Part shown: in pieces, positions 1-64,000 of the stretch
Layout of the letters: each line of letters begins with the position of its first letter
How positions within the stretch are numbered: position 1 is the first letter of the stretch
DNA from: Chlorobiota bacterium
GTDB taxonomy: Bacteria; Bacteroidota; Ignavibacteria; Kapaibacteriales; NICIL-2
Direction: 5' to 3'
Assembly (NCBI GenBank): GCA_026415505.1
Contig: JAOAGY010000032.1
Location: 186,001 to 250,000 of the forward strand
DNA length: 64,000 bases
Notes under the pieces: generated by a model
What the model was told of the DNA's origin: nothing
What the model saw: only the letters and a program-made list of their open reading frames with translations
Databases searched by the model: none
Made by a program: the position numbers and the translations under genes

Positions 1-1
1 A

Positions 2-1006
2 TCATGTCGGGGACTGCTCGTCGGAGAACTGTTGACCGGCTCGTTGATTCTCGCTTCGTTCGTATGCATCAATGATGTCCATTACCAGCCGGTGACGGAC
101 GACGTCGCTTTTGTCGAAGTACACAAATTCGATTCCTTCGATGCCGCGCAAGACGTTCTGCACGTCGAGCAAGCCTGACTGAGATCGTGTGGAGAGGTCA
201 ATCTGTGTGACGTCGCCAGTGACGATCGCCTTCGAGCCTTGCCCCAAGCGCGTCAAGAACATCTTCATTTGCCCGATCGTGGTGTTTTGCGCTTCGTCGA
301 GAATAATGAACGCATTGTTGAGCGTTCGTCCTCGCATGTACGCCAGCGGGATAATCTCGATGATGTGCTTTTCGTTGAGATTCTTGAGCTTATCGGGGGC
401 GACCATATCGGCAACCGCATCGAGCAGTGGTCGAAGGTAAGGATGAACTTTCTCGAACAAGTCGCCTGGCAAATAGCCGAGCGATTCTCCCGCTTCGACA
501 GCCGGACGCGTCAAGACGATGCGCTGAACCTGATTTGCTCGAAGCGCAGCCAGCGCCATTGCAACTGCCAAATACGTCTTGCCGGTGCCTGCCGGTCCGA
601 TCGCAAAAACGATATCTGCATTGGCGACCTTTTCGGCGTAGAAACGTTGGCGTTGCGTCCGCGGACGAATCGGGCCGCTGCGCCCCCAGACGATGATGTC
701 GGTGGAGCTGTGGGCAGCTCCGCTGGCGGAGTATTGCCCTGCGGTACCATCGACGAGTTCGATGATCTCTTCAACATCGGTCGGCGTAAGCGTCCCTTTC
801 CGCCGGAGCACGTAGAGCATCTCGCTGATGATGTTTTCCAGCTGGCGGATGTCGTCGGGGGTGCCGCGCAGTGACAGCGTGTTGTTGCGAAAAACTATTG
901 TCGCTGGGAATCGGCTTTCGAGTAGTTGCAAGTGTGCATCGTTGGCGCCGAGCAGCGCTGCTGGATCGGTGTCGCCGATTTTGATGCGACGTTCGATATA
1001 CTCCAT
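2..1006 (-). CDS. phoH: PhoH-like ATPase
   Basis: A 334-residue PhoH-family protein, a cytosolic P-loop NTPase related to the helicase core of superfamily 1 and linked to RNA metabolism or phosphate starvation; the exact role is poorly known. The N-terminal third is a small KH-like region, as usual for PhoH. The P-loop reads GPAGTGKTYLA, followed by the family motif RPAVEAGESLGYLPGD and a Walker B-like FIILDEAQN. The stop codon lies at bases 2-4, so the gene is complete. I chose the ATG at 1006; a TTG 15 codons upstream adds only low-complexity residues. It is transcribed leftwards and separated from the next gene by a hairpin. Identification is secure. Confidence 0.93.
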   Translation of the reverse strand: MEYIERRIKIGDTDPAALLGANDAHLQLLESRFPATIVFRNNTLSLRGTPDDIRQLENIISEMLYVLRRKGTLTPTDVEEIIELVDGTAGQYSASGAAHSSTDIIVWGRSGPIRPRTQRQRFYAEKVANADIVFAIGPAGTGKTYLAVAMALAALRANQVQRIVLTRPAVEAGESLGYLPGDLFEKVHPYLRPLLDAVADMVAPDKLKNLNEKHIIEIIPLAYMRGRTLNNAFIILDEAQNTTIGQMKMFLTRLGQGSKAIVTGDVTQIDLSTRSQSGLLDVQNVLRGIEGIEFVYFDKSDVVRHRLVMDIIDAYERSENQRAGQQFSDEQSPT

Positions 1007-1112
1007 TGAGTCGTGAATTGATCGAGCAATGAATCGGAACGAAATATACAACGAACAGCACGTTCATAAAATGTACCGATACGTCGCTCGACGTGGAGGG
1101 TATCGAACGTAA

Positions 1113-1139
1113 GCAGGGCACGGGTACGCCGTGCCCTGC
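1113..1139. terminator. Perfect 11-bp hairpin downstream of the LysM lipoprotein gene
   Basis: An 11-base arm (GCAGGGCACGG, 1113-1123) is followed by the 5-base loop GTACG and its exact complement at 1129-1139. It lies 36 bases beyond the stop of the minus-strand LysM lipoprotein gene and upstream of phoH. No U-tract follows on the minus strand, so intrinsic termination is uncertain. It could equally slow Rho or stabilise the mRNA 3' end. Confidence 0.5.
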
Positions 1140-1174
1140 AGCCACAGTCGAGCAACGAGAATGTGCGATACCGA

Positions 1175-2032
1175 TTACGGCTTCCGCTCGCCGCGTTCGG
1201 ATTGCTCAGTCGGAGTCGTCGGCTGTTGAGGAGCAGCATTGGATTGCGACTGCTCTTGCGCAGCCATCGCCTCACGCTTTTTGCGCCAGTAGCGACGTTC
1301 GGCACGCTTTTCTTCCGGTGTCAGCGGTCCCGGCGGTGGAACGTTCAGTTCCCATCCTGGGCGGATGATGTCGGGGTTACGGATGAGGTCGGTGTTCGCT
1401 TGCCAAATCTTCGGCCAATGGAATGGATCGCCGTACACGTCGCTTTGACCGGCGATATTCCACAGACAGTCTTTGGATTCGCTCCATGGACGCACAACGT
1501 ACTTACCCTTCCACGCAGGCTTACGGTCCATCAGCGACTGAATATCTCGTCGGGCGGCGATCATACGATCGAAAAATTCCGGAAGGACAGCAATTTTTTC
1601 GTTGCGCAGTCGGTTCCACTCCGCCGCGAGCGCATAGACTTCGTTGCGTCGTGGTTCGAAGTCGTTGTCGCTCAGCCCACGAAGTTCCCGGATACGCCCT
1701 TCGAGACGTCCGAGCCGTTCGCGGAATTGGTTGATCTGAGCATCGCTTGCGCCGATGAGGCGATTGTTTTCGTCCTGACACCGCTTCAGATCGCCGACAG
1801 CGGCGTTGAGACGTTCTTCCAGAGCCTTGACTTCGCCCTGCATTTTCTGCTCGTCATCTTCCAGTTTTCGAATACGCATGCGCCAGTCGTCGAGTCGGAG
1901 TATTGCCTCGTCGAACGTGAGCAGACTATCGGGCTTGCTTTCCGGAGCACGAACGACCTGAGACGATCCGCAGCTCATGATCGCAGCAGCACATGCGGCA
2001 ATTGCCAGTGATCGTGCAAGGAGGTGATTCAT
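1175..2032 (-). CDS. LysM-domain coiled-coil lipoprotein
   Basis: A predicted 285-residue lipoprotein. A hydrophobic signal ends in the lipobox IMSC, making Cys21 the probable lipidated residue. Residues of roughly 35-150 are strongly charged and heptad-like, so probably coiled coil. The C-terminal part (YVVRPWSESKDCLWNIAG to PGWELNVPP) fits a LysM peptidoglycan-binding module. The tail is rich in Gln, Pro and Thr. I favour the ATG at 2032 because a GGAG lies seven bases upstream; the ATG at 2044 is the alternative. Its neighbour upstream is another short coiled-coil lipoprotein ending 21 bases before this start, so the two are probably co-transcribed and may form an envelope complex bridging membrane and cell wall. 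The function is not known. Confidence 0.8.
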   Translation of the reverse strand: MNHLLARSLAIAACAAAIMSCGSSQVVRAPESKPDSLLTFDEAILRLDDWRMRIRKLEDDEQKMQGEVKALEERLNAAVGDLKRCQDENNRLIGASDAQINQFRERLGRLEGRIRELRGLSDNDFEPRRNEVYALAAEWNRLRNEKIAVLPEFFDRMIAARRDIQSLMDRKPAWKGKYVVRPWSESKDCLWNIAGQSDVYGDPFHWPKIWQANTDLIRNPDIIRPGWELNVPPPGPLTPEEKRAERRYWRKKREAMAAQEQSQSNAAPQQPTTPTEQSERGERKP

Positions 2033-2053
2033 CGGTGTCTCCATTCATTTGTG

Positions 2054-2395
2054 TTACTTACGACCCTGTTTTTTCTCGACCGGTGGAGCCGGTGGCGACT
2101 CCGGAAGAGGATCGCCCAGGTTGGCTGGATATCCATTGAGCCGAGATTGGAGTGTCGCTTGCAAATCTTTGCATCGCCGAAGCTCGTCCTGCCGCGATGC
2201 GAGTTCACGTTCCAACCGTTGCTTGCGCGATTCGGCATCACGCATAGATTGAGCCAGTTGAATTTCGCGTGCACGGAGTTGTTTGAGTTCCGCCAGTTGA
2301 TCGGGCTGGATCATTTTTGTGCACCCAACCATTCCCACAACCAGCGTTGCGGTGACTCCCGTGCCGAGCCATCTCCGCCAGCGACTGCGGTTCAT
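2054..2395 (-). CDS. Small coiled-coil lipoprotein
   Basis: A 113-residue predicted lipoprotein with no recognised family. After a basic N-terminus and a hydrophobic stretch comes the lipobox VGMVGC. Then follows a charged, heptad-like segment rich in Glu, Arg, Gln and Leu, and a Pro-rich tail ending in KKQGRK. The open frame continues upstream, but the ATG at 2395 is the only start that gives a proper lipoprotein signal. It is followed closely by the LysM lipoprotein gene, and a perfect TAnnTTTG element lies 35 bases upstream, so the pair probably forms its own operon. No function can be assigned from sequence. Confidence 0.7.
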   Translation of the reverse strand: MNRSRWRRWLGTGVTATLVVGMVGCTKMIQPDQLAELKQLRAREIQLAQSMRDAESRKQRLERELASRQDELRRCKDLQATLQSRLNGYPANLGDPLPESPPAPPVEKKQGRK

Positions 2396-2429
2396 ATCGC
2401 CCCACGAAGTTGTTCGACAAATGACGCCG

Positions 2430-2437
2430 CAAATATA
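2430..2437 (-). promoter_or_regulatory. Candidate -7 promoter element for the lipoprotein pair
   Basis: On the minus strand this reads TATATTTG, a perfect match to the TAnnTTTG -7 element known from Bacteroidota. It lies 35 bases upstream of the ATG at 2395. No clear -33 TTG is seen at the expected distance. Confidence 0.4.
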
Positions 2438-2498
2438 CGCGAGATATTGCCGTTCGGTTTTTTGGCAGAGCGTAATACGATGGTCGCCGGCAGAATCG

Positions 2499-3422
2499 TC
2501 ACGATACTTTACTCTTGGCAATCGCTTGTGCGAATGCCCTGAGCAACACACCGTAGCGTAAACCTCGTGCACTGACGATGAGCGAGTCCACTTTCAGCCA
2601 GTCCATGCATGCCTGGAGAATCAATGTTCCCGCTGGCAGTATGTCGGCTCGCTGAGGATGGACGCCTGGCATGGAGAGCAGTTCTCGAAGAGTCGCTGTC
2701 GAAATGCACTGCCAGAGCTTGTCGAGCGTTTCACGCTCGAGCGGATATCCGTCCACACGCTTCCAATCGAATGCTGCGATGTTCTGAGCCATCAGCGCAA
2801 GTGTTGTCGGTGTCCCGGCTACTGCGTAGAGCTGCCCGGGCGGTGTCTGGGGCACAAGTGCTGCTAATTGAGTATAGACTTCTTGCCGTGCCCACTCGAT
2901 AGTTGCTGAATCGGCAGGGAATGTGTGCCAGTAGCGTTCAGCCAGCCGCACTGCGCCGATTTCGATGCTCACTCGAAAGCGAATCCCTCTGCTGGTTCCC
3001 ATGACCAGCTCGGTACTTCCGCCACCGATATCGAGCACAGCGACGTCGCCGTCTGTCGGCGGAATCGTACCGTAGAACGTCAGCTCGGCTTCTTCGTCAC
3101 CGCTAATAATCACGATCGGTGCGCCCCACACTTCCGCCAATCGAGCAGCAACCGCATCGGCATTCGCTGCCAGACGGAATACGCTCGTTCCGACGGCGAA
3201 CCGGTGCTGAACCGCATAGTCATCGGCAATCCGGCGGTAGTCCTCGATAATGGCAGTGGCTCGTTCGATAGATGCCGGGGAGATCGTCCCCGTTCGTTCG
3301 ACACCCTGACCGAGCCGCGCAATTCGATGGTGATCAGCCAGCGGATGGATGCCTTGCTCGTCAACTTCAGCGATCGCCATAAGCAGCGTATTCGTGCCGA
3401 TGTCTATGGCGGCTGCTTTCAT
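2499..3422 (-). CDS. Ppx/GppA-family phosphatase
   Basis: A 307-residue protein of the exopolyphosphatase / pppGpp phosphohydrolase family, which has an actin-like ATPase fold. The N-terminus AAIDIGTNTLLMAIAEV is the phosphate-1 loop, and DIGGGSTELVMG is the phosphate-2 motif. The acidic residues and VAGTPTTLA are also typical. The length matches the short two-domain forms that lack the C-terminal HD domain, so either polyphosphate or (p)ppGpp could be the substrate. The ATG at 3422 overlaps the stop of prmA as ATGA, which indicates translational coupling; an in-frame extension upstream of it lies inside prmA. No polyphosphate kinase gene is seen in the window. Confidence 0.9.
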   Translation of the reverse strand: MKAAAIDIGTNTLLMAIAEVDEQGIHPLADHHRIARLGQGVERTGTISPASIERATAIIEDYRRIADDYAVQHRFAVGTSVFRLAANADAVAARLAEVWGAPIVIISGDEEAELTFYGTIPPTDGDVAVLDIGGGSTELVMGTSRGIRFRVSIEIGAVRLAERYWHTFPADSATIEWARQEVYTQLAALVPQTPPGQLYAVAGTPTTLALMAQNIAAFDWKRVDGYPLERETLDKLWQCISTATLRELLSMPGVHPQRADILPAGTLILQACMDWLKVDSLIVSARGLRYGVLLRAFAQAIAKSKVS

Positions 3423-4285
3423 CGTTTGCGAACGAAATCGAGTGCAACCCATTCACCGCGTTCGAGTCGCGTACGAGACTCGAAACCAACATCGCTGGCG
3501 ATACGCTCGACTATCGGTGCTTGGTAGTGCAATATGCCACTGGCGATAAGATGCCCACCGACTCGAATCATTCGGTGCAATCGCGGCATTTCTCGTTCGA
3601 GTATCGTGCTGTACATGTTCGCGACGATCCCATCCATCGGTTGACGATGAAACGAGGCGATGTCGGCAACGATCGGCTCGACAATTCCCGCGTAACCATT
3701 CCGACGAACGTTCTCGGTGGCTTCAGCGATTGCGCCCGGATCGTTGTCTATGGCAAGAACGCGCCTGGCACCCGCAGCACCTGCAACGATTGCCAGTAGC
3801 CCGCTCCCTGTGCCGATGTCGAGCCACTGTTCTCCCTGCTGGACAACATCGAGCAACAGTTCGGCACACATCTGCGTCGTCGGATGGTGACCGGTCCCGA
3901 ACGCCATTTTCGGTTCAATGACGATCGTGATCGTCGTGCTGGTTGTTGCAGGAGCTGCCGGTTGAAAAGACTCACCGGGTAAGACGACCAATCGATCGCC
4001 GATTGTAACAGGCGTCAAGCTTGCTTGCCACTGGGCATGCCAGTCATAATGGGGCACAGTTTCGATCGTGCACCGTTCGGTAACATCGGCAATGTCACCG
4101 AGCCGCCGGCTCAGGTATTCGGCGATCGGCTCGTGCGAGGGCGTATCGGTCTCGAACCACAGGGTCAGCACATCACCGCTCTGCTCTGCACCGAGGAACG
4201 ATGGACACTCGACACATGCGATGACGAGCGGTTGTTGCTCTTCGGGGATCGTTATCGTTGCTTTGACGAAATGGCGTTCCATCAT
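3419..4285 (-). CDS. prmA: Ribosomal protein L11 methyltransferase
   Basis: A 288-residue class I SAM-dependent methyltransferase that trimethylates ribosomal protein L11. The diagnostic PrmA motif PKMAFGTGHHPTTQM sits near the middle, followed by the SAM-binding LDIGTGSGLLAIVA and the acidic loop AIDNDPGAI. The post-I motif, usually close to ANILA, here reads VANMYSTILE, a mild divergence. Two adjacent ATG codons (4285, 4282) are possible starts. The stop overlaps the start of the Ppx-like gene by four bases, and the M28 peptidase gene ends only nine bases upstream, so M28-prmA-ppx reads as one operon. Confidence 0.92.
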   Translation of the reverse strand: MMERHFVKATITIPEEQQPLVIACVECPSFLGAEQSGDVLTLWFETDTPSHEPIAEYLSRRLGDIADVTERCTIETVPHYDWHAQWQASLTPVTIGDRLVVLPGESFQPAAPATTSTTITIVIEPKMAFGTGHHPTTQMCAELLLDVVQQGEQWLDIGTGSGLLAIVAGAAGARRVLAIDNDPGAIAEATENVRRNGYAGIVEPIVADIASFHRQPMDGIVANMYSTILEREMPRLHRMIRVGGHLIASGILHYQAPIVERIASDVGFESRTRLERGEWVALDFVRKR

Positions 4286-4294
4286 CAGCGAATG

Positions 4295-5302
4295 TCAAAC
4301 CGGGAAAGGAGAGTCGGAATAGAGAAGCGCTAACACAACGCGCACGACATCGCTCAAAGTATCGCCGGAGATGTTCCGTTCGTCGTCGTTGAGTGTGTGC
4401 CAGTAACGCCGTCGTTCGATAGGCGAAGTGTTGCCGACAAGTTCGATGTCGATGATGTCCACTGTCGGGATACCGGCTTCGATGAGCGCGAGATGATCGT
4501 CAACGACGGTGCCGCCGACTCGCTCGATAAAACGCCCTCTCGTAGAGAGTCGCCCCAATTTCCACAGCCGTTCGACGAGCGCCGGTGCGGCGCGCTGTGA
4601 GTTGTATTCGATCGGGAACTGTGCATCGCGATCACCTACCAAGTCGAACAGAATTCCGTAGCGCGGCTCGATGGGTAGAGGAAGATTGGATGCGAAGTAT
4701 TTCGAACCGAGACAAAACATCTCCTCGTCGGTCCGAGCGCCCATGTCTTCGGCATCGAATAGCACGATGTCCACTCCGACATCTGCTGGAGGCTGTTGCC
4801 TCAGCAATCGCACAAGCTCCAGCACAACAGCGACACCACTGGCACCGTCGTTTGCACCCGGAATAGGTTTTGTGCGATTTGTTGGTATCGGGTCTTCGTC
4901 GGCTGTCGGTCGCGAATCCCAGTGCGCACAGAGAAGCACTCGATCAGTACGATCGGGGAAGAGCCGTGCGACGATATTTGTGCATGTGTACTGGCGTCCA
5001 TACACTGAAGCGCGAAACGGCTGTTCGAAAACCGTGTCGGACCACTGGCGTAGCTGTGCGACGAGCCACCGTCGGCAAGAATCGTGTGCTGCCGTGCCTG
5101 GAACACGAGGTCCCCAGCGAAGCTGCTGGCGGATATATCCGAGCAATAGCTCTCGGTCGGGCTCCGGAATGCGAGCTCGTTTTTCGTTGATCGTCGAATC
5201 TATGTGGTACGTGTCGGCGCGTGGAGAACGGCAACTTCCGTTGCATCCTGCGCTCGCTGCGATAGCGAGAGAGAGGGCGGCGATCAAAAGCAATCGGGTC
5301 AT
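4295..5302 (-). CDS. Secreted M28-family zinc peptidase or glutaminyl cyclase-like lipoprotein
   Basis: A 335-residue protein with a lipoprotein signal (ASAGC, Cys20) and an M28 aminopeptidase / glutaminyl-peptide cyclotransferase domain. Zinc-site motifs appear in order: AHWDSRP, GANDGASGVA, DAEDMG, an Asp within the VDIIDIE region, and the terminal YWHTLNDD. The overall pattern (CLGSKYFASN, WHTLNDDERNIS) resembles bacterial glutaminyl cyclases as much as aminopeptidases, so I leave the reaction open. It probably acts in the periplasm or on the outer membrane. The ATG at 5302 gives a good lipoprotein signal; upstream in-frame starts do not. A TAGTTTTG element lies 25 bases upstream. Confidence 0.85.
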   Translation of the reverse strand: MTRLLLIAALSLAIAASAGCNGSCRSPRADTYHIDSTINEKRARIPEPDRELLLGYIRQQLRWGPRVPGTAAHDSCRRWLVAQLRQWSDTVFEQPFRASVYGRQYTCTNIVARLFPDRTDRVLLCAHWDSRPTADEDPIPTNRTKPIPGANDGASGVAVVLELVRLLRQQPPADVGVDIVLFDAEDMGARTDEEMFCLGSKYFASNLPLPIEPRYGILFDLVGDRDAQFPIEYNSQRAAPALVERLWKLGRLSTRGRFIERVGGTVVDDHLALIEAGIPTVDIIDIELVGNTSPIERRRYWHTLNDDERNISGDTLSDVVRVVLALLYSDSPFPV

Positions 5303-5326
5303 TCCTGAATCGGAGAGCATTTCGTG

Positions 5327-5334
5327 CAAAACTA
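5327..5334 (-). promoter_or_regulatory. Candidate -7 promoter element for the M28-prmA-ppx operon
   Basis: The minus strand reads TAGTTTTG, a perfect TAnnTTTG match, 25 bases upstream of the ATG at 5302. It lies in the divergent gap shared with the ytxH-like gene. Confidence 0.4.
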
Positions 5335-5467
5335 CGGTCAACGCTCGCTGTCAGCCTGGATGATCTCAACGATCGGTGCTCCAGCGGACGTGCGACAGTA
5401 GCACGAAAAAGTACGTGGCATCGTCTTTGCAAACGTCACTTTGTGTCACAGTCGAAGGATTTGCCAG

Positions 5468-5893
5468 ATGGAACGAAACGAGGGTTCGGGTTTTGCGCGA
5501 GGATTTGTCGCGGGAGCATTGCTCGGCGGAGTCGCCGGCGCAGTTGTCGCGCTCTTGTTTGCACCGAAGAGCGGTCGGCAATTACGGCGCGACATCGCCG
5601 AGCGCACGAGCGAGCTTTACGATCGAGCGCAAGACATCCTCAATCCAAAAACGGTCGGTGAAGAGCTTCCGCCAGTGACGGTCAACCAAGGCAAAATCCG
5701 CGCGCAACAAATCGTCTCTGCGGCACGCGAACAAGCTGAACAGTTGCTGACAAGCGCAGAGCAGGTGCTCCGCGAAGCGCGCAACAAAGCGGCGACCGCA
5801 AAAGAGCAGATACAAGAAAACATCGAGCGTGTCCGTGATGCTGCCAAAGCCAGCGTCGAAGCATTCAAGAGCGAAATACAAGGCAAGCAGTGA
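5468..5893 (+). CDS. YtxH-domain protein
   Basis: A 141-residue small membrane-associated protein. The Gly/Ala-rich segment GFVAGALLGGVAGAVVALL followed by FAPKSGRQLRRDIAERTSEL is the classic YtxH pattern: one short membrane helix, then APKSG. The remainder is a long amphipathic, Ala/Glu/Gln-rich helix that is probably coiled coil. YtxH proteins are often stress-related envelope proteins of unknown mechanism. The ATG at 5468 was chosen because it begins just before the membrane helix. Its stop overlaps the ATG of the next gene as TGATG, so the two are coupled. Confidence 0.8.
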   Translation: MERNEGSGFARGFVAGALLGGVAGAVVALLFAPKSGRQLRRDIAERTSELYDRAQDILNPKTVGEELPPVTVNQGKIRAQQIVSAAREQAEQLLTSAEQVLREARNKAATAKEQIQENIERVRDAAKASVEAFKSEIQGKQ

Positions 5894-6303
5894 TGGAAAC
5901 GCTCCTCTACGCAATCGCAGCGATCGTTCTGTTGGCGTTGCTCACGTTGATCATCGTTGCGATACGTCTTGTTCGTCGTGTCGAAACAATCGCCGAGCGG
6001 AGCAATTTAGTTCTCCAACAGTCACAGGACTTGTTGAGTTCGTTGGCTGGACGACTTCCGCCAGTGTTGGATGGCATCGAAAAGCTTTCCGACCAAGCTA
6101 CCAAGACGCTCGACAATGCCGATCGCCAGCTCTCGGTCCTCGGCGATGCACTCGACGAATTCCGTCAAGTCGCTCGACGCATCAACTGGCTGGAGCAACG
6201 ACTCCAAGAAAAAATCGAGGGACCCTTGATGGATGCCGCAAAGGTCGTCGCGGGAGTGTCGAAAGCGGTCAAGACATTCGCCGACGTCTTCAATCGGCGG
6301 TAG
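5893..6303 (+). CDS. DUF948-like single-span membrane protein
   Basis: A 136-residue protein with one N-terminal membrane helix (LLYAIAAIVLLALLTLIIVA) followed by a long helical region rich in Leu, Gln and charged residues. This is the arrangement of DUF948 proteins, which often accompany YtxH proteins. It begins on the TGATG overlap with the YtxH-like gene, so they form a two-gene unit. Together they suggest a membrane-anchored coiled-coil pair, possibly stress-related; no enzymatic motif is visible. Family assignment rests on architecture and neighbourhood rather than a diagnostic motif. Confidence 0.65.
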   Translation: METLLYAIAAIVLLALLTLIIVAIRLVRRVETIAERSNLVLQQSQDLLSSLAGRLPPVLDGIEKLSDQATKTLDNADRQLSVLGDALDEFRQVARRINWLEQRLQEKIEGPLMDAAKVVAGVSKAVKTFADVFNRR

Positions 6304-6324
6304 AACACTCGTCCAGAATACCCA

Positions 6325-6927
6325 TTACCGCACCGGTGCTTTTGCTGTCGGTAGCGAAGTACGGACGTACTTGCTCACGGCATCGAATCCGAATAACAAG
6401 CAGCCGTACAACAAATCGCCGACGAGTGCATTCCGAATCAGCTCGAACGGCGCAAGTCCGTTAGTGTGATAGAAGGGAATCGCCATCGTAAAGCAGGTGA
6501 GCAAGCCGCTCAGTGTGTGCGGATACATCGAACCGAGTGCCCAGACAAAAAAGTTCGTCGTGACGAAAAACACTGCCGAACCTGCAACGAGCGAGCCGAA
6601 GATGCTTACCGCCGAGCGACGACGGTGTGCCACTAAGCGCGTAAGAGCAATGATCACCGCAAAGCTCGCGTACACTACCGGTAACATGCCGTGCATCAGG
6701 TATCCCCAATCACCGAAGAGAAGCGACAGACCAATATCGCTTGCTACCATCGTTGCGCATACGGTCAGCACTGCGCCGAGGTACGAGGGAAATACCCAGC
6801 CAGCATAGACCGCCATCGCAGTTATCGGGGCAAAGTTCGGTGGATGTGGCAGCAGACGGCTCGCAGCAGCAAGGAAGAGAAGCACACCTGCGATCCAGGG
6901 AGAAAAGCGTTGAGTTGTCGCACTCAT
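6325..6927 (-). CDS. DUF6580-family membrane protein
   Basis: A 200-residue protein with about five or six hydrophobic segments. The N-terminal block SRLLPHPPNFAPITAMAVYAG is characteristic of the DUF6580 family, which resembles the S-components of ECF vitamin transporters. A substrate cannot be named. The ATG at 6927 follows a perfect TAnnTTTG element at 6958-6965, and the preceding gene ends at 6973, so this gene may have its own promoter. It converges with the DUF948-like gene, with only 21 bases between stop codons. Confidence 0.75.
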   Translation of the reverse strand: MSATTQRFSPWIAGVLLFLAAASRLLPHPPNFAPITAMAVYAGWVFPSYLGAVLTVCATMVASDIGLSLLFGDWGYLMHGMLPVVYASFAVIIALTRLVAHRRRSAVSIFGSLVAGSAVFFVTTNFFVWALGSMYPHTLSGLLTCFTMAIPFYHTNGLAPFELIRNALVGDLLYGCLLFGFDAVSKYVRTSLPTAKAPVR

Positions 6928-6957
6928 TTCGGTTGAAAACAGTTGTTGCGCTCGGCA

Positions 6958-6965
6958 CAAAATTA
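6958..6965 (-). promoter_or_regulatory. Candidate -7 promoter element for the DUF6580 gene
   Basis: The minus strand reads TAATTTTG, a perfect TAnnTTTG match, 31 bases upstream of the ATG at 6927. The matching -33 region would fall inside the 3' end of the YfiH-like gene. Confidence 0.4.
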
Positions 6966-6972
6966 CACCACT

Positions 6973-7707
6973 CTACAGGGTGCGACCGGATACGGCGATA
7001 CCGATAAACGCTGCCATCCGACCCGACCGATCGCCATCACGGCGATACGAATGAAATCGCTCGTCACCGATGGTGCAGAATCCGGAGAGCTCGATTGACC
7101 CAGCATCGAGACCAGCATCGAGAAGTTGCCGACGAATTTCGCTCGGATTATCGAAGAGGTATTGGTCCTCGCCGATTCTCGTAATGCTATTGGGAAACAA
7201 TGCTGCTACGTCCTCGCGAACGATATACCGCTCGCCCGATGCACATGGCGAAAGCCACGCCCGAAGCCGCCTGGAACGAATACCGAACCGGTGCTCGATG
7301 AGTCGCACTGTTGCACCGACGATATTCGCTGCAGTTCCGCGCCATCCTGAATGTACCGCAGCGACTAACGATTGCTCATCGTCTCGAAGGAGAACGGCGC
7401 AACAATCTGCAACGGAGACACACAGCAGCGTTCCGGCAGCGGTTGTCACCAGAGCATCTGCAGGCTCGGTCGGTGCATCGCTCTCGACGATCGCGACAGA
7501 ACTGCCGTGCACCTGCCGAGCGACGATCAATCTCGCTGTCTCGAAGCCGAGTTGTTCTGAAAGCGCTTCTTTTGCTCGACGGACTTCAGAGGGTGTCACG
7601 TCGCTTGCAGGGTGGAGCGTCCATCCGCGCGCCGACCATCGCCCCTCGTTACGAAGCGTGATGCCGTAAACGATCCGCCGATCTCGATGTGCAATCAGTT
7701 CGACCAT
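6973..7707 (-). CDS. pgeF: YfiH/PgeF-family purine nucleoside phosphorylase (multicopper polyphenol oxidase fold)
   Basis: A 244-residue protein of the YfiH (laccase-domain) family. Members carry out phosphorolysis or deamination of purine nucleosides, and PgeF edits peptidoglycan precursors. The zinc-binding residues are visible in RQVHGSSV, VADCCAVLL and AAVHSGWRGTAANIV. The frame stays open far upstream inside comEC, but the ATG at 7707 gives the usual family length. It overlaps the comEC stop by 13 bases, so the two genes are translationally linked. Family assignment is firm; the exact substrate is not. Confidence 0.88.
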   Translation of the reverse strand: MVELIAHRDRRIVYGITLRNEGRWSARGWTLHPASDVTPSEVRRAKEALSEQLGFETARLIVARQVHGSSVAIVESDAPTEPADALVTTAAGTLLCVSVADCCAVLLRDDEQSLVAAVHSGWRGTAANIVGATVRLIEHRFGIRSRRLRAWLSPCASGERYIVREDVAALFPNSITRIGEDQYLFDNPSEIRRQLLDAGLDAGSIELSGFCTIGDERFHSYRRDGDRSGRMAAFIGIAVSGRTL

Positions 7708-9563
7708 CGAACGAGACTGACTGTTGTGGAACCAGCCACACCAATCCGCTCGAACAATGCGCGTGCTGTCGCAAGACTGCTGTGATTGCTCGGACGGATG
7801 TACAAGCGTCGGCTGTGCTGAGTCATCAGGTAATCGGCGAATTTGTCGAGTGTGCGAGCCGACGGCGCTACATGATCTGCGGTGCGCACCGTTGCAAGGA
7901 GAGTATTGGCATCGATGCGTTCGACAATCACCGAAATTCGGTCTGCAGCTATTTCGCGTCGCCACGGCAGACGCTCGACACTTGTTGCTATTTGCCATAC
8001 GAGTATCGCCGAAACAGTAGCAATGCCCGTTCGGAAGAGCAAATGCCGAGACGAGCGAGCACCCGCAGCATACCATACCCCAACTGCTGAGACAAACGAA
8101 ACGACTGGTAAGGTCGTTCCGCTCAGTGTCCATCCAATTGCAGCGATAGGCTCGATGACCCCAAGCATAGTGTGCGCGATCGCCGTCGCAGTACCGGCGT
8201 AGAATTTGCCGAGCTCGATCGAGATGGAACCTGCTGCAATGCTCGCTCCGCTGGCGAGGATGAACAGCGATGCCAGCGGTACGACGACGATATTCGCAAG
8301 CAGCGAAAGCACCGGTAGGCTGCCGAAATACCATGCTACGATAGGCGCGGTCGCCAGTGTCGCGCCAAGCGTAATCGAAGTGCTCGTGCGAAGAGCACTG
8401 CGAAAACGCCCCTCCCACGACTGCCACAATGGTAGCACACGCAGCCTTTCACCAATCGTTACAATCCCAACAACGGCGACTGCGGACATCTGGAACGACA
8501 CCGATAGCACCAGGCGCGGCTCGACTGCTATCATTGTCCACAATGTGATGAGCACTGCCTGCAGTGGATGAACCCATCGCTGGAAGTGCAACGCGAGCGC
8601 TACAGCACTGGCAGCAATCCCAGCTCGCACCGATGGTGGCGATGCACCGGTTAGCAAAACGTAGCTCCATACGCAAAGGCAAAACACCAGGTAGCGCAAT
8701 AGGCGATGTCGAATCGGCGTACTCAAAACCGCGATAATGGTCGCGATAACCCCGACGTGAAATCCACTGACGGAGAGCAAGTGAGCGGTGCCTGTCCGCG
8801 AGAATAATTCTTGTATTTGCCGATCGAGCTGTTCGCGCTGACCGAATACGAGAGCATCCGAAAGTAACCGAGTTGCACGATCCGAAAAGATGCTGTCGCT
8901 CACTGAGCCGATCCGCTGTCGTATAACTGCCAACCATGAACGTCCACTGTCGGTCGGCGGCAGCATGGCAGTTGTACCGGGCACAGCATACGCTACGATG
9001 TCCACTCCACGTGCCGCTGCGTATTGCCATTCGTTCGGCTCGTATGGGAACGTGTTGGTTCGCGGCAACCGAATAGAGACGGTTGCCACGATGCGTTGCT
9101 GCTCGATCGCTGCCGGTTCGGTGATGACGTGGCTGCGTAAAAGTACTCGCGCGTTCTGTAGGGGCGGCAGATACTTTGGATCGAGCCGAGCACGGACAAT
9201 ACACCGGACGATCGAATCTCGGTAGCTGAGCACATCTTCGACCGTTCCATCGAGCCATGCCAGCATTGTTGCGCCCCTTGCTGATACCGGAGGTACGTCG
9301 CCAACCAACCGCGCACACATGGTCATACCGATGGCGATCGAAGAGAGCAGATACGACCATTGCCGCAACGATTCGAACCGAAGAGCGATGAAATTGACAG
9401 CTATGATTGCACCGACCGGCAGTACGAGCGCGGGCAAACTCCACTGGAACAACCACTCGATCGCCCAACCGATCGTGCTCGCTACAAATAGCAACGCCAG
9501 GCGAGGCGGTAAAGGCGAACGTCGCGCTGTGCCACTCACTATGCCGTATTTTTGCACCACCAT
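7695..9563 (-). CDS. comEC: ComEC/Rec2-type DNA uptake channel, without nuclease domain
   Basis: A 622-residue polytopic membrane protein. The competence-domain signature GTAHLLSVSGFHVGVI and the following helices (TGASPPSVRAGIAA, SFQMSAVAVVGIV) identify ComEC, the inner-membrane channel that takes up single-stranded DNA in natural transformation. An N-terminal DUF4131-like soluble region precedes it. The C-terminal metallo-beta-lactamase-like nuclease domain found in many ComEC proteins is absent: after the last membrane helices only about 100 non-matching residues remain. Such short forms are typical of Bacteroidota. Its ATG lies 14 bases from the divergent rpmB start, so each promoter must sit inside the other gene. 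Confidence 0.88.
   Translation of the reverse strand: MVVQKYGIVSGTARRSPLPPRLALLFVASTIGWAIEWLFQWSLPALVLPVGAIIAVNFIALRFESLRQWSYLLSSIAIGMTMCARLVGDVPPVSARGATMLAWLDGTVEDVLSYRDSIVRCIVRARLDPKYLPPLQNARVLLRSHVITEPAAIEQQRIVATVSIRLPRTNTFPYEPNEWQYAAARGVDIVAYAVPGTTAMLPPTDSGRSWLAVIRQRIGSVSDSIFSDRATRLLSDALVFGQREQLDRQIQELFSRTGTAHLLSVSGFHVGVIATIIAVLSTPIRHRLLRYLVFCLCVWSYVLLTGASPPSVRAGIAASAVALALHFQRWVHPLQAVLITLWTMIAVEPRLVLSVSFQMSAVAVVGIVTIGERLRVLPLWQSWEGRFRSALRTSTSITLGATLATAPIVAWYFGSLPVLSLLANIVVVPLASLFILASGASIAAGSISIELGKFYAGTATAIAHTMLGVIEPIAAIGWTLSGTTLPVVSFVSAVGVWYAAGARSSRHLLFRTGIATVSAILVWQIATSVERLPWRREIAADRISVIVERIDANTLLATVRTADHVAPSARTLDKFADYLMTQHSRRLYIRPSNHSSLATARALFERIGVAGSTTVSLVRWSN
9547..9554 (+). promoter_or_regulatory. 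Candidate -7 promoter element for rpmB, inside the comEC 5' end
   Basis: TATTTTTG is a perfect TAnnTTTG match located 24 bases before the rpmB ATG and within the first codons of comEC on the other strand. A GGAGG ribosome binding site follows at 9569-9573, four bases before the ATG, so the transcript leader would be short. Confidence 0.45.
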
Positions 9564-9577
9564 TGTTCGGAGGCACT

Positions 9578-9787
9578 ATGTCGAAACGTTGTCAAATCAC
9601 CGGTACGACGGTTCTCTACGGCAACCACGTCTCACATGCAAACAATAAACGTCGCCGCCGGTTTCTCCCAAACTTACAGTACAAGCGCGTGTGGGACGAG
9701 CAGTCGAAAAAGTTCGTTCGTCTGCGCCTGACAGCGCGAGCGCTCAAGACGATTACCAAGAAAGGACTGCCCAGTACTTCAAAGTAG
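9578..9787 (+). CDS. rpmB: 50S ribosomal protein L28
   Basis: A 69-residue L28 protein of the large ribosomal subunit. The N-terminus SKRCQITGTTVLYGNHVSHA and the block RRRFLPNLQ are diagnostic, and the C-terminal LRLTARALKTITKKG completes the family. The start is fixed by an unusually clear Shine-Dalgarno sequence, GGAGG, four bases upstream. An in-frame extension upstream would run through comEC and can be ignored. rpmG (L33), a frequent neighbour of rpmB, is not present here. Confidence 0.96.
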   Translation: MSKRCQITGTTVLYGNHVSHANNKRRRRFLPNLQYKRVWDEQSKKFVRLRLTARALKTITKKGLPSTSK

Positions 9788-9791
9788 CACA

Positions 9792-11369
9792 GTGTGGAGG
9801 TGCTGTCCCGTCGTATTCTGGACGTTCCTCCTTACAGAGGTTGCGGTAGCATACGTTTTGCCAACGACGCTGCTGGCACAGGAAGAGGGAGGATGCCGCT
9901 ATTCCTCTCGTACTGCTGATGCCGTCGTTCGAGCGGTTGCCTTCAGAGTCGCAGGGTACCCTCATCGTGCGATCGGCGAGCTAACGCGTGCAATAGCCGA
10001 AGATTCCACATGCGGACAGCTTTGGGCGCTGTTGGCTCGTTCGTATTGGGAGGCTGGGGATATCGAACAAAGTATCGCTGCTGCACAGAAAGCATTATCC
10101 GCCGATAGCACAATCGTCGAAGCATATCAACTGCTGGCGGAAGCATTGGCTGTTCGTGATCCGATCAGTGCCAGCCGGTATGCCGTGGCTGCATGGCAAA
10201 AAGAGCCAACGCTGTCGAATCAACTACGCGCAGCGTATCTGCTCCGTTATTCGGACACAACACAAGCGATCGGTCTGCTCCGCAGTGTTTTCGATCGAAC
10301 CAATGCCAATGAAATCGCCGAGGACCTCGTTCGGCTCTGTTTGGACCACCACGATACAGCACAAGCCATTTCGTTGCTGCGGCTGTTGCTCTTCGAGTAC
10401 CCCGATGAGCCGGGCATTCCTCGTGCGCTCGGTTTTCTCTACGCTCAGCGTTCACGGTGGGATTCGGCGTGGTATTGTGTACGGTATGCATGTTATCACA
10501 TGGAATCGCTCGACGTTGCGTCGCTATTGTCCGAGTGGTTATCCCTTGTCGGTCATGACTGTCCGACATCTGTTTTGCTCCAGACGGGCTCGTTCATCCG
10601 TGGGCGACATGATTTGCCAGCGGACTATTCGTTGATGATTGCAATGCTCTTGGCGGAGCGGTCGCTTTGGAGCGAAGCGTTCGTACACATCGAATCCGCA
10701 TTTGCCCGGCGCGATTTGACACGCCAACAAGCATTGACAGCTATCGAATTGGTGACGCAATACGACGACGCGCGGCATGCAGACGAGCTGCTTTGCCGCC
10801 GTGATACGATGTTCGGCGATACGTGGGTCCCGGTGGCTCGCTATTACCTGGCGCGATCGTATGGAACGTTGCAATCATCGGCACACATGAACTTGCTGGC
10901 TGATGCGCTGCGCCGTGATAGTACCGACCCCATCGCTTTGTTCTATTCTGCATACTATGCCGATTCGCTCGGCGATCGTAAGAAGGCTATCGAGTTGTAC
11001 GAACGTCTTGTGTTTTTCGATCCCGACAACACTACTGCGGCAAACAATCTTGCGTATTTGCTTGCTGAGCAGGGAGAACGTCTCATCTATGCGCTCGAAC
11101 TCGCTCAACGTGCGCTCGATGCCGATAGTACCAATTCCTCGTTTTTGGATACTTACGGGTGGGTCCTTCACAAACTCGGACGCTACCGAGAGGCGGTGGC
11201 ATATTTCGAGCGTGCTATTGCGCTGAGTCAGAGCCACTCAGCTACACTTTTCGAGCACATGGGCGATAATTACGACAGGCTCGGCGACCATGATCGAGCG
11301 TGCCAGTACTGGCGACGCGCTGTCGAGGTCGATCCTCGCCGCACGTATCTGCTCGATCGGCTCCGCTGA
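9792..11369 (+). CDS. Exported tetratricopeptide-repeat protein
   Basis: A 525-residue protein with an N-terminal signal-like hydrophobic segment followed by repeated TPR units over most of its length. Clear units include LWALLARSYWEAGDIEQSIA near the N-terminus and GRYREAVAYFERAIALS, then RLGDHDRACQYWRRAVEVDP, near the C-terminus. TPR proteins act as scaffolds for protein complexes; this one is likely periplasmic or outer-membrane associated. The start is a GTG four bases after rpmB, so it is probably read on the same transcript. No catalytic motif is visible and the partner is unknown; motA begins 57 bases downstream. Confidence 0.8.
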   Translation: MWRCCPVVFWTFLLTEVAVAYVLPTTLLAQEEGGCRYSSRTADAVVRAVAFRVAGYPHRAIGELTRAIAEDSTCGQLWALLARSYWEAGDIEQSIAAAQKALSADSTIVEAYQLLAEALAVRDPISASRYAVAAWQKEPTLSNQLRAAYLLRYSDTTQAIGLLRSVFDRTNANEIAEDLVRLCLDHHDTAQAISLLRLLLFEYPDEPGIPRALGFLYAQRSRWDSAWYCVRYACYHMESLDVASLLSEWLSLVGHDCPTSVLLQTGSFIRGRHDLPADYSLMIAMLLAERSLWSEAFVHIESAFARRDLTRQQALTAIELVTQYDDARHADELLCRRDTMFGDTWVPVARYYLARSYGTLQSSAHMNLLADALRRDSTDPIALFYSAYYADSLGDRKKAIELYERLVFFDPDNTTAANNLAYLLAEQGERLIYALELAQRALDADSTNSSFLDTYGWVLHKLGRYREAVAYFERAIALSQSHSATLFEHMGDNYDRLGDHDRACQYWRRAVEVDPRRTYLLDRLR

Positions 11370-11373
11370 GTCG

Positions 11374-11390
11374 TCGCTCGAATCGAGCGA
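11374..11390. repeat. 17-base palindrome upstream of motA
   Basis: TCGCTCGA is followed by one base and then TCGAGCGA, giving a perfect dyad with a single central base. It sits five bases after the TPR gene stop and 37 bases before the motA ATG. It could be an operator for a dimeric regulator or a short hairpin. TCGA-rich words are common in this genome, so chance is possible. Confidence 0.3.
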
Positions 11391-11426
11391 TAGCTGAACT
11401 TGTCGGACACATGTCGCAATCGCTCC

Positions 11427-12281
11427 ATGTTCGTTCTCATCGGATTTGTCGTCGTTATTGCCTGCGTCTTGCTCGGCTACACGCTCCACGAGGGGCAAGT
11501 TCTGCTTCTGTGGCAACCGACCGAATTTTTGATCATCGGTGGGGCAGCACTCGGCGGGATGTTGATCGCCAATCCATTGCCGACGACTCTGGCGATCATC
11601 AAAGGTATCGTCGCTTCGATCAAAGGCAGTAGCGTCAACAAAGAAGCATACCTCGATTTGCTCAAACTGCTCTACGAGCTGTTTCAATTGGCTAAGAAAG
11701 ACGGGTTGATCGCGTTGGAGCCGCATGTCGAAAATCCCGATGCATCGCCGATTTTTTCGAAGTACCCGAATATCCTCGCCAATCGCCATGCGGTGGATTT
11801 TCTCTGCGACACCATGAAAGTCGTACTCAACGGCGGCGTTCCAGCTCACGACTTGGAGGAGCTGATGGACATCGATCTCGAAGCGGCACAGCATGAAATG
11901 CTCAAACCCCCGACCGCACTGGCGACAGTTGCAGATTCGTTTCCCGGATTGGGCATCGTTGCTGCAGTGCTGGGTGTTGTAATCACGATGGGGAAAATTG
12001 ACCAGCCGCCCGAAGTCATTGGTCACAGCGTTGCGGCGGCATTGGTCGGGACGTTTCTCGGTGTGCTACTGTCGTATGGTTTTGTCGGTCCACTTGCGCG
12101 AAACCTCGAAAACAATGCCCGCGCAGAGCATCATCTGTTGGTCTGCATCAAAGCAGCGCTGTTGGCATTCGCTCGTGGTGTGCCATCTGTCGTAGCGATC
12201 GAATACGGCCGGCGCGCAATCGAGCCGCACGAGCGTCCATCGTTCCAAGAAGCCGAAGAAGCAGTCAAGTCCGTTCGCTAA
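11427..12281 (+). CDS. motA: Flagellar motor stator protein MotA
   Basis: A 284-residue inner-membrane protein with four predicted membrane helices, the length and plan of the flagellar MotA. With MotB it forms the ion channel that powers rotation. The cytoplasmic loop LAKKDGLIALEPHVENP aligns with the rotor-contact region of the E. coli protein: its Arg90 is Lys here and its Glu98 is conserved. The two functional prolines appear in DSFPGLGIVAAVLGVV and VGPLARNL. I chose the ATG at 11427; an upstream TTG adds nine polar residues. motB follows after 16 bases. No other flagellar gene is in the window. Confidence 0.92.
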   Translation: MFVLIGFVVVIACVLLGYTLHEGQVLLLWQPTEFLIIGGAALGGMLIANPLPTTLAIIKGIVASIKGSSVNKEAYLDLLKLLYELFQLAKKDGLIALEPHVENPDASPIFSKYPNILANRHAVDFLCDTMKVVLNGGVPAHDLEELMDIDLEAAQHEMLKPPTALATVADSFPGLGIVAAVLGVVITMGKIDQPPEVIGHSVAAALVGTFLGVLLSYGFVGPLARNLENNARAEHHLLVCIKAALLAFARGVPSVVAIEYGRRAIEPHERPSFQEAEEAVKSVR

Positions 12282-12297
12282 CACGAGCGATAGCACT

Positions 12298-13203
12298 ATG
12301 TCGGGTGAACAGCCTATCATCGTCAAGAAAAAGAAAGGTGGCGATCATCACGGTCATCATGGCGGCGCGTGGAAGGTCGCCTATGCCGACTTCGTAACTG
12401 CGATGATGGCATTCTTTCTGGTGATGTGGATACTGGGATTGAGTCCCGACAATCGCCAGCGCATCGCCAGCTTCTTTCGTGACCCTGGTCTATTCAGCTT
12501 CTTGACCGGAAAGAAGATCCCAATTGATCCGAATCTATCTGCGGGTAGTTACGGTACGAGCGGGAACAATCCTGGCACCCAAGATAGCTACATCGAGTCC
12601 CAGCGACGGTGGGAGCAGGCGCTTTATGATACGCTCCAACAGCATTTGCGTGAGCGCGCTAAAAGCGACAGTGCTACCGCAGCAGAGAAACTACGCCAAG
12701 CAGCCGAGCAACTCAAGACAAAACTCGCTGAATTGTCGCACGAGGCTCGCTTTCGCGAGTTGCTACAGAATGTCGAATTGCAATTGACACCGGAAGGATT
12801 GCGGATCGAATTGCTCGAAACGAAGGAAAGTGTATTTTTCGAAGTCGGTAGTGCGCGCTTACGACCGGCAGCAATAAAGCTTTTGCAGGAAATTACACCG
12901 ATCCTGCGAAGCTTGCCGAATCCCGTCATCATCGAAGGTCACACCGATAGTCGCGCATATGCGAATGCACATACCTACTCGAACTGGGAGCTGTCAGCCG
13001 ACCGTGCCAACAGCGCAAGAAAGGTGCTCGAGTCCAGTGGACTCCAGGCGGGACGCATAGAGGGTGTGTATGGTTTCGCTGACCGGCGACTCCGCAATCG
13101 CCTCAATCCCTTCGATCCGAGCAATCGTCGTGTCAGCATCGTCGTCGCCAATTTCCGTACCGAAGATTTTCTTCGGCAGTACCAACAATCGGCTCCACAG
13201 TGA
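12298..13203 (+). CDS. motB: Flagellar motor stator protein MotB
   Basis: A 301-residue stator subunit. After a short basic, His-rich tail (KKKKGGDHHGHHGG), the single membrane helix reads AWKVAYADFVTAMMAFFLVM, with Asp31 as the ion-carrying residue. A coiled linker follows. The C-terminal OmpA-like peptidoglycan-binding domain is complete, with IIEGHTDSRAYAN and the final NRRVSIVVANF. It follows motA directly. Its stop overlaps the GTG start of the next gene (GTGA), or lies just before that gene's ATG. Identification is secure; whether the cell has a flagellum cannot be told from this window. Confidence 0.93.
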   Translation: MSGEQPIIVKKKKGGDHHGHHGGAWKVAYADFVTAMMAFFLVMWILGLSPDNRQRIASFFRDPGLFSFLTGKKIPIDPNLSAGSYGTSGNNPGTQDSYIESQRRWEQALYDTLQQHLRERAKSDSATAAEKLRQAAEQLKTKLAELSHEARFRELLQNVELQLTPEGLRIELLETKESVFFEVGSARLRPAAIKLLQEITPILRSLPNPVIIEGHTDSRAYANAHTYSNWELSADRANSARKVLESSGLQAGRIEGVYGFADRRLRNRLNPFDPSNRRVSIVVANFRTEDFLRQYQQSAPQ

Positions 13204-14399
13204 CGATGGAAGCCATTTATGTTCTCGTGGTCTCCGGAGAACAGGATGCGGAGCTTTTCGAGCAAATCATTCAACGTAGCTCCGCCCATGCCGTCGTTAC
13301 CTGTATCCGTAACGAGTCGGAACTGGAGAGCTATTTGACCGCGACAGTGCCCGCGTGTGTCGTAGTGGATTGGCGGTGCGAGTTTGTTCAGCCGGAGCTT
13401 TTCTCGCGGAGCCTCAGCCGACGCTTGCATCGCCCCGATGTTTCTTTAGTGGCAATCGTCACAACGACCGACCAACTCTATCTGGCGTACAAGGCAGGCT
13501 ACGATTTCGTCATCATGCTCGAGTATACGCGTGCGACGTATTACGCGGTGTCGAGCGTCGTTCGATTGGTCGAGCAAGTATGGCGTGCACGGCGTCAGCA
13601 AGAAAATCTCGGTGCAGAGGTGCAGCGGCTGCAAACACTGTGCGAGCACTGGATCAATGTCGTCGAGCGTATCATCGCCGGACGTATTCCCGAAGCACCG
13701 TTAGTGGCGACGTTCGTCCGCCACAGTTCGCTGTGGATTGCCGATCGTTTGTGCACGATCGTGCCCGGCAATGCCATTGATATGGCGCAACTGGACTTGG
13801 CTGCTCGTCTCTATGCGCTCGGGCGCATCCACCTTCTCGACACAGACGTACAGCGAGCCGTTGCGACCGATGGTGTACCCTCTACCTACGGGACAGCAAC
13901 GGTACCTGAGCGTGCTGCTGAACTTCTCGATGTGCTGGTCGAGTATCCCCAGACACGATTGTTCCTGCTGACGATGTACGAGAATTACGACGGGACGGGT
14001 TTCCCGCATCGCCGTCAAGGCTGGCACATTCCGCTCGGTGCGCGGATACTGCGCGTAACTGTGGACTATGCCGAAATGCTCTATCGCGATGCTGTACCTG
14101 CGACCGAAGCGCTCAGCCGACTTCAACAGCTTTCGCACCATCTCTACGATCAACGAGTCGTCGTGCTACTCGACGAGTACGTGACGACATCGGCACCGGA
14201 CTTCGACACCAGCTTGGTTATCCCGCTGCGGGTGGAAAGCCTCTCGTCAGGCATGACGCTCGGACGTGACATCGTCACCGCATCGGGACACAAATTGGCG
14301 GCAGCCGGTACGACACTATCTGCTGTGCACGTCGAACGAATCATCGCACATCATGCGGTCGATCCAGTGCTCGGCTCGGTGTATGTGCTGCGACAATGA
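13200..14399 (+). CDS. Receiver-like/degenerate HD-GYP protein
   Basis: A protein of 397-399 residues resembling a response regulator with an HD-GYP output domain, which normally hydrolyses c-di-GMP. The N-terminal ~120 residues look like a receiver fold. The middle region aligns with HD-GYP, but the catalytic residues are lost. The expected HDxGK reads YALGR near residue 205, and the HHExxDGxGYP motif reads MYENYDGTGFP near 259-269, so both metal-binding histidine sites are gone. The C-terminal ~60 residues (LSSGMTLGRDIVTASG) match the usual tail of RR/HD-GYP proteins. The start is GTG 13200, overlapping motB, or ATG 13206. It may act as a non-catalytic sensor or scaffold coupled to MotAB. 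Confidence 0.72.
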   Translation: MTMEAIYVLVVSGEQDAELFEQIIQRSSAHAVVTCIRNESELESYLTATVPACVVVDWRCEFVQPELFSRSLSRRLHRPDVSLVAIVTTTDQLYLAYKAGYDFVIMLEYTRATYYAVSSVVRLVEQVWRARRQQENLGAEVQRLQTLCEHWINVVERIIAGRIPEAPLVATFVRHSSLWIADRLCTIVPGNAIDMAQLDLAARLYALGRIHLLDTDVQRAVATDGVPSTYGTATVPERAAELLDVLVEYPQTRLFLLTMYENYDGTGFPHRRQGWHIPLGARILRVTVDYAEMLYRDAVPATEALSRLQQLSHHLYDQRVVVLLDEYVTTSAPDFDTSLVIPLRVESLSSGMTLGRDIVTASGHKLAAAGTTLSAVHVERIIAHHAVDPVLGSVYVLRQ

Positions 14400-14411
14400 T
14401 TGCTTCGGCGA

Positions 14412-17400
14412 TCAAATGTCGAGTCCGAGCGAAAACAGCCACCACGGCGGTGACCAATTCTGTCCATCGTAGCGCCAGGCTATGTCGATCTTGAACGGAT
14501 ATCCCAACAGCACGGTACGCAGACCAATGCCGGTTCCCATCAAGATTGTTCCGGGCGAATACACGTTGTACGTGTTGCCTGCGGTATCGTAAACTGTCTC
14601 TGGCTGACGAAGCGCGAGTGTTTCTGTGCCGTTCCATGCTGTTCCGACGTCGAGAAACAATGCGCCCATGATGCCACCGACAGAAATCGGTAACGGTCCG
14701 CCTGCGAGTGCGTAGAAAATGGGGAATCGCCATTCGGCGTTGAGCAGGAAATAGCGTGTGCCGCCTTCTTGTGCCAGATCGAATCCTCGTAGCGGCATCT
14801 CCAGTTGGAGAAACGCCAGGTCCTCAGGCTCCTCGAATATTGTCGCATCGACAGCAACTGCCCGGTTGAACCAGTTGTCCAATCCGCCGATGTAAAATCG
14901 CCGCGGCGAGCCGCCGAGGCTGATTCCACCGGCTGCTCGAAATGCGAAACCGTAGAGATAACTCATCACCGGCAGGTAGTAGCGCACATCGGCACGGAAT
15001 ATCGTAAACGGTTTCGTCCATGGTGATGCCTCGGCGCTGAGCCGCATGCGCGTGCCCCGATATGGCGCCAAGAAACCAAAGTCCGTATTATCGAGCACAT
15101 AGGCAAAACTCGGAACCATGTAATTGGCTGTGTAACCGGGGTCTGTTGGAATGTCGAGATTCTCTCGTGCGATACCGACCCAGCGCAGTCCGAGTTCGAC
15201 GCGCTCGAACGTACTCCACGCATACACAGCTTCGACGCCTGCACCGTAGGTTCGAAGCAGATTGTACGTGTACGTCGGTCCGTAGGGAAGCAGCCAGAGC
15301 ACTGAGTATTGCTGTACGGTCACCAAATAATCAACAATGCTCGGCAAGTAGGCGTACTGTGCATAGATGAACGTGTTCTTGAGGTCCTGCCAAAGGTTGA
15401 CGGCAGCATAAATCTGGTGGTCCCCCATAACATCGCTGAAAAGCATCTGAAGGCTACCTTGGAACGTTCCCCAGAGTGTGTTGAATCCACCAGTACTCAT
15501 GACGATGTCGTTAGTGATGGTGACTTTGTATGGATGCGGTGTGAAATCGTAACCCCGGCTGGCGGACTCGTATGCAGCGACTGTCGGATTGCCCGCAATA
15601 GCTGTATCGCTGCTTGTCAGCCGAGGTGGGGCAATTTCGACATCGAACTTCCCGTAGCCGACAAATGCCAATGTCCGACTTCCATCGAGCGAATCCGACG
15701 ACCGACGAATGGTCTCGACCATTTGACTCCGTTGCCGTTGCTGCTGAACGAGTTTGGTCAATGGGAGAGTGTCGAGCTTGAACTCCACCTCGAATGGATT
15801 GCGGATCATGAACAGGTCATAGCCGATCTTGTTCTGAGCTGCGAACAGCAGTTTCGAATCGTCTCGCGCAAGGCTCAACTGCATCAACCCCGACAGCGAA
15901 TTGGTCTTCGGTTTGGATTTCCCCGTTGCCAAATCGAGTTCGTAGAGATTGCCGATGCCGTTCGCTGTCGAGACGTAGAGCAGCCGCTGTCCAGTAGTAC
16001 TCACCGCAATCGAGCTTTTTTGATCGTCTGGTGTGTGCGTGATTCGTTCGATTGTCCTACTTGCGATGTGGATGCGATAAATGTCGCTTTGCCCGAGCCG
16101 GTGTCTCCATGTTTGGAATGTTGTTTTTGTTGCATGCGACGGACTCAGATCGTCCCCGCGATCGGAGATGAAGTACAACGTCACACTGTCGGGACCCCAG
16201 ACGGGATTTTGCTCGGTGAAGAGGTCGTCGGTCAACTGAACGATCGTTTTCGTCTGTAGGTCGAACAGATAGATGTCGGGTTGTTCGGCACGAACAGCCG
16301 TAACGGCGATGAAGCGACCGTCTGGTGACCATGCGGCGCTGGTCATCGTCGGTAAGCCGAAGGTGTACTTTTCGTAGTCTCCGCTTTCGACGTCAACGAT
16401 GTAGAGTGCATCTTGTCCACCTGCTTTGGCAGTAACAGCCAGTTTGGTGCCATCGGGACTCCATGAGATGCCAGGTGTCAGGATGTTGAGTTCTTCGAAA
16501 TCGAGTGTCCGCCCGGAACTAATGAGCCGGCGCATATTTCGTGACGATAGGTCCATGATGTAGATGGCGAAGTCACCGTCACGATCGGAAATCAAAGCAG
16601 CACGTCGCCCGTCGGGGCTAATCGCTGGGGAAGAGTAGTAATAGTTGCCGTCTTTGGTATGGTTAGTCAAGCGTTGAGCAAAGTCGTCGAGTCGGGAAAA
16701 GCGGTCGAGGTCTGGCCAGTACATTTTTCGCATGGCGTTTTGCCATTCCTCGGAGAAATCCTCCAAAGATTTTCCGAATGTTGCCTCGAATGCTGCCGAT
16801 GGTGTTTGCGCATGCCGGAGCTTGTGAATGAGTTCGGCAACTTTTCCTTTCCCGTACTGACGTTCGATGTATGCGTAGAACGCTTGACCGCACCGGTACG
16901 CCAGATAGCCGTCGAGCTGGTCGAGCGGTCGGAGCGCCTCGCTGAGTGCAAGATCGCGCATGAACATATCGGTCTGGACGTCGAGACCGCCTAAGCTTTC
17001 GTACTCAGCTAATCCTTCATTCATCCATATGGGGATGGTCGAACGCGAATAGAGCGCAACCTGTATGCTGCCGGCATAGAACATCTCGTTGAGATAGGCA
17101 TGAACGAGTTCGTGATGAATGACATGACGGAATTTCTCCCAGTCTCCCTCAAAAGGCAACACCATGCGATTCTTGAACAATTCGGTCACACCGCCGATCC
17201 CTTCTGGGAGAAGTTGCCCGATGATGTTCGTCTGTTGGAATTGATTGTGCGAGCCGTAGAGAACAATCGTCATGCGTTTGTTCGGTCGGAAGCCAAAGCT
17301 ACCTACGAGTGAAGCGAGTGCATCTTCGGCTTTGTATGCACAGAATCGTGCGATGTAATCGAGCGAGTCGTGGTAATAAATGTCGAAGTGCGGCGAGGTG

Positions 17401-17513
17401 ATGTACCACCACTGGAATGATTGGTACTGCACCTTGTTCTTGCCGAATTGCGCCCACAAATTCGTCACCGACAGCAGTATCAGTGTGGCGACGACTACGC
17501 TGTGTATTCTCAT
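14412..17513 (-). CDS. Outer-membrane fusion: gluzincin peptidase, TolB-like propeller and Omp85/BamA-like barrel
   Basis: A 1033-residue exported protein with three parts. A signal peptide ends near residue 21 (NLWAQ). Residues ~30-290 form a peptidase-MA-like zinc metallopeptidase, with HELVH at 134-138 and the glutamate-bearing NEGLAEYE at 165-172. Residues ~300-640 hold WD40/PD40-type repeats (AISPDGRRAALISDRDGDF, ISWSPDGTKLAVTA, AAWSPDGRFIAVTA) forming a TolB-like beta-propeller. The last ~340 residues are beta-rich and end in an aromatic residue pattern like a BamA/TamA surface-antigen barrel, with GGLDNWFNRAVA and WRFPIFYALAGG. It probably sits in the outer membrane with peptidase and propeller in the periplasm. 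The ATG at 17513 precedes the signal peptide. Substrate unknown. Confidence 0.85.
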   Translation of the reverse strand: MRIHSVVVATLILLSVTNLWAQFGKNKVQYQSFQWWYITSPHFDIYYHDSLDYIARFCAYKAEDALASLVGSFGFRPNKRMTIVLYGSHNQFQQTNIIGQLLPEGIGGVTELFKNRMVLPFEGDWEKFRHVIHHELVHAYLNEMFYAGSIQVALYSRSTIPIWMNEGLAEYESLGGLDVQTDMFMRDLALSEALRPLDQLDGYLAYRCGQAFYAYIERQYGKGKVAELIHKLRHAQTPSAAFEATFGKSLEDFSEEWQNAMRKMYWPDLDRFSRLDDFAQRLTNHTKDGNYYYSSPAISPDGRRAALISDRDGDFAIYIMDLSSRNMRRLISSGRTLDFEELNILTPGISWSPDGTKLAVTAKAGGQDALYIVDVESGDYEKYTFGLPTMTSAAWSPDGRFIAVTAVRAEQPDIYLFDLQTKTIVQLTDDLFTEQNPVWGPDSVTLYFISDRGDDLSPSHATKTTFQTWRHRLGQSDIYRIHIASRTIERITHTPDDQKSSIAVSTTGQRLLYVSTANGIGNLYELDLATGKSKPKTNSLSGLMQLSLARDDSKLLFAAQNKIGYDLFMIRNPFEVEFKLDTLPLTKLVQQQRQRSQMVETIRRSSDSLDGSRTLAFVGYGKFDVEIAPPRLTSSDTAIAGNPTVAAYESASRGYDFTPHPYKVTITNDIVMSTGGFNTLWGTFQGSLQMLFSDVMGDHQIYAAVNLWQDLKNTFIYAQYAYLPSIVDYLVTVQQYSVLWLLPYGPTYTYNLLRTYGAGVEAVYAWSTFERVELGLRWVGIARENLDIPTDPGYTANYMVPSFAYVLDNTDFGFLAPYRGTRMRLSAEASPWTKPFTIFRADVRYYLPVMSYLYGFAFRAAGGISLGGSPRRFYIGGLDNWFNRAVAVDATIFEEPEDLAFLQLEMPLRGFDLAQEGGTRYFLLNAEWRFPIFYALAGGPLPISVGGIMGALFLDVGTAWNGTETLALRQPETVYDTAGNTYNVYSPGTILMGTGIGLRTVLLGYPFKIDIAWRYDGQNWSPPWWLFSLGLDI

Positions 17514-17659
17514 CGAATCATGCTCCGACAGAAAACCATGTTTCGTTGCGCTGGCGTTTCGTTCTGCTGGCTTAGACGTATCATGCAAGCATTCCGTCAC
17601 ACTGCGATGGGATCGCCGATAAAATGACGACGGCGGCGGAACGGCATATGTTCGGAGAC

Positions 17660-18541
17660 TTACGCAGTGAGCCGGATGATCGTTTCGAGGGTGTCGCGGA
17701 GCGTTTCAGCTTCCCACTCCTGACCGGAGCGGGTATGCGCGTAGATCAGATTGCGCATCGTCCGCTGAACGATCTCGATATTCGAGCGTTGCTGAAGCAT
17801 CGCATCGTTGAACGTAAATCCTGCGTTCTGGATAAAACGCCGGCAATCGTCGTGCGAAATGAATGTGCCCGCATTGAACGGATCAATGAACACATCCAGC
17901 GACGGATGATAGACGACGAAGTGAAGCGGCATACCGATGCCCCACACCTCGATACCGGCTCTGCGGGCGACGAGCATGTACACGCAGCTGAGCGATATCG
18001 GGATGCCTTCTTTCGACTCGAGCACTGTCGCAAGGTACGTATTCCGCGGCAAGTGGTAATTGCTCACAGCACCACGTAATTGCTCGTTTTCGAACAGCAC
18101 TGTATTGAGTGCTACAAGACGAGCAGTCTCCGATAAAGTAGGCAGATGTCGTTCGCGACGATATACCTGACTCGCCAGATCGTCCAGGTACCGCCGCCAG
18201 TAGAAAGTATCCGTTTCGGGATGGCCAAAGCGGGACAATGCCATCAGTGCATCTTCGAGCTGAATGTCTGCCGACGATGCCTGTGCAGCGATGACCATAT
18301 CCACTACCTCCGCTAAGGCAGCGGTTTGTATGGCTCGGATGCATGCATGCGCATTGAGCGCCAGGGCGGAGTTTGGTGGATTGGTCGCCATCGCACGTCG
18401 CAAACTTGGGACGGCAAGATGACCATATGCGATCAGCCGTTGCTGTACGGCAGTTGTCACGTATGGGTCGGTATCGTCGAGCAATGCCAGCAGTGCGTCC
18501 AATTCGCCATAGCTTTCCGATGCTGGACAACGGTGCTTCAT
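17660..18541 (-). CDS. SirB1-family transglutaminase-like protein
   Basis: A 293-residue protein. The N-terminal ~100 residues look HEAT-like, with repeats such as DPYVTTAVQQRLIAYGHLAV. The rest matches the SirB1 / transglutaminase-like core: REGLPISLS-type motif here as EGIPISLSCVYMLVARRAGI, then GMPLHFVVYHP and DVFIDPFNAG. The biochemical role of this family is unclear; it often sits in housekeeping clusters. The ATG at 18541 overlaps the stop of the LOG-family gene as ATGA, so the two are coupled. Confidence 0.82.
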   Translation of the reverse strand: MKHRCPASESYGELDALLALLDDTDPYVTTAVQQRLIAYGHLAVPSLRRAMATNPPNSALALNAHACIRAIQTAALAEVVDMVIAAQASSADIQLEDALMALSRFGHPETDTFYWRRYLDDLASQVYRRERHLPTLSETARLVALNTVLFENEQLRGAVSNYHLPRNTYLATVLESKEGIPISLSCVYMLVARRAGIEVWGIGMPLHFVVYHPSLDVFIDPFNAGTFISHDDCRRFIQNAGFTFNDAMLQQRSNIEIVQRTMRNLIYAHTRSGQEWEAETLRDTLETIIRLTA

Positions 18542-19398
18542 CGCGGTACGGTATCCAACTGGTGAATCTCGGTCAGCTCGCTTCGAAGATACTCGAATGC
18601 TTCCTGCGGTGAATTGACGAAACGGAATAGCTGCAAATCTGATGAGGTGATAACGCCGACTTCTGCCATGTAATCGAAATTGAGTATGCGCCGCCAGAAT
18701 TGTTCGCCGTAGATGCAGATGGGCATTCGTTTGCGAATCTTTCCGGTCTGAACGAGCGTGAGAATTTCCATCAACTCGTCCAGTGTCCCGAATCCTCCCG
18801 GGAAGATCACCATCGCTTTCGCCATGTATGCGAACCAGAACTTGCGCATGAAAAAGTAGTGGAACTCGAAGTTCAGTTCTGGCGAGATGTATGGGTTGGG
18901 GAATTGTTCGGTCGGAATGCTGATGTTGAGCCCGATGGATTTTCCTCCCGCCAGATATGCACCTTTATTGCCCGCTTCCATGATTCCCGGACCGCCGCCG
19001 GTGCAGATGTAAAAGCGTTTGTCTTCCGGGAGCGTCAGCGACCACGTCGTGATGAGACGAGCCAGTTCGACGGCGTCGTCGTAGTATTGACACAGTTCAG
19101 CTTGACGGAGCAGATCATCATGCCGTTGCTCGGCGCGTTGTCGTTCGGCGCCTGTGCTTCGTTCGATGTGAAGTCGGGTCGCCTCCAACTCGTATTGGAG
19201 CTGTTGCGGCGATCGCACGCGAGAGGAGCCGAAGAAGATGATCGTATGGTGTACGTTCTCCAGCCTGAACTGCGTAGCTGGATAGAGATACTCTGCTAAA
19301 ATGCGGAGTGTACGCGCAGGGGGCGAATGCAGGAAGTCTGGATTGTCGTATGCTTTGATAGCCCGCGGCAGATCGGGCATGTCTTCGGTGTGGTGCAT
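18538..19398 (-). CDS. LOG-family nucleotide 5'-monophosphate nucleosidase
   Basis: A 286-residue LOG (TIGR00730-like) protein. The motifs are clear: CTGGGPGIMEAGNKGA, the arginine in FMRKFWFAYMAKA, and PGGFGTLDELMEI. Members hydrolyse the N-glycosidic bond of nucleoside monophosphates; older annotation calls them lysine decarboxylases, wrongly. The N-terminal ~100 residues belong to the long bacterial form. It sits between a YgfZ-like gene 11 bases upstream and the SirB1-like gene, with which it overlaps by four bases. A role in nucleotide salvage is likely; the exact substrate is not readable. Confidence 0.88.
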   Translation of the reverse strand: MHHTEDMPDLPRAIKAYDNPDFLHSPPARTLRILAEYLYPATQFRLENVHHTIIFFGSSRVRSPQQLQYELEATRLHIERSTGAERQRAEQRHDDLLRQAELCQYYDDAVELARLITTWSLTLPEDKRFYICTGGGPGIMEAGNKGAYLAGGKSIGLNISIPTEQFPNPYISPELNFEFHYFFMRKFWFAYMAKAMVIFPGGFGTLDELMEILTLVQTGKIRKRMPICIYGEQFWRRILNFDYMAEVGVITSSDLQLFRFVNSPQEAFEYLRSELTEIHQLDTVPR

Positions 19399-19409
19399 GG
19401 TTGCTGTCG

Positions 19410-20456
19410 CTAATGGATCGAACCTATACGCGTTCCAAGATACAACGGCACACCGTCTTCCGTACAGAGCGCTTCAGCGCTGTTCAACGACGAGCGGATA
19501 TATCCAAGTGCCCGCGAAACAACCTTGCCCGCATCATCGTGCACGACAACAGCCGATGTGACGATGCCGATATGCTCTTGCCCGGCTACCTCTGCGGGAA
19601 CACCTTGGCTATGAGACGCTGCATAGATTCGCATGCCCGGTCTGAGGGTGGCGCTGCCGGGATCCGATGACAGAGCGTAGAGCGACCACTTGAGCTTGTT
19701 CTGTGTCGCGATGCGTTCAATGACTTCTTGTCCGATAAAGCATCCTTTGCCGAGGGCGACAAGGTGTCCCAGTCCTGCTTCGAATGGATTGTACGACTCG
19801 TTGTACTCGTTCGGGTGCTGTCCGATCGTCGCACCTATCCGGAGTCGCTCGCGGTGTTCATCGCTCAAACGCGGGATGCCGTTCTGCTCCAGCCACCGAC
19901 AAATGTCGGCAATGTCATCGCTACGACAGAGAAGAAGTGTTACATCGCCGGTGTTTCGACCACTGGCAGTGTGTCGCCATAATCCAACAGCACGCACCGT
20001 TTTGTCCCCGATCGTCATCAGTGCATGCTGACCTTCGTCGAGTGCCAGTGCGGGGGAAACTCGATCCAATGCGCTCTGTCCGAAGCTCCACAGCTCGATC
20101 CAACCGGCTGGTTCTTGCAGCATCCTCGTGCTGACGTCGTCCATGACGATGTACGTCCGCAAGCGGCGGTACACGGTTTCGAAGTTTCCCGGCGAAACGA
20201 CGATGCACCAGTGATCGCTGTTACGAAGAATCGAAAGAACATCCACGATGCGACCTTTTTCGGTCAGTAGGACCGTGCGAATGCCGCTATGAGGTTTGAC
20301 ACTCGATACGTTGTTGCTTGTCATCCGGTGCAGGAAGTCGGCAACGTCGGCACCGCGCGCTTCGATGACGCCGTAGGGAATCGGACAGACATAGAATCCG
20401 CATTCGATCTCCATATCGCTGTACTGGTGGTGTAGGCATGCGAAACTACGTTCCAT
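19410..20456 (-). CDS. YgfZ/GcvT-like folate-binding protein
   Basis: A 348-residue protein of the YgfZ family, folate-dependent factors for assembly or repair of iron-sulfur clusters, related in fold to glycine cleavage T-protein. The diagnostic motif reads LGKGCFIGQEVIERI, with the KGCxxGQE core intact. Upstream, VADFLHRMTSNNV and TEKGRIVDVLSI fit the N-terminal folate-binding half. Two ATG starts are possible, 20456 and 20414; I use the longer because the family usually has such a helix first. It leads a run of three minus-strand genes with the LOG and SirB1-like genes and is divergent from the subtilase. Confidence 0.87.
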   Translation of the reverse strand: MERSFACLHHQYSDMEIECGFYVCPIPYGVIEARGADVADFLHRMTSNNVSSVKPHSGIRTVLLTEKGRIVDVLSILRNSDHWCIVVSPGNFETVYRRLRTYIVMDDVSTRMLQEPAGWIELWSFGQSALDRVSPALALDEGQHALMTIGDKTVRAVGLWRHTASGRNTGDVTLLLCRSDDIADICRWLEQNGIPRLSDEHRERLRIGATIGQHPNEYNESYNPFEAGLGHLVALGKGCFIGQEVIERIATQNKLKWSLYALSSDPGSATLRPGMRIYAASHSQGVPAEVAGQEHIGIVTSAVVVHDDAGKVVSRALGYIRSSLNSAEALCTEDGVPLYLGTRIGSIH

Positions 20457-20506
20457 AGCCCAGCCTTATTGTTCATCACCTGGTCGTAGCAGAGCCTGTC
20501 ATCGTG

Positions 20507-20514
20507 TAGCTTTG
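20507..20514 (+). promoter_or_regulatory. Candidate -7 promoter element for the subtilase gene
   Basis: TAGCTTTG is a perfect TAnnTTTG match in the 92-base divergent gap, 35 bases before the subtilase ATG at 20549. A -33 element is not evident. Confidence 0.35.
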
Positions 20515-20548
20515 CAAGTAAAAGTAGCAAGTATTCGATGGCTCGACT

Positions 20549-22531
20549 ATGGCTCCGATAGCGGTGTACCGGTGGATGGCGGTCGGTATCATCGTTTGGG
20601 CGGTGTGTCTTCCGTCCGGTGCCGCAGCTCAATCGGTTCGTACCTATCGCGTATTCTTCCGCGATAAGGGGATAAGTCCTTTTGTGCCGGGCAGTGCGCT
20701 CTACAGAGCAACGGAAGCAATCATCACTCCGAAAGCCCGACTACGGCGTGCCAAGGTGCTGCCGAGCAATTCCGCAATCATGTTCAGCGATGCACCGATC
20801 TACGAGCCGTATCTGGAGGACATTCGGCGTAGCGGCGCGCGAGTCTTGCTGCGTCTCCGCTGGCGCAATTACGCTGTTGTCGAATGTGACAGCGCCACGG
20901 CGGCGGTATTGTCTGCCAAGCCGTATGTGAGCAGCGTCATACCTACAAGCAGCGTATTGCGACCGCAGTCAGCACAGCGCTCGCTGCTCGACGCAGAAGT
21001 AACCGACCTCTATCGTTACGGACCATCGCAGGATCAACTCCAAATGCTGCACATTCCCGAACTTCACCAGCTCGGCATCACTGGCAGCGATGTCGTCATC
21101 GGTTTTATTGACACCGGATTCCGTTGGAGAGAGCACCGAGCGCTTGCTTCTGCTCGTGTCTTGGCGGAGTACGACTTCATTGGCGGAGACACTGTCACCG
21201 CTAATCAGGAAGGCGATCCTTCGGCACAAGACGGTCACGGAACAGCGGTGATGTCCGTCATTGCCGGTGTCTATCCGGATTCGCTCGTCGGTGCTGCACC
21301 GTGCGCTGGGTTTCTTCTGGCAAAAACAGAAAATATCGCCTCCGAACGACGAATCGAAGAAGATGCTTATGCAGCAGCGGTCGAATGGATGGAAGCGCTG
21401 GGAGTGGATGTTATCAACACCTCGCTCGGTTATTCGGTATTCGATTCAACCGAGGCACAGTACGATCATGCCGACTTGAACGGGCGGACGACGATCGTTT
21501 CGTGTGCAGTCAATGCTGCCACCGAACGTGGCGTCGTTTGTGTCGTGGCAGCGGGGAACGAAGGCGACTCTCCCGAAACAATCTCCTCGCCGGGCGACTC
21601 GGACAGTGCGCTGACCGTTGGGGCATTTGCGAATACTGCGTTCGATATACCTCGATTTACCTCGCGCGGTCCGACAGTGGACGGACGCCTCAAACCGAAT
21701 CTCGCTGCGCTCGGTGTCAACGTTCGTACTGCATCGAACGCCAACCCACTGGCGTTCGGCTATAGCAGCGGTACTTCGTTGGCGACCCCACTTGTTACGG
21801 GAGCAGTTGCGCTCTTGCTTCAAGCGCACCCGGACTTGACGCCGTGGCAAATCCGGGAATTGCTCCAAACTCATGCGTCCCACTCGACCCAACCGAACAC
21901 AGCCATTGGATATGGCGCTCCAAACGCGATGCAAGCTGCCAAGCAGTGGAATATCGTGTGTTCACCGCCGATCGTCATTACTCGCGGCGACAGTGTGCTT
22001 ATAGCTATCGCCGCAGAGAGCAACTATCAAATGAGCAACGTTATGGTTACCATCCGCAGTAGCCGCGACACGATCGAGTACCCATTGAGCAAACAAGGCA
22101 GCTTGTATTCGACAGTGATTCCGATGTACGGCGATTCGATCGAGCTGTACTACTTCCTCCGCGACCAACAGCGCAGCAGACGCTATCCTCCTTTCGGCTC
22201 TATCGCTTTCCGCCGTGGCGATACACTTTTGCCGTGCGGATGGACAACCACCAATCTCCTTACGCACGTACCCATCTCGTATGCGCCAGCTACACTCCCA
22301 AATGTGCAGGGACTTGCTCTACCGCTCGATGGTGCAACGCTGCCGATTCCCGCACGTCCGGTGACTGCGTATTGCACAATCTACGATCTGACACTTCGCG
22401 CTGTTGCAACGGAACTCGTGCCGCCGATGATATCCTCGCTTGCATTGCCGAACCTCGATCGCGGAACGTACCTTGTTCGTCTCGATTACAACGATGGCGA
22501 ATCGTTTTCACAACTTGTTTTGGTGTACTGA
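20549..22531 (+). CDS. Secreted subtilisin-like serine peptidase (S8) with type-IX-like C-terminal tail
   Basis: A 660-residue exported peptidase. A signal peptide ends near residue 28 (GAAAQS), and a ~150-residue N-terminal region may be a propeptide. The catalytic triad is complete: Asp188 in GFIDTGF, His230 in DGHGTAV and Ser410 in SGTSLATP, with the oxyanion Asn in AAGNEG at 337. After the peptidase domain come ~200 beta-rich residues ending LDRGTYLVRLDYNDGESFSQ and LVLVY. That ending resembles the type A sorting domain of the type IX secretion system (GxYxVxL followed by a strand). It is translationally coupled to the SDR gene by a TGATG overlap. Substrates are unknown. Confidence 0.87.
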   Translation: MAPIAVYRWMAVGIIVWAVCLPSGAAAQSVRTYRVFFRDKGISPFVPGSALYRATEAIITPKARLRRAKVLPSNSAIMFSDAPIYEPYLEDIRRSGARVLLRLRWRNYAVVECDSATAAVLSAKPYVSSVIPTSSVLRPQSAQRSLLDAEVTDLYRYGPSQDQLQMLHIPELHQLGITGSDVVIGFIDTGFRWREHRALASARVLAEYDFIGGDTVTANQEGDPSAQDGHGTAVMSVIAGVYPDSLVGAAPCAGFLLAKTENIASERRIEEDAYAAAVEWMEALGVDVINTSLGYSVFDSTEAQYDHADLNGRTTIVSCAVNAATERGVVCVVAAGNEGDSPETISSPGDSDSALTVGAFANTAFDIPRFTSRGPTVDGRLKPNLAALGVNVRTASNANPLAFGYSSGTSLATPLVTGAVALLLQAHPDLTPWQIRELLQTHASHSTQPNTAIGYGAPNAMQAAKQWNIVCSPPIVITRGDSVLIAIAAESNYQMSNVMVTIRSSRDTIEYPLSKQGSLYSTVIPMYGDSIELYYFLRDQQRSRRYPPFGSIAFRRGDTLLPCGWTTTNLLTHVPISYAPATLPNVQGLALPLDGATLPIPARPVTAYCTIYDLTLRAVATELVPPMISSLALPNLDRGTYLVRLDYNDGESFSQLVLVY

Positions 22532-23214
22532 TGGAAGCAGCCGTATTGATTACCGGTGCCAGTGGCGGTCTCGGCAAACACGTCGTGCGCGCATTTGCGT
22601 CCAGGCGATGGCAGATACTCGCAACGGTCCTCAACGAGGACGAACGCCGGCAGCTCGGCGATGTACACGACTGTGTAACCTTCGAGTGCGATGTCACCGA
22701 TCCGAACGCGGTCGCCGAGCTTGCTCGTGTTCTGCCGGAGAACCTCCATGCCGTCGTGCACTTGGTCGGTGGCATTCGTGCTGGACGCCTGATCGAGGAA
22801 ACGTCACCGGATGATTTCGGCTTCATGTGGAAGCTCAATGCACTGAGCACATATCTGGTGATGCATGCCACTTTACCGATACTCAAACGCAATGCGGGAG
22901 CATTCGTCGCTGTCGCAGCTAAAACCGTTCTCCATGTCGAACCACGAAAAGCGCTCTACGGTGCAGCCAAAGCAGCAGTCGCACATTTGGTACTGGCAGC
23001 AGCCGAAGAAGGACGTGCCGAGGGTCTGCGTGCCAATGTCATCCTTCCGAGCATTATCAGAACCGACGCCAACCTCGAATGGGCACGCCCGGGGGAAGAA
23101 CAATCGTGGGTTCCACCGTCGGACATCGCCGACGTCATTGCATTTCTTTGCTCGGACGAAGGGCGCGGTGTCACTGGCTGCCTCATACCAATGTACGGGA
23201 AGCTACCGGCATAG
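22531..23214 (+). CDS. Short-chain dehydrogenase, dihydropteridine-reductase-like
   Basis: A 227-residue classical SDR with the nucleotide-binding TGASGGLGKHV and the VGG segment. The catalytic YxxxK is present in YGAAKAAVAHL. The usual catalytic serine 12-14 residues upstream is missing; that stretch reads VAAKTVLHVEPRK. The arrangement AAKTVL...YGAAKAAV is strikingly like quinoid dihydropteridine reductase (GAKAAL...YGMAKGAV), which also lacks the serine. A reductase of a pterin or another quinonoid substrate is therefore possible, but this is inference. The ATG at 22531 overlaps the subtilase stop; a longer in-frame extension inside the subtilase gene is not credible. Confidence 0.8.
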   Translation: MEAAVLITGASGGLGKHVVRAFASRRWQILATVLNEDERRQLGDVHDCVTFECDVTDPNAVAELARVLPENLHAVVHLVGGIRAGRLIEETSPDDFGFMWKLNALSTYLVMHATLPILKRNAGAFVAVAAKTVLHVEPRKALYGAAKAAVAHLVLAAAEEGRAEGLRANVILPSIIRTDANLEWARPGEEQSWVPPSDIADVIAFLCSDEGRGVTGCLIPMYGKLPA

Positions 23215-23226
23215 CCACAGCACGGC

Positions 23227-25752
23227 TCAGCGGCGCTCGACAGACTGAGGAACGAGCAGTATCGCACGTTTCCAGGTTGGTTGTGGCGCTCGGTGAAGCG
23301 GGATAGGAAGCAAACCGCCGTTTGCCCATAACGTTAGCTGGTCGCTGAAGTTGTTGCTGAAAGGATTGCCCGAAGTGCCGCCAGGCACGATGGCGTACAC
23401 GACAGTATCGCGCAATCGAGTAACCGAACGCATCGAAGCACCGATCACCATTGCAAACGGTCGGTGAATTCGCCACAGTCCGTTGGCAATCGTCGTCGCG
23501 TCTCCTCCGACGCCGGTTACTGTCCGTTCGAGCAACGACCGATACGCTCGCACGGTCGCCAACGGATGATTCAGTGTCAGACGATGAAGGTCACCCCACT
23601 GCCAGTGCGCCGGTGACGTGCCAGCGATACGAACCAGCTTCTCGACAGCTTCCGAGAATGCTTGGCGGATCGCTCGGTTTCGCATCCGCTCGGCTGTCGC
23701 TGAATCCGCATCGAACCACTCGGTAGGGCGCAGAAGCACTTCTGTCAGTCGCCGCATCGGCATCGAGCCGATGAAAGCATAGCGGAGGTATTCATCTTCT
23801 TGCAAGTGCACTCGAAAAACAACGTTCATCAAGCGTTCCAGAAAAACACTGTACAGAGCGGCTGCCCCGGACGCCGATAGCATGTATCCATCCCAGCGAC
23901 TGAGTAAATCGATCGCGTGGCGCTGCAGTGTATCGCTCGTGCTGGTATCGAGCACAGGACGCACGATGCCGAGCAACTGCAGTGCATAGGGCGAAGCAAG
24001 GTCGAGTTGCATCAATTGCGCGTCGCGCACGGTTCGTGAGCTTCCCATCGCGAGCAGTTGTGCAATGCGTTCAGCCCGAGAGCTCGGCTCCCAGAGGTTA
24101 GACACAAAAAAGCCGATCGAATCTCCCGTTTTGTTGTTAGCGCTGAGCACATAGCCTGCAGAAGGGTTGTAAACACTGGGGAAGGGCGAGTGCATCACAC
24201 CGCGCCAGCCGTATGTGGTGTCCCATCCAGGAGAGGGAATGTTCGGATGCCCTTTGCCACGAAGCGGAACGATACCGGCTGGTTGGATACCGATGTTGCC
24301 GTTCAAATCGGCATAGGTAAAGTTGAGCGCTGGCGAACCCCACCACCGTAGTGCAGCACGAAATTGCGACCATGTTCGAGCTCGCATGATGCCGAGCAGC
24401 GAGCGAATTTCGTCGCTCGGTATGTATCCCGTCCACGAGACCGAAACGAGATAGCGTGACGTCAACGGCACCCCGCTTCGCAGTGGCGGAAAACCGATAA
24501 CCGTATCGGGACGCGCAGTGACGTGTGCATCCGACACAATCGGACGATCGCCGTTGCTCCGGACAGCGATGACGATTGGCGACCGGTTCCGAATAGCGAT
24601 GGTATCGTAGCGGATGCGGAGTTTTCTGCGAGTGTTACCGACGACTATCGCATTGCTACGTGTCGTGTCCTGTCTTTCGATGAAGTAGTCGCAATCGTCG
24701 AGCATGACGTTGGTGATGCCCCACGCAATTGCATCGTTTCGCCCGGAGAGTACGGCGGGGAGTCCGGGGATAGTTGCGCCGACGACATTGAACGAAGGGG
24801 AGCTGATGTGAACATGGTACCACCGTGCCGGCAAGCCGAGAACCAAATGTGGGTCGTTCGCCAACAGTGCATCTGGTTGCCCGTCGGTTGTGATGCGAAC
24901 TGCCCAACTATTGCTTCCGCTGCCATTGCCGCTTGCTCCGCTGTGCCGGCGTGCGTCGAGATACGCCGCGCCGATAGATTCGAGCGTTGTGTAGAATCGC
25001 TCGTTCTGCCATTCCGAATGCCAGCCATCGGCACTGCTCATCGAGGATCGTTCCGCTGCGCCGAGTACACGTGGAGAGTTCGGCGCATCGTTGGGGATGA
25101 GTTGCAATGCACGGGCTACACCGTGTCGGTCGGCAATTTCGCCGAGTACGATGTCCGTCCAAAAGCTCATACTCATGTCGAATGCCATTAATCTCCCGAT
25201 CGCCAAACAATCGCTCTCTTGCCATGGTTCTGGTGCAAAGCCGAGCGCATCGAATTCGAACGGACGATTGTAGCGATGCTCAGCGATGAACAAATTGATG
25301 CCGCGAGTGTATGCTTTGAGCACTCGTTTGGATTCTTCCGACAGCGCCGGGTAGATTCTGTTCCGAGCGACCTCGCCGAGCGACAACGTGCGGAAGAATA
25401 CATCGGTGCGCACAAAATCATCGCCGAAGATTTCAGCGAGCCTTCCGAGCGCGATCCGGCGATACAACTCCATTTGCCAGAGCCGATCAGAAGCATGAAG
25501 ATAGCCGAGTGCAACGAACGCATCTTCGTCATTGCGAGCGACAATATGTGCGATGCCGAAATCGTTGCGATAAATTTCAACAGAATCCCCGAGAATACCT
25601 CTTCCAGCGGCGATCGTCTCGTCCGATGCCGGCGAGCGAAGCGCAAGAGACACACCAAAAATCAACAGACCCGCACTGATAACGAGCGCTGTCAGAATAG
25701 CTGCAACAATGTGGCGACTGCGTTGCTGGGGCAAATTGTATTGCATCGGCAT
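23227..25752 (-). CDS. Penicillin acylase family (S45) N-terminal nucleophile hydrolase
   Basis: An 839-841 residue precursor of the penicillin/acyl-homoserine-lactone acylase family. An N-terminal hydrophobic segment (residues ~14-37) suggests export or membrane anchoring. The alpha-chain starts with EIYRNDFGIAHIVA and LGYLHASDRLWQMEL. A spacer leads to GSGSNSWAV, where autocleavage would expose Ser280 as the catalytic N-terminal nucleophile. Downstream motifs NDPHLVLGLPARWY and ITNVMLDDCDYF are typical of the beta-chain. Substrates could be acylated amino compounds, including quorum signals; nothing here decides. Starts at 25752 or 25746 are both ATG. It converges on the SDR gene with 12 bases between the stops. 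Confidence 0.9.
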   Translation of the reverse strand: MPMQYNLPQQRSRHIVAAILTALVISAGLLIFGVSLALRSPASDETIAAGRGILGDSVEIYRNDFGIAHIVARNDEDAFVALGYLHASDRLWQMELYRRIALGRLAEIFGDDFVRTDVFFRTLSLGEVARNRIYPALSEESKRVLKAYTRGINLFIAEHRYNRPFEFDALGFAPEPWQESDCLAIGRLMAFDMSMSFWTDIVLGEIADRHGVARALQLIPNDAPNSPRVLGAAERSSMSSADGWHSEWQNERFYTTLESIGAAYLDARRHSGASGNGSGSNSWAVRITTDGQPDALLANDPHLVLGLPARWYHVHISSPSFNVVGATIPGLPAVLSGRNDAIAWGITNVMLDDCDYFIERQDTTRSNAIVVGNTRRKLRIRYDTIAIRNRSPIVIAVRSNGDRPIVSDAHVTARPDTVIGFPPLRSGVPLTSRYLVSVSWTGYIPSDEIRSLLGIMRARTWSQFRAALRWWGSPALNFTYADLNGNIGIQPAGIVPLRGKGHPNIPSPGWDTTYGWRGVMHSPFPSVYNPSAGYVLSANNKTGDSIGFFVSNLWEPSSRAERIAQLLAMGSSRTVRDAQLMQLDLASPYALQLLGIVRPVLDTSTSDTLQRHAIDLLSRWDGYMLSASGAAALYSVFLERLMNVVFRVHLQEDEYLRYAFIGSMPMRRLTEVLLRPTEWFDADSATAERMRNRAIRQAFSEAVEKLVRIAGTSPAHWQWGDLHRLTLNHPLATVRAYRSLLERTVTGVGGDATTIANGLWRIHRPFAMVIGASMRSVTRLRDTVVYAIVPGGTSGNPFSNNFSDQLTLWANGGLLPIPLHRAPQPTWKRAILLVPQSVERR

Positions 25753-25882
25753 GTGAGCGAGAAAAGCGCGACACGCAAAAATGCTGCGTCATCTGCCCTC
25801 GAACTGAAAACAAATCCGTAGTCGGGAACGTCTTTAGCATCGGCATACTGCTTGCGATGAGGCTATAGTTTGCGCCTCCGAC

Positions 25883-25890
25883 TAATTTTG
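25883..25890 (+). promoter_or_regulatory. Candidate -7 promoter element for the 2-oxoglutarate dehydrogenase gene
   Basis: TAATTTTG, a perfect TAnnTTTG match, lies 18 bases before the ATG at 25908, giving a leader of only about ten bases. The 155-base divergent gap between this gene and the acylase holds nothing else I recognise. Confidence 0.4.
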
Positions 25891-25907
25891 CCGACGAGTC
25901 ACTTGCG

Positions 25908-28900
25908 ATGGATGAGATGTTTTCGCCGAACGATGTGTATATCGAGGAGTTGTACTACCAGTACCTCCGCGATCCCAATTCGGTCAGTCCGGAGTGGCAA
26001 GACTACTTTCGACGCACCACGACGACTCCGCTGAGACAGAGCACTGCTTCCGTCGAAAACGGTAAGCAAACACCGGCGCCAGAGCAGACCGTACGGTTGT
26101 CGTCATCCGGTGCCACTATTCCCGCTACGTCGGCAGCACCTACGACTGTCCAGCCCCAGTCGCCGACTGCAAGCGGTGATTCTCTCCACGCTCTCAGCGG
26201 AATCCAAGAACGCATCGCTCAGAACATGAACCGGAGTTTGACTGTTCCGACAGCGACTTCGGTCCGCTCGATTCCCATCAAAGCGCTCGAGGAAAATCGG
26301 CTACTGCTCAACGAATTCCTCCAGAAACGCCGCAAGAAAAAACTCAGCTACACGCATATTATCGGCTGGGCGATCGTCCGAGCATTGCGGAAATATCCGC
26401 ACATGAACGATGCTTGCGTTGTAGGTCAGGACGGGAAGTACTACCGCGTGCACCATAGTTCCGTCAACTTGGGGCTGGCTGTTGATACCGTCAAAGGCGA
26501 CGGAACGCGTGTTCTGGTCGTCCCCTCGATCAAAAACGCCGACGAGATGACCTTCGCCGAATTCGTCGAGCATTACGACATGCTCATCGAAAAAGCTCGT
26601 GTCGGTAAGCTCAGCATCGAGGAGCTGACCGGCGCCACGATCACGCTGACAAATCCGGGCATGATCGGTACCGCCATGTCGATGCCGCGTCTGATGGAGG
26701 GGCAGGGCGTCATCATCGCAACGGGTGCGATCGGATATCCGGCGGAGTTTTCTGCTGTGATGCCGGATGTGCTGGTTACACTGGCTGTCAGCAAAGTAAT
26801 GACCATTACCAGCACTTACGATCACCGTATTATTCAGGGCGCCGAATCGGGCGAGTTTCTGCAATACATCGAGCATCTCCTCAAAGGCGGTGATAACTTT
26901 TACGACCAGATTTTTGCAGCTCTAAAGATCCCCTTCGAACCGTATCGCTGGAGTACCGACAATCGGCTCGACCCATTCGGTCCGCAAGAGAAAGAAGAAC
27001 AGCTCGAAAAGGAAACACTCGTCAACAAACTCATCAATGCCTATCGTGTTCGCGGTCACCTGAGCGCCGATATCAATCCGCTCGGCTACGAAGCATTCTA
27101 CTACCCCGAATTGCAGCTCTCGTACTACGGGCTGACGATCTGGGATCTCGATCGCCAATTCGATACGGGAGGACTCGGTGGCGTCAAGCGTGCGCCGCTC
27201 CGCGAAATCCTTCGCATGCTTCGCGATTCCTACTGCGGGCAAATCGGCATCGAGTTCATGCACATTCAATCGCCAGAGCAGAAATTCTGGATTCAGGAGT
27301 ACGTCGAATCAGGAAGACTACGACGCACGCTGACGCCGGAGGAACGCCGCCGCATATACCGGAAACTGCTCGAATCAGAGTTGCTCGAAACATTCATCAA
27401 CACAAAGTTCATTGGCGCCAAGCGATTTTCGATCGAGGGAGGCGAATCATTCATTCCAACGCTGGAGTATCTCTTGTTGAGTGCTTCACGTGCCGGACTT
27501 AACGGGGCGGTGCTGGGCATGGCTCACCGTGGGCGCCTCAACGTGCTCGTCAATATCATGGGGAAAGCGCCGGAAAAATTGTTCAATGAATTCGAGGGCA
27601 TTCTCGATCCGGACAGTGTACAGGGAAGCGGGGATGTCAAATATCACCTCGGCTCTCAAGCAATCTTCAGTACCGAGGGAGGTAAACCCGTTCCAGTTGT
27701 ACTCGCCCCTAATCCGAGCCACCTGGAAGCTGTCAATCCGGTCGTCGAGGGAATGGCACGCGCACTCTGTGACGAAGCGGGCGACCGTTCGTACTCGACA
27801 GTATTGCCGATCTTAGTGCATGGCGATGCGGCATTCGCAGGACAAGGAGTTGTCCAGGAGACTCTCAACATGATGCGCTTGCGCGGATATCGGACGGGTG
27901 GGACGATCCACATCATCATCAACAACCAGATTGGCTTTACGACCTCGCCCGAAGATGCCCGCTCGACACCGTATGCCAGCGGCATCGCAAAGTTCATCCA
28001 AGTGCCAGTACTCCACGTCAACGGCGATTCCCCCGAAGCATGTATCGCTGCGGCAGAGTTCGCATTCGCCTATCGGCAGCAGTTCGGTGACGATGTCGTT
28101 ATCGACATTTATTGCTACCGCAAATACGGACACAATGAGGGTGACGACCCGACGGCGACACAGCCGTTGCTGTATCGTGCCATCCGTAACCACAAACCCG
28201 TGCGACAGCTCTATCGAGAACTCCTCGTCGCCGATGGAGTGTTGACCCCCGATGAAGGGGATCGTATGGCGGAGGAGTATTCGACCATGCTCCAAAAAGC
28301 TTTCGATCGGCGCAAGGCGAGTATTTCGACAAGAGACGCTCGGCTGTCGCCGACGATCGAACTATTCGAGCCTGTCTCTACAGCCGTTCCACATGAGACA
28401 CTGCGTTTCATCGGCGAACGAATTACGACTGTGCCAGAAGGTTTCAACGTGCACCCGAAGGTCGCCGACGAACTTGCTCGTCGGCGTCAGCAGGTGACCA
28501 ACAGTGATTCGATGGTTTCATGGGGAATGGCGGAAGCGCTCGCTTTTGGATCGCTACTGCTCGAACACAAGCCGATCCGGCTTACCGGTCAAGATTCCGA
28601 ACGCGGGACATTCAATCACCGGCAAGCAGTCCTGCACGATTACGAAACGGATGCGACGTATATCCCGCTCAACCATATCGCGCCAGACCAAGAGCGCTTC
28701 CACATTTACAACAGCCCTCTGTCGGAATATGCCGTCTTGGGCTTCGAGTATGGTTACAGCACGATTCGAACGCGCGGTTTGACCCTCTGGGAAGCGCAGT
28801 TCGGCGACTTTGCCAACGGTGCACAAATCGTCATCGATCAATTCATATCGAGTGGGGAAGTAAAGTGGGGGCAAATTTCCAATCTTGTGCTTTTGCTGCC

Positions 28901-29597
28901 TCATGGCTATGATGGGCAAGGTCCAGAGCATTCCAGCGCGCGACTGGAACGGTATCTGCAGCTCTGCGCCGAGAACAACATGCTCGTGTGTTTCTTGACA
29001 ACGCCGTCTCAGCTCTTTCACGCCTTACGCCGACAGGTCCATGCACGGTGGCGGAAACCACTCGTGCTCCTAACGCCAAAGGGGTATTTACGGAAAGTGC
29101 ATTCGCCGCTTCATGAGCTTGCAGAAGGAAGATTCCGGGAAATTCTCGACGATCAAACCATCACAACACCTGCAGCAGTTGAACGCATTGTTCTGTGCAG
29201 TGGCATGTTCTACTACGAGCTCCTCGCGAAACGAGCTGCATTGGATCTCGACGATCGTGTCGCGATTGTCCGGATAGAACAGCTCTATCCGCTTGCCACC
29301 GACCAAATCGGGGCTATGCTGTCTCGATATTCCAACGTTCGCGATATTGTGTGGGCGCAGGAAGAGCCGATGAACATGGGGGCCTGGAGCTACATGATGC
29401 AACAGCTACTACCGATCATCGGGCGCCAACGACGGCTTCTGTATGCCGGTCGTCCTGCAGCAGCGAGCCCAGCAACCGGCTCGTTCTTGGTTCACAACCG
29501 CGAGCAAGAGCACATCTTGAACGCAGCGTTCGCTCCGGTGGATACCGCATCTGATTCATCGCCGCTTGTTGCGTTCGATTGTAGCGGAGGGAACTGA
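25908..29597 (+). CDS. kgd: Fused 2-oxoglutarate dehydrogenase E1 / succinyltransferase E2-type enzyme (KGD type)
   Basis: A 1229-residue enzyme of the TCA cycle, almost exactly the length of mycobacterial KGD. Residues 1-40 are the conserved E1 N-terminal helix (EELYYQYLRDPNSVSPEWQD). A low-complexity Pro/Thr/Ser linker follows. Residues ~95-330 are an E2 acyltransferase-like domain with STYDHRIIQGAESGEFL and catalytic His306. From ~360 onwards comes the thiamine-diphosphate E1: MAHRGRLNVLVNIMGK, HGDAAFAGQGVVQETLN, NNQIGFTTSP. There is no lipoyl or E3-binding domain, so it must use a separate lipoylated E2. This architecture is best known from Actinobacteria and occurs in some other phyla. 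The ATG at 25908 is the first of the frame. Confidence 0.93.
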   Translation: MDEMFSPNDVYIEELYYQYLRDPNSVSPEWQDYFRRTTTTPLRQSTASVENGKQTPAPEQTVRLSSSGATIPATSAAPTTVQPQSPTASGDSLHALSGIQERIAQNMNRSLTVPTATSVRSIPIKALEENRLLLNEFLQKRRKKKLSYTHIIGWAIVRALRKYPHMNDACVVGQDGKYYRVHHSSVNLGLAVDTVKGDGTRVLVVPSIKNADEMTFAEFVEHYDMLIEKARVGKLSIEELTGATITLTNPGMIGTAMSMPRLMEGQGVIIATGAIGYPAEFSAVMPDVLVTLAVSKVMTITSTYDHRIIQGAESGEFLQYIEHLLKGGDNFYDQIFAALKIPFEPYRWSTDNRLDPFGPQEKEEQLEKETLVNKLINAYRVRGHLSADINPLGYEAFYYPELQLSYYGLTIWDLDRQFDTGGLGGVKRAPLREILRMLRDSYCGQIGIEFMHIQSPEQKFWIQEYVESGRLRRTLTPEERRRIYRKLLESELLETFINTKFIGAKRFSIEGGESFIPTLEYLLLSASRAGLNGAVLGMAHRGRLNVLVNIMGKAPEKLFNEFEGILDPDSVQGSGDVKYHLGSQAIFSTEGGKPVPVVLAPNPSHLEAVNPVVEGMARALCDEAGDRSYSTVLPILVHGDAAFAGQGVVQETLNMMRLRGYRTGGTIHIIINNQIGFTTSPEDARSTPYASGIAKFIQVPVLHVNGDSPEACIAAAEFAFAYRQQFGDDVVIDIYCYRKYGHNEGDDPTATQPLLYRAIRNHKPVRQLYRELLVADGVLTPDEGDRMAEEYSTMLQKAFDRRKASISTRDARLSPTIELFEPVSTAVPHETLRFIGERITTVPEGFNVHPKVADELARRRQQVTNSDSMVSWGMAEALAFGSLLLEHKPIRLTGQDSERGTFNHRQAVLHDYETDATYIPLNHIAPDQERFHIYNSPLSEYAVLGFEYGYSTIRTRGLTLWEAQFGDFANGAQIVIDQFISSGEVKWGQISNLVLLLPHGYDGQGPEHSSARLERYLQLCAENNMLVCFLTTPSQLFHALRRQVHARWRKPLVLLTPKGYLRKVHSPLHELAEGRFREILDDQTITTPAAVERIVLCSGMFYYELLAKRAALDLDDRVAIVRIEQLYPLATDQIGAMLSRYSNVRDIVWAQEEPMNMGAWSYMMQQLLPIIGRQRRLLYAGRPAAASPATGSFLVHNREQEHILNAAFAPVDTASDSSPLVAFDCSGGN

Positions 29598-29607
29598 CAG
29601 AATGCGC

Positions 29608-29631
29608 TGTTCTGGTTGTGAGCACAGAACA
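29608..29631. terminator. Small hairpin between convergent genes
   Basis: TGTTCTG (29608-29614) pairs with CAGAACA (29625-29631) around a 10-base loop, just after the 2-oxoglutarate dehydrogenase stop. A 12-base perfect palindrome, GTATTGCAATAC, lies further on at 29665-29676. Neither has a strong U-tract in the right direction. The 89-base convergent gap holds no gene. Confidence 0.3.
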
Positions 29632-29686
29632 ATGAGGAAAAACAAATTTTACATAATATCCCTTGTATTGCAATACCCAGGCACTT

Positions 29687-30985
29687 TCAAGACGTCACGC
29701 TATGACTATCTTGCAACGGGATTTCGATTGCAATTGTCGTTCCTTGATTCGGTGCGCTTTCGACGATTGCAAGTTTACCGCGATGATGTTCCTCGATAAT
29801 GCGTTTCGATAGCGCCAGACCAAGACCCCATCCACGTTCTTTGGTTGTGAATCCAGCTGTAAACGCATTGCGTCTTACCGCTGTGCTCATGCCTTTGCCT
29901 GTATCGCTAACGGTGATACGAACTGCCGTCGAGCGATAGCGGTATCGGACCACTGACACGGCAATGTCAATGACACCACGTTCGCCGTCAATTGCTTCGG
30001 CTGCATTCTTGATGAGATTCTCCAGTACCCACGACAGCAGTTCTTCATTGGCGGAAACAACTATGCGCTCGCTGTCCGAGTGCCAACGAATCTCGATTGT
30101 TTTTCCGTGACGTGGTAGCCGTTTGTGCATATACGTCACGGTGCGTTCGACAATATCGCAAATGTTGGTCGGTTCCAGCTTAGGAGTCGAGCCGATTGCT
30201 GAGAATCGTTCGGCGATTCCGCGGAGTCGTTCCACATCACGCCGCAATTCAGCGATCGCAGTCGTCGAGTAGTCGTCGTGCTGAGAGTTGTCGAGGCGCT
30301 CTTGGAGAACCTCGATCCATCCAAGTAAACTCGAAATCGGCGTACCGAGTTGATGCGCCGTTTCCTTTGCCATACCAACCCAAATGAGCGATTCGTCTCG
30401 CCGGCGTTGCAAAGCCAATGCAACGTAACCAGCCGCAACGAACAGCGATACCAGAATAAACTCGACGATCGGCAAAACGCGAAGTCGTTTGACGACCCAG
30501 GAGTTGGTGTAGTAGATGTAATTGACGACGCGCCCGTTAGGGTCACGTACTTCGATCGGAGGGTATTCGGTTGCCATTTCCGCAGCTAATTGCCTGAGGT
30601 TCGCTGCTTGCTCGACATGAGTCCTCCCCAACCGGCTTAGCTCGATGTTCAGTGTAAATTGATCGTAGGGTTCGAGGGGGACGCCATTGGAATCACTGAT
30701 AATGCAAGGGAAATCTATCATCGGTGTGACCCGATCGAGCATGAACAAGCTTTCGATCGAGTTCGTTGATGCGAAGCTCTGCAGGATGTCGGCATAGAAG
30801 CGGACTAGACGTTGCTCTCTGGAGACCAGCGAGGCGACCAAACGCTGCGTGTACACCAAGCTGCCGACGACAATAACTCCGGCGACGACAATGAACAACA
30901 ATGTGCGCAACCACCGCCAACGATATGTACCACGTTGGATGGAACGAAAGTTTTTTTTCTCCGGACGATCCCAGAGTCGAAACAT
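29687..30985 (-). CDS. Sensor histidine kinase
   Basis: A 432-residue membrane kinase. Two membrane helices at ~27-47 and ~170-192 bracket a ~120-residue extracytoplasmic sensor domain with no recognised fold. The H-box reads ETAHQLGTPISSLLGW, with His211 as the phosphorylation site, a form common among Bacteroidota kinases. N, G1 and G2 boxes follow as NLIKNAAEAI, DTGKGM and GWGLGLALSKRI. No response regulator gene adjoins it, so the partner is elsewhere. The ATG at 30985 lies four bases after the preceding gene, inside the ptsN-like/hisS operon; the frame extends upstream without another plausible start. Confidence 0.9.
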   Translation of the reverse strand: MFRLWDRPEKKNFRSIQRGTYRWRWLRTLLFIVVAGVIVVGSLVYTQRLVASLVSREQRLVRFYADILQSFASTNSIESLFMLDRVTPMIDFPCIISDSNGVPLEPYDQFTLNIELSRLGRTHVEQAANLRQLAAEMATEYPPIEVRDPNGRVVNYIYYTNSWVVKRLRVLPIVEFILVSLFVAAGYVALALQRRRDESLIWVGMAKETAHQLGTPISSLLGWIEVLQERLDNSQHDDYSTTAIAELRRDVERLRGIAERFSAIGSTPKLEPTNICDIVERTVTYMHKRLPRHGKTIEIRWHSDSERIVVSANEELLSWVLENLIKNAAEAIDGERGVIDIAVSVVRYRYRSTAVRITVSDTGKGMSTAVRRNAFTAGFTTKERGWGLGLALSKRIIEEHHRGKLAIVESAPNQGTTIAIEIPLQDSHSVTS

Positions 30986-30989
30986 ATCG

Positions 30990-31388
30990 TCAATGGTCGG
31001 AATCAGCGAGCCGAACTTCGAGGAATGTCGGCTGTTTCGGATGCTCGATGATGCGGAGTTTCCCATGCTCGAGAGCAATTGGAATCGAGCAGACATTGTC
31101 GGCGCGCCATACGGCAATCGTTACGAATCCTTCGTGCTCGATGCCGATATCTTCGACATACGCCGCACTCGATGGTATCGTAGAGGGCTGCCAATTGATC
31201 GCGAGCCCACGAATTGTAAAGTCAACAAGAGAACCGCTGCTGCGCCGCTCGACGACGAGCTGATACGGTAACGCCGAAAATTCCTCGACAGTCTCGATCA
31301 TAACCCGAAGGACATATCGCTCTCGTTTGCTCGGCGAGTAATCGAGCAGCGAGAGCGTCATGCGAAATCGAGGAGAAGCGCCCATCAT
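30990..31388 (-). CDS. Hypothetical protein between hisS and a histidine kinase
   Basis: A 132-residue soluble protein that I do not recognise. The composition is ordinary, with alternating hydrophobic and charged residues (FVTIAVWRADNVCSIPIA), suggesting a small mostly-beta fold; there is no signal peptide or membrane segment. Its ATG overlaps the hisS stop as ATGA and its stop lies four bases before the kinase start. Such tight packing on both sides makes it very likely real. It may be linked to the kinase, but no function can be inferred. Confidence 0.7.
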   Translation of the reverse strand: MMGASPRFRMTLSLLDYSPSKRERYVLRVMIETVEEFSALPYQLVVERRSSGSLVDFTIRGLAINWQPSTIPSSAAYVEDIGIEHEGFVTIAVWRADNVCSIPIALEHGKLRIIEHPKQPTFLEVRLADSDH

Positions 31389-32671
31389 TGTGCGAGTAAT
31401 TGTCGGATGGTGGCACTGATCGCATTCGGGTCATTGGGCAACTGCAATTGTTCTCCATTTCGCATATCCTTGATGATCACGGAATCCACTGGTGCCGACC
31501 AACCGATGATCAGACAGAGTGCGCACCGCAGGCGGTCCGCTTGGCGAAGCTGTGCCTTCAGCGAGCGGAATTGCAAGTCGGTTATGCAGCGGATCCCTTC
31601 CTTGCGAAGCGATCGAGTGACTTGGTGCATTGCTGCCGAAAATTCCTGCTGCGCCGCAACGTACACAATCGGTTCCCAGTGGGAATCCGATGCCGCTCGA
31701 TCCTCCATTGCCAAAATGATTCGCTCGATACCAAGACCGAAGCCGACACCTGGAAGTGGACGCCCACCGACCTGTGCCATCAAGTTGTCGTAACGTCCCC
31801 CGCCGCCGAGCGCATCTTGAGCACCGAGCCGATTCGAACGGAATTCGAAAACAGTGTGGGTGTAGTAATCGAGTCCGCGAACCAGATATGGATCGGTTAT
31901 CGTCGGAATGTCGAGCATGTCGAGCAATTCCAAGACAGCGTCGAAATGTGAGCGACTCTCGGTGCCGAGCACATCGGAAATGCGTGGTGCTGCTTCGATG
32001 ATCTCACGATCGCGTGTGTCTTTCGAATCGAGTATGCGCAGTGGATTTGTATCGAGCCTTTGCTGAGAAGTTGTGCTGAGGCTGTCGCGATATCGTTCGA
32101 GGTACTCGACCAATCGTGTGCGATAATTGTTCTGTTCGGCTACCGTACCGAGCGTGTTGATGTGGAGCGACACCGCTGGGTGGTCGAGCAGCGATGTCAG
32201 AATGTCCCAGGCCAACGAAATGATCTCGACGTCGGCATCGGGCAAGGCAACGCCGAGACATTCGGCGCCAGCTTGGTGAAATTGGCGCTGCCGTCCTTTT
32301 TGCGGTCGCTCGTAACGGAAGCAGGGTCCGTAGTACCACAGCCGCAATAGCGGTGATGCCAGAGCGAGTTCATGCTGCCCGACAGCGCGTGCGACAGGTG
32401 CCGTCAACTCCGGTCTGAGCGCGATCAATTCGCCACTGCGGTCGGGAAAGACGTACATCTCTTTGCCGATCGCATCGGTTTCTTGTCCGACTCCGCGGTA
32501 GAACAACTCAGCCGACTCGACAATCGGTGTACGAATTTCGCGATAACCGTATCGCTGCATCCATTCGGCAAGGGTTGCCTCGACACGTTGCCAACGTGGT
32601 ATTTCATCGGGCAAAATGTCGCGCATGCCGCGGAGTGCCTGCAACCGGCGTTCACTTTGCATCGGCAGCAT
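31385..32671 (-). CDS. hisS: Histidyl-tRNA synthetase
   Basis: A 428-residue class II aminoacyl-tRNA synthetase that charges tRNA-His. Motif 2 is in RYERPQKGRQRQFHQAG. The histidine-specific motifs are in LVRGLDYYTHTVFEF and GGGGRYDNL, and motif 3 is in GVGFGLGIERIIL. The C-terminal ~95 residues form the anticodon-binding domain. Two ATG starts (32671, 32662) both fall inside the 3' end of the upstream EIIA gene, an overlap of 11-20 bases. The stop overlaps the following small gene, so translation through the whole operon is coupled. Confidence 0.95.
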   Translation of the reverse strand: MLPMQSERRLQALRGMRDILPDEIPRWQRVEATLAEWMQRYGYREIRTPIVESAELFYRGVGQETDAIGKEMYVFPDRSGELIALRPELTAPVARAVGQHELALASPLLRLWYYGPCFRYERPQKGRQRQFHQAGAECLGVALPDADVEIISLAWDILTSLLDHPAVSLHINTLGTVAEQNNYRTRLVEYLERYRDSLSTTSQQRLDTNPLRILDSKDTRDREIIEAAPRISDVLGTESRSHFDAVLELLDMLDIPTITDPYLVRGLDYYTHTVFEFRSNRLGAQDALGGGGRYDNLMAQVGGRPLPGVGFGLGIERIILAMEDRAASDSHWEPIVYVAAQQEFSAAMHQVTRSLRKEGIRCITDLQFRSLKAQLRQADRLRCALCLIIGWSAPVDSVIIKDMRNGEQLQLPNDPNAISATIRQLLAQ

Positions 32672-33134
32672 CGCTCAGTTGTCGGAGGTTCTCATAGGCT
32701 TCATCAGGGCTGTTTGCCATGAGCAACGCTCGGCGGAATTGCTCGCGATCGGTGTCTGTAGCGACCAGTCGCGAGAGCTTCCCCAGAAGCTGTAAGTGAA
32801 GCCGGACGTCGCTCGTGCGTCCCAACAGCAGAATTGCGATGTCGACCGGCTCGCCGTCGAGCGAGTCGTACTCGATAGGTTCGGAGCAGGTGACCAGCGC
32901 AGCCGTCGCAGTTCGGACCGCATCGGTCTTCGCATGCGGAACTGCGATGCCGTGCCCGATACCGGTTGACAAACGCTCCTCGCGTTCGCGGACAGCACGC
33001 AGTGCCTCTTGCCGATCGAGCAAGTCGCCATGTGCATCGACGATCTCGATCAAGTATGCGAGCAATCCTGGTTTATCCGGTACTCGAACACGAAGCTGGA
33101 TAGTCGCAGGTGTCAATACATCGCACAAGTTCAT
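32652..33134 (-). CDS. PTS EIIA domain protein (nitrogen-regulatory PtsN-like)
   Basis: A 160-residue stand-alone EIIA of the fructose/nitrogen-regulatory type. The active-site loop reads GIGHGIAVPHAKTDAV, with His67 as the phosphorylation site, preceded by the typical LLDRQEALRAVREREE. No sugar permease domain or gene is near, so a regulatory role as in PtsN is more likely than sugar uptake. It leads the operon with hisS, the unknown gene and the histidine kinase. A promoter with both a TTG and a TAGTTTTG element lies upstream. Confidence 0.85.
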   Translation of the reverse strand: MNLCDVLTPATIQLRVRVPDKPGLLAYLIEIVDAHGDLLDRQEALRAVREREERLSTGIGHGIAVPHAKTDAVRTATAALVTCSEPIEYDSLDGEPVDIAILLLGRTSDVRLHLQLLGKLSRLVATDTDREQFRRALLMANSPDEAYENLRQLSDAADAK

Positions 33135-33174
33135 CGAAGCGTCACCATTCGTTGGGGCTATGCACTGTCGTCGG

Positions 33175-33203
33175 CAAAACTACTTTCTCTGTCCAGTCCG
33201 CAA
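33175..33203 (-). promoter_or_regulatory. Best promoter candidate: TTG-N18-TAGTTTTG upstream of the EIIA-hisS operon
   Basis: On the minus strand TTG at 33203-33201 is followed by 18 bases and then TAGTTTTG at 33182-33175, about 40 bases before the EIIA ATG. This agrees with the Bacteroidota consensus of a TTTG-like -33 box, about 19 bases, and TAnnTTTG. A second perfect -7 match (TAATTTTG) occurs at 33248-33241 in the same gap, perhaps a tandem promoter. Confidence 0.5.
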
Positions 33204-33261
33204 CTGGCGCGATACCGTTGCCGTCACGATATCGAGGGTGCAAAATTAGCCCGCAATTGCT

Positions 33262-35778
33262 TCAGCCGCCGATCCAATCCAGAACGAGTCGCTCGATGTC
33301 GTCAGCGAGATGCTGGGCGTGCTCGGCGGTATCGGCTTCGGCAACAATGACGACGTCCCCTGCTCCACTCGACGGTACCAAGAGCACAGTCGAACCATCA
33401 TCGAAAAAGACTTTCACGCCATCGACCAATTGACGTTCGTAGCGATCGCTCCATTCCATCGCATGCCGCATCAGTGTGCCCTTTTTGTTCCAGGGGCAAC
33501 GGATACTCCGTCGAACTTGGTGCCGTTTCGGAAGGAGCGTATCGAGTTCCGAAAGCACCAAACCTGTATGAGCGACCATTTCGAGAATCTTCCCGATAGT
33601 GAAAAGCCCGTCGGTTGCAACGCTATAGTCAGGAAAAATGAATCCGCCACGCGTTCCGCCGACGAAACGAATACGCTCGTCGCGAGTAGCTTCCATCATC
33701 GCGGTGTGTGAGTTTTTCGTGCGCACGACCTCGACTCCGTATTCGGCTGCAATGATGTCCACTTCGCTGGTTGCTTCAACGGGCACTGCTATCGCAAACG
33801 GTGCAAGATCACGATTGCTTTCGAGGAAAAGTTTTGTGACGATCGTAAGTAGTCGCATCGAGGAAAACCAGTAACCACGATCATCGACGAGCGCGATGCG
33901 TTCGGCACCCGGGTCTATCTTGAAACCGATCTGATAGCCGAGCGAACGCATAATGTCGGAGATCTCGCGGCGATTTTCTTCGTCGGTGGCTGTTGTTGCT
34001 GCACGATAGGGGTCAATGTAGCTGTTGAGAGCCAGAGCGGTTGCGCCAAGCTTGCCGAGGATGCTCGGAAATATCCCTACCGCCATTCCGAAGCTGTAGT
34101 CAATGAGGATGCGGAAACGGCTCTCGACGATCGCTTCTGTATCGAGCGAGCGGAGGTAGTCGGAGACGTAGGTTTCGTTCTGCCGCTCCGGATAGCGAAG
34201 TTGTCCGACCCGCTCGAACGGGACACGCCGAATATCTTCTCCGAAAAAGAATCTCTCGATTTTTTTCGCCAGCTCGCTCGAAATGTCGCGTCCATCACTC
34301 CCAATGATGACGATGTCGGTCATGTTGGGATTTCGAAACGATCGCCGGACGTGAAAGCCCGCCGCGACGCTGCGACTGCGGGTTGTCAGCCGCGTCTGTG
34401 GTATCGGCGTCATCTGCAAATCGTCAATCGAAACTCCCGCCGAAAGCAAACCAGCAACCAATGCTCGCTTGATCATCCTGGAGGTCGCATCAGCATCGCG
34501 TGAAGCGACAACGGTCGAACCGATCGGCAGCGCTGTCCCGATTGCTGTCCCCAGTCGTGCAGCGAACTCCGGGTTCATCTCGACGTTCGAGCTGCCAGTA
34601 ATTCGCGCATCGGTGAAAAGCTCCCGAGACCACTTTTCTTCTTGGATCATCGAACGAACCACGATCGAGTGAGGTTCGACCACTTTATTCGGCCAGAGTT
34701 TGACATTGGGTCCTACCGTTGCTTTATCACCGATTCGGCAGCCAGCTGCGATAAAGACATTCTCCAGCACTGCGACGCCGTCCTCGATCGTGACATCCGA
34801 GGCAATGACCGACGATTCAATTGTCGCAATATCACCGATACGCACATTGTCCCACAGGACCGATCGAACGATCGTGCTACCCGGACCGATGGTGCAATGA
34901 CGACCGATAACGCAACTGTCCAAAATTGCACGATCGCCGATACGAGCACCATCGCCGATGATGACCCTCCCACGGAATTCGACATCACGCCCGATGTGGC
35001 AATCCTGACCGATCCAGACGTTGCCGCTTCGTTGTCCGCCGATATGGACCGAGACAATGCCGTCGAGTACGTCGTAGTGCGCCTGTTGGTATTCGCTCAA
35101 GTTTCCGATGTCTCTCCAATACCCATTGGCGGTAAAGCCGTAAAGCGGCTCGCCACGCGAGAGCATCAGCGGAAACAGGTCCTTGCTGAAATCGAATTCT
35201 CGTCCGCTCGGAATAGCATCGAGCACTCGTGGTTCGAGGATGTAAATACCGGTATTGATCGTATCGCTGAAAACTTCGCCCCAGCTCGGCTTTTCGAGAA
35301 AGCGGCGTATGCGTCCATCGCCATCGGCGATGACGATTCCGTATGGGAGCGGGTTCGCTGTTCGCGACAGCACGATCGTCGCAGATGCGTTGCGCTCGCG
35401 ATGGAACGCGAACGCTTCCGAAAGATCGAAATCGGTCAAGACATCCCCGCTGATGACGACAAATGGCTCGCTGTCGAGCCGAGCTTCTGCATTCTTGACG
35501 CTACCGGCAGTTCCGAAGTCGGCGGCGGCGAGAATGTATTCCATCTCGACTCCCCACTTTTTCCCGTCGCCGAAATACTCCGTGATTGCCTCTGGATGGA
35601 AGTAGAGCAGCGATACCATCCGAGCGATGCCGTGGCGCTGAAGAAGTCTGACGATGTGCTCCATCATCGGCGTATTGGCGAGCGGGACCATCGGTTTCGG
35701 CAGATCCATCGTCAACGGACGAAGCCGCGTTCCGAATCCACCAGCCATGATTACGGCAGTCGTGATCGCCATCGGCAT
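33262..35778 (-). CDS. Sugar-1-phosphate nucleotidyltransferase fused to a phosphomannomutase-like domain
   Basis: An 838-residue fusion. Residues 1-~235 are a nucleotidyltransferase (VIMAGGFGTRLRPLT, LPKPMVPLANTPMMEHI), followed by a left-handed beta-helix of hexapeptide repeats to about residue 370. The rest resembles phosphomannomutase/phosphoglucomutase, but its active site is altered. The phosphoserine loop expected as TASHNP reads RRSFRNP, and the metal loop DGDGDR reads DPGAER. The enzyme likely makes GDP-mannose or another NDP-sugar, with the mutase half regulatory or divergent. Starts at 35778 and 35772 are both ATG. It is divergent from the epimerase gene, consistent with a shared role in surface polysaccharide. 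Confidence 0.88.
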   Translation of the reverse strand: MPMAITTAVIMAGGFGTRLRPLTMDLPKPMVPLANTPMMEHIVRLLQRHGIARMVSLLYFHPEAITEYFGDGKKWGVEMEYILAAADFGTAGSVKNAEARLDSEPFVVISGDVLTDFDLSEAFAFHRERNASATIVLSRTANPLPYGIVIADGDGRIRRFLEKPSWGEVFSDTINTGIYILEPRVLDAIPSGREFDFSKDLFPLMLSRGEPLYGFTANGYWRDIGNLSEYQQAHYDVLDGIVSVHIGGQRSGNVWIGQDCHIGRDVEFRGRVIIGDGARIGDRAILDSCVIGRHCTIGPGSTIVRSVLWDNVRIGDIATIESSVIASDVTIEDGVAVLENVFIAAGCRIGDKATVGPNVKLWPNKVVEPHSIVVRSMIQEEKWSRELFTDARITGSSNVEMNPEFAARLGTAIGTALPIGSTVVASRDADATSRMIKRALVAGLLSAGVSIDDLQMTPIPQTRLTTRSRSVAAGFHVRRSFRNPNMTDIVIIGSDGRDISSELAKKIERFFFGEDIRRVPFERVGQLRYPERQNETYVSDYLRSLDTEAIVESRFRILIDYSFGMAVGIFPSILGKLGATALALNSYIDPYRAATTATDEENRREISDIMRSLGYQIGFKIDPGAERIALVDDRGYWFSSMRLLTIVTKLFLESNRDLAPFAIAVPVEATSEVDIIAAEYGVEVVRTKNSHTAMMEATRDERIRFVGGTRGGFIFPDYSVATDGLFTIGKILEMVAHTGLVLSELDTLLPKRHQVRRSIRCPWNKKGTLMRHAMEWSDRYERQLVDGVKVFFDDGSTVLLVPSSGAGDVVIVAEADTAEHAQHLADDIERLVLDWIGG

Positions 35779-35923
35779 CTGCTCACAGCAGCGTTGAACA
35801 CGCACGCAATATAGCACGCCTCAGCATGTGACTGGGCACAGCCTGTCCAGAAAAATCTTCCTTGCAGAAATGGTCGTTTGCGATAGTTTCGCGCGTGTTT
35901 ACACCGATTGGGAAAGCGGTACT

Positions 35924-36922
35924 ATGATTGTTGCGATTACTGGAGCGACGGGATTCGTCGGTAGCCACATTGCCGATGAGCTTCATCGTCGAGGACATAG
36001 AGTACGCTGCCTTCTCCGCCCGACGAGCAACGTCCGCTGGATCGAAGGAAAACCATACGAGCGGCATCTGTGTTCGTTCGACGATACCGATTCGCTCAAA
36101 CTGGCTATATCCGGCAGCGATGCTGTCGTTCATGTTGCTGGTGTGATCGCTGCGCGTTCGCTGGCTGAGTTCATGGACGGTAACCTCGGAGTAACCAAGC
36201 GGATGCTCGAAGCGACCGCACAGGTTGCGGGGTCGTCGTTCGTGCGTTTCCTCCACGTCAGCAGTATGGCTGTATGCGGACCGGCTCGCTCGCTCGAAGA
36301 ACCACTCGACGAGGACTCTCCGCTCGAGCCGATAACACCGTATGGGATCAGCAAAAAAGCCGCTGAAGAAGCAGTCTCGGCGATGAGCTCGACGCTGCCG
36401 ACAACGATTGTTCGACCACCTGCAGTTTATGGAGAGCGCGACGAAGCGACTCTTTCGTTCTTTCGTGCCGTGGCTGCAGGCATCGTTCCGTTGATCGGAT
36501 TTTCTCCCAAATGGGTGAGCTTGGTTCACGTTCGCGATTTAGCGCGTGGTATCGTGGATGCTCTCGAATCGAATGCGACGGTTGGTAGGACGTACTTTGT
36601 TTCGAGCGACGAGTTCTACACGTGGAAACAGATCGGCATGTGTACAGCCGCTATCATGCGATGCCGCGCTATACCTGTCGTAATACCGCACTGGGTTGTG
36701 CTCTCGATTGCTGCGATTTCGGGGTGGATAGGTCATCTGCGCGGACGCGCACCGGTCTTGGATTTCCACAAGGGGCGAGACTTGATACAGCGGTATTGGA
36801 TTTGTTCGACCGACCGTGCGCGGAACGATTTCGGCTATCGGCAGAATGTGCCGCTCGATGAAGGAATTGCCGATACGGTCGAGTGGTACGTTTCGCAAGG
36901 ATGGATTCGCCAGCGGAGGTAA
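35924..36922 (+). CDS. NAD-dependent epimerase/dehydratase (extended SDR)
   Basis: A 332-residue extended short-chain dehydrogenase. The N-terminal NAD-binding motif is ITGATGFVGSHIADEL; the catalytic YxxxK is in YGISKKAAEEA, with serine in HVSSMAV. The family acts on nucleotide sugars, or in related forms on dihydroflavonol-like or sterol substrates; no motif here separates these. The ATG at 35924 was chosen because it opens directly onto the glycine motif; upstream in-frame codons lack homology. It is divergent from the nucleotidyltransferase fusion, which favours a sugar-nucleotide role. Confidence 0.85.
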   Translation: MIVAITGATGFVGSHIADELHRRGHRVRCLLRPTSNVRWIEGKPYERHLCSFDDTDSLKLAISGSDAVVHVAGVIAARSLAEFMDGNLGVTKRMLEATAQVAGSSFVRFLHVSSMAVCGPARSLEEPLDEDSPLEPITPYGISKKAAEEAVSAMSSTLPTTIVRPPAVYGERDEATLSFFRAVAAGIVPLIGFSPKWVSLVHVRDLARGIVDALESNATVGRTYFVSSDEFYTWKQIGMCTAAIMRCRAIPVVIPHWVVLSIAAISGWIGHLRGRAPVLDFHKGRDLIQRYWICSTDRARNDFGYRQNVPLDEGIADTVEWYVSQGWIRQRR

Positions 36923-36982
36923 TCATTGGTACAAGCGATGTAACGATATTTGCACGCGTGAACATTGTGACGGACTCTTTGC

Positions 36983-38923
36983 ATGCATCTGCGCTGGATT
37001 GTCTCTTTGGTGGGTACTGTTTCTCTCGCTACGATTTGTGCGTGGGCGCAATCGGCACTACCACTGAACGGTGAAGTGCTCGGTGTTAGCATTCGTGGTT
37101 TGTGGACCGCCGCCAATCATGCACCAGCGTTTTCGTCGCTACCAGGCACGATAGACTGCGGCACATACACAAGCGGTGGTGGTACAGGGATCGGTACCGC
37201 TGCAACGATCGAATATCAATTGTCGCAGCACTTCTATCTCGGGCTGGGTGCTGCGTATCTCCCTCGCGGTGGACGATTGACCACACCGAATGATTCCGAA
37301 CCAGCCTTCGACAGCACTACAAGTCGAGTTGTCAACGTAGTGACTGAAAATGCACTCGATGTCAAGCTCGACTACATCGAGATCGCTCCGACACTTTGGT
37401 GGATTCCGATGATCGTCGGGCGCTCGACGTTCCGTCTCGATGCCGGACTGCGTGTGGGCATACCGCTCCGAGCACAAATGCAGCAAACGCGGCGTATCCT
37501 TTCGCCAGAGAACGCAGTGTTTCTCAGCAATCAGCAAAGAGAAATCAACTGGACCGGAGGTTATACGGAGATGAGCAGCGTTGCTCGTCCGACACTGGGA
37601 ATCGGCGTGGGGGTCGAACACTTGTTGCCTATTGGTGAGCGAGTCCACTTGCTGCAGCGCATTGCCTACGACTACAATTTTACCCCACCTGTGCGTGGTG
37701 TAAGCTGGACAGTTTCAGGACTCCGTGCGGAGTTGGGGATTCGCGTTTCAATCGAGCGTTCACGCGACGTAACGACACCGGCACCTCCCCCACCGCCACC
37801 TGTGGACACGAGCAAGCCAACAATTATTCAGCCAGCACCGCTCCCAACTCCGAGCGTTCGACTCACACTCGATCGGTTCGAGGGGCATATCGAAGAGGGC
37901 ACCGAACTCGTTGCGACAACTCCGCTGGTCAATGCTGTGTTTTTCGAGCAGAATTCCGATGAAATTCCTGCTCGCTACGTTCGGCGATCATCCGATAGTA
38001 TCGCGACCGATGATGCCGTGATGGCGCATCGCAATGTGTTGTTGGTGATCGCCAGCGTTCTCCACCGCAATCCGCGCTCGAACGTCGTGCTCGATGGTGC
38101 GACAGCAGGCGACTATGAGCGCGGCGACACAGCATTGGCACGTCGGCGCGCTGAATCGGTAGCACGTGCATTGATCGAACTCGGAGTACCATCCGAACGA
38201 ATTCGAGTACGCTGGTCTCGGTTGCCGCGTGTACCATCGAACATGGATTACCCAGAGGGACGTGCCGAGAACCAACGTGTGGACATCGTACTCACAGGTG
38301 CCCCGATTCTCGAATACGTCTCCAAGCAAACTTTCGCCGACGTCGTCGGTAACCTTGCTGTCCATGTCGGTGGGTACTCGCTCAGTGGTGCTGATATTGA
38401 ACTCCGTGCAACGGGTGCAGATCCACGCACAGTACACGATACCGGCGTGTATGCTGTTCCCGTTCGATTACGTCTGGAGCACCCTACCGGAATGCTCCGA
38501 CTCGAAGCGGAGGCGACGATCGCCGGGACAGCAACGACTGATCGTCAGGCGCTCGACTTATCTCTCGACACCCTCGCACGTCGTCGTGTGGAGCTCTCGG
38601 TGAGCCGTTTCGAAGCGATTCTGCGCTTCGATTACAACAGCAGTCAACTGTCGGATGAAAACCGCGAGCTTCTACGTCAACTCGTCGAGCGTATTCCGCC
38701 GGGGACGACAATCGAGATCGGAGGTAGTGCCGATGTGCTCGGTGATGTCGCACGTAATCGTAAGCTTTCGGAGGAACGTGCACGAGTGACCGAAGACTAC
38801 TTGCGTAGCGTTGCAATGGGCAAACAGCTGCGCATCGTTGCGCAAGGCATCGAGCGTCGCTTTAGCGATGCTGTTCCTGAGGGTCGTTTCCTCAACCGTT
38901 CGATCCGCGTCACGCTTCGGTAA
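36983..38923 (+). CDS. Outer-membrane protein with beta-barrel and two OmpA-like domains
   Basis: A 646-residue exported protein. A signal peptide ends near residue 22 (ICAWAQS). Residues ~30-255 look like an outer-membrane porin-like barrel. A Pro-rich linker (PAPPPPPPVD) leads to a first OmpA-like region (~315-435, with NAVFFEQNSDEIP and RAENQRVDIVL). A beta-rich spacer follows, then a second OmpA-like domain (~550-646, AILRFDYNSSQL to FLNRSIRVTL). In the second, the peptidoglycan-contacting region reads EIGGSADVLGD rather than the usual GHTD. It probably anchors the outer membrane to the cell wall. It lies 69 bases upstream of the exporter operon. Confidence 0.83.
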   Translation: MHLRWIVSLVGTVSLATICAWAQSALPLNGEVLGVSIRGLWTAANHAPAFSSLPGTIDCGTYTSGGGTGIGTAATIEYQLSQHFYLGLGAAYLPRGGRLTTPNDSEPAFDSTTSRVVNVVTENALDVKLDYIEIAPTLWWIPMIVGRSTFRLDAGLRVGIPLRAQMQQTRRILSPENAVFLSNQQREINWTGGYTEMSSVARPTLGIGVGVEHLLPIGERVHLLQRIAYDYNFTPPVRGVSWTVSGLRAELGIRVSIERSRDVTTPAPPPPPPVDTSKPTIIQPAPLPTPSVRLTLDRFEGHIEEGTELVATTPLVNAVFFEQNSDEIPARYVRRSSDSIATDDAVMAHRNVLLVIASVLHRNPRSNVVLDGATAGDYERGDTALARRRAESVARALIELGVPSERIRVRWSRLPRVPSNMDYPEGRAENQRVDIVLTGAPILEYVSKQTFADVVGNLAVHVGGYSLSGADIELRATGADPRTVHDTGVYAVPVRLRLEHPTGMLRLEAEATIAGTATTDRQALDLSLDTLARRRVELSVSRFEAILRFDYNSSQLSDENRELLRQLVERIPPGTTIEIGGSADVLGDVARNRKLSEERARVTEDYLRSVAMGKQLRIVAQGIERRFSDAVPEGRFLNRSIRVTLR

Positions 38924-38938
38924 CGGAAAATACTTCCG

Positions 38939-38965
38939 ATTGGTCGTGCGTCTATCCAGACCAAT
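38939..38965. repeat. Inverted repeat between the OmpA-like gene and the exporter operon
   Basis: ATTGGTC (38939-38945) is complementary to GACCAAT (38959-38965) with a 13-base loop. A smaller CGGAA/TTCCG stem lies just before it. They may attenuate or separate the OmpA-like transcript from the ABC transporter genes. No U-tract follows. Confidence 0.3.
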
Positions 38966-38992
38966 TCAACGACGCAGTACTTCCCTGTCCAG

Positions 38993-40744
38993 ATGGCGCC
39001 AAAATCGTCACCATTTCGGTTGTTGCTCGATTTGATCGAGCTTGAAAGTCGTGATGTTGCCTTGATGACCGGCTACGGTATTTTGGTTAGCATTTTTTCA
39101 TTGTCGGTGCCGCTTGCCGTCGATCTGTTGGTGACAACGATTGCAGCGGGAACGATCACGCTTCCTCTTGTGGTGGTTGCGATCGGGCTGACGGTATTGC
39201 TGACCATTAGCACCATTTTCAGCATCGTTCAGCTCTACATAGCCGAGCTGATCGAACGCAGAATTTTCGTGCGTACTACTTGTCAAGCCGCTTCGACGCT
39301 GTGGGAGACCGATTTGCGCGAGTTTGAGCATACGAACGTTCTGTCGTTGCTCAATCGATTTTTCGATGTCGTCAATGTCCAGAAAGTGTTCACCAAATTC
39401 ACGCTCGATGCAATCACGGCGGTGCTTTCGATTCTTGTCGGCATCGTGTTTATGGCGATTTTCAGTTCGTTGCTCTGGGGATTGACGACGCTACTCGTAT
39501 TACTGACGATTGCACTCATCGTTATCGCCGGTTACGGCGGCGTTCGGACGAATATCGCCGAGTCCGATGCGAAATACGCGTTGGCTGACCGGCTCGACGA
39601 GGTTGGTATCAACATCGTCAGTCACAAAGTTTTTTCGAGTCCACAGTACATCGTTGATCTTTTCGATGCACCGCTGCATCGTTGGCTCAACAATAGGAAA
39701 TCGCACTTCCGCATTATCATTCGCCAACAAATCGTCGCTGCAGTGTTGCGGATTGTGCTGATCGTCGCAATACTGCTCGTCGGAGGGTTTCTCGTCATTG
39801 ATCGCCAAATCTCCCTCGGACAACTTGTCGCCAGCGAGATCATAATTCTGTTGTTCTTGAACAGTATCGAAAACATCATCAAACAAATCCCAGCGTTTTA
39901 TACCCTGTTGACGTCGCTATCGAAGCTGCAACAGTTGACCAGCCTGCGACACGAGTCGAAAGGATACCTCCCATTCGAACTCGATAGTCGAACGGCAGGA
40001 TTGAAAGTCGAGTTTGTCAATGTCAAGTTTTCTTACACCGACGAGGCACCGTTGCTCCGCTCGGTGAACTTGAAAATTGCACCAGGCGAACGAGTCTGCA
40101 TCGTCGGTAGTAGCGGTTCCGGTAAATCCACGGTCGCCCACTTGATTATCGGCACGTTGCAGCCTGAATTCGGTTCGATCTTCGTCAACGATCACGAGCT
40201 CCGGTTGCTCGATCGGACCAGCTACCGTCAGCACATCGGTTACATCAAAACCAGCGATGAAGTATTCAATGGAACGGTGCTCGACAATATTGTCTGGGGT
40301 CGGGACGGCATACCTCATGAAAATATACGCTGGGCATTGGACCTGTGCATGCTTACCCGATGGCTCGAAAGCACCACCGACGGACTTTCGACGCCGGTCG
40401 GTCCGCGTGGAGAGAACCTCTCGACGGGGCAAATTCGCCGCGTGATGATTGCGCGCGCCATCGTACACCGTCCACGACTTCTGATCATTGACGAGGGCTT
40501 CAACGGCATCGAAGACAACGTCAAACTGGATATCGCTGCGAAATTGTACGATAAATCCAATCCATGGACTGTTGTCACGATCTCACACGATCCGGAGATC
40601 GTCGCGTTGTCGGATAAGGTCGCCGTTCTCCATGACGGCTATATCGTCGAATTCGATACCGTGCGTTCGCTCGTCTCACAGCCGGAGAGTCTGCTTGTGC
40701 AGCTGTTCCCCACACTCCCGCAGTTGGTCAAGGAGTCGATATGA
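38993..40744 (+). CDS. ABC transporter, fused membrane and ATPase domains (type I secretion-like)
   Basis: A 583-residue half-transporter. Residues ~20-320 hold about six membrane helices of the exporter type; the ATPase follows, with Walker A GSSGSGKST at 372-380. The signature motif reads LSTGQIRR instead of LSGGQ. Walker B LLIIDEG and the switch region TISHD are intact. No C39 peptidase domain is present, so if this is a type I secretion ATPase the substrate is not leader-processed by it. The stop overlaps the start of the HlyD-like gene as ATGA, and a TolC-like gene follows, forming a complete tripartite exporter. Confidence 0.9.
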   Translation: MAPKSSPFRLLLDLIELESRDVALMTGYGILVSIFSLSVPLAVDLLVTTIAAGTITLPLVVVAIGLTVLLTISTIFSIVQLYIAELIERRIFVRTTCQAASTLWETDLREFEHTNVLSLLNRFFDVVNVQKVFTKFTLDAITAVLSILVGIVFMAIFSSLLWGLTTLLVLLTIALIVIAGYGGVRTNIAESDAKYALADRLDEVGINIVSHKVFSSPQYIVDLFDAPLHRWLNNRKSHFRIIIRQQIVAAVLRIVLIVAILLVGGFLVIDRQISLGQLVASEIIILLFLNSIENIIKQIPAFYTLLTSLSKLQQLTSLRHESKGYLPFELDSRTAGLKVEFVNVKFSYTDEAPLLRSVNLKIAPGERVCIVGSSGSGKSTVAHLIIGTLQPEFGSIFVNDHELRLLDRTSYRQHIGYIKTSDEVFNGTVLDNIVWGRDGIPHENIRWALDLCMLTRWLESTTDGLSTPVGPRGENLSTGQIRRVMIARAIVHRPRLLIIDEGFNGIEDNVKLDIAAKLYDKSNPWTVVTISHDPEIVALSDKVAVLHDGYIVEFDTVRSLVSQPESLLVQLFPTLPQLVKESI

Positions 40745-42210
40745 TAACCGAAACAAAGCGTGCCGGACACCAGGTCGGGACAAAAGACTCGAGACGGCGC
40801 CACCAAGTGCTGTCGGGGATTTATGTGCGAGCCCTCGATGACATCGAGGTACCGGCAACGATCCGTCGGTATTTCCGCGTTGTGATGGTGTTGTTTTTTG
40901 TGATGGTCGTCGGCTCGTTTCTTGTGCCATGGGTGCAAACAGTAATCGCTGATGGACGAGTGACGGCACTCAATCCGGTCGAACGTCCGCAATACATCAA
41001 TGCACAGATCACCGGTCGCCTTGTGCGATGGCATGTAACCGAAGGTGCTCACGTATTCCCCGGGGACACAATTGCTACATTGCAAGACATAGACCCGAAG
41101 TTTCTCGACTCGAACATTGTTTCGCGCGTCGCATCGCATGTGGCATGGCTCCACCAACGCGCCGATCAGTTGCGACAGCAGATTGCAGCGATATCGGCTC
41201 AACTCGAATCCGAGATCGCCGCGCAGAATGCCGCCGTGCGAGCTGCTGAGCAGTATGTGGTTCAATCGCTCCAGAAACTATCTGCCGCGCGGGCACTCTT
41301 CGAACAGGAAACACTCGAATTGCAGATCGCTCAGCAACGATTCAACGATCGTAAGGCGCTTTATGAGCGGGGACTCCGCTCTCTCCGCGAATTCGAAAGC
41401 GCTCGTCTGGCACTCCAGCAAGCACAAGCGCGATACGAACGGGCGCAAGCCGAACTTCGCGCCGTCGAAAGTCAACTCGACCAATCCCGCCAGGAGTTGC
41501 AGCTCAAACAAAACGAGTGGGCTGCGAAAGTGCAGAAAACACGTAGCGAGCTCAACAAAGCCCAGGAATCGCTTTCGTCGGTGGAATCGTCCATCGCAAA
41601 AGCATTGATCGACAAATCGAACATCGAAGCGCGTCGCAATTACGCCGTCGTCCGTTCCCCGATCGAAGGTACGATCGTGCGCCTCTATTCGCTCGGACCT
41701 GGCGAAACCGTCAAGCAAGGCGAACCGCTGGCAATCGTAATGCCCGAAGTACATTCGTTGGCTGTCGAACTTATCATCAAGGGCAACGACGCACCTCTTG
41801 TCTATCCGGGACAAAAGGTGCGAGTTCAATTCGACGGTTTCCCGGCTTTGCAGATTTCCGGATTTCCTCAAGTCAATGTCGGTACTTTTGGGGGAATCGT
41901 TTCGGTCGTAGATGCAGTCGAGGATGATCGAGGTGCTGGCATGTTCCGAGCGATTGTCAAGCCAGATACGACCGATGAGCGCTGGCCCGATCCTCGGGTT
42001 CTTCGACCGGGTACAAAAGCGCGTGGTTGGTTGTTACTCAACACCGTACCATTGGCATACGAGATTTGGCGGCAACTCAACGGCTTCCCGCCATCGTTGA
42101 AAGAGCCACCACCGTTACGGCGCAAACCATCGAAACGTGTACCGATGCAGGGTTACGACACTCCAAAGGGTGACGAGCCACTGTTCTATCCTACCGACGA
42201 GGACAAGTAA
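40741..42210 (+). CDS. HlyD-family membrane fusion protein
   Basis: A 489-residue periplasmic adaptor. One membrane helix lies at ~47-67 (VVMVLFFVMVVGSFLVPW). The first half of a biotinyl-lipoyl-like domain follows (ITGRLVRWHVTEGAHVFPGD), then a long coiled-coil hairpin from ~125 to ~310 rich in Gln, Glu and Ala. The closing half of the lipoyl domain reads RSPIEGTIVRLY, followed by beta-barrel and membrane-proximal regions. It links the ABC ATPase to the TolC-like protein. The ATG overlaps the transporter's stop, and the TolC-like gene starts two bases after its own stop. Confidence 0.9.
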   Translation: MITETKRAGHQVGTKDSRRRHQVLSGIYVRALDDIEVPATIRRYFRVVMVLFFVMVVGSFLVPWVQTVIADGRVTALNPVERPQYINAQITGRLVRWHVTEGAHVFPGDTIATLQDIDPKFLDSNIVSRVASHVAWLHQRADQLRQQIAAISAQLESEIAAQNAAVRAAEQYVVQSLQKLSAARALFEQETLELQIAQQRFNDRKALYERGLRSLREFESARLALQQAQARYERAQAELRAVESQLDQSRQELQLKQNEWAAKVQKTRSELNKAQESLSSVESSIAKALIDKSNIEARRNYAVVRSPIEGTIVRLYSLGPGETVKQGEPLAIVMPEVHSLAVELIIKGNDAPLVYPGQKVRVQFDGFPALQISGFPQVNVGTFGGIVSVVDAVEDDRGAGMFRAIVKPDTTDERWPDPRVLRPGTKARGWLLLNTVPLAYEIWRQLNGFPPSLKEPPPLRRKPSKRVPMQGYDTPKGDEPLFYPTDEDK

Positions 42211-42212
42211 CC

Positions 42213-43652
42213 ATGCGCAATGTGCGTCTTCTGCTGTGCAGCCTTTGTAGCTGCTGTGCTCTCTATGCGCAGTTCGACGATGCACTCGGTATCGTCGAAC
42301 GTCCTGACTCCAGCAGCATCGTTCGGCTATTGACGGTCGAAGGCGATACATTGACAGTCGAGGCATACCTTGCGCGTGTACGCACGTATCACCCAGACAT
42401 ACGCATTGCTGCTGCTGGTATCGAACGTGCACGTGGCGTCGAAACGAGCGCGTGGGGATTGCTCGATCCACGCATCCGTGCTCACTATTCGACAAAGAAC
42501 TACTATGGAGGCTTGAAAAACAATGAGCTCGGAGCTACACTGAATTTGCCGCTCTATTGGGGGCAACAGATTTCGATCGGCTATCGGCGTGCCACAGACT
42601 TTTTCGATACCGACTACACCACCGGCAGCGACGGCGAACCCAGCATCGCATTGAGTATTCCGCTGGTTCGGAACGTTCAAACCGATGCTGTGCGTACAGC
42701 GATTGCGCGTAGCGAACAAGGCATCATCCTTGCAGAAGCACAGCTCGATGAACGCAGGAATTCTCTCAGTCTTGCTGCTGTGACCGAGTATTACGGATGG
42801 GTTGCATCACGAGCGCGCTACGATATCGCTGCCGATTTGTTCGAGATCATCAACGAGCGCTATCGCTGGATTCGTTCCGAGATCGAGCGTGGCGAGCGTG
42901 CACCGGTGGATTCCATCGAAATTTTGCAAGAGCTGTTTCGGCGACGCGCACTACTTGCGCGAGCTCGCAATCTCGTCGAACGTTCCCTTTTGACCGTGGC
43001 GATATATCTGTGGGGAGACGACGAGCGTTCTATGGTCGAGCGTTTTGTGCCGGAGCCGTTCCCGACACCGGAGTTACTCGATCCAGTGCAGGTAGCTTTC
43101 GACCGCTCGCGTGCGCTCCAGCGCCGACCCGAAATGCGTCGTTTGTTTGCCGAGCGTGAGCAGCTCACGTTCGATCTACGTTTGGTTCGTGAATCATTCA
43201 AACCGAACCTTGCTGCGAAACTTTCACTCTACTCCCCAGGTTGGACAACGCCGATCGATCAGATGCCGACATACTGGAAGGCAGGCGTCGATTTCGAATT
43301 GCCTCTGATGTATCGCGCACCCAGTGGACAGCAGCAACAAGTTATCGCTCAGCAGACGCAAATTGAAGCACTGATTGAGTTGCAGCGCAGGCGAATCGAA
43401 AACGATGTGTCGCTTGCAGCCGCATCGGTGAACGCGACCTATGAACAAGCAGTCCTCGCCCGTGCGGAACGGCGTGCGGCTGAAATGATGGTGGAAGCCG
43501 AACGCCGATTGTTCGAGCGCGGCGAATCCGATCTGTTGCGGCTCAATTTGCGCGAGCGCTTGCTCGCCGAGGCTCGCGAGCGCGAAGTCGAAGCACTCCA
43601 CTCGCACGCCGTTGCTCGCGCTTACTATCGCTGGGCAATCGCCGACTACTGA
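42213..43652 (+). CDS. TolC-like outer-membrane efflux protein
   Basis: A 479-residue outer-membrane channel. A short signal peptide ends around residue 19 (CCALYAQ). The rest has the duplicated helical plan of TolC-family proteins, with long amphipathic helices (EAQLDERRNSLSLAAVTEYY and QRRRIENDVSLAAASVNATY) flanking beta segments (PRIRAHYSTKNYY, ELGATLNLPLYW). It would form the exit duct of the adjacent ABC/HlyD exporter. Its stop overlaps the convergent pgsA stop by seven bases. Substrate not evident; no RTX or bacteriocin-like gene lies nearby. Confidence 0.88.
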   Translation: MRNVRLLLCSLCSCCALYAQFDDALGIVERPDSSSIVRLLTVEGDTLTVEAYLARVRTYHPDIRIAAAGIERARGVETSAWGLLDPRIRAHYSTKNYYGGLKNNELGATLNLPLYWGQQISIGYRRATDFFDTDYTTGSDGEPSIALSIPLVRNVQTDAVRTAIARSEQGIILAEAQLDERRNSLSLAAVTEYYGWVASRARYDIAADLFEIINERYRWIRSEIERGERAPVDSIEILQELFRRRALLARARNLVERSLLTVAIYLWGDDERSMVERFVPEPFPTPELLDPVQVAFDRSRALQRRPEMRRLFAEREQLTFDLRLVRESFKPNLAAKLSLYSPGWTTPIDQMPTYWKAGVDFELPLMYRAPSGQQQQVIAQQTQIEALIELQRRRIENDVSLAAASVNATYEQAVLARAERRAAEMMVEAERRLFERGESDLLRLNLRERLLAEAREREVEALHSHAVARAYYRWAIADY

Positions 43653-44233
43653 TCGGTGCGTCGGAGGTAACCTGCCAAGCTCACCAGTGTCAGTGCAGCG
43701 AGCAGCCCCATTGCAATCTCGATTGCTCCCGACTCGATAACCTCGCGTGCGCGACGGGACAATGTCGTCTCAGTCCACGACGCGAGCGTCACAACAGCCA
43801 GCACTGCACTGACGAAACCCATTTGGGCGAATGTCTTCCATTTGGCAGTGCGTGTCGGACGAAGCGTTTTTCCTTCCGACCACGACCAGACACGAAGAAC
43901 TGTCGCGACGATATCCCGCACAACGACGATAGCCACCATCCACAGTGGTACGAGATCGAGCATGACAAAACCGAACAGCGCCGAGAGAACCAAGATTTTG
44001 TCCGCCAGTGGATCGAGAAAAATTCCGATCTCGGAGATTTCGCCAAAACGGCGCGCCAAGACACCGTCAACGAAGTCGGTCAATGCGGCTGCGACGAACA
44101 ACACAAACGCCCAAACATAGCACCACGGGTTGTCTTGAACGAGCAAAAAAGAAAAGATCGGTGCGACGAGAATGCGCAGTGCAGTGATGATGTTGGCGAG
44201 CGTGAAAACATTAAGTCGTGGTGCGGTGTGCAT
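43646..44233 (-). CDS. pgsA: CDP-diacylglycerol--glycerol-3-phosphate 3-phosphatidyltransferase
   Basis: A 195-residue integral membrane enzyme making phosphatidylglycerol phosphate. The CDP-alcohol phosphotransferase signature is complete: DFVDGVLARRFG...GIFLDPLADK. Membrane helices fill the rest. The ATG at 44233 fits the family length and overlaps the tpiA end by 23 bases. It is the last gene of the kdsA-lptC-tpiA-pgsA run and converges on the TolC-like gene with overlapping stops. Other CDP-alcohol phosphotransferases share the motif, but the HDxx-less PgsA-type N-terminus LANIITALRILVAPIF favours PgsA. Confidence 0.87.
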   Translation of the reverse strand: MHTAPRLNVFTLANIITALRILVAPIFSFLLVQDNPWCYVWAFVLFVAAALTDFVDGVLARRFGEISEIGIFLDPLADKILVLSALFGFVMLDLVPLWMVAIVVVRDIVATVLRVWSWSEGKTLRPTRTAKWKTFAQMGFVSAVLAVVTLASWTETTLSRRAREVIESGAIEIAMGLLAALTLVSLAGYLRRTDQ

Positions 44234-44978
44234 CGTGACTGGCTCGGATAATTGCGACAAACGATTCTGCGACGAGAGATGCAGTACCGACGAGTGCGCC
44301 ATCGACATTCGGCACGGCAAAAATTTCTGCTGCATTGTTGGCGTTGACGCTGCCGCCGTAGATAAGTGGTACGTGCGAGCATCCGTGTCCATCGAGAAAC
44401 GATCGGAGGTAAAGATGCGCTTGCTCGATTTGCTCCGGTTCGGCTGCGATGCCTGTTCCGATCGCCCACACTGGTTCGTATGCGCAGACCCATGCTCTCG
44501 AGCGATCCTGGTGCTGGGCTATGTTTCCGAGCTGCCGTCGGAGTACATCCCATGTCTGGTGCATTTGGCGTTGGTGGAGAGTTTCCCCGACGCAGACGAT
44601 CGGTATCAGGCTCGCTTCCCACGCTCTGAGCATTTTACGGAGAACTATCTCGTCGTCCTCGCCGAAGATGGTGCGGCGTTCGCTGTGACCGACGATAACA
44701 TACGAACACCCGACAGCACGGAGCATCTCGGCACTTACCTCGCCTGTGTATGCACCGTAGGGTTCGGTCCAGCAGTTCTGTCCGCCAAGTTCGATCGCCG
44801 TATCGGTGAGTTCACTGCGCACGATGGAGATGTTCACGAACGGCGGACAGAGAACGACTGTGCCTACCGAATCGAGGTGTTGCTCTGCCGATAATTCGAC
44901 GATCCGCCGCACCAGTCGGCGTGCTTGGTCAGCCAACGTGTTCATCTTCCAGTTGGCGACGATGATCGGTTTGGTCAT
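44211..44978 (-). CDS. tpiA: Triosephosphate isomerase
   Basis: A 255-residue glycolytic enzyme interconverting dihydroxyacetone phosphate and glyceraldehyde 3-phosphate. All active-site motifs are present: ANWKMN with Lys11, the catalytic His in VGHSERR, and the catalytic Glu in AYEPVWAIGTG. The phosphate-binding YGGSVN is near the C-terminus. Its ATG overlaps the lptC stop (ATGA), so it is translated with the upstream envelope genes. Confidence 0.97.
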   Translation of the reverse strand: MTKPIIVANWKMNTLADQARRLVRRIVELSAEQHLDSVGTVVLCPPFVNISIVRSELTDTAIELGGQNCWTEPYGAYTGEVSAEMLRAVGCSYVIVGHSERRTIFGEDDEIVLRKMLRAWEASLIPIVCVGETLHQRQMHQTWDVLRRQLGNIAQHQDRSRAWVCAYEPVWAIGTGIAAEPEQIEQAHLYLRSFLDGHGCSHVPLIYGGSVNANNAAEIFAVPNVDGALVGTASLVAESFVAIIRASHDAHRTTT

Positions 44979-45523
44979 GGGAGAAGATTGCCCCGAACGT
45001 GGAAAATTGTGTAGTGCTTCAAGTACTCGTCGGATTCGAAGCCGTAACCGCCTTCGACGATTTCGCCAGGACGTTCGATGCGAACGTAGTCGTTAGTCGC
45101 CAACCTGCGACGCTGATTGTCCCATCGAAGCGACGCGGTTTCGAGCCGTGTGCCTGTACTGTCGCTGATCACGATGACATGTCCGTATGCCCACATGTGG
45201 CTCGTCGCGTTCTCGACGACAGCGCTATCGCACCAGAGTCGAGCGGCACAGTGTCCTGCAGAAGAGAGAAACTCGACATACACGCTGCTATCGAGCATTG
45301 TCTGTTGCTGTGTCGAAAACCATCGGAGGCGACCAGCACGAACACGAGCTTTAGTCTGCAGGGAATCGAGAAAAACAATCTCGGTTCCGAAGAGTGTGTT
45401 GCTCGGCAACAAGTCGTAAGAGATCGGGTCGCGTGCTGGCTGTACTTCGTCAGTGCATCCCACTATCACGAGTGCGAGCACAAGCCAACTGAACGCTCCG
45501 GAACGGACCTTATGCGAGGTCAT
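44975..45523 (-). CDS. lptC: LptC-like LPS export lipoprotein
   Basis: A 182-residue protein of the LptC/YrbK family, which passes lipopolysaccharide from the LptBFG transporter to the periplasmic bridge. A lipoprotein-like signal ends in LVIVGC. The C-terminal repeats of beta-strand pattern (LETASLRWDNQRRRLATNDY, then GGYGFESDEYLKHYTIFHV) are characteristic of the LptC fold. I chose the ATG at 45523, which begins the signal and lies inside the kdsA 3' end; the frame extends further upstream only as overlap with kdsA. Lipid attachment, common in Bacteroidota-type LptC, is plausible. Confidence 0.8.
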   Translation of the reverse strand: MTSHKVRSGAFSWLVLALVIVGCTDEVQPARDPISYDLLPSNTLFGTEIVFLDSLQTKARVRAGRLRWFSTQQQTMLDSSVYVEFLSSAGHCAARLWCDSAVVENATSHMWAYGHVIVISDSTGTRLETASLRWDNQRRRLATNDYVRIERPGEIVEGGYGFESDEYLKHYTIFHVRGNLLP

Positions 45524-46310
45524 CGTCCACCCAACCACGTTCGCGTACCAGGGTATCGATTTCGACGAGCTGCTCGACAAAACGTTCTGCATACGCAAGT
45601 GGGAGCTGTGTCGCCGCATCGCTGAGTGCAGTTGCGGGATCGGGATGTGTCTCGAAAAACACGCCATCGACTCCACACGCTACCGCAGCACGCGCAATAT
45701 GAGGAATCAGCCACCGCAATCCGCCAGAAGTGTCGCCCAGGCTTGGCTGCTGCAGTGAATGCGTTGCATCGTACACAACGCGCGCACCGTATGGGCGCAT
45801 GCGTACCAGTGAGCGCATATCTACGACCAAGTCATGATAGCCGAATGTCGTCCCGCGCTCGGTAACGAGCACGCGATCGTTTCCGGTCGAGCGTACTTTC
45901 TCGATGGCTTTCGCCATATCTTCCGGAGCAGCGAATTGACCTTTTTTGATGTTGACGATTTTGCCTGTCGAACCTGCTGCCAAAAGAAGCTCTGTTTGAC
46001 GGCAGAGAAACGCTGGAATTTGCAAAGCATCCACGTAGGAAGCGACCTCGGCAGCTTCCCAGCTCTCGTGAATGTCGGTCAGCACACGAAGACCAAAGCG
46101 CTCTCGGACACGAGCGAGAATTTCCAATGCTCGATGTTTTTCGATACCGACGAACGAATGGAGACTGGTGCGGTTTGCCTTCCGATACGAAGCCTTGAAA
46201 ATCAGCTCTACGCGGAGCCGCTGGCTGATTTGCGCTAAGTGGTCAGCGACGGTAAAGGTGATCTCTTCGCTTTCGACGACGCACGGACCGGCGATGAAAA
46301 ACAGTGGCAT
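45510..46310 (-). CDS. kdsA: 3-deoxy-8-phosphooctulonate synthase, Cys-type
   Basis: A 266-residue enzyme that condenses arabinose 5-phosphate and phosphoenolpyruvate in Kdo synthesis for LPS. Motifs include FKASYRKANRTS, VTERGTTFGYHDLVVDMR and DATHSLQQPS. The N-terminus IAGPCVVES has a cysteine where the E. coli enzyme has asparagine; such Cys forms are the metal-dependent class. I take the ATG at 46310; a TTG two codons upstream is unlikely. It leads the run with lptC, tpiA and pgsA, joining Kdo synthesis with LPS transport. Confidence 0.93.
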   Translation of the reverse strand: MPLFFIAGPCVVESEEITFTVADHLAQISQRLRVELIFKASYRKANRTSLHSFVGIEKHRALEILARVRERFGLRVLTDIHESWEAAEVASYVDALQIPAFLCRQTELLLAAGSTGKIVNIKKGQFAAPEDMAKAIEKVRSTGNDRVLVTERGTTFGYHDLVVDMRSLVRMRPYGARVVYDATHSLQQPSLGDTSGGLRWLIPHIARAAVACGVDGVFFETHPDPATALSDAATQLPLAYAERFVEQLVEIDTLVRERGWVDDDLA

Positions 46311-46507
46311 TGGCAACAGTCAGTCGTTGATGTTATGGATCGTCGCAGTACAAATTTGCGATGGTATGACGTTGCACCGAGTCAGGTCGGTGCATGCGAT
46401 GCTGCTCGGTGGTGTCGAGATGCAATCTGTTCCGCTGTATTTTCGTGCTGCGTTACTCCTGCAGCAGAGCGACGCGCCGTTAGTTCGGCTATCCACGATG
46501 AGCATTT
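46311..46507. other. Divergent intergenic region between kdsA and ftsK
   Basis: This 197-base gap, among the longest in the window, separates the divergent kdsA and ftsK genes. It holds an 8-base palindrome, CAAATTTG at 46351-46358, and a near match to TAnnTTTG (TATTTTCG at 46438-46445). I see no gene or clear RNA structure; it presumably carries both promoters. Confidence 0.5.
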
Positions 46508-48991
46508 ATGTCCACACCATTGGACGACGCGACTATCGAGCGAGCCGTAGCTACTCGACAGCGACGGCGCCGGTCGTCGGCTAAGGGCGAAGAAGCCGGC
46601 TCTCGGAATGCCGCAATCGCTGGGATTCTGCTCGTTCTGGTAGCAATCCTGATCGCTTTGGCATTGGTGTCGTACTCACCTGCCGACGAAGCCAATACCG
46701 ATGTATCGCTTCGGCAGGTTGTGGAAGTATTCCGCAACAACGACGAACTCCGTGCCAAGCTGGACACAACACACAACTGGCTCGGTTTGCTCGGTGCGAT
46801 CGTCGCCGATGCTCTTATTCACGATGCCTTCGGGTACGCATCGCTATTGCTTGTCGTTCTTCCGATTCGATGGGCACGCGATCTGTTTCGTCACGGTCGT
46901 GTCCAGAACCAATCGTGGCATCGGAGTGCTCTGACGCTCGTGGTCATTGTGGCTGTATCGTTTTGGTTCGGAAGCGTGCGCTCTCTCTGGGATGGAGTGG
47001 CGGTAGAATGGAGCGGGCTTGTCGGCGAATTTCTCGCCTCGGTTTGTTCGACATTGGTCGGCAGACTCGGCACGTTGCTGATCAGTACTGTCGTGCTCTT
47101 TTTCGCTGCAGTGTTCGCAACCGGTGTGAGTTTGGTCGGGATCGTCAATCGAGCGCGCTCGATACTGGTATGGATTGTCACTTCTATTCGGGAGCATTCG
47201 AGACGTACCAAGAAAAATGCCACGATCCGAACCGAAAACACAAGCGGCAGCGAGCAGGACGACAACCCGTTTGCATTTCTTCGTAAAGTTTCTCGTACAC
47301 CTGTAGCAAGCGAAGAACCGCGCATCGTCACACCCGACGAGTCGCAGCTACCACCAGCCAAGCAAGAACCAACTCCCTCTGCCCGACAGACCGAATCACC
47401 GCCCCCAATAGAATCGCGCAAACTCACTCTTACCGTTCAACCGACACGCACTCCGACCAAAGAAGAGAAGCCTGAGCCTGTTCGCCCGTCGCTGTACGAC
47501 GAGAGCATTCTTTACACACCGCCTTCACTCGACTTGCTGACTCACAGCAAGGAAGAGCATATCATCAACGAGGAAGAGCTGAAAACCAACGCTCGTCTGT
47601 TGCAAGAAAAATTGGAAACATTCAAAATCAAAATCGAGAACGTCACGGTCATCCCGGGTCCGGTCATTACTCAGTACGAGTTCGTTCCTGCCGCTGGTGT
47701 CAAGATCAGCCAGATCGAAGCACTCGCGGACGATATCGCACTGGCGCTGAAGGCACGTGGCATTCGGATCATTGCACCGATTCCCGGTAAAGGTACCGTT
47801 GGGGTAGAAATCCCGAACCACAAACCGAGCTTAGTTCGTTTCCGGAGCATCGTCGCATCGAGATCGTTCCGTGAATTCAGCGGGGCGCTTCCTCTGGGTT
47901 TAGGCAAGACCATTACCGGAGATGTGTACTGTGCCGATCTTTCCGAGCTTCCACACCTTCTCATCGCTGGAGCGACAGGTTCTGGGAAATCAGTCGGCAT
48001 CAACACGATTATCATGTCGTTGGTTTGGCGGCTGCATCCTCGCGACTTGAAGTTCGTCATCATCGATCCAAAGAAAGTCGAGCTGACATTCTACACCAAA
48101 CTCAAGCACCATTACCTTGCGGCATCGCCCGACATTGACGAGGTCGTCGTTACATCGCCTGCGAATGCAGTCATCGTCCTCAAATCGCTCGTTGCGGAAA
48201 TGGAGCAACGCTACGATCTTCTCGCAAAGGTAGGGCAACGAAAAATCAGCGACTACAATCGCAAGCTCGCCGAAGGATCGCTCCGCGCTGGCGATGGCGC
48301 ACCATTGTTGCCGATGCCGTACATCGTCGTCGTCATTGACGAGCTCGCAGACTTGATGATGACGGCACGTTCGGAGGTCGAAGATTCGATCATTCGGCTG
48401 GCGCAATTAGCGCGTGCTGTCGGCATTCATTTGGTGGTCGCGACACAGCGTCCCTCGGTTGACGTCATCACGGGATTGATCAAGGCGAATTTCCCGGCGC
48501 GTATTGCCTACCAAGTTGCATCGAAGGTTGATTCTCGGACAATTATCGATACCGTCGGCGCCGAGCAACTTCTCGGCAATGGCGATATGCTCTTTACTCC
48601 GGGCGGACAGCGCCCGATTCGTTTGCAGAACGCCTTCATTACAACCGAAGAAGTCGAAGCGATTACCGACTTCATCGGTAAGCAGCGAGGCTACTCTACC
48701 CCGTACATGCTACCATCGGTCGCGCAACAATCTGTACGCGGTGGCGACGGCGATGGTGATTTCGATCCGCTGTTCGTAGATGCTGCGCGAATCGTTGTCC
48801 ACGCACAACAGGGTTCGACGTCGTTGCTCCAACGTCGGCTGCGTATCGGTTATTCGCGTGCTGCTCGCATCATTGACCAACTGGAAGCCGCCGGGATTGT
48901 CGGTCCATTCGATGGCAGCAAAGCACGGCAAGTTCTCCTCGACAGCGAAGCAGAACTCGATATGCGCCTTGGAGAATTGGGATTGAGTTGA
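46508..48991 (+). CDS. ftsK: FtsK/SpoIIIE-family DNA translocase
   Basis: An 827-residue septal DNA pump. Residues ~35-235 contain about four membrane helices, and a Pro/Glu/Ser-rich linker spans ~240-330. The motor follows: alpha domain near KIKIENVTVIPGPVITQYEF, Walker A AGATGSGKSVGIN, FVIIDPKKVEL, Walker B VVVIDELADLMM and ATQRPSVDVITG. The C-terminal winged-helix gamma domain (STSLLQRRLRIGYSRAARII) would recognise polar KOPS-like DNA motifs. It would act in chromosome segregation at division. It is convergent with gyrB, with 23 bases between stops. Confidence 0.95.
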   Translation: MSTPLDDATIERAVATRQRRRRSSAKGEEAGSRNAAIAGILLVLVAILIALALVSYSPADEANTDVSLRQVVEVFRNNDELRAKLDTTHNWLGLLGAIVADALIHDAFGYASLLLVVLPIRWARDLFRHGRVQNQSWHRSALTLVVIVAVSFWFGSVRSLWDGVAVEWSGLVGEFLASVCSTLVGRLGTLLISTVVLFFAAVFATGVSLVGIVNRARSILVWIVTSIREHSRRTKKNATIRTENTSGSEQDDNPFAFLRKVSRTPVASEEPRIVTPDESQLPPAKQEPTPSARQTESPPPIESRKLTLTVQPTRTPTKEEKPEPVRPSLYDESILYTPPSLDLLTHSKEEHIINEEELKTNARLLQEKLETFKIKIENVTVIPGPVITQYEFVPAAGVKISQIEALADDIALALKARGIRIIAPIPGKGTVGVEIPNHKPSLVRFRSIVASRSFREFSGALPLGLGKTITGDVYCADLSELPHLLIAGATGSGKSVGINTIIMSLVWRLHPRDLKFVIIDPKKVELTFYTKLKHHYLAASPDIDEVVVTSPANAVIVLKSLVAEMEQRYDLLAKVGQRKISDYNRKLAEGSLRAGDGAPLLPMPYIVVVIDELADLMMTARSEVEDSIIRLAQLARAVGIHLVVATQRPSVDVITGLIKANFPARIAYQVASKVDSRTIIDTVGAEQLLGNGDMLFTPGGQRPIRLQNAFITTEEVEAITDFIGKQRGYSTPYMLPSVAQQSVRGGDGDGDFDPLFVDAARIVVHAQQGSTSLLQRRLRIGYSRAARIIDQLEAAGIVGPFDGSKARQVLLDSEAELDMRLGELGLS

Positions 48992-49014
48992 TCCGAGGTC
49001 GCTGTGGCTGAGGA

Positions 49015-51039
<2,025 letters not shown>

Positions 51040-51073
51040 CTATGCTCGAAAGAGCGAGCGCTCGAAGACTGTG

Positions 51074-51081
51074 CAAAAATA
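51074..51081 (-). promoter_or_regulatory. Candidate -7 promoter element for gyrB
   Basis: The minus strand reads TATTTTTG, a perfect TAnnTTTG match, in the 119-base gap between the DciA-like gene and gyrB. The leader would be about 55 bases. Around the -33 position the minus strand has TTTTCG rather than TTTG. Confidence 0.45.
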
Positions 51082-51128
51082 CGGAATTCCAAGCCGGAAA
51101 CCGGCGAAAAGACACGAACTTCGAGTGA

Positions 51129-51419
51129 TCAGAGGATCGAGATATGGCGGACTATTTCGTGCCCGAACCGTTCGTTGAGTTTGGTGCGAATGTTTTCAGC
51201 ACGCAAACGTAGCTCGATGCGCCAGATAGGTGAATGGACGCGCACGAGCAATTCCCCATTCTGGAATGTGACTGCTTCAATCCGACGCCATACCGTTTCC
51301 CCGACGATTTGCCGGAACAGTTCTGGCAGGCGAGCTTCTTCGAGCTTTCCTCGAAGCCCGCGTTCATCGAGGAGAACTTGGAGATAATGCGAAAGCGGTC
51401 TGAAGCTATCGTTTGCCAT
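51129..51419 (-). CDS. DciA-like protein (DUF721)
   Basis: A 96-residue protein of the DUF721 family, which includes DciA, the helicase operator that helps load DnaB in bacteria lacking DnaC. The block LFRQIVGETVWRRIEAVTFQ followed by GELLVRVHSPIWRIELRLRA fits the DciA fold. The ATG at 51419 gives the usual length; an in-frame extension upstream overlaps recF. Placement between recF and gyrB is also typical of dciA in many phyla. Confidence 0.8.
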   Translation of the reverse strand: MANDSFRPLSHYLQVLLDERGLRGKLEEARLPELFRQIVGETVWRRIEAVTFQNGELLVRVHSPIWRIELRLRAENIRTKLNERFGHEIVRHISIL

Positions 51420-51439
51420 GCTGCAAAAGTACAGGCTGC

Positions 51440-52558
51440 TTAGACGCTGATTGGAAGTGCGATGTGTTGAAACATTGCTGCATCCGAAATTGCTACCGGA
51501 GTCGGTGCAGTCAAAAAAATTTGCCACAAGGAGCAATGCTCGGCGATCGCTCGACCGATCATGCGTGCATTCGCTGCATCGAGATCCGAAAAAACGTCGT
51601 CGAGCAAGAGAATCGGTGCTCGATCGGTTCGGGAATGCAGAAGTTGCGCTTCGACGATTTTTATCGCGACGAGAGCCACCTTCTGCTGACCTTGCGATGC
51701 CACTGTATGGAGCGGATAGCTATCGGCTATAAATGCGAAGATGTCACGCTGTGGACCCCATTGAGTAGTCATTCGCTGGCGATCGCTGTCGAGTAACGCA
51801 CTGACACGCTCTCGCACCGAATGCTGCAATTCATCGCGTGAATTGTTCCACAGATGGGGTTGACATTCGTGTCCGAGCCATGGAACCGCATACTCCAAGT
51901 GAAATGGAATCGGTACGTGCACGGAGTCCGAGATTACATCGGAAAGATAGCCATTGAACAGTTCGGTGAAGCGCTTTCGCTGCCAGAGAATTTCGACCGA
52001 CGATGCGAGCAGCTCTTCGGTCCACGCATCGAGTTCGGTCGAATCGTGCACATCGCTGGCGAGCAAACGATTCCGTTGTCGCAGAGCAGTTCGGTGTCTC
52101 CACAATGCGTGCTTGTACGCTCCGGAGGATTGCGCGAGGATACGATCAACGAACGCACGCCGAACTGACGGCTCTCCGACGAACAACTCGCGATGTGATG
52201 CTGCAAGGACGACGCATGGAACAAGTCCGATCAAATCCTGCGCGGTGCAATGCTCGCTCGCCGAGGTATGTATCGTTTTGCCGCTCGAATGATTGTACTC
52301 TATGGTGATCGTTAGTGGTGTGCCGATGTCGTGAACGATACGAGCACAGATCGAGTACCCCGTTGCACCATGTCGGACAAGTTCTTCGTCCCCGACGGGC
52401 AAAAATGATTTACTCATCGTAGCGGTATTGAGCGCTTCGAGGACACTGGTTTTTCCTACACCGTTCGGTCCGCTGAGTATAACCGCGCGGCTGTGAAACT
52501 GCAACGATAATGCCGAATGCGAACGGAAGTTGGTCAGATGGAGACTTTCGACGAACAT
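51440..52558 (-). CDS. recF: DNA repair/replication protein RecF
   Basis: A 372-residue SMC-like ATPase that helps load RecA at gaps. Walker A is SGPNGVGKTSVLEAL near residues 30-43, and the N-terminus LHLTNFRSH is typical. The signature-like segment ASQGQQKVALVAIKI and the Walker B ILLLDDVFSDLD lie near the C-terminus. It ends 20 bases before the DciA-like gene and begins 17 bases after ccmF on the same strand, so cytochrome maturation and DNA genes may be read together. Confidence 0.94.
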   Translation of the reverse strand: MFVESLHLTNFRSHSALSLQFHSRAVILSGPNGVGKTSVLEALNTATMSKSFLPVGDEELVRHGATGYSICARIVHDIGTPLTITIEYNHSSGKTIHTSASEHCTAQDLIGLVPCVVLAASHRELFVGEPSVRRAFVDRILAQSSGAYKHALWRHRTALRQRNRLLASDVHDSTELDAWTEELLASSVEILWQRKRFTELFNGYLSDVISDSVHVPIPFHLEYAVPWLGHECQPHLWNNSRDELQHSVRERVSALLDSDRQRMTTQWGPQRDIFAFIADSYPLHTVASQGQQKVALVAIKIVEAQLLHSRTDRAPILLLDDVFSDLDAANARMIGRAIAEHCSLWQIFLTAPTPVAISDAAMFQHIALPISV

Positions 52559-52575
52559 CGAGCCGGATAGTATTG

Positions 52576-54981
52576 CTATGTGCTGCGTTCGGATGCTGGC
52601 ACTGTCGCAGTGGCGAGTGACTCGGTCTCAGGACTCGTCGTTCGAGTAGCAGCAGAAGTAGGGGCTGAAGCTTTAGTGCTGCGGAAGGAACGTACGGTGC
52701 TCAGGAAAACCCCTGCAAGTGTAACCAAGAATCCACACCAAACAAGATTGATCATCGGTTTGAGAGAAACATCCACGACGAGTACTTGCCGAGTTGCATC
52801 GGTTCTGCCGGGATCGTCGAATCGGATTACCGCGGTCGAGCGCTCTGGTTGATCAGGATTTCGTTGAATGCGAACAAGCGACATTGGAAACGGAACCCCA
52901 GTGATCGAAACAGTTCGCGGCACAAACGTTCGACCATCGAAGAACGTGTAGAGCGTAGTATCGAGCATTCTACCATTGCGCGATGTCAGCCGAACACGGA
53001 CGCCGAGCTGCAAGGCGCCAGCGACATCGCTCATTTGTGCTTTGCTCATGTCGAATGCCACCAACTCGATTGTCCAGTTCGTATCTGCGGGAACACGCGC
53101 AGTCTCGTGCTTGGTCAGCGTCAGCGAGGAAGACGATTCTTCGATATCGAGAGCCTTCGGGGCGATATACACATCCCCACTCAAACTGCGGACGATGCCT
53201 GGTTCGAGAAATGGTGCTTGGCGTTGATTGAAGTCGCTGAAGTACACGACTGGGTAGGCGTAGTGTCGTTTAGTGCCTTGTTCGACGGCGACGACGTAGC
53301 GATACTTTTCGCGATCGGACAAATGCGTTTCGATTTGGTGCTTGCCGAGTAGCGTGAAAGTGTAGCCGAGAACTGATGCACTTTTGCCCTCGATCAGCCG
53401 GACATGGACAGGATCGGGCTGACGAGATAGTAGCACAATGCCGATTACGAGGATGGCTAACCCGACGTGAGAAACGAATGCACCGACTGCGATAAACTTC
53501 TTGGAAGCGATGAGCCGGACTATTTGTCGTCCGTTTATCGCTATCGCAATAAGAGCGCCCAGGGAGAGAGCTGCTCCGCCAATCGTCGCGATGATCCCTG
53601 TCGCCAGTCCGATTCCCACCAGGCACAACGAGAGCAGCACGAAGCGGAGAAATTCGCCTGTGAATTTACGCGTATCGGTCGAAGACCATGATGCCACAAG
53701 CGACAATCCATTGATGAGCAGCAACGCCGCTGTCAGTGGGATGTGAGCTTTATTGTAGAATGTTGCCTCGATCGCTACTTTCGGTTTTCCGATAATTTCA
53801 GCAACGATTGGGTAGCTCGTGCCGAGCAACACCACTACGGCGCTTGTTACCAGGCATATTGCACCGAGCGCGAGGATGAACTCACGGGATGTAATCGCAA
53901 ACGATTTCACTTGCTGGGTAGAAGCACTCATTTCCCGAAAACGCATGCTTAGTAAGCCCAGACCGAGTACAAGGAAGCTGCTAAGGAACAGCAGCAGGAG
54001 CACATAGACGAAATAGCCTGGTTCGACAAAGGAGTGAACCGACGTATCGCCGAGAACACCGCTTCGAGTCAGGAACGTCGAATAGAGCACCGCCGCAAAT
54101 GCTGCGATCGCTAACAAGAAGTTTGTGCGTACCAGTCCTTTCGTTCGTCGTTGAATGATCGTTGTGTGAAGCAAGGCTACAACGAAAAGCCACGGCACAA
54201 GAGATGAATTCTCCACGGGATCCCATGCCCAGAATCCACCCCATCCGAGTGTCTCGTATGCCCATAGACCTCCGAGGACGATGCCGATACCGAGAACGAA
54301 GGTCGCTGCAAGCAACCAGGGTTGCGCGATACGAGTCCATTCGTGATACCGGCGACGCCAGAGTCCAGCCATTGCGATGGCAAATGGTGCCGATACCATC
54401 GCAAATCCGCTGAACAACATCGGCGGATGAATCATGACCCAATAATTCTGCAGGACCGGGTTCAGTCCGCGACCGTTGTAACGTGTTGGGTCGTTTCGGA
54501 GGGCTTCGATGAACTCCCGTGTCGTGCCGTCTTGCGCATAGGTCTCCCACAAGTAGGCGAAGGGATTCTTCGCGGTCAACATCAATGCCAAGAACACTAA
54601 GATCAACGAAAAGAACGCCATTGTTTCAGCTTCGATAGCGCGCCGCTTGCTGTATTCGATGACAGCAACGCCGACAATCGCTGTCAGCAGGGTCCACAGC
54701 AGAAAGCTTCCTTCTTGACCGGAGTAGAACGCTGCGTACAGGAATGGTGGATCGAGCTGCCGTGATGAGTACGACTGGACGTAAGTATAGTCGAAGTTGT
54801 GAGTCGCAATGTGATATAGGAGCAGCCCAGAGATCGCGGCAATCAGCGCGACCGAAGCGACATACAGTTTGCGTGTGAATGCGATCACTGCTTGATTGTG
54901 TTTGATCGAGGCATACCAATAGCCGATCGCGATTGCTACGGTGAATCCCAAGTACATGTGTACGAGAAACTGCCCTAACAT
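52576..54981 (-). CDS. ccmF: Cytochrome c maturation heme lyase component CcmF
   Basis: An 801-residue polytopic membrane protein of the CcmF family, which transfers heme from CcmE to apocytochrome c. The tryptophan-rich heme-handling motif is WGGFWAWDPVENSSLVPW. Flanking helices carry conserved His residues, for example VMIHPPMLFSGF. The C-terminal third is a periplasmic beta-rich domain followed by a last helix and a Thr/Ser/Ala-rich tail. It begins four bases after ccmE, in the order ccmC-ccmD-ccmE-ccmF. ccmA, ccmB, ccmG and ccmH are not in the window. Confidence 0.94.
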   Translation of the reverse strand: MLGQFLVHMYLGFTVAIAIGYWYASIKHNQAVIAFTRKLYVASVALIAAISGLLLYHIATHNFDYTYVQSYSSRQLDPPFLYAAFYSGQEGSFLLWTLLTAIVGVAVIEYSKRRAIEAETMAFFSLILVFLALMLTAKNPFAYLWETYAQDGTTREFIEALRNDPTRYNGRGLNPVLQNYWVMIHPPMLFSGFAMVSAPFAIAMAGLWRRRYHEWTRIAQPWLLAATFVLGIGIVLGGLWAYETLGWGGFWAWDPVENSSLVPWLFVVALLHTTIIQRRTKGLVRTNFLLAIAAFAAVLYSTFLTRSGVLGDTSVHSFVEPGYFVYVLLLLFLSSFLVLGLGLLSMRFREMSASTQQVKSFAITSREFILALGAICLVTSAVVVLLGTSYPIVAEIIGKPKVAIEATFYNKAHIPLTAALLLINGLSLVASWSSTDTRKFTGEFLRFVLLSLCLVGIGLATGIIATIGGAALSLGALIAIAINGRQIVRLIASKKFIAVGAFVSHVGLAILVIGIVLLSRQPDPVHVRLIEGKSASVLGYTFTLLGKHQIETHLSDREKYRYVVAVEQGTKRHYAYPVVYFSDFNQRQAPFLEPGIVRSLSGDVYIAPKALDIEESSSSLTLTKHETARVPADTNWTIELVAFDMSKAQMSDVAGALQLGVRVRLTSRNGRMLDTTLYTFFDGRTFVPRTVSITGVPFPMSLVRIQRNPDQPERSTAVIRFDDPGRTDATRQVLVVDVSLKPMINLVWCGFLVTLAGVFLSTVRSFRSTKASAPTSAATRTTSPETESLATATVPASERST

Positions 54982-54985
54982 AGCG

Positions 54986-55381
54986 CTATTGAGCTTGCGG
55001 GGACATTGCGGAATTACCTTGGTATTTCGATGGGCACTTGGTCAGAATCTCTGATGCATGGAAACGACCAGCTTCGACTCTCCCTCTGACGACGACCGAT
55101 TCAGCCAGCTCGAAGTTGTTCGGCTTAGCGCCATCATATTCGACGCGAATTCGATTGCCGTCCCCATCTTCGAGAACAAATGTGAATGTATTGGTTGCTT
55201 GATCATAGGAGGCGCTATCACGTTCGACCCACTTACCCTTGATTTGCACTTTTTTACCGGTAGTGCGAGCAGTCGCAATAGTAACGTACTGGATTTGCGA
55301 TTCAGAGAGAAGATACGCTGCAGCTCCGACTGCTATAAAAACGACTATCCCACCGACAATGTAGCGCAGCTTTGTTGTCAT
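54986..55381 (-). CDS. ccmE: Heme chaperone CcmE, CxxxY variant
   Basis: A 131-residue membrane-anchored heme chaperone. One N-terminal helix precedes an OB-fold (VQIKGKWV, FVLEDGDGNRIRVEYDG). The C-terminal heme-binding motif is CPSKY, with Cys116 and Tyr120, where classical CcmE has HxxxY. CxxxY-type CcmE is known from archaea and several bacterial groups with the variant System I. The ATG overlaps the ccmD stop as ATGA, and ccmF follows after four bases. Confidence 0.92.
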   Translation of the reverse strand: MTTKLRYIVGGIVVFIAVGAAAYLLSESQIQYVTIATARTTGKKVQIKGKWVERDSASYDQATNTFTFVLEDGDGNRIRVEYDGAKPNNFELAESVVVRGRVEAGRFHASEILTKCPSKYQGNSAMSPQAQ

Positions 55382-55566
55382 GGTGCGGAAGATGAAATGT
55401 CGTTGGGGTTAGAAGACGAACCTTGATTCTGGGTTGTTGTGGTACTATTTTCCAACGTTACAAGGCGTTTGTCGAGTCGCCACAAATACACTGCAATACC
55501 GGTCCAGATCAGCAGTGTAACGATCATGACGATAACATGTGGATGGGCATCAAGATACTCGATCAT
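55378..55566 (-). CDS. ccmD: CcmD-like small membrane protein
   Basis: A 62-residue protein with one membrane helix (VIVMIVTLLIWTGIAVYLW) followed directly by RLDKRLVTLE, the usual CcmD arrangement. The remainder is a Thr/Ser/Asn-rich tail. CcmD helps release holo-CcmE from the CcmABC complex. It overlaps both neighbours by four bases (ccmC stop and ccmE start), so its place in the operon supports the call. The frame continues upstream inside ccmC; ATG 55566 is the proper start. Confidence 0.8.
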   Translation of the reverse strand: MIEYLDAHPHVIVMIVTLLIWTGIAVYLWRLDKRLVTLENSTTTTQNQGSSSNPNDISSSAP

Positions 55567-56591
55567 GTCTCGCTTCCGAGTTGGTGGTAACGGTAACGAT
55601 TGTAGCGGGCGACGACATTCAGCATCCATGTAAAAAACAGTGTGATGCCGGCGAGCATGATGCTGAAAACCATAGCCTTCGTCAGATCGAGTGCATCCTG
55701 CTCCGGGCTGAGGATCGGACCAATGTTGACGTCGTCTCTTGAACCAGGATGCAAGCTGATAGTTATCCGAGGAACGATAAAAATCAAAAACACAGCAGCA
55801 ACAGCGGCGACGACAGCATATGTCGCTGCGACGCGCTTTCGCATGTCGCCTTTGACGTTAGAGCGAAGCACGAAGTATGCGGCATAGATCGCAAGTAGCA
55901 ACAAGACCGACAATTCGCGGGAATCCCAGTTGAAAAAGTGACCCCAATTGAACTTAGCCCACACTGCCCCACTGGCGTATGCGAGTGCAGTAAACAACGT
56001 TCCGATGCTCGCGGAAGAAAGTGCAATGATGTCGTATTCCTCCTTCTTACGACGAAGGTACAGAATCGAGTAGAGCATCGTCACTATGTATGCAAAAAAA
56101 CCTGTCCACGCCGCAGGTACATGGAAGAAAATGATGCGAGCTTTCTCGCCGAGTGCAGGAATGTGCGGTAGCATTATTCGTGGAGCGCTTTCCAAAGCGG
56201 TGATATCGTAGAGCGAGTGAGTGATTAGTCGTGTGTGTAGTAGTAGGTTATGATGATTTGATTGTGCCATAACAGTTTTGATCATTTCATTACTCCCTCT
56301 GCAAATTACCGCATGCCCCGCTATATCTCGACATTCGAGGTCTGTACTATCTATTTGCCGTACTCCACCAACAGGGATCAGCACCGTAAACGCTGCTCCC
56401 CTGTTGAATTTCGCTTCCGTTGCCGCGTCGCTGAATGTTCCGACGATCGGCGGGAAAAGACCGAAAACAATACCGACGGCAACTGCTCCCCACGCCAGTA
56501 TGGCACGAAGTGCTGAGCGCTGCAGAATACCCTTCCCAAATCCAACAGCGATTGCGACGCCGAGTGCTGAGACATAGAAAAGGTACTTCAT
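55563..56591 (-). CDS. ccmC: Heme exporter/heme-handling protein CcmC, with long N-terminal extension
   Basis: A 342-residue membrane protein of the CcmC/CcsA family, which delivers heme to CcmE. The heme-handling motif is WGHFFNWDSRELSVLLL, preceded by FFHVPAAWTGFFAYIV. CcmC is usually about 230-250 residues. Here ~95 extra residues precede the core: two hydrophobic segments near residues 1-50, then a soluble stretch of about 80 residues with ECRDIAGHAVICRG and NHHNLLLHTRLITH. The ATG at 56591 overlaps the aminotransferase stop as ATGA. The extension could be a periplasmic domain replacing a missing partner; that is inference. Confidence 0.87.
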   Translation of the reverse strand: MKYLFYVSALGVAIAVGFGKGILQRSALRAILAWGAVAVGIVFGLFPPIVGTFSDAATEAKFNRGAAFTVLIPVGGVRQIDSTDLECRDIAGHAVICRGSNEMIKTVMAQSNHHNLLLHTRLITHSLYDITALESAPRIMLPHIPALGEKARIIFFHVPAAWTGFFAYIVTMLYSILYLRRKKEEYDIIALSSASIGTLFTALAYASGAVWAKFNWGHFFNWDSRELSVLLLLAIYAAYFVLRSNVKGDMRKRVAATYAVVAAVAAVFLIFIVPRITISLHPGSRDDVNIGPILSPEQDALDLTKAMVFSIMLAGITLFFTWMLNVVARYNRYRYHQLGSET

Positions 56592-57772
56592 TTGACTATT
56601 ATTCGCTGTTCGAGCGCAATTTTCATCCTTTCGATAGCGGACTCGATATTCTCGAGCGAATTGGCGTATGAAAACCGTACATATCCCTCGCCGTGTTCGC
56701 CGAAAGCGGTTCCACTCAAACACGCAACGCCGACATCCTCGAGCATCGAGTCAGCAAATTGTTGGGAACTCATGCCGGTTCCTCTCACATTCGGAAAAGC
56801 ATAAAAAGCGCCGCTTGGCATCTGGCACGTAACACCTGGCAAAGAGTTGAGTCCGGCAACTATTGCATTACGACGACGACGGAATTCCTCGACGAAGCGT
56901 TGAACATGTGGCAAGGTGCGATCGCTCAAGGCTTCGATACCCGCTATTTGAGTAAAGCTCGGCGCACAGCTTGTGCAATTGGTTTGCAATCGTGCAACTA
57001 CTTGTGCAAGCGTTGCTGGCATCAATCCATAGCCGAGCCGCCATCCGGTCATAGCGAACGTTTTTGAAAAACCATCCAATACAATGGTCCGCGCTTCAAT
57101 GCCATCGAGTTCGGTGATGCTATGGTATTCGACCCCGTCGTACATGATGCGGGAATAGATCTCATCGGAAAAGATGAGCAGATCGTATTTCTCAGCCAGC
57201 TCCGCGATACTCCGTAGGTCGTCTTGCGTCAAGACGCTCCCAGTCGGATTGTGAGGAGAATTGATGATAATCATTCTCGTTCGAGCGGTGACAAGCGACT
57301 CCAACTCGTCGAGGTCGATGCGAAATTGGTTGACTTCTCGAAGCGGTAGAGGTACAGGCTTAGCACCGAGGAACCGGATAACCGATTCATAAATGGGAAA
57401 ACCCGGATTGGGATAGATCACCTCGTCTCCCGGCTCGATCGTCGCTTGCAAACCATAAAAGATAATTGGCTTGGCGCCTGGTGTTACGACAACGTTCTCG
57501 CTTCGGTATTTCGAGATACCGCGAGTGCGATTGAAATAGTCGGCGATCGCCTCTCGAAGCTGTGGCAACCCAGCCGATGGTCCATAATGCGTCCACCCAT
57601 CGTCCAGCGCTCGCTTGGCTGCTTCAACGATATTCGGAGGCGTATCGAAGTCCGGTTCACCGATTTCGAGATGAACGATCGACTTTCCCTTCGCTTCGAG
57701 TGCACGTGCACGAGCAAGCACCTCGAATGCAGTTTCAGTACCGAGATTGCTGATGCGCGAGGCAATGTACAT
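56588..57772 (-). CDS. Class I PLP-dependent aminotransferase (aspartate-type)
   Basis: A 394-residue fold-type I aminotransferase. Substrate and cofactor motifs include EIGEPDFDTP, NSPHNPTGSV, FSDEIYSRIMYDG and the lysine motif SKTFAMTGWRLGYG with the Schiff-base lysine, then RFSYANS with the carboxylate-binding arginine. It belongs to the bacterial Ib-like aspartate/aromatic group; the amino donor cannot be fixed by eye. The ATG at 57772 gives the normal length. It lies between tsaE (45 bases upstream) and ccmC (overlapping). Confidence 0.9.
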   Translation of the reverse strand: MYIASRISNLGTETAFEVLARARALEAKGKSIVHLEIGEPDFDTPPNIVEAAKRALDDGWTHYGPSAGLPQLREAIADYFNRTRGISKYRSENVVVTPGAKPIIFYGLQATIEPGDEVIYPNPGFPIYESVIRFLGAKPVPLPLREVNQFRIDLDELESLVTARTRMIIINSPHNPTGSVLTQDDLRSIAELAEKYDLLIFSDEIYSRIMYDGVEYHSITELDGIEARTIVLDGFSKTFAMTGWRLGYGLMPATLAQVVARLQTNCTSCAPSFTQIAGIEALSDRTLPHVQRFVEEFRRRRNAIVAGLNSLPGVTCQMPSGAFYAFPNVRGTGMSSQQFADSMLEDVGVACLSGTAFGEHGEGYVRFSYANSLENIESAIERMKIALEQRIIVK

Positions 57773-57817
57773 GTCGTTCAATTGCGATTGTTGGTGTGAT
57801 GATGAAGCAAGAAGCAC

Positions 57818-58294
57818 TCAGTGCACAGCATTGCTCGATAATGCTTGTACAGGCTCGATCGAGATTTGACGACGCTCGTCGTTGCCAGGAAATGTTCGTA
57901 TCGAGACGTGATAGCTCGAACGGACAAGCGACTCTTTGACTTTCTCTGGCCACTCGACAACTTTGATCGCATCGGGCAATGCAAGCCATTCATCCAGACC
58001 GATCGTCCGAAGTTCTTGCTTGTTCTTGAGACGGTAGAGGTCAATGTGAACAATCCTGAGGGGCTCACCCGACGGCATTTTACCTTCATACACGTTGATG
58101 ATCGAGAATGTCGGGCTTGTGACGATGTCAGCAACATGAAAGTAACGGCATATTCCGCGAACGAATTCAGTTTTTCCCGCACCGAGTTCACCACTCAAGG
58201 TTACGATGTCCCCTTTCTCTAACCGCGATGCGAGTTGCGTGCCGATTCGGTGCGTGTCTTCTTCTGATGTGCTCGAATATACTTCAGATTCCAT
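57818..58294 (-). CDS. tsaE: tRNA threonylcarbamoyladenosine biosynthesis ATPase TsaE
   Basis: A 158-residue ATPase required with TsaB, TsaC and TsaD for the t6A37 modification of ANN-reading tRNAs. Walker A is SGELGAGKTEFVRGI; the TSPTFSIINVYEG and HIDLYRL motifs are diagnostic. The C-terminal tail extends slightly beyond the usual domain. It starts 27 bases after porX, on the same strand. Confidence 0.93.
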   Translation of the reverse strand: MESEVYSSTSEEDTHRIGTQLASRLEKGDIVTLSGELGAGKTEFVRGICRYFHVADIVTSPTFSIINVYEGKMPSGEPLRIVHIDLYRLKNKQELRTIGLDEWLALPDAIKVVEWPEKVKESLVRSSYHVSIRTFPGNDERRQISIEPVQALSSNAVH

Positions 58295-58321
58295 CGCTGT
58301 TTCGGTACGTGATAGTAGTGA

Positions 58322-59881
58322 TCATTTCGGATTCAAAATTACGACTGGAAGAATCATCTCTTCGAGCGAAACGCCGCCGTGCTGGAAACTGTCCCGATAC
58401 TTGTTGGCATAGCGATGATAGTCGGTCGGATACACGAAATAGAAATCCTCTTTTGCTAAAACAAGGTTCTCGACCGCCGACCGACGCGGAAGACGATAGC
58501 GCGCAGTATCGTTGACAATAATTGCGCTTTTCTGGTCTGCTTTGACATTCCGACCAAGCTTGTAACGCAGGCATGTCGAAGTTTCTCGGTCGCCGATTAC
58601 CTGAGATGGACGCAAACACCGAATGGCGCCGTGATCGGTTGTGAGTACGACCGTCGTATCCTGCGATGCTAACCCGCGAAGTATGCCCCACAAACTCGAA
58701 TGTTGGAACCACGATCGGGTCAACGAACGATATGCTGCTTCGTCCGGTGCAATCTCACGAAGTATCGCACTATCGCTCCGTGAATGCGCCATCATGTCGA
58801 GTGCACTGACAACGATCGCTGTTAGTTGATTCTGTGCTATGCGATGTATCTCGCTTTCGATTCGTTTGCCGAACTCTGTCTCGTAAATTTTGATGTATTC
58901 GTACTTGCCGTCGAGGGTCACTCCACGCCGCTTGAGGAGTTCGCCGAGTAGTTCTTGCTCATAGAAATTCTGACTCGCCTCGCTATCGCTTTCGTCGGGT
59001 GCCCACTGGGGATAGTAGCGTTCGATGTCGGCTGGATACAGTCCGGCGAACAATGAGTTCCGCGCATAGAGCGTCGCTGTCGGTAGAATCGAGCAGTAAT
59101 AGTGGAGCTGAATCTCGTAGTACTCGCGCAGCAATTGCTCGATCACACTCCACTGATCGAGGCGTAAACAGTCAACCACGATGAATACAACGCGACGATG
59201 ACGCTGGAGATGTGGTATCACGTAACGGTCCACGATGTGCGGGGACATGAGAGGATTACCGTCCTTCGGGCGATCGCTCAGCCACGTTGGATATGTCTGC
59301 TCGATGTAGCGGGCGAACAGACGATTCGCTTGGCGCCATTGGTCCGAAAGAGTTCTATCGAGTCCCACATCCGGATGCTCGTCGAGATCGATGCTCCAAC
59401 TGACAAGCGATCGGTACACCTCGACCCAATCAGCCCAGTTGCGAGCATTGTTCATCGCCTGGTCGAGCTGTGTGAAATCGTGAAGAAACTCCCTCGCTAT
59501 ATGTTGTTCTTGGAGTACGCGTGCGTCGAGGAATTTTTTGCAGGCAGCCAATATTTGCGATGGGCTTATCGGCTTGGTCAAATAGTCGTCAATGCTCCGA
59601 CCGATCGCCTCGTCCATGAGCGACTCTTGTTCGTTCTTGGTAACCATGACGACGGGGCGATGCGGGTCGAGCCGCTTGAGTTGTTGGAGCGTCTCCAAGC
59701 CACTCATCCCGATCATCATCTCGTCGAGGAAGATCAGATCGAAGCGCCGTTGATTTGCCAGCACCAGCGCATCCTCTCCACACGTAGCCGTCTCGACTTC
59801 GTAACCACGACTCCGCAGTACTTGCAGATGTGGCTGAAGGAGCTCGATTTCGTCGTCAACCCAAAGGATGGTACGTTTCAT
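58322..59881 (-). CDS. porX: PorX-type response regulator with PglZ/alkaline-phosphatase-like domain
   Basis: A 519-residue two-domain regulator matching PorX, which controls type IX secretion genes in Porphyromonas and relatives. The receiver has phosphoacceptor Asp53 in FLDEMM, the acidic pair VDDE and Lys103 in LTKPIS. After a helical linker comes an alkaline-phosphatase-superfamily (PglZ) domain with VVDCLRLDQW, the threonine-bearing PTATLYARNSLF and the metal-binding TDHGAIRC. PorX acts as a nucleotide phosphodiesterase and binds the SigP sigma factor in known cases. The ATG at 59881 is preceded by a stem-loop ending three bases before it. No PorY-like kinase adjoins it. Confidence 0.92.
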   Translation of the reverse strand: MKRTILWVDDEIELLQPHLQVLRSRGYEVETATCGEDALVLANQRRFDLIFLDEMMIGMSGLETLQQLKRLDPHRPVVMVTKNEQESLMDEAIGRSIDDYLTKPISPSQILAACKKFLDARVLQEQHIAREFLHDFTQLDQAMNNARNWADWVEVYRSLVSWSIDLDEHPDVGLDRTLSDQWRQANRLFARYIEQTYPTWLSDRPKDGNPLMSPHIVDRYVIPHLQRHRRVVFIVVDCLRLDQWSVIEQLLREYYEIQLHYYCSILPTATLYARNSLFAGLYPADIERYYPQWAPDESDSEASQNFYEQELLGELLKRRGVTLDGKYEYIKIYETEFGKRIESEIHRIAQNQLTAIVVSALDMMAHSRSDSAILREIAPDEAAYRSLTRSWFQHSSLWGILRGLASQDTTVVLTTDHGAIRCLRPSQVIGDRETSTCLRYKLGRNVKADQKSAIIVNDTARYRLPRRSAVENLVLAKEDFYFVYPTDYHRYANKYRDSFQHGGVSLEEMILPVVILNPK

Positions 59882-59883
59882 TC

Positions 59884-59929
59884 GAACACTCGGGATCGTT
59901 TCGTACAACAGAACGATCGATCAGTGTTC
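59884..59929 (-). promoter_or_regulatory. Long stem-loop immediately upstream of the porX start
   Basis: Outer arms GAACACT (59884-59890) and AGTGTTC (59923-59929) are exact complements. Inside them GATCGTT (59894-59900) and AACGATC (59912-59918) also pair exactly, with a 3/4-base internal bulge and an 11-base loop. On the minus strand the structure ends three bases before the porX ATG and would cover the ribosome binding region. It may control porX translation, or terminate the acyl-CoA carboxylase transcript, though no U-tract follows. Confidence 0.5.
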
Positions 59930-59952
59930 TTGTTGTCTCCGCAACTGCAGCT

Positions 59953-61617
59953 TCACGTTTGTATGACGCCGACACTCCAGCGAGGGATTTGGTCATTGTG
60001 ACTTGCCACTGCGATTCCTTGTGAGACGACTCGCCGAATCTCTTGCGGAGCAATGATACCGTCAACCCACATCCGCGATGCTGCATAGAGCGGGGACATC
60101 GTCGCCTCGTATCGCCGCTGGATTTCATCGAGCAGACGTTGCCGCTCGGCGTCGTCGAGGTGTTTTCCCTCTCGCTCGAGGGCAGCGAGCCGCAACGTCA
60201 GCAGTGTTCTCGATGCTTGTTGTCCGCCCATGACGGCAATTTGCGCTGTCGGCAAAGCCATGATCAGTCGCGGGTCGTAGGCTTTCCCGCACATTGCATA
60301 GTTGCCTGCACCGAAGCTATTGCCGACGATGACAGTGAATTTCGGCACAACTGAGTTGGCAACTGCGTTGACCATTTTTGCGCCGTCCTTGATAATTCCC
60401 CCTTGTTCGGCACGAGTACCGACCATGAAACCCGTGACGTCTTGCAGGAACACCAGCGGAATGTTACGCTGATTGCAGTTCATGATGAACCGAGCTGCTT
60501 TGTCTGCACTATCGGAGTAAATGACGCCGCCGACTTGCATCTCTCCTCGACCGTTACGAACGATCTGTCGGTTGTTCGCGACTATCCCCACCGCCCAACC
60601 ATCAATGCGCCCGTAGCCACAAATGATCGTTTTGCCGTATCCCGCTTTGTACTCGTCGAACATAGAGTCATCGAGGATACGAGCCAATAGTTGATACGTA
60701 TCGTACGGTCGTGTTCGGTCGCGCGGGATAATACCCCACAGCTCGTCATCGTCGAAGGCAGGTGGCGCTGGCGCTACACGGTCGAAAATGTTTTTCCGCC
60801 CCTTCGTCGGCGCAAATTTCGACACGAGCGAGCGAATTAGCTCGATCGCTTCACGATCGCTGGAGACAGCATAATCGGTCACCCCGCTGATCGTCGAATG
60901 CATCGTCGCACCACCGAGCTGTTCAATGTCCGCTTTTTCACCGATTGCTGCTTCGACGAGCGCAGGACCAGCCAAGAACACGTACCCCGATTTTTCGACG
61001 ATGATTGCTTCGTCGCTCATGATCGGCAAATACGCTCCACCAGCAACACATGGTCCCATGATCGCCGCAATCTGCGGTACACCGAGCGACGATAGAATTG
61101 CATTGTTGCGAAACTGCCGCCCGAAATGTTCTTTGTCGGGGAATATCTCGTCCTGCATCGGCAGGTACACTCCAGCGCTATCGACCAAGTACACTATCGG
61201 CAAACGATTTTCGATAGCGATTTCTTGAGCGCGGAGATTTTTCTTAGCCGTCATGGGGAACCATGCGCCGGCTTTGACGGTGGCATCACCGGCAACGACG
61301 ATGCAGTCTCGACCCGAAATTCTGCCGATAACGACAATCACCCCCGCGCTCGGGCAGCCGCCATCCTCTGCGTACATACCGTGCGCAGCATAGAGTCCGA
61401 TTTCAAGCGGTTGACAATCACTGTCGAGCAAGGCGGCAATTCTCTCACGAGCAGTTAGCTTCCCTTTCGCTTTGTGTCGCTCGATTGCTGCGGCACCGCC
61501 ACCGAGTTTTATCTGTTCGGCAACTGCGGTCAGCACGCGATGGAGGTTCTTGTTGTGATCGTAGTTCCGTTCGAATTCGAGATCTCGTTCGATGCGAGAA
61601 CCTATACGTCGAGCCAT
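59953..61617 (-). CDS. Acyl-CoA carboxylase beta subunit
   Basis: A 554-residue carboxyltransferase beta subunit of biotin-dependent acyl-CoA carboxylases, of the propionyl/methylcrotonyl-CoA type. Markers include KLTARERIAALLD, MGPCVAGGAYLPIMSDE, VFLQDVTGFMVGTRAEQGG, GNSFGAGNYAMCGKAY and a C-terminal DGIIAPQEIRR. The acyl specificity cannot be read: the oxyanion motifs fit methylcrotonyl- or geranyl-CoA carboxylases closely, while the methylmalonyl-CoA mutase nearby favours propionyl-CoA. The biotinylated alpha subunit is not in the window. A TAACTTTG element lies upstream at 61704-61711. Confidence 0.9.
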   Translation of the reverse strand: MARRIGSRIERDLEFERNYDHNKNLHRVLTAVAEQIKLGGGAAAIERHKAKGKLTARERIAALLDSDCQPLEIGLYAAHGMYAEDGGCPSAGVIVVIGRISGRDCIVVAGDATVKAGAWFPMTAKKNLRAQEIAIENRLPIVYLVDSAGVYLPMQDEIFPDKEHFGRQFRNNAILSSLGVPQIAAIMGPCVAGGAYLPIMSDEAIIVEKSGYVFLAGPALVEAAIGEKADIEQLGGATMHSTISGVTDYAVSSDREAIELIRSLVSKFAPTKGRKNIFDRVAPAPPAFDDDELWGIIPRDRTRPYDTYQLLARILDDSMFDEYKAGYGKTIICGYGRIDGWAVGIVANNRQIVRNGRGEMQVGGVIYSDSADKAARFIMNCNQRNIPLVFLQDVTGFMVGTRAEQGGIIKDGAKMVNAVANSVVPKFTVIVGNSFGAGNYAMCGKAYDPRLIMALPTAQIAVMGGQQASRTLLTLRLAALEREGKHLDDAERQRLLDEIQRRYEATMSPLYAASRMWVDGIIAPQEIRRVVSQGIAVASHNDQIPRWSVGVIQT

Positions 61618-61703
61618 ATTCGAACACAATCGGGGTGATGGTTCAACCTTTGCTGCGCAGCCGCATGGATGCCGGCGTGCTGAATGGGAAGCATCTGTGA
61701 CAG

Positions 61704-61711
61704 CAAAGTTA
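61704..61711 (-). promoter_or_regulatory. Candidate -7 promoter element for the acyl-CoA carboxylase gene
   Basis: The minus strand reads TAACTTTG, a perfect TAnnTTTG match, in the 106-base gap after the acyl-CoA ligase gene. The leader to the ATG at 61617 would be about 80 bases, longer than for most other candidates here. Confidence 0.35.
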
Positions 61712-61723
61712 GACAGTCATGGG

Positions 61724-63580
61724 TTATTCCCCCACTGTGTAGAGTTGCTCGATAACGGCAGCATATCGCTTGATGATTTCGTTTCGCTTGGGTTTGAGAG
61801 TCGGTGTGAGCAACCCGTTTTCGACAGTGAACGGTTCAGGAATGAGCGCGAAACGTCGAACGCGCTCGTATTTGGCTAAGTCCCGCTGTGCATGCTCGAC
61901 TTCTCGTTGGAGAATACCGATGAGCTTGGTGTCGTTGCAAAGGTCTGTAAGCGGGGGTTCGGCGTCGAGACCGTTCGCCTGTGCGATCGTCCGAAGCACA
62001 TCTTCATCCGGAACGATGATCGCGGCACAGTACGGGCGCCCATCACCGACAACAACGACGTTTCGAATGAACGACAGTTTCCCCAATGCGCTTTCGACCG
62101 CCTGCGGTGCGACATTTTTCCCGCCACTTGTAACGATCAAGTTTTTGATACGATCGGTGATTTTGAGATTACCTTTTGCTGTCCACTGACCAATGTCGCC
62201 GGTGTGTAGCCAGCCATCGGAGTCTATCGCCTCGGCAGTCGCTGTAGGATCGCGCCAATAGCCCCGCATGATGTTCGGTCCGCGCGCGAGGATTTCGCCC
62301 CCATCCGCGATACGGATTTCTATACCTGGCAACGGTTTGCCGACTGTACCGAATTCGTTGTCGTCGAGACGATTGACAGTCAACACCGGCGATGCTTCGG
62401 TCAGTCCATACCCTTCGAGGATTGGCAAACCGATTGCCCAGAAAAAGCGGTTGGTATCCTCAGGAAGCGCTCCACCCCCCGAAACGAAGAATCGTAGTCG
62501 TCCACCGACCGCATGTCGAATTTTCCGAAATACCAACCGATCGGCAACGCGATAACTCAGTTCAGTCAATAGCGATGAAGTTCCACGTTCGATCTCAGCA
62601 ATTCGACGCATTCCTACACCCATCGCCCACTCGAAGAGCCGACGCTTCATCGGAGATTGATTCGACATCCGAGCATAGAGTCCGGCGCGCATGCGCTCGA
62701 ACAACTGTGGTACGCTTGTCATCAATGTCGGTCGCACTTCTTGCAGATTCGTGCGTACCGTATCGAGCGATTCTGCGAACGCAGTCGTTGCACCGCTGGC
62801 AAACGCTATGTAGAAGCCCGTTGTACGCTCGTAGGAATGGCACATCGGTAAGTAGGACAGGAATACATCGCTCGGACCGACCTCGATTACTTGGCGTGCA
62901 GCTTCAACGTTCGACAAAATGTTACGATGGGTCAACATGACTCCTTTCGGTACGCCGGTCGTGCCACTCGTGTAGATGATCGTGCACAAGTCATCGGGAC
63001 GCGTCCGAGCAAGGCACTCAGCGACGAAGTGCTCGCGGTCGCGTTCAGACAGAAGCTTTTCGCCACGTTCGATGAGCTGCCGGATGGAATACACCGGGAT
63101 ACTTCTGCCTGTCGAGGAGCCTTCAGTCATTTGCCCGGCAACGTCGTCGAAGACAACGATACCCTCGAGGGTTTCCAATTCGTCGGAGAGAGAGATAAGT
63201 TTATCGAGCTGAAACCGTGATGAAACGGCTGCCAGTGTTGCCTGCGAATGGTTGACGATGTATGCAATTTGCTTTGCCGTCAAGGTGGGAAATACCGGCA
63301 CATCGACACCACCGGCAAGAAGTGTTGCAAAGTCCGTCAGAACCCACTCGTAACGATTCTCTGAAACGATCACGATACGATCACCCGACTCTAATCCGAG
63401 CGAATCGAGCGCAGCGGCGTATGCTTCCACATCACGGCGCAATTGACTGTAAGTGATGCCAATGTAGCGTCCATTGCGTTTGTGCAGATAGGCAGCGCGC
63501 TGTTCTCTGCTGTATCTGTCGGTCACGCTGCAGAACATTTGCGGGATTGTCGCCATCGGAGACTCTGGTGAATGCATCAT
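61724..63580 (-). CDS. Long-chain fatty acid--CoA ligase (AMP-forming)
   Basis: A 618-residue adenylate-forming enzyme of the FAA1/FadD15 type, activating long-chain fatty acids to acyl-CoA. The AMP-binding motif is [26 protein letters not shown], the hinge [10 protein letters not shown] and [19 protein letters not shown] follow, and TPTLKPKRN holds the terminal lysine region. Length and motifs are complete. Two adjacent ATG codons (63580, 63577) are possible starts. It is divergent from the methylmalonyl-CoA mutase gene across 109 bases that hold an inverted repeat. Confidence 0.93.
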
Positions 63581-63586
63581 CCCAAG

Positions 63587-63610
63587 CGAAATTTACAATG
63601 GGAAATTTCG
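63587..63610. promoter_or_regulatory. Inverted repeat between the acyl-CoA ligase and methylmalonyl-CoA mutase genes
   Basis: CGAAATTT (63587-63594) and AAATTTCG (63603-63610) are exact complements separated by eight bases. The dyad lies six bases upstream of the ligase ATG and 80 bases before the mutase ATG. On the minus strand it includes TAAATTTC, one base off the TAnnTTTG promoter element. Such a site could bind a dimeric regulator of fatty-acid metabolism. Confidence 0.4.
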
Positions 63611-63689
63611 TCCTCTCTCCGCAAATACCGCAGTAACTTCGCCAACGTATCCGAAATGTTATGTTGAACTGGGCAGCAATCGCCTACCT

Positions 63690-64000
63690 ATGACGCTCGA
63701 ACAGTGGAAAGAACGTGCACAGCGCGAATTGGGTGAACGTCCGTTGGACTCGCTTCAATGGAAAACGCCCGAGGGAATACTCGTCAAGCCGCTGTACACA
63801 GAAGAGGACCTGGAAAAAATCGAACATCACCGAAGCTTGCCAGGATTCTTCCCGTATGTCCGCGGACCCTATGCGACAATGTATGCCAACCGCCCGTGGA
63901 CGATCCGGCAATACGCCGGATTCTCGACAGCAGCGGAATCCAATGCATTCTACAAAAAAGCACTCGCACAGGGACAGACGGGATTGTCGGTGGCTTTCGA
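63690..64000 (+). CDS. Methylmalonyl-CoA mutase large subunit, 5' end (runs off the window)
   Basis: Only the first 103 codons are present; the reading frame continues past base 64000. The segment [20 protein letters not shown] followed by [19 protein letters not shown] is diagnostic for the acyl-CoA-binding barrel of methylmalonyl-CoA mutase. This B12-dependent enzyme interconverts methylmalonyl- and succinyl-CoA. The ATG at 63690 gives the usual N-terminus. A gene order of mutase next to acyl-CoA carboxylase and ligase suggests a propionyl-CoA/methylmalonyl-CoA pathway feeding the TCA cycle. Related mutases acting on other acyl-CoAs cannot be excluded from this fragment. Confidence 0.9.

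Follow-up and report, generated by a model that had tools for sequence, protein, structure and literature searches.

What might a single polypeptide do that combines a zinc peptidase, a beta-propeller and an outer-membrane barrel? The question is raised by a gene of a Chlorobiota bacterium, carried on a stretch of 64,000 nucleotides that is referred to here as the window. A sequence-only reading of this DNA had placed the gene at positions 14412-17513 and described a 1033-residue product in which a gluzincin, a TolB-like propeller and an Omp85-like barrel follow one another. The coordinates are right, and the gene lies on the minus strand, with the start ATG at 17513 and the stop at 14414-14412. 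The longest-frame listing extends upstream to an in-frame GTG at 17600, which would give 1062 residues; the ATG at 17513 has a GGAG about 9 nt to its 5′ side and opens a signal-peptide-like sequence, MRIHSVVVATLILLSVTNLWAQ, in which inspection by eye finds no N-terminal lipobox cysteine. A plus-strand reading of the interval was ruled out (15 stops), and a frameshift or fusion artefact was dropped because the same full-length chain is found across the class. The parts of the chain, in order, are as follows.

14412-17513, minus strand: whole gene, 1033 residues, an open reading frame with orthologues in 80 of 80 sampled class genomes
17451-17513, minus strand: signal peptide, residues 1-21, a hydrophobic N-terminus ending in LWAQ, of low pLDDT and assigned by eye
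16701-17450, minus strand: gluzincin peptidase domain, residues 22-271 (Pfam Peptidase_MA_2; its own fold model; Foldseek to M9 and M1)
15801-16661, minus strand: six-bladed TolB-like beta-propeller, residues 285-571 (PD40, TIGR02800, PDB, Foldseek)
15558-15755, minus strand: helix and flexible linker, residues 587-652, with pLDDT below 50 at residues 612-649
14415-15548, minus strand: 16-strand Omp85 barrel with its lead-in, residues 656-1033 (PF01103; model strands at 667-1029; Foldseek)

The three parts and their order are borne out by independent lines of analysis. Pfam scores each of them as a known family (Peptidase_MA_2, PD40 and Omp85 PF01103), as had been asserted, and a full-chain AlphaFold model built from 54 orthologues (mean pLDDT 84.7, pTM 0.81) contains a peptidase domain of alpha/beta type, then a propeller, then a barrel of 16 strands. 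When the whole chain is compared by Foldseek, TolB comes first and BamA barrels next. The predicted C-terminus is thus a 16-strand barrel of Omp85 type, and the HEXXH region adopts, in the predicted fold, a zinc-peptidase domain that matches those of M9 and M1 enzymes.

For the peptidase, the Pfam match covers residues 62-261 (E=1.8e-15, above cut-off) and is the sole Peptidase_MA_2 match in the genome, while AlphaFold delimits an alpha/beta-plus-helical domain at residues 35-271. Folded alone (pLDDT 81.9), this domain matches the catalytic domains of clostridial collagenase (M9) and of aminopeptidase N type enzymes (M1), with a best E of 4e-5, a probability of 1.00, TM scores by query length of approximately 0.4-0.6 and 8-18% identity. 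M9 and M1 are both gluzincins, and the agreement of the predicted fold with the two is modest but consistent; a sequence profile of the domain retrieved nothing convincing among PDB sequences, and the domain is placed by fold comparison only. Its putative active site is formed by two short motifs.

17100-17114, minus strand: HELVH, residues 134-138, with H134, E135 and H138 invariant in 54 of 54 orthologues
17004-17021, minus strand: NEGLAE, residues 165-170, with E166 and E170 invariant in 54 of 54 orthologues

H134 and H138 would serve as zinc ligands and E135 as the general base. E166 is the probable third ligand, since among the ten paralogues and divergent relatives aligned it is always retained, while N165 is replaced by T or V in many of them and E170 varies. 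E166 comes 28 residues after the last histidine of HELVH, the same histidine-to-glutamate spacing as in clostridial M9 collagenase. The gluzincin signature, HExxH plus a downstream glutamate (H134, E135, H138, E166), is complete in every one of the 54 orthologues. A pseudo-peptidase reading was dropped because the catalytic site is invariant.

The 54 aligned orthologues span 38-77% identity, and yet all share, besides these residues, G167 of the second motif and Y206, R207, W881, R909, G910, F953 and D955 elsewhere in the chain, a degree of motif conservation that lies far beyond chance. Comparisons with the four nearest relatives give a pN (non-synonymous differences per site; synonymous sites are saturated or nearly so) of 0.064-0.097 for the peptidase, 0.109-0.180 for the barrel and 0.173-0.223 for the propeller, making the peptidase the slowest-evolving domain. 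That the peptidase is the most constrained part argues for protease activity, and the conserved zinc-peptidase domain is apparently active, as judged from sequence.

The second part of the chain comes closest to TolB. PD40 is matched in four stretches (E=4.2e-19), the NCBIfam TolB family TIGR02800 gives 1.4e-37 and 129.6 bits against a cut-off of 343.15 and is thus below cut-off, the PDB sequence matches of the propeller are to TolB, and Foldseek ranks 1-18 are all TolB (E down to 3e-13). AlphaFold shows about 24 strands grouped by four at residues 285-571, which are read as a six-bladed propeller. Such closeness in both sequence and fold would suit a link to the Tol-Pal system, in which the propeller would dock Pal or TolA and the barrel would anchor the protein in the outer membrane during division. 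We regard such a link as very improbable, given that the peptidase takes the place of the N-terminal domain of TolB and that none of the conserved neighbours examined, a minority of which were identified, was recognised as tol or pal. Between propeller and barrel, residues 612-649 are predicted to be disordered, and the linker is the least conserved part of the mature chain.

The C-terminal part matches Omp85 PF01103 at residues 754-1018 (E=4.7e-11, above cut-off) and aligns with BamA barrels in Foldseek (TM by target length up to 0.67). Strand boundaries, assigned by us from the AlphaFold model, are 667-674, 687-693, 699-706, 715-722, 727-744, 747-765, 770-785 and 794-808 for strands 1-8, and 817-830, 836-850, 854-866, 920-931, 949-960, 991-1002, 1005-1015 and 1024-1029 for strands 9-16. 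Omp85 proteins carry RGF in loop L6 and FxDxG in strand 13, and both signatures can be located here.

14757-14915, minus strand: loop L6, residues 867-919, with an insertion of about 30 residues between GG (876-877) and RGF
14781-14789, minus strand: Omp85 signature RGF, residues 909-911, with R909 and G910 invariant in 54 of 54 orthologues
14643-14657, minus strand: Omp85 signature FLDVG, residues 953-957, in strand 13, with F953 and D955 invariant in 54 of 54 orthologues

A motif search finds LRGF at residues 908-911; in the model, RGF falls into the loop that joins strands 11 and 12, and FLDVG forms part of strand 13. In 53 of the 54 orthologues position 911 holds an aromatic residue (F, W or Y), with H in the remaining one, and G957 is kept in 53. 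The features of the Omp85 superfamily, namely a 16-strand C-terminal barrel, RG[FYW] in L6 and FxDxG in strand 13, are therefore all present, and their conservation is as would be expected for a working Omp85. As for subfamilies, no BamA, TamA or TamL profile is matched above cut-off (NCBIfam, Pfam), Pfam detects no patatin domain of the kind that marks PlpD, and no POTRA domain is found, either by Pfam at E<=1 or in the secondary structure of the AlphaFold model.

The order of a passenger followed by a C-terminal barrel invites the reading that the barrel exports the peptidase and propeller of its own chain to the cell surface, and secreted M9 collagenases are indeed among the nearest solved folds of the peptidase. 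This reading seems improbable to a high degree, considering that localisation data overturned the same model for PlpD (PMC11116518). In folded form, propeller and peptidase are also large, the disordered linker of about 40 residues is the only obvious segment for threading, and both domains are highly conserved, unlike many surface proteins. By analogy with PlpD, an Omp85 barrel alone is no proof of either insertion or export (PMC11116518).

The architecture proves to be widespread. The sequence-only reading had implied that it was rare; this was mistaken, as the chain occurs throughout the class and POTRA-less propeller-Omp85 fusions were catalogued in 2014 (PMC4104836). All 80 sampled class genomes give a match, and in 78 the copy is complete or almost so, with a few class copies broken by contig ends. 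In the phylum sample, 275 of 296 genomes match at E<=0.001, and the weak matches from two large families, f24 and f28, are probably TolB-type propellers. Among the best 80 of 560 relatives, the closest named contigs belong to Ca. Kapaibacterium, Kapabacteria and Chlorobiota metagenome-assembled genomes. Plasmid and phage collections return mostly TolB-type propellers and propellers of S9/S41 peptidases. One plasmid, pSR116 of Salinibacter ruber, encodes a 634-residue peptidase-propeller relative without a barrel (L132:5944-7845), annotated as 'basic secretory protein-like protein' and situated amid redox and metal genes; the front half can thus exist without the barrel. Another locus (L126:8350-10422) shows a masked stretch of N beside a divergent relative of the 1033-residue protein.

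These observations bear on the strongest rival to the reading preferred below. The barrel could be an anchor or scaffold only, with no insertion activity, from which a periplasmic peptidase acts on lipoproteins or on secreted or cell-wall-linked proteins while the propeller positions the substrate. We consider this rather unlikely, yet worth serious attention: PlpD offers a precedent (PMC11116518), the peptidase is the most conserved domain, POTRA domains are absent, and the Salinibacter plasmid relative lacks a barrel altogether. However, the conservation of RG[FYW] in L6 and of FxDxG in strand 13 meets no obvious need of an inert anchor, and the TamB and BamB-like neighbours of relatives, described next, point to assembly.

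Within the window, the genes around the locus offer little guidance. Upstream lie YgfZ-, LOG- and transglutaminase-like genes, a local arrangement confined to the near genus, of which the nearest is the following.

17663-18541, minus strand: Transglut_core2 (SirB1-like) gene, common to the nearest relatives only

On the other side, a TPR protein, MotA, MotB and an HD-domain response regulator stand in a row (9792-14396, plus strand), convergent with the gene and with 12 bases between the stops; this set also borders the orthologue in loci L032, L046, L051, L079 and L098. Both groups were dropped as clues to function, because they are local or recur in few loci. Further along the window are a subtilase (20549-22528, plus strand; Peptidase_S8, 9e-45), whose last residues resemble by eye a type IX secretion sorting tail with no sorting-tail match in Pfam or NCBIfam; a penicillin amidase family protein (23230-25752, minus strand; full-length match, 3.7e-180); and, at 36983-43649 on the plus strand, a protein matched by the OmpA domain in two places and, after it, a type-I-secretion-like set of ABC transporter, HlyD-type adaptor and TolC-like OEP. 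An Rfam scan of the 64-kb window at gathering cut-offs returned nothing, and promoter and terminator scans gave matches no more numerous than in shuffled sequence.

Elsewhere in the genome, the standard machinery is in place: a BamA (L119; TIGR03303, 6.3e-113), a POTRA-bearing TamL/BamA-like Omp85 (L118; best NCBIfam match TamL), a PlpD-like patatin-Omp85 (L120) and a separate TamB (L121), encoded on contig 42. With BamA and a second POTRA-bearing Omp85 already present, the protein is not needed as a general assembler, and in view of this whole complement it is an addition to the standard machinery and not a substitute.

Relatives in other lineages are more informative. In 17 Ignavibacteria-type loci a TamB-like gene, RNase R and the orthologue follow one another, sharing a strand and separated by short gaps in the loci read. 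Five families contribute the 15 class genomes, out of 78, in which tamB is located 2.1-2.6 kb upstream of the orthologue and on its strand; outside those 15 it is at least 266 kb away or on another contig, and the link is absent from the window's own genome and order. TamB identity was established by Pfam in L091 and assigned by BLAST clustering only in L078. The recurrence of this cluster in five families would fit a barrel that, in part of the class, partners TamB in lipid transfer or in assembling a subset of outer-membrane proteins, with proteolysis as a side activity. We judge such a partnership improbable, given the lack of clustering in the window's order, the presence in the same genome of a POTRA-bearing Omp85 with TamL as its best NCBIfam match, and the absence of POTRA domains through which a TamA-type contact with TamB would be made.

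A second link concerns a sister paralogue of about 945 residues, found in most genomes outside the window's order and not found in the window's genome. Its L6 has the short form GGSWDLRGY, about 30 residues shorter than that of the 1033-residue protein. In 33 of 50 class genomes, a PQQ-repeat protein is encoded within 5 kb after the paralogue; in the examples tested its best NCBIfam match is BamB (7.1e-68 in the best example, below cut-off), and a lipobox is visible by eye. The stop of the paralogue overlaps the start of the BamB-like gene in the examples read, and a PEGA-domain protein follows the BamB-like gene in the loci read. No BamB-like match occurs in the window's genome. Loci with this arrangement include the following, together with L125 and L127.

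L122:6208-10978: paralogue, BamB-like gene and PEGA-domain gene
L123:5213-9941: paralogue, BamB-like gene and PEGA-domain gene
L131:2217-6974: paralogue, BamB-like gene and PEGA-domain gene

Together with the conserved protease site, the TamB and BamB-like neighbours of relatives suggest that the protein helps to build the outer membrane or to police it. The reading we prefer, tentatively and at somewhat less than an even chance, is that of a zinc protease, anchored in the membrane and facing the periplasm, that is coupled to an Omp85 barrel and serves the assembly or quality control of the outer membrane. The N-termini of Omp85 proteins are periplasmic, so peptidase and propeller would be expected on the periplasmic side. 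Such a location has been described for N-terminal extensions of Omp85 proteins, including the enzyme domain of PlpD (PMC11116518). In a single chain, the barrel would be seated in the outer membrane, with the TolB-like propeller and the zinc-peptidase domain suspended from it on the periplasmic side, where they would stand in for POTRA domains. The chain would operate at an outer-membrane assembly site, where the propeller would bind either an envelope protein as it arrives or a partner, the protease would clip or degrade stalled or immature substrates, and the barrel would help to insert substrates. The scheme would resemble BepA working on BAM, within one polypeptide. The periplasmic orientation, proteolytic activity, substrates and role of the barrel as an active assembler are what we infer from the combined evidence.

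In favour of this assembly and quality-control reading stand the intact gluzincin site in all 54 orthologues and the predicted gluzincin fold, and a conserved site at an Omp85 barrel may indicate triage of outer-membrane proteins. Against it, the tamB link is limited to the 15 of 78 genomes and has RNase R in between, it is the paralogue that has the BamB-like link, and the barrel is without POTRA domains, with which BamA and TamA bind their substrates. The substrate processing or recruitment before barrel-mediated insertion or secretion that had been proposed from the sequence is compatible with the evidence. A bolder version appears doubtful: a one-polypeptide machine, universal in Kapaibacteria/Ignavibacteria, whose Omp85 barrel assembles a set of outer-membrane proteins with its own triage protease and propeller, partnered by TamB in some lineages and, for the paralogue, by the BamB-like lipoprotein.

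With respect to known systems, no earlier description was found of the intact gluzincin domain, the L6 insertion or the TamB and BamB-like gene links. The propeller-barrel architecture without POTRA is already known in outline: Heinz and Lithgow described it in 2014 (PMC4104836) as a subfamily, still uncharacterised, under the name WD40-Omp85, a term occurring in only one paper of the literature searched. According to the main text of that paper, members of the subfamily join a TolB-like propeller to an Omp85 barrel, without POTRA domains, and are likened to a BamA-BamB fusion; judging from this architecture, the WD40-Omp85 set would be the set of the present protein. Unlike that main-text description, an intact gluzincin domain precedes the propeller here; the word 'peptidase' is absent from the main text, and 'metalloprotease' (Metallo) is filed there in a separate PF00149 group (PMC4104836). 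PlpD likewise has an enzyme domain N-terminal to an Omp85 barrel, and its authors report that this domain stays periplasmic, suggest that the barrel is reused as a scaffold, and note that these Omp85 subfamilies are still not well characterised (PMC11116518); it differs in carrying a patatin lipase and one POTRA domain instead of a zinc peptidase and propeller. TolB shares the fold and sequence signature of the propeller, whereas it is a separate soluble protein with another N-terminal domain, and the M9 and M1 catalytic domains, the nearest solved folds of the peptidase, occur in other domain contexts. For a zinc peptidase that works at BAM and acts on substrates there, BepA provides the precedent (PMC8423444); it would be an analogue as a periplasmic HExxH peptidase at an Omp85 assembly site, although it is an M48 peptidase and a separate protein with neither barrel nor propeller. 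The combination of a WD40-Omp85 architecture with a conserved zinc peptidase and gene links thus leads to a specific proposal on outer-membrane quality control, concerning a class-wide family in a large branch of Bacteroidota.
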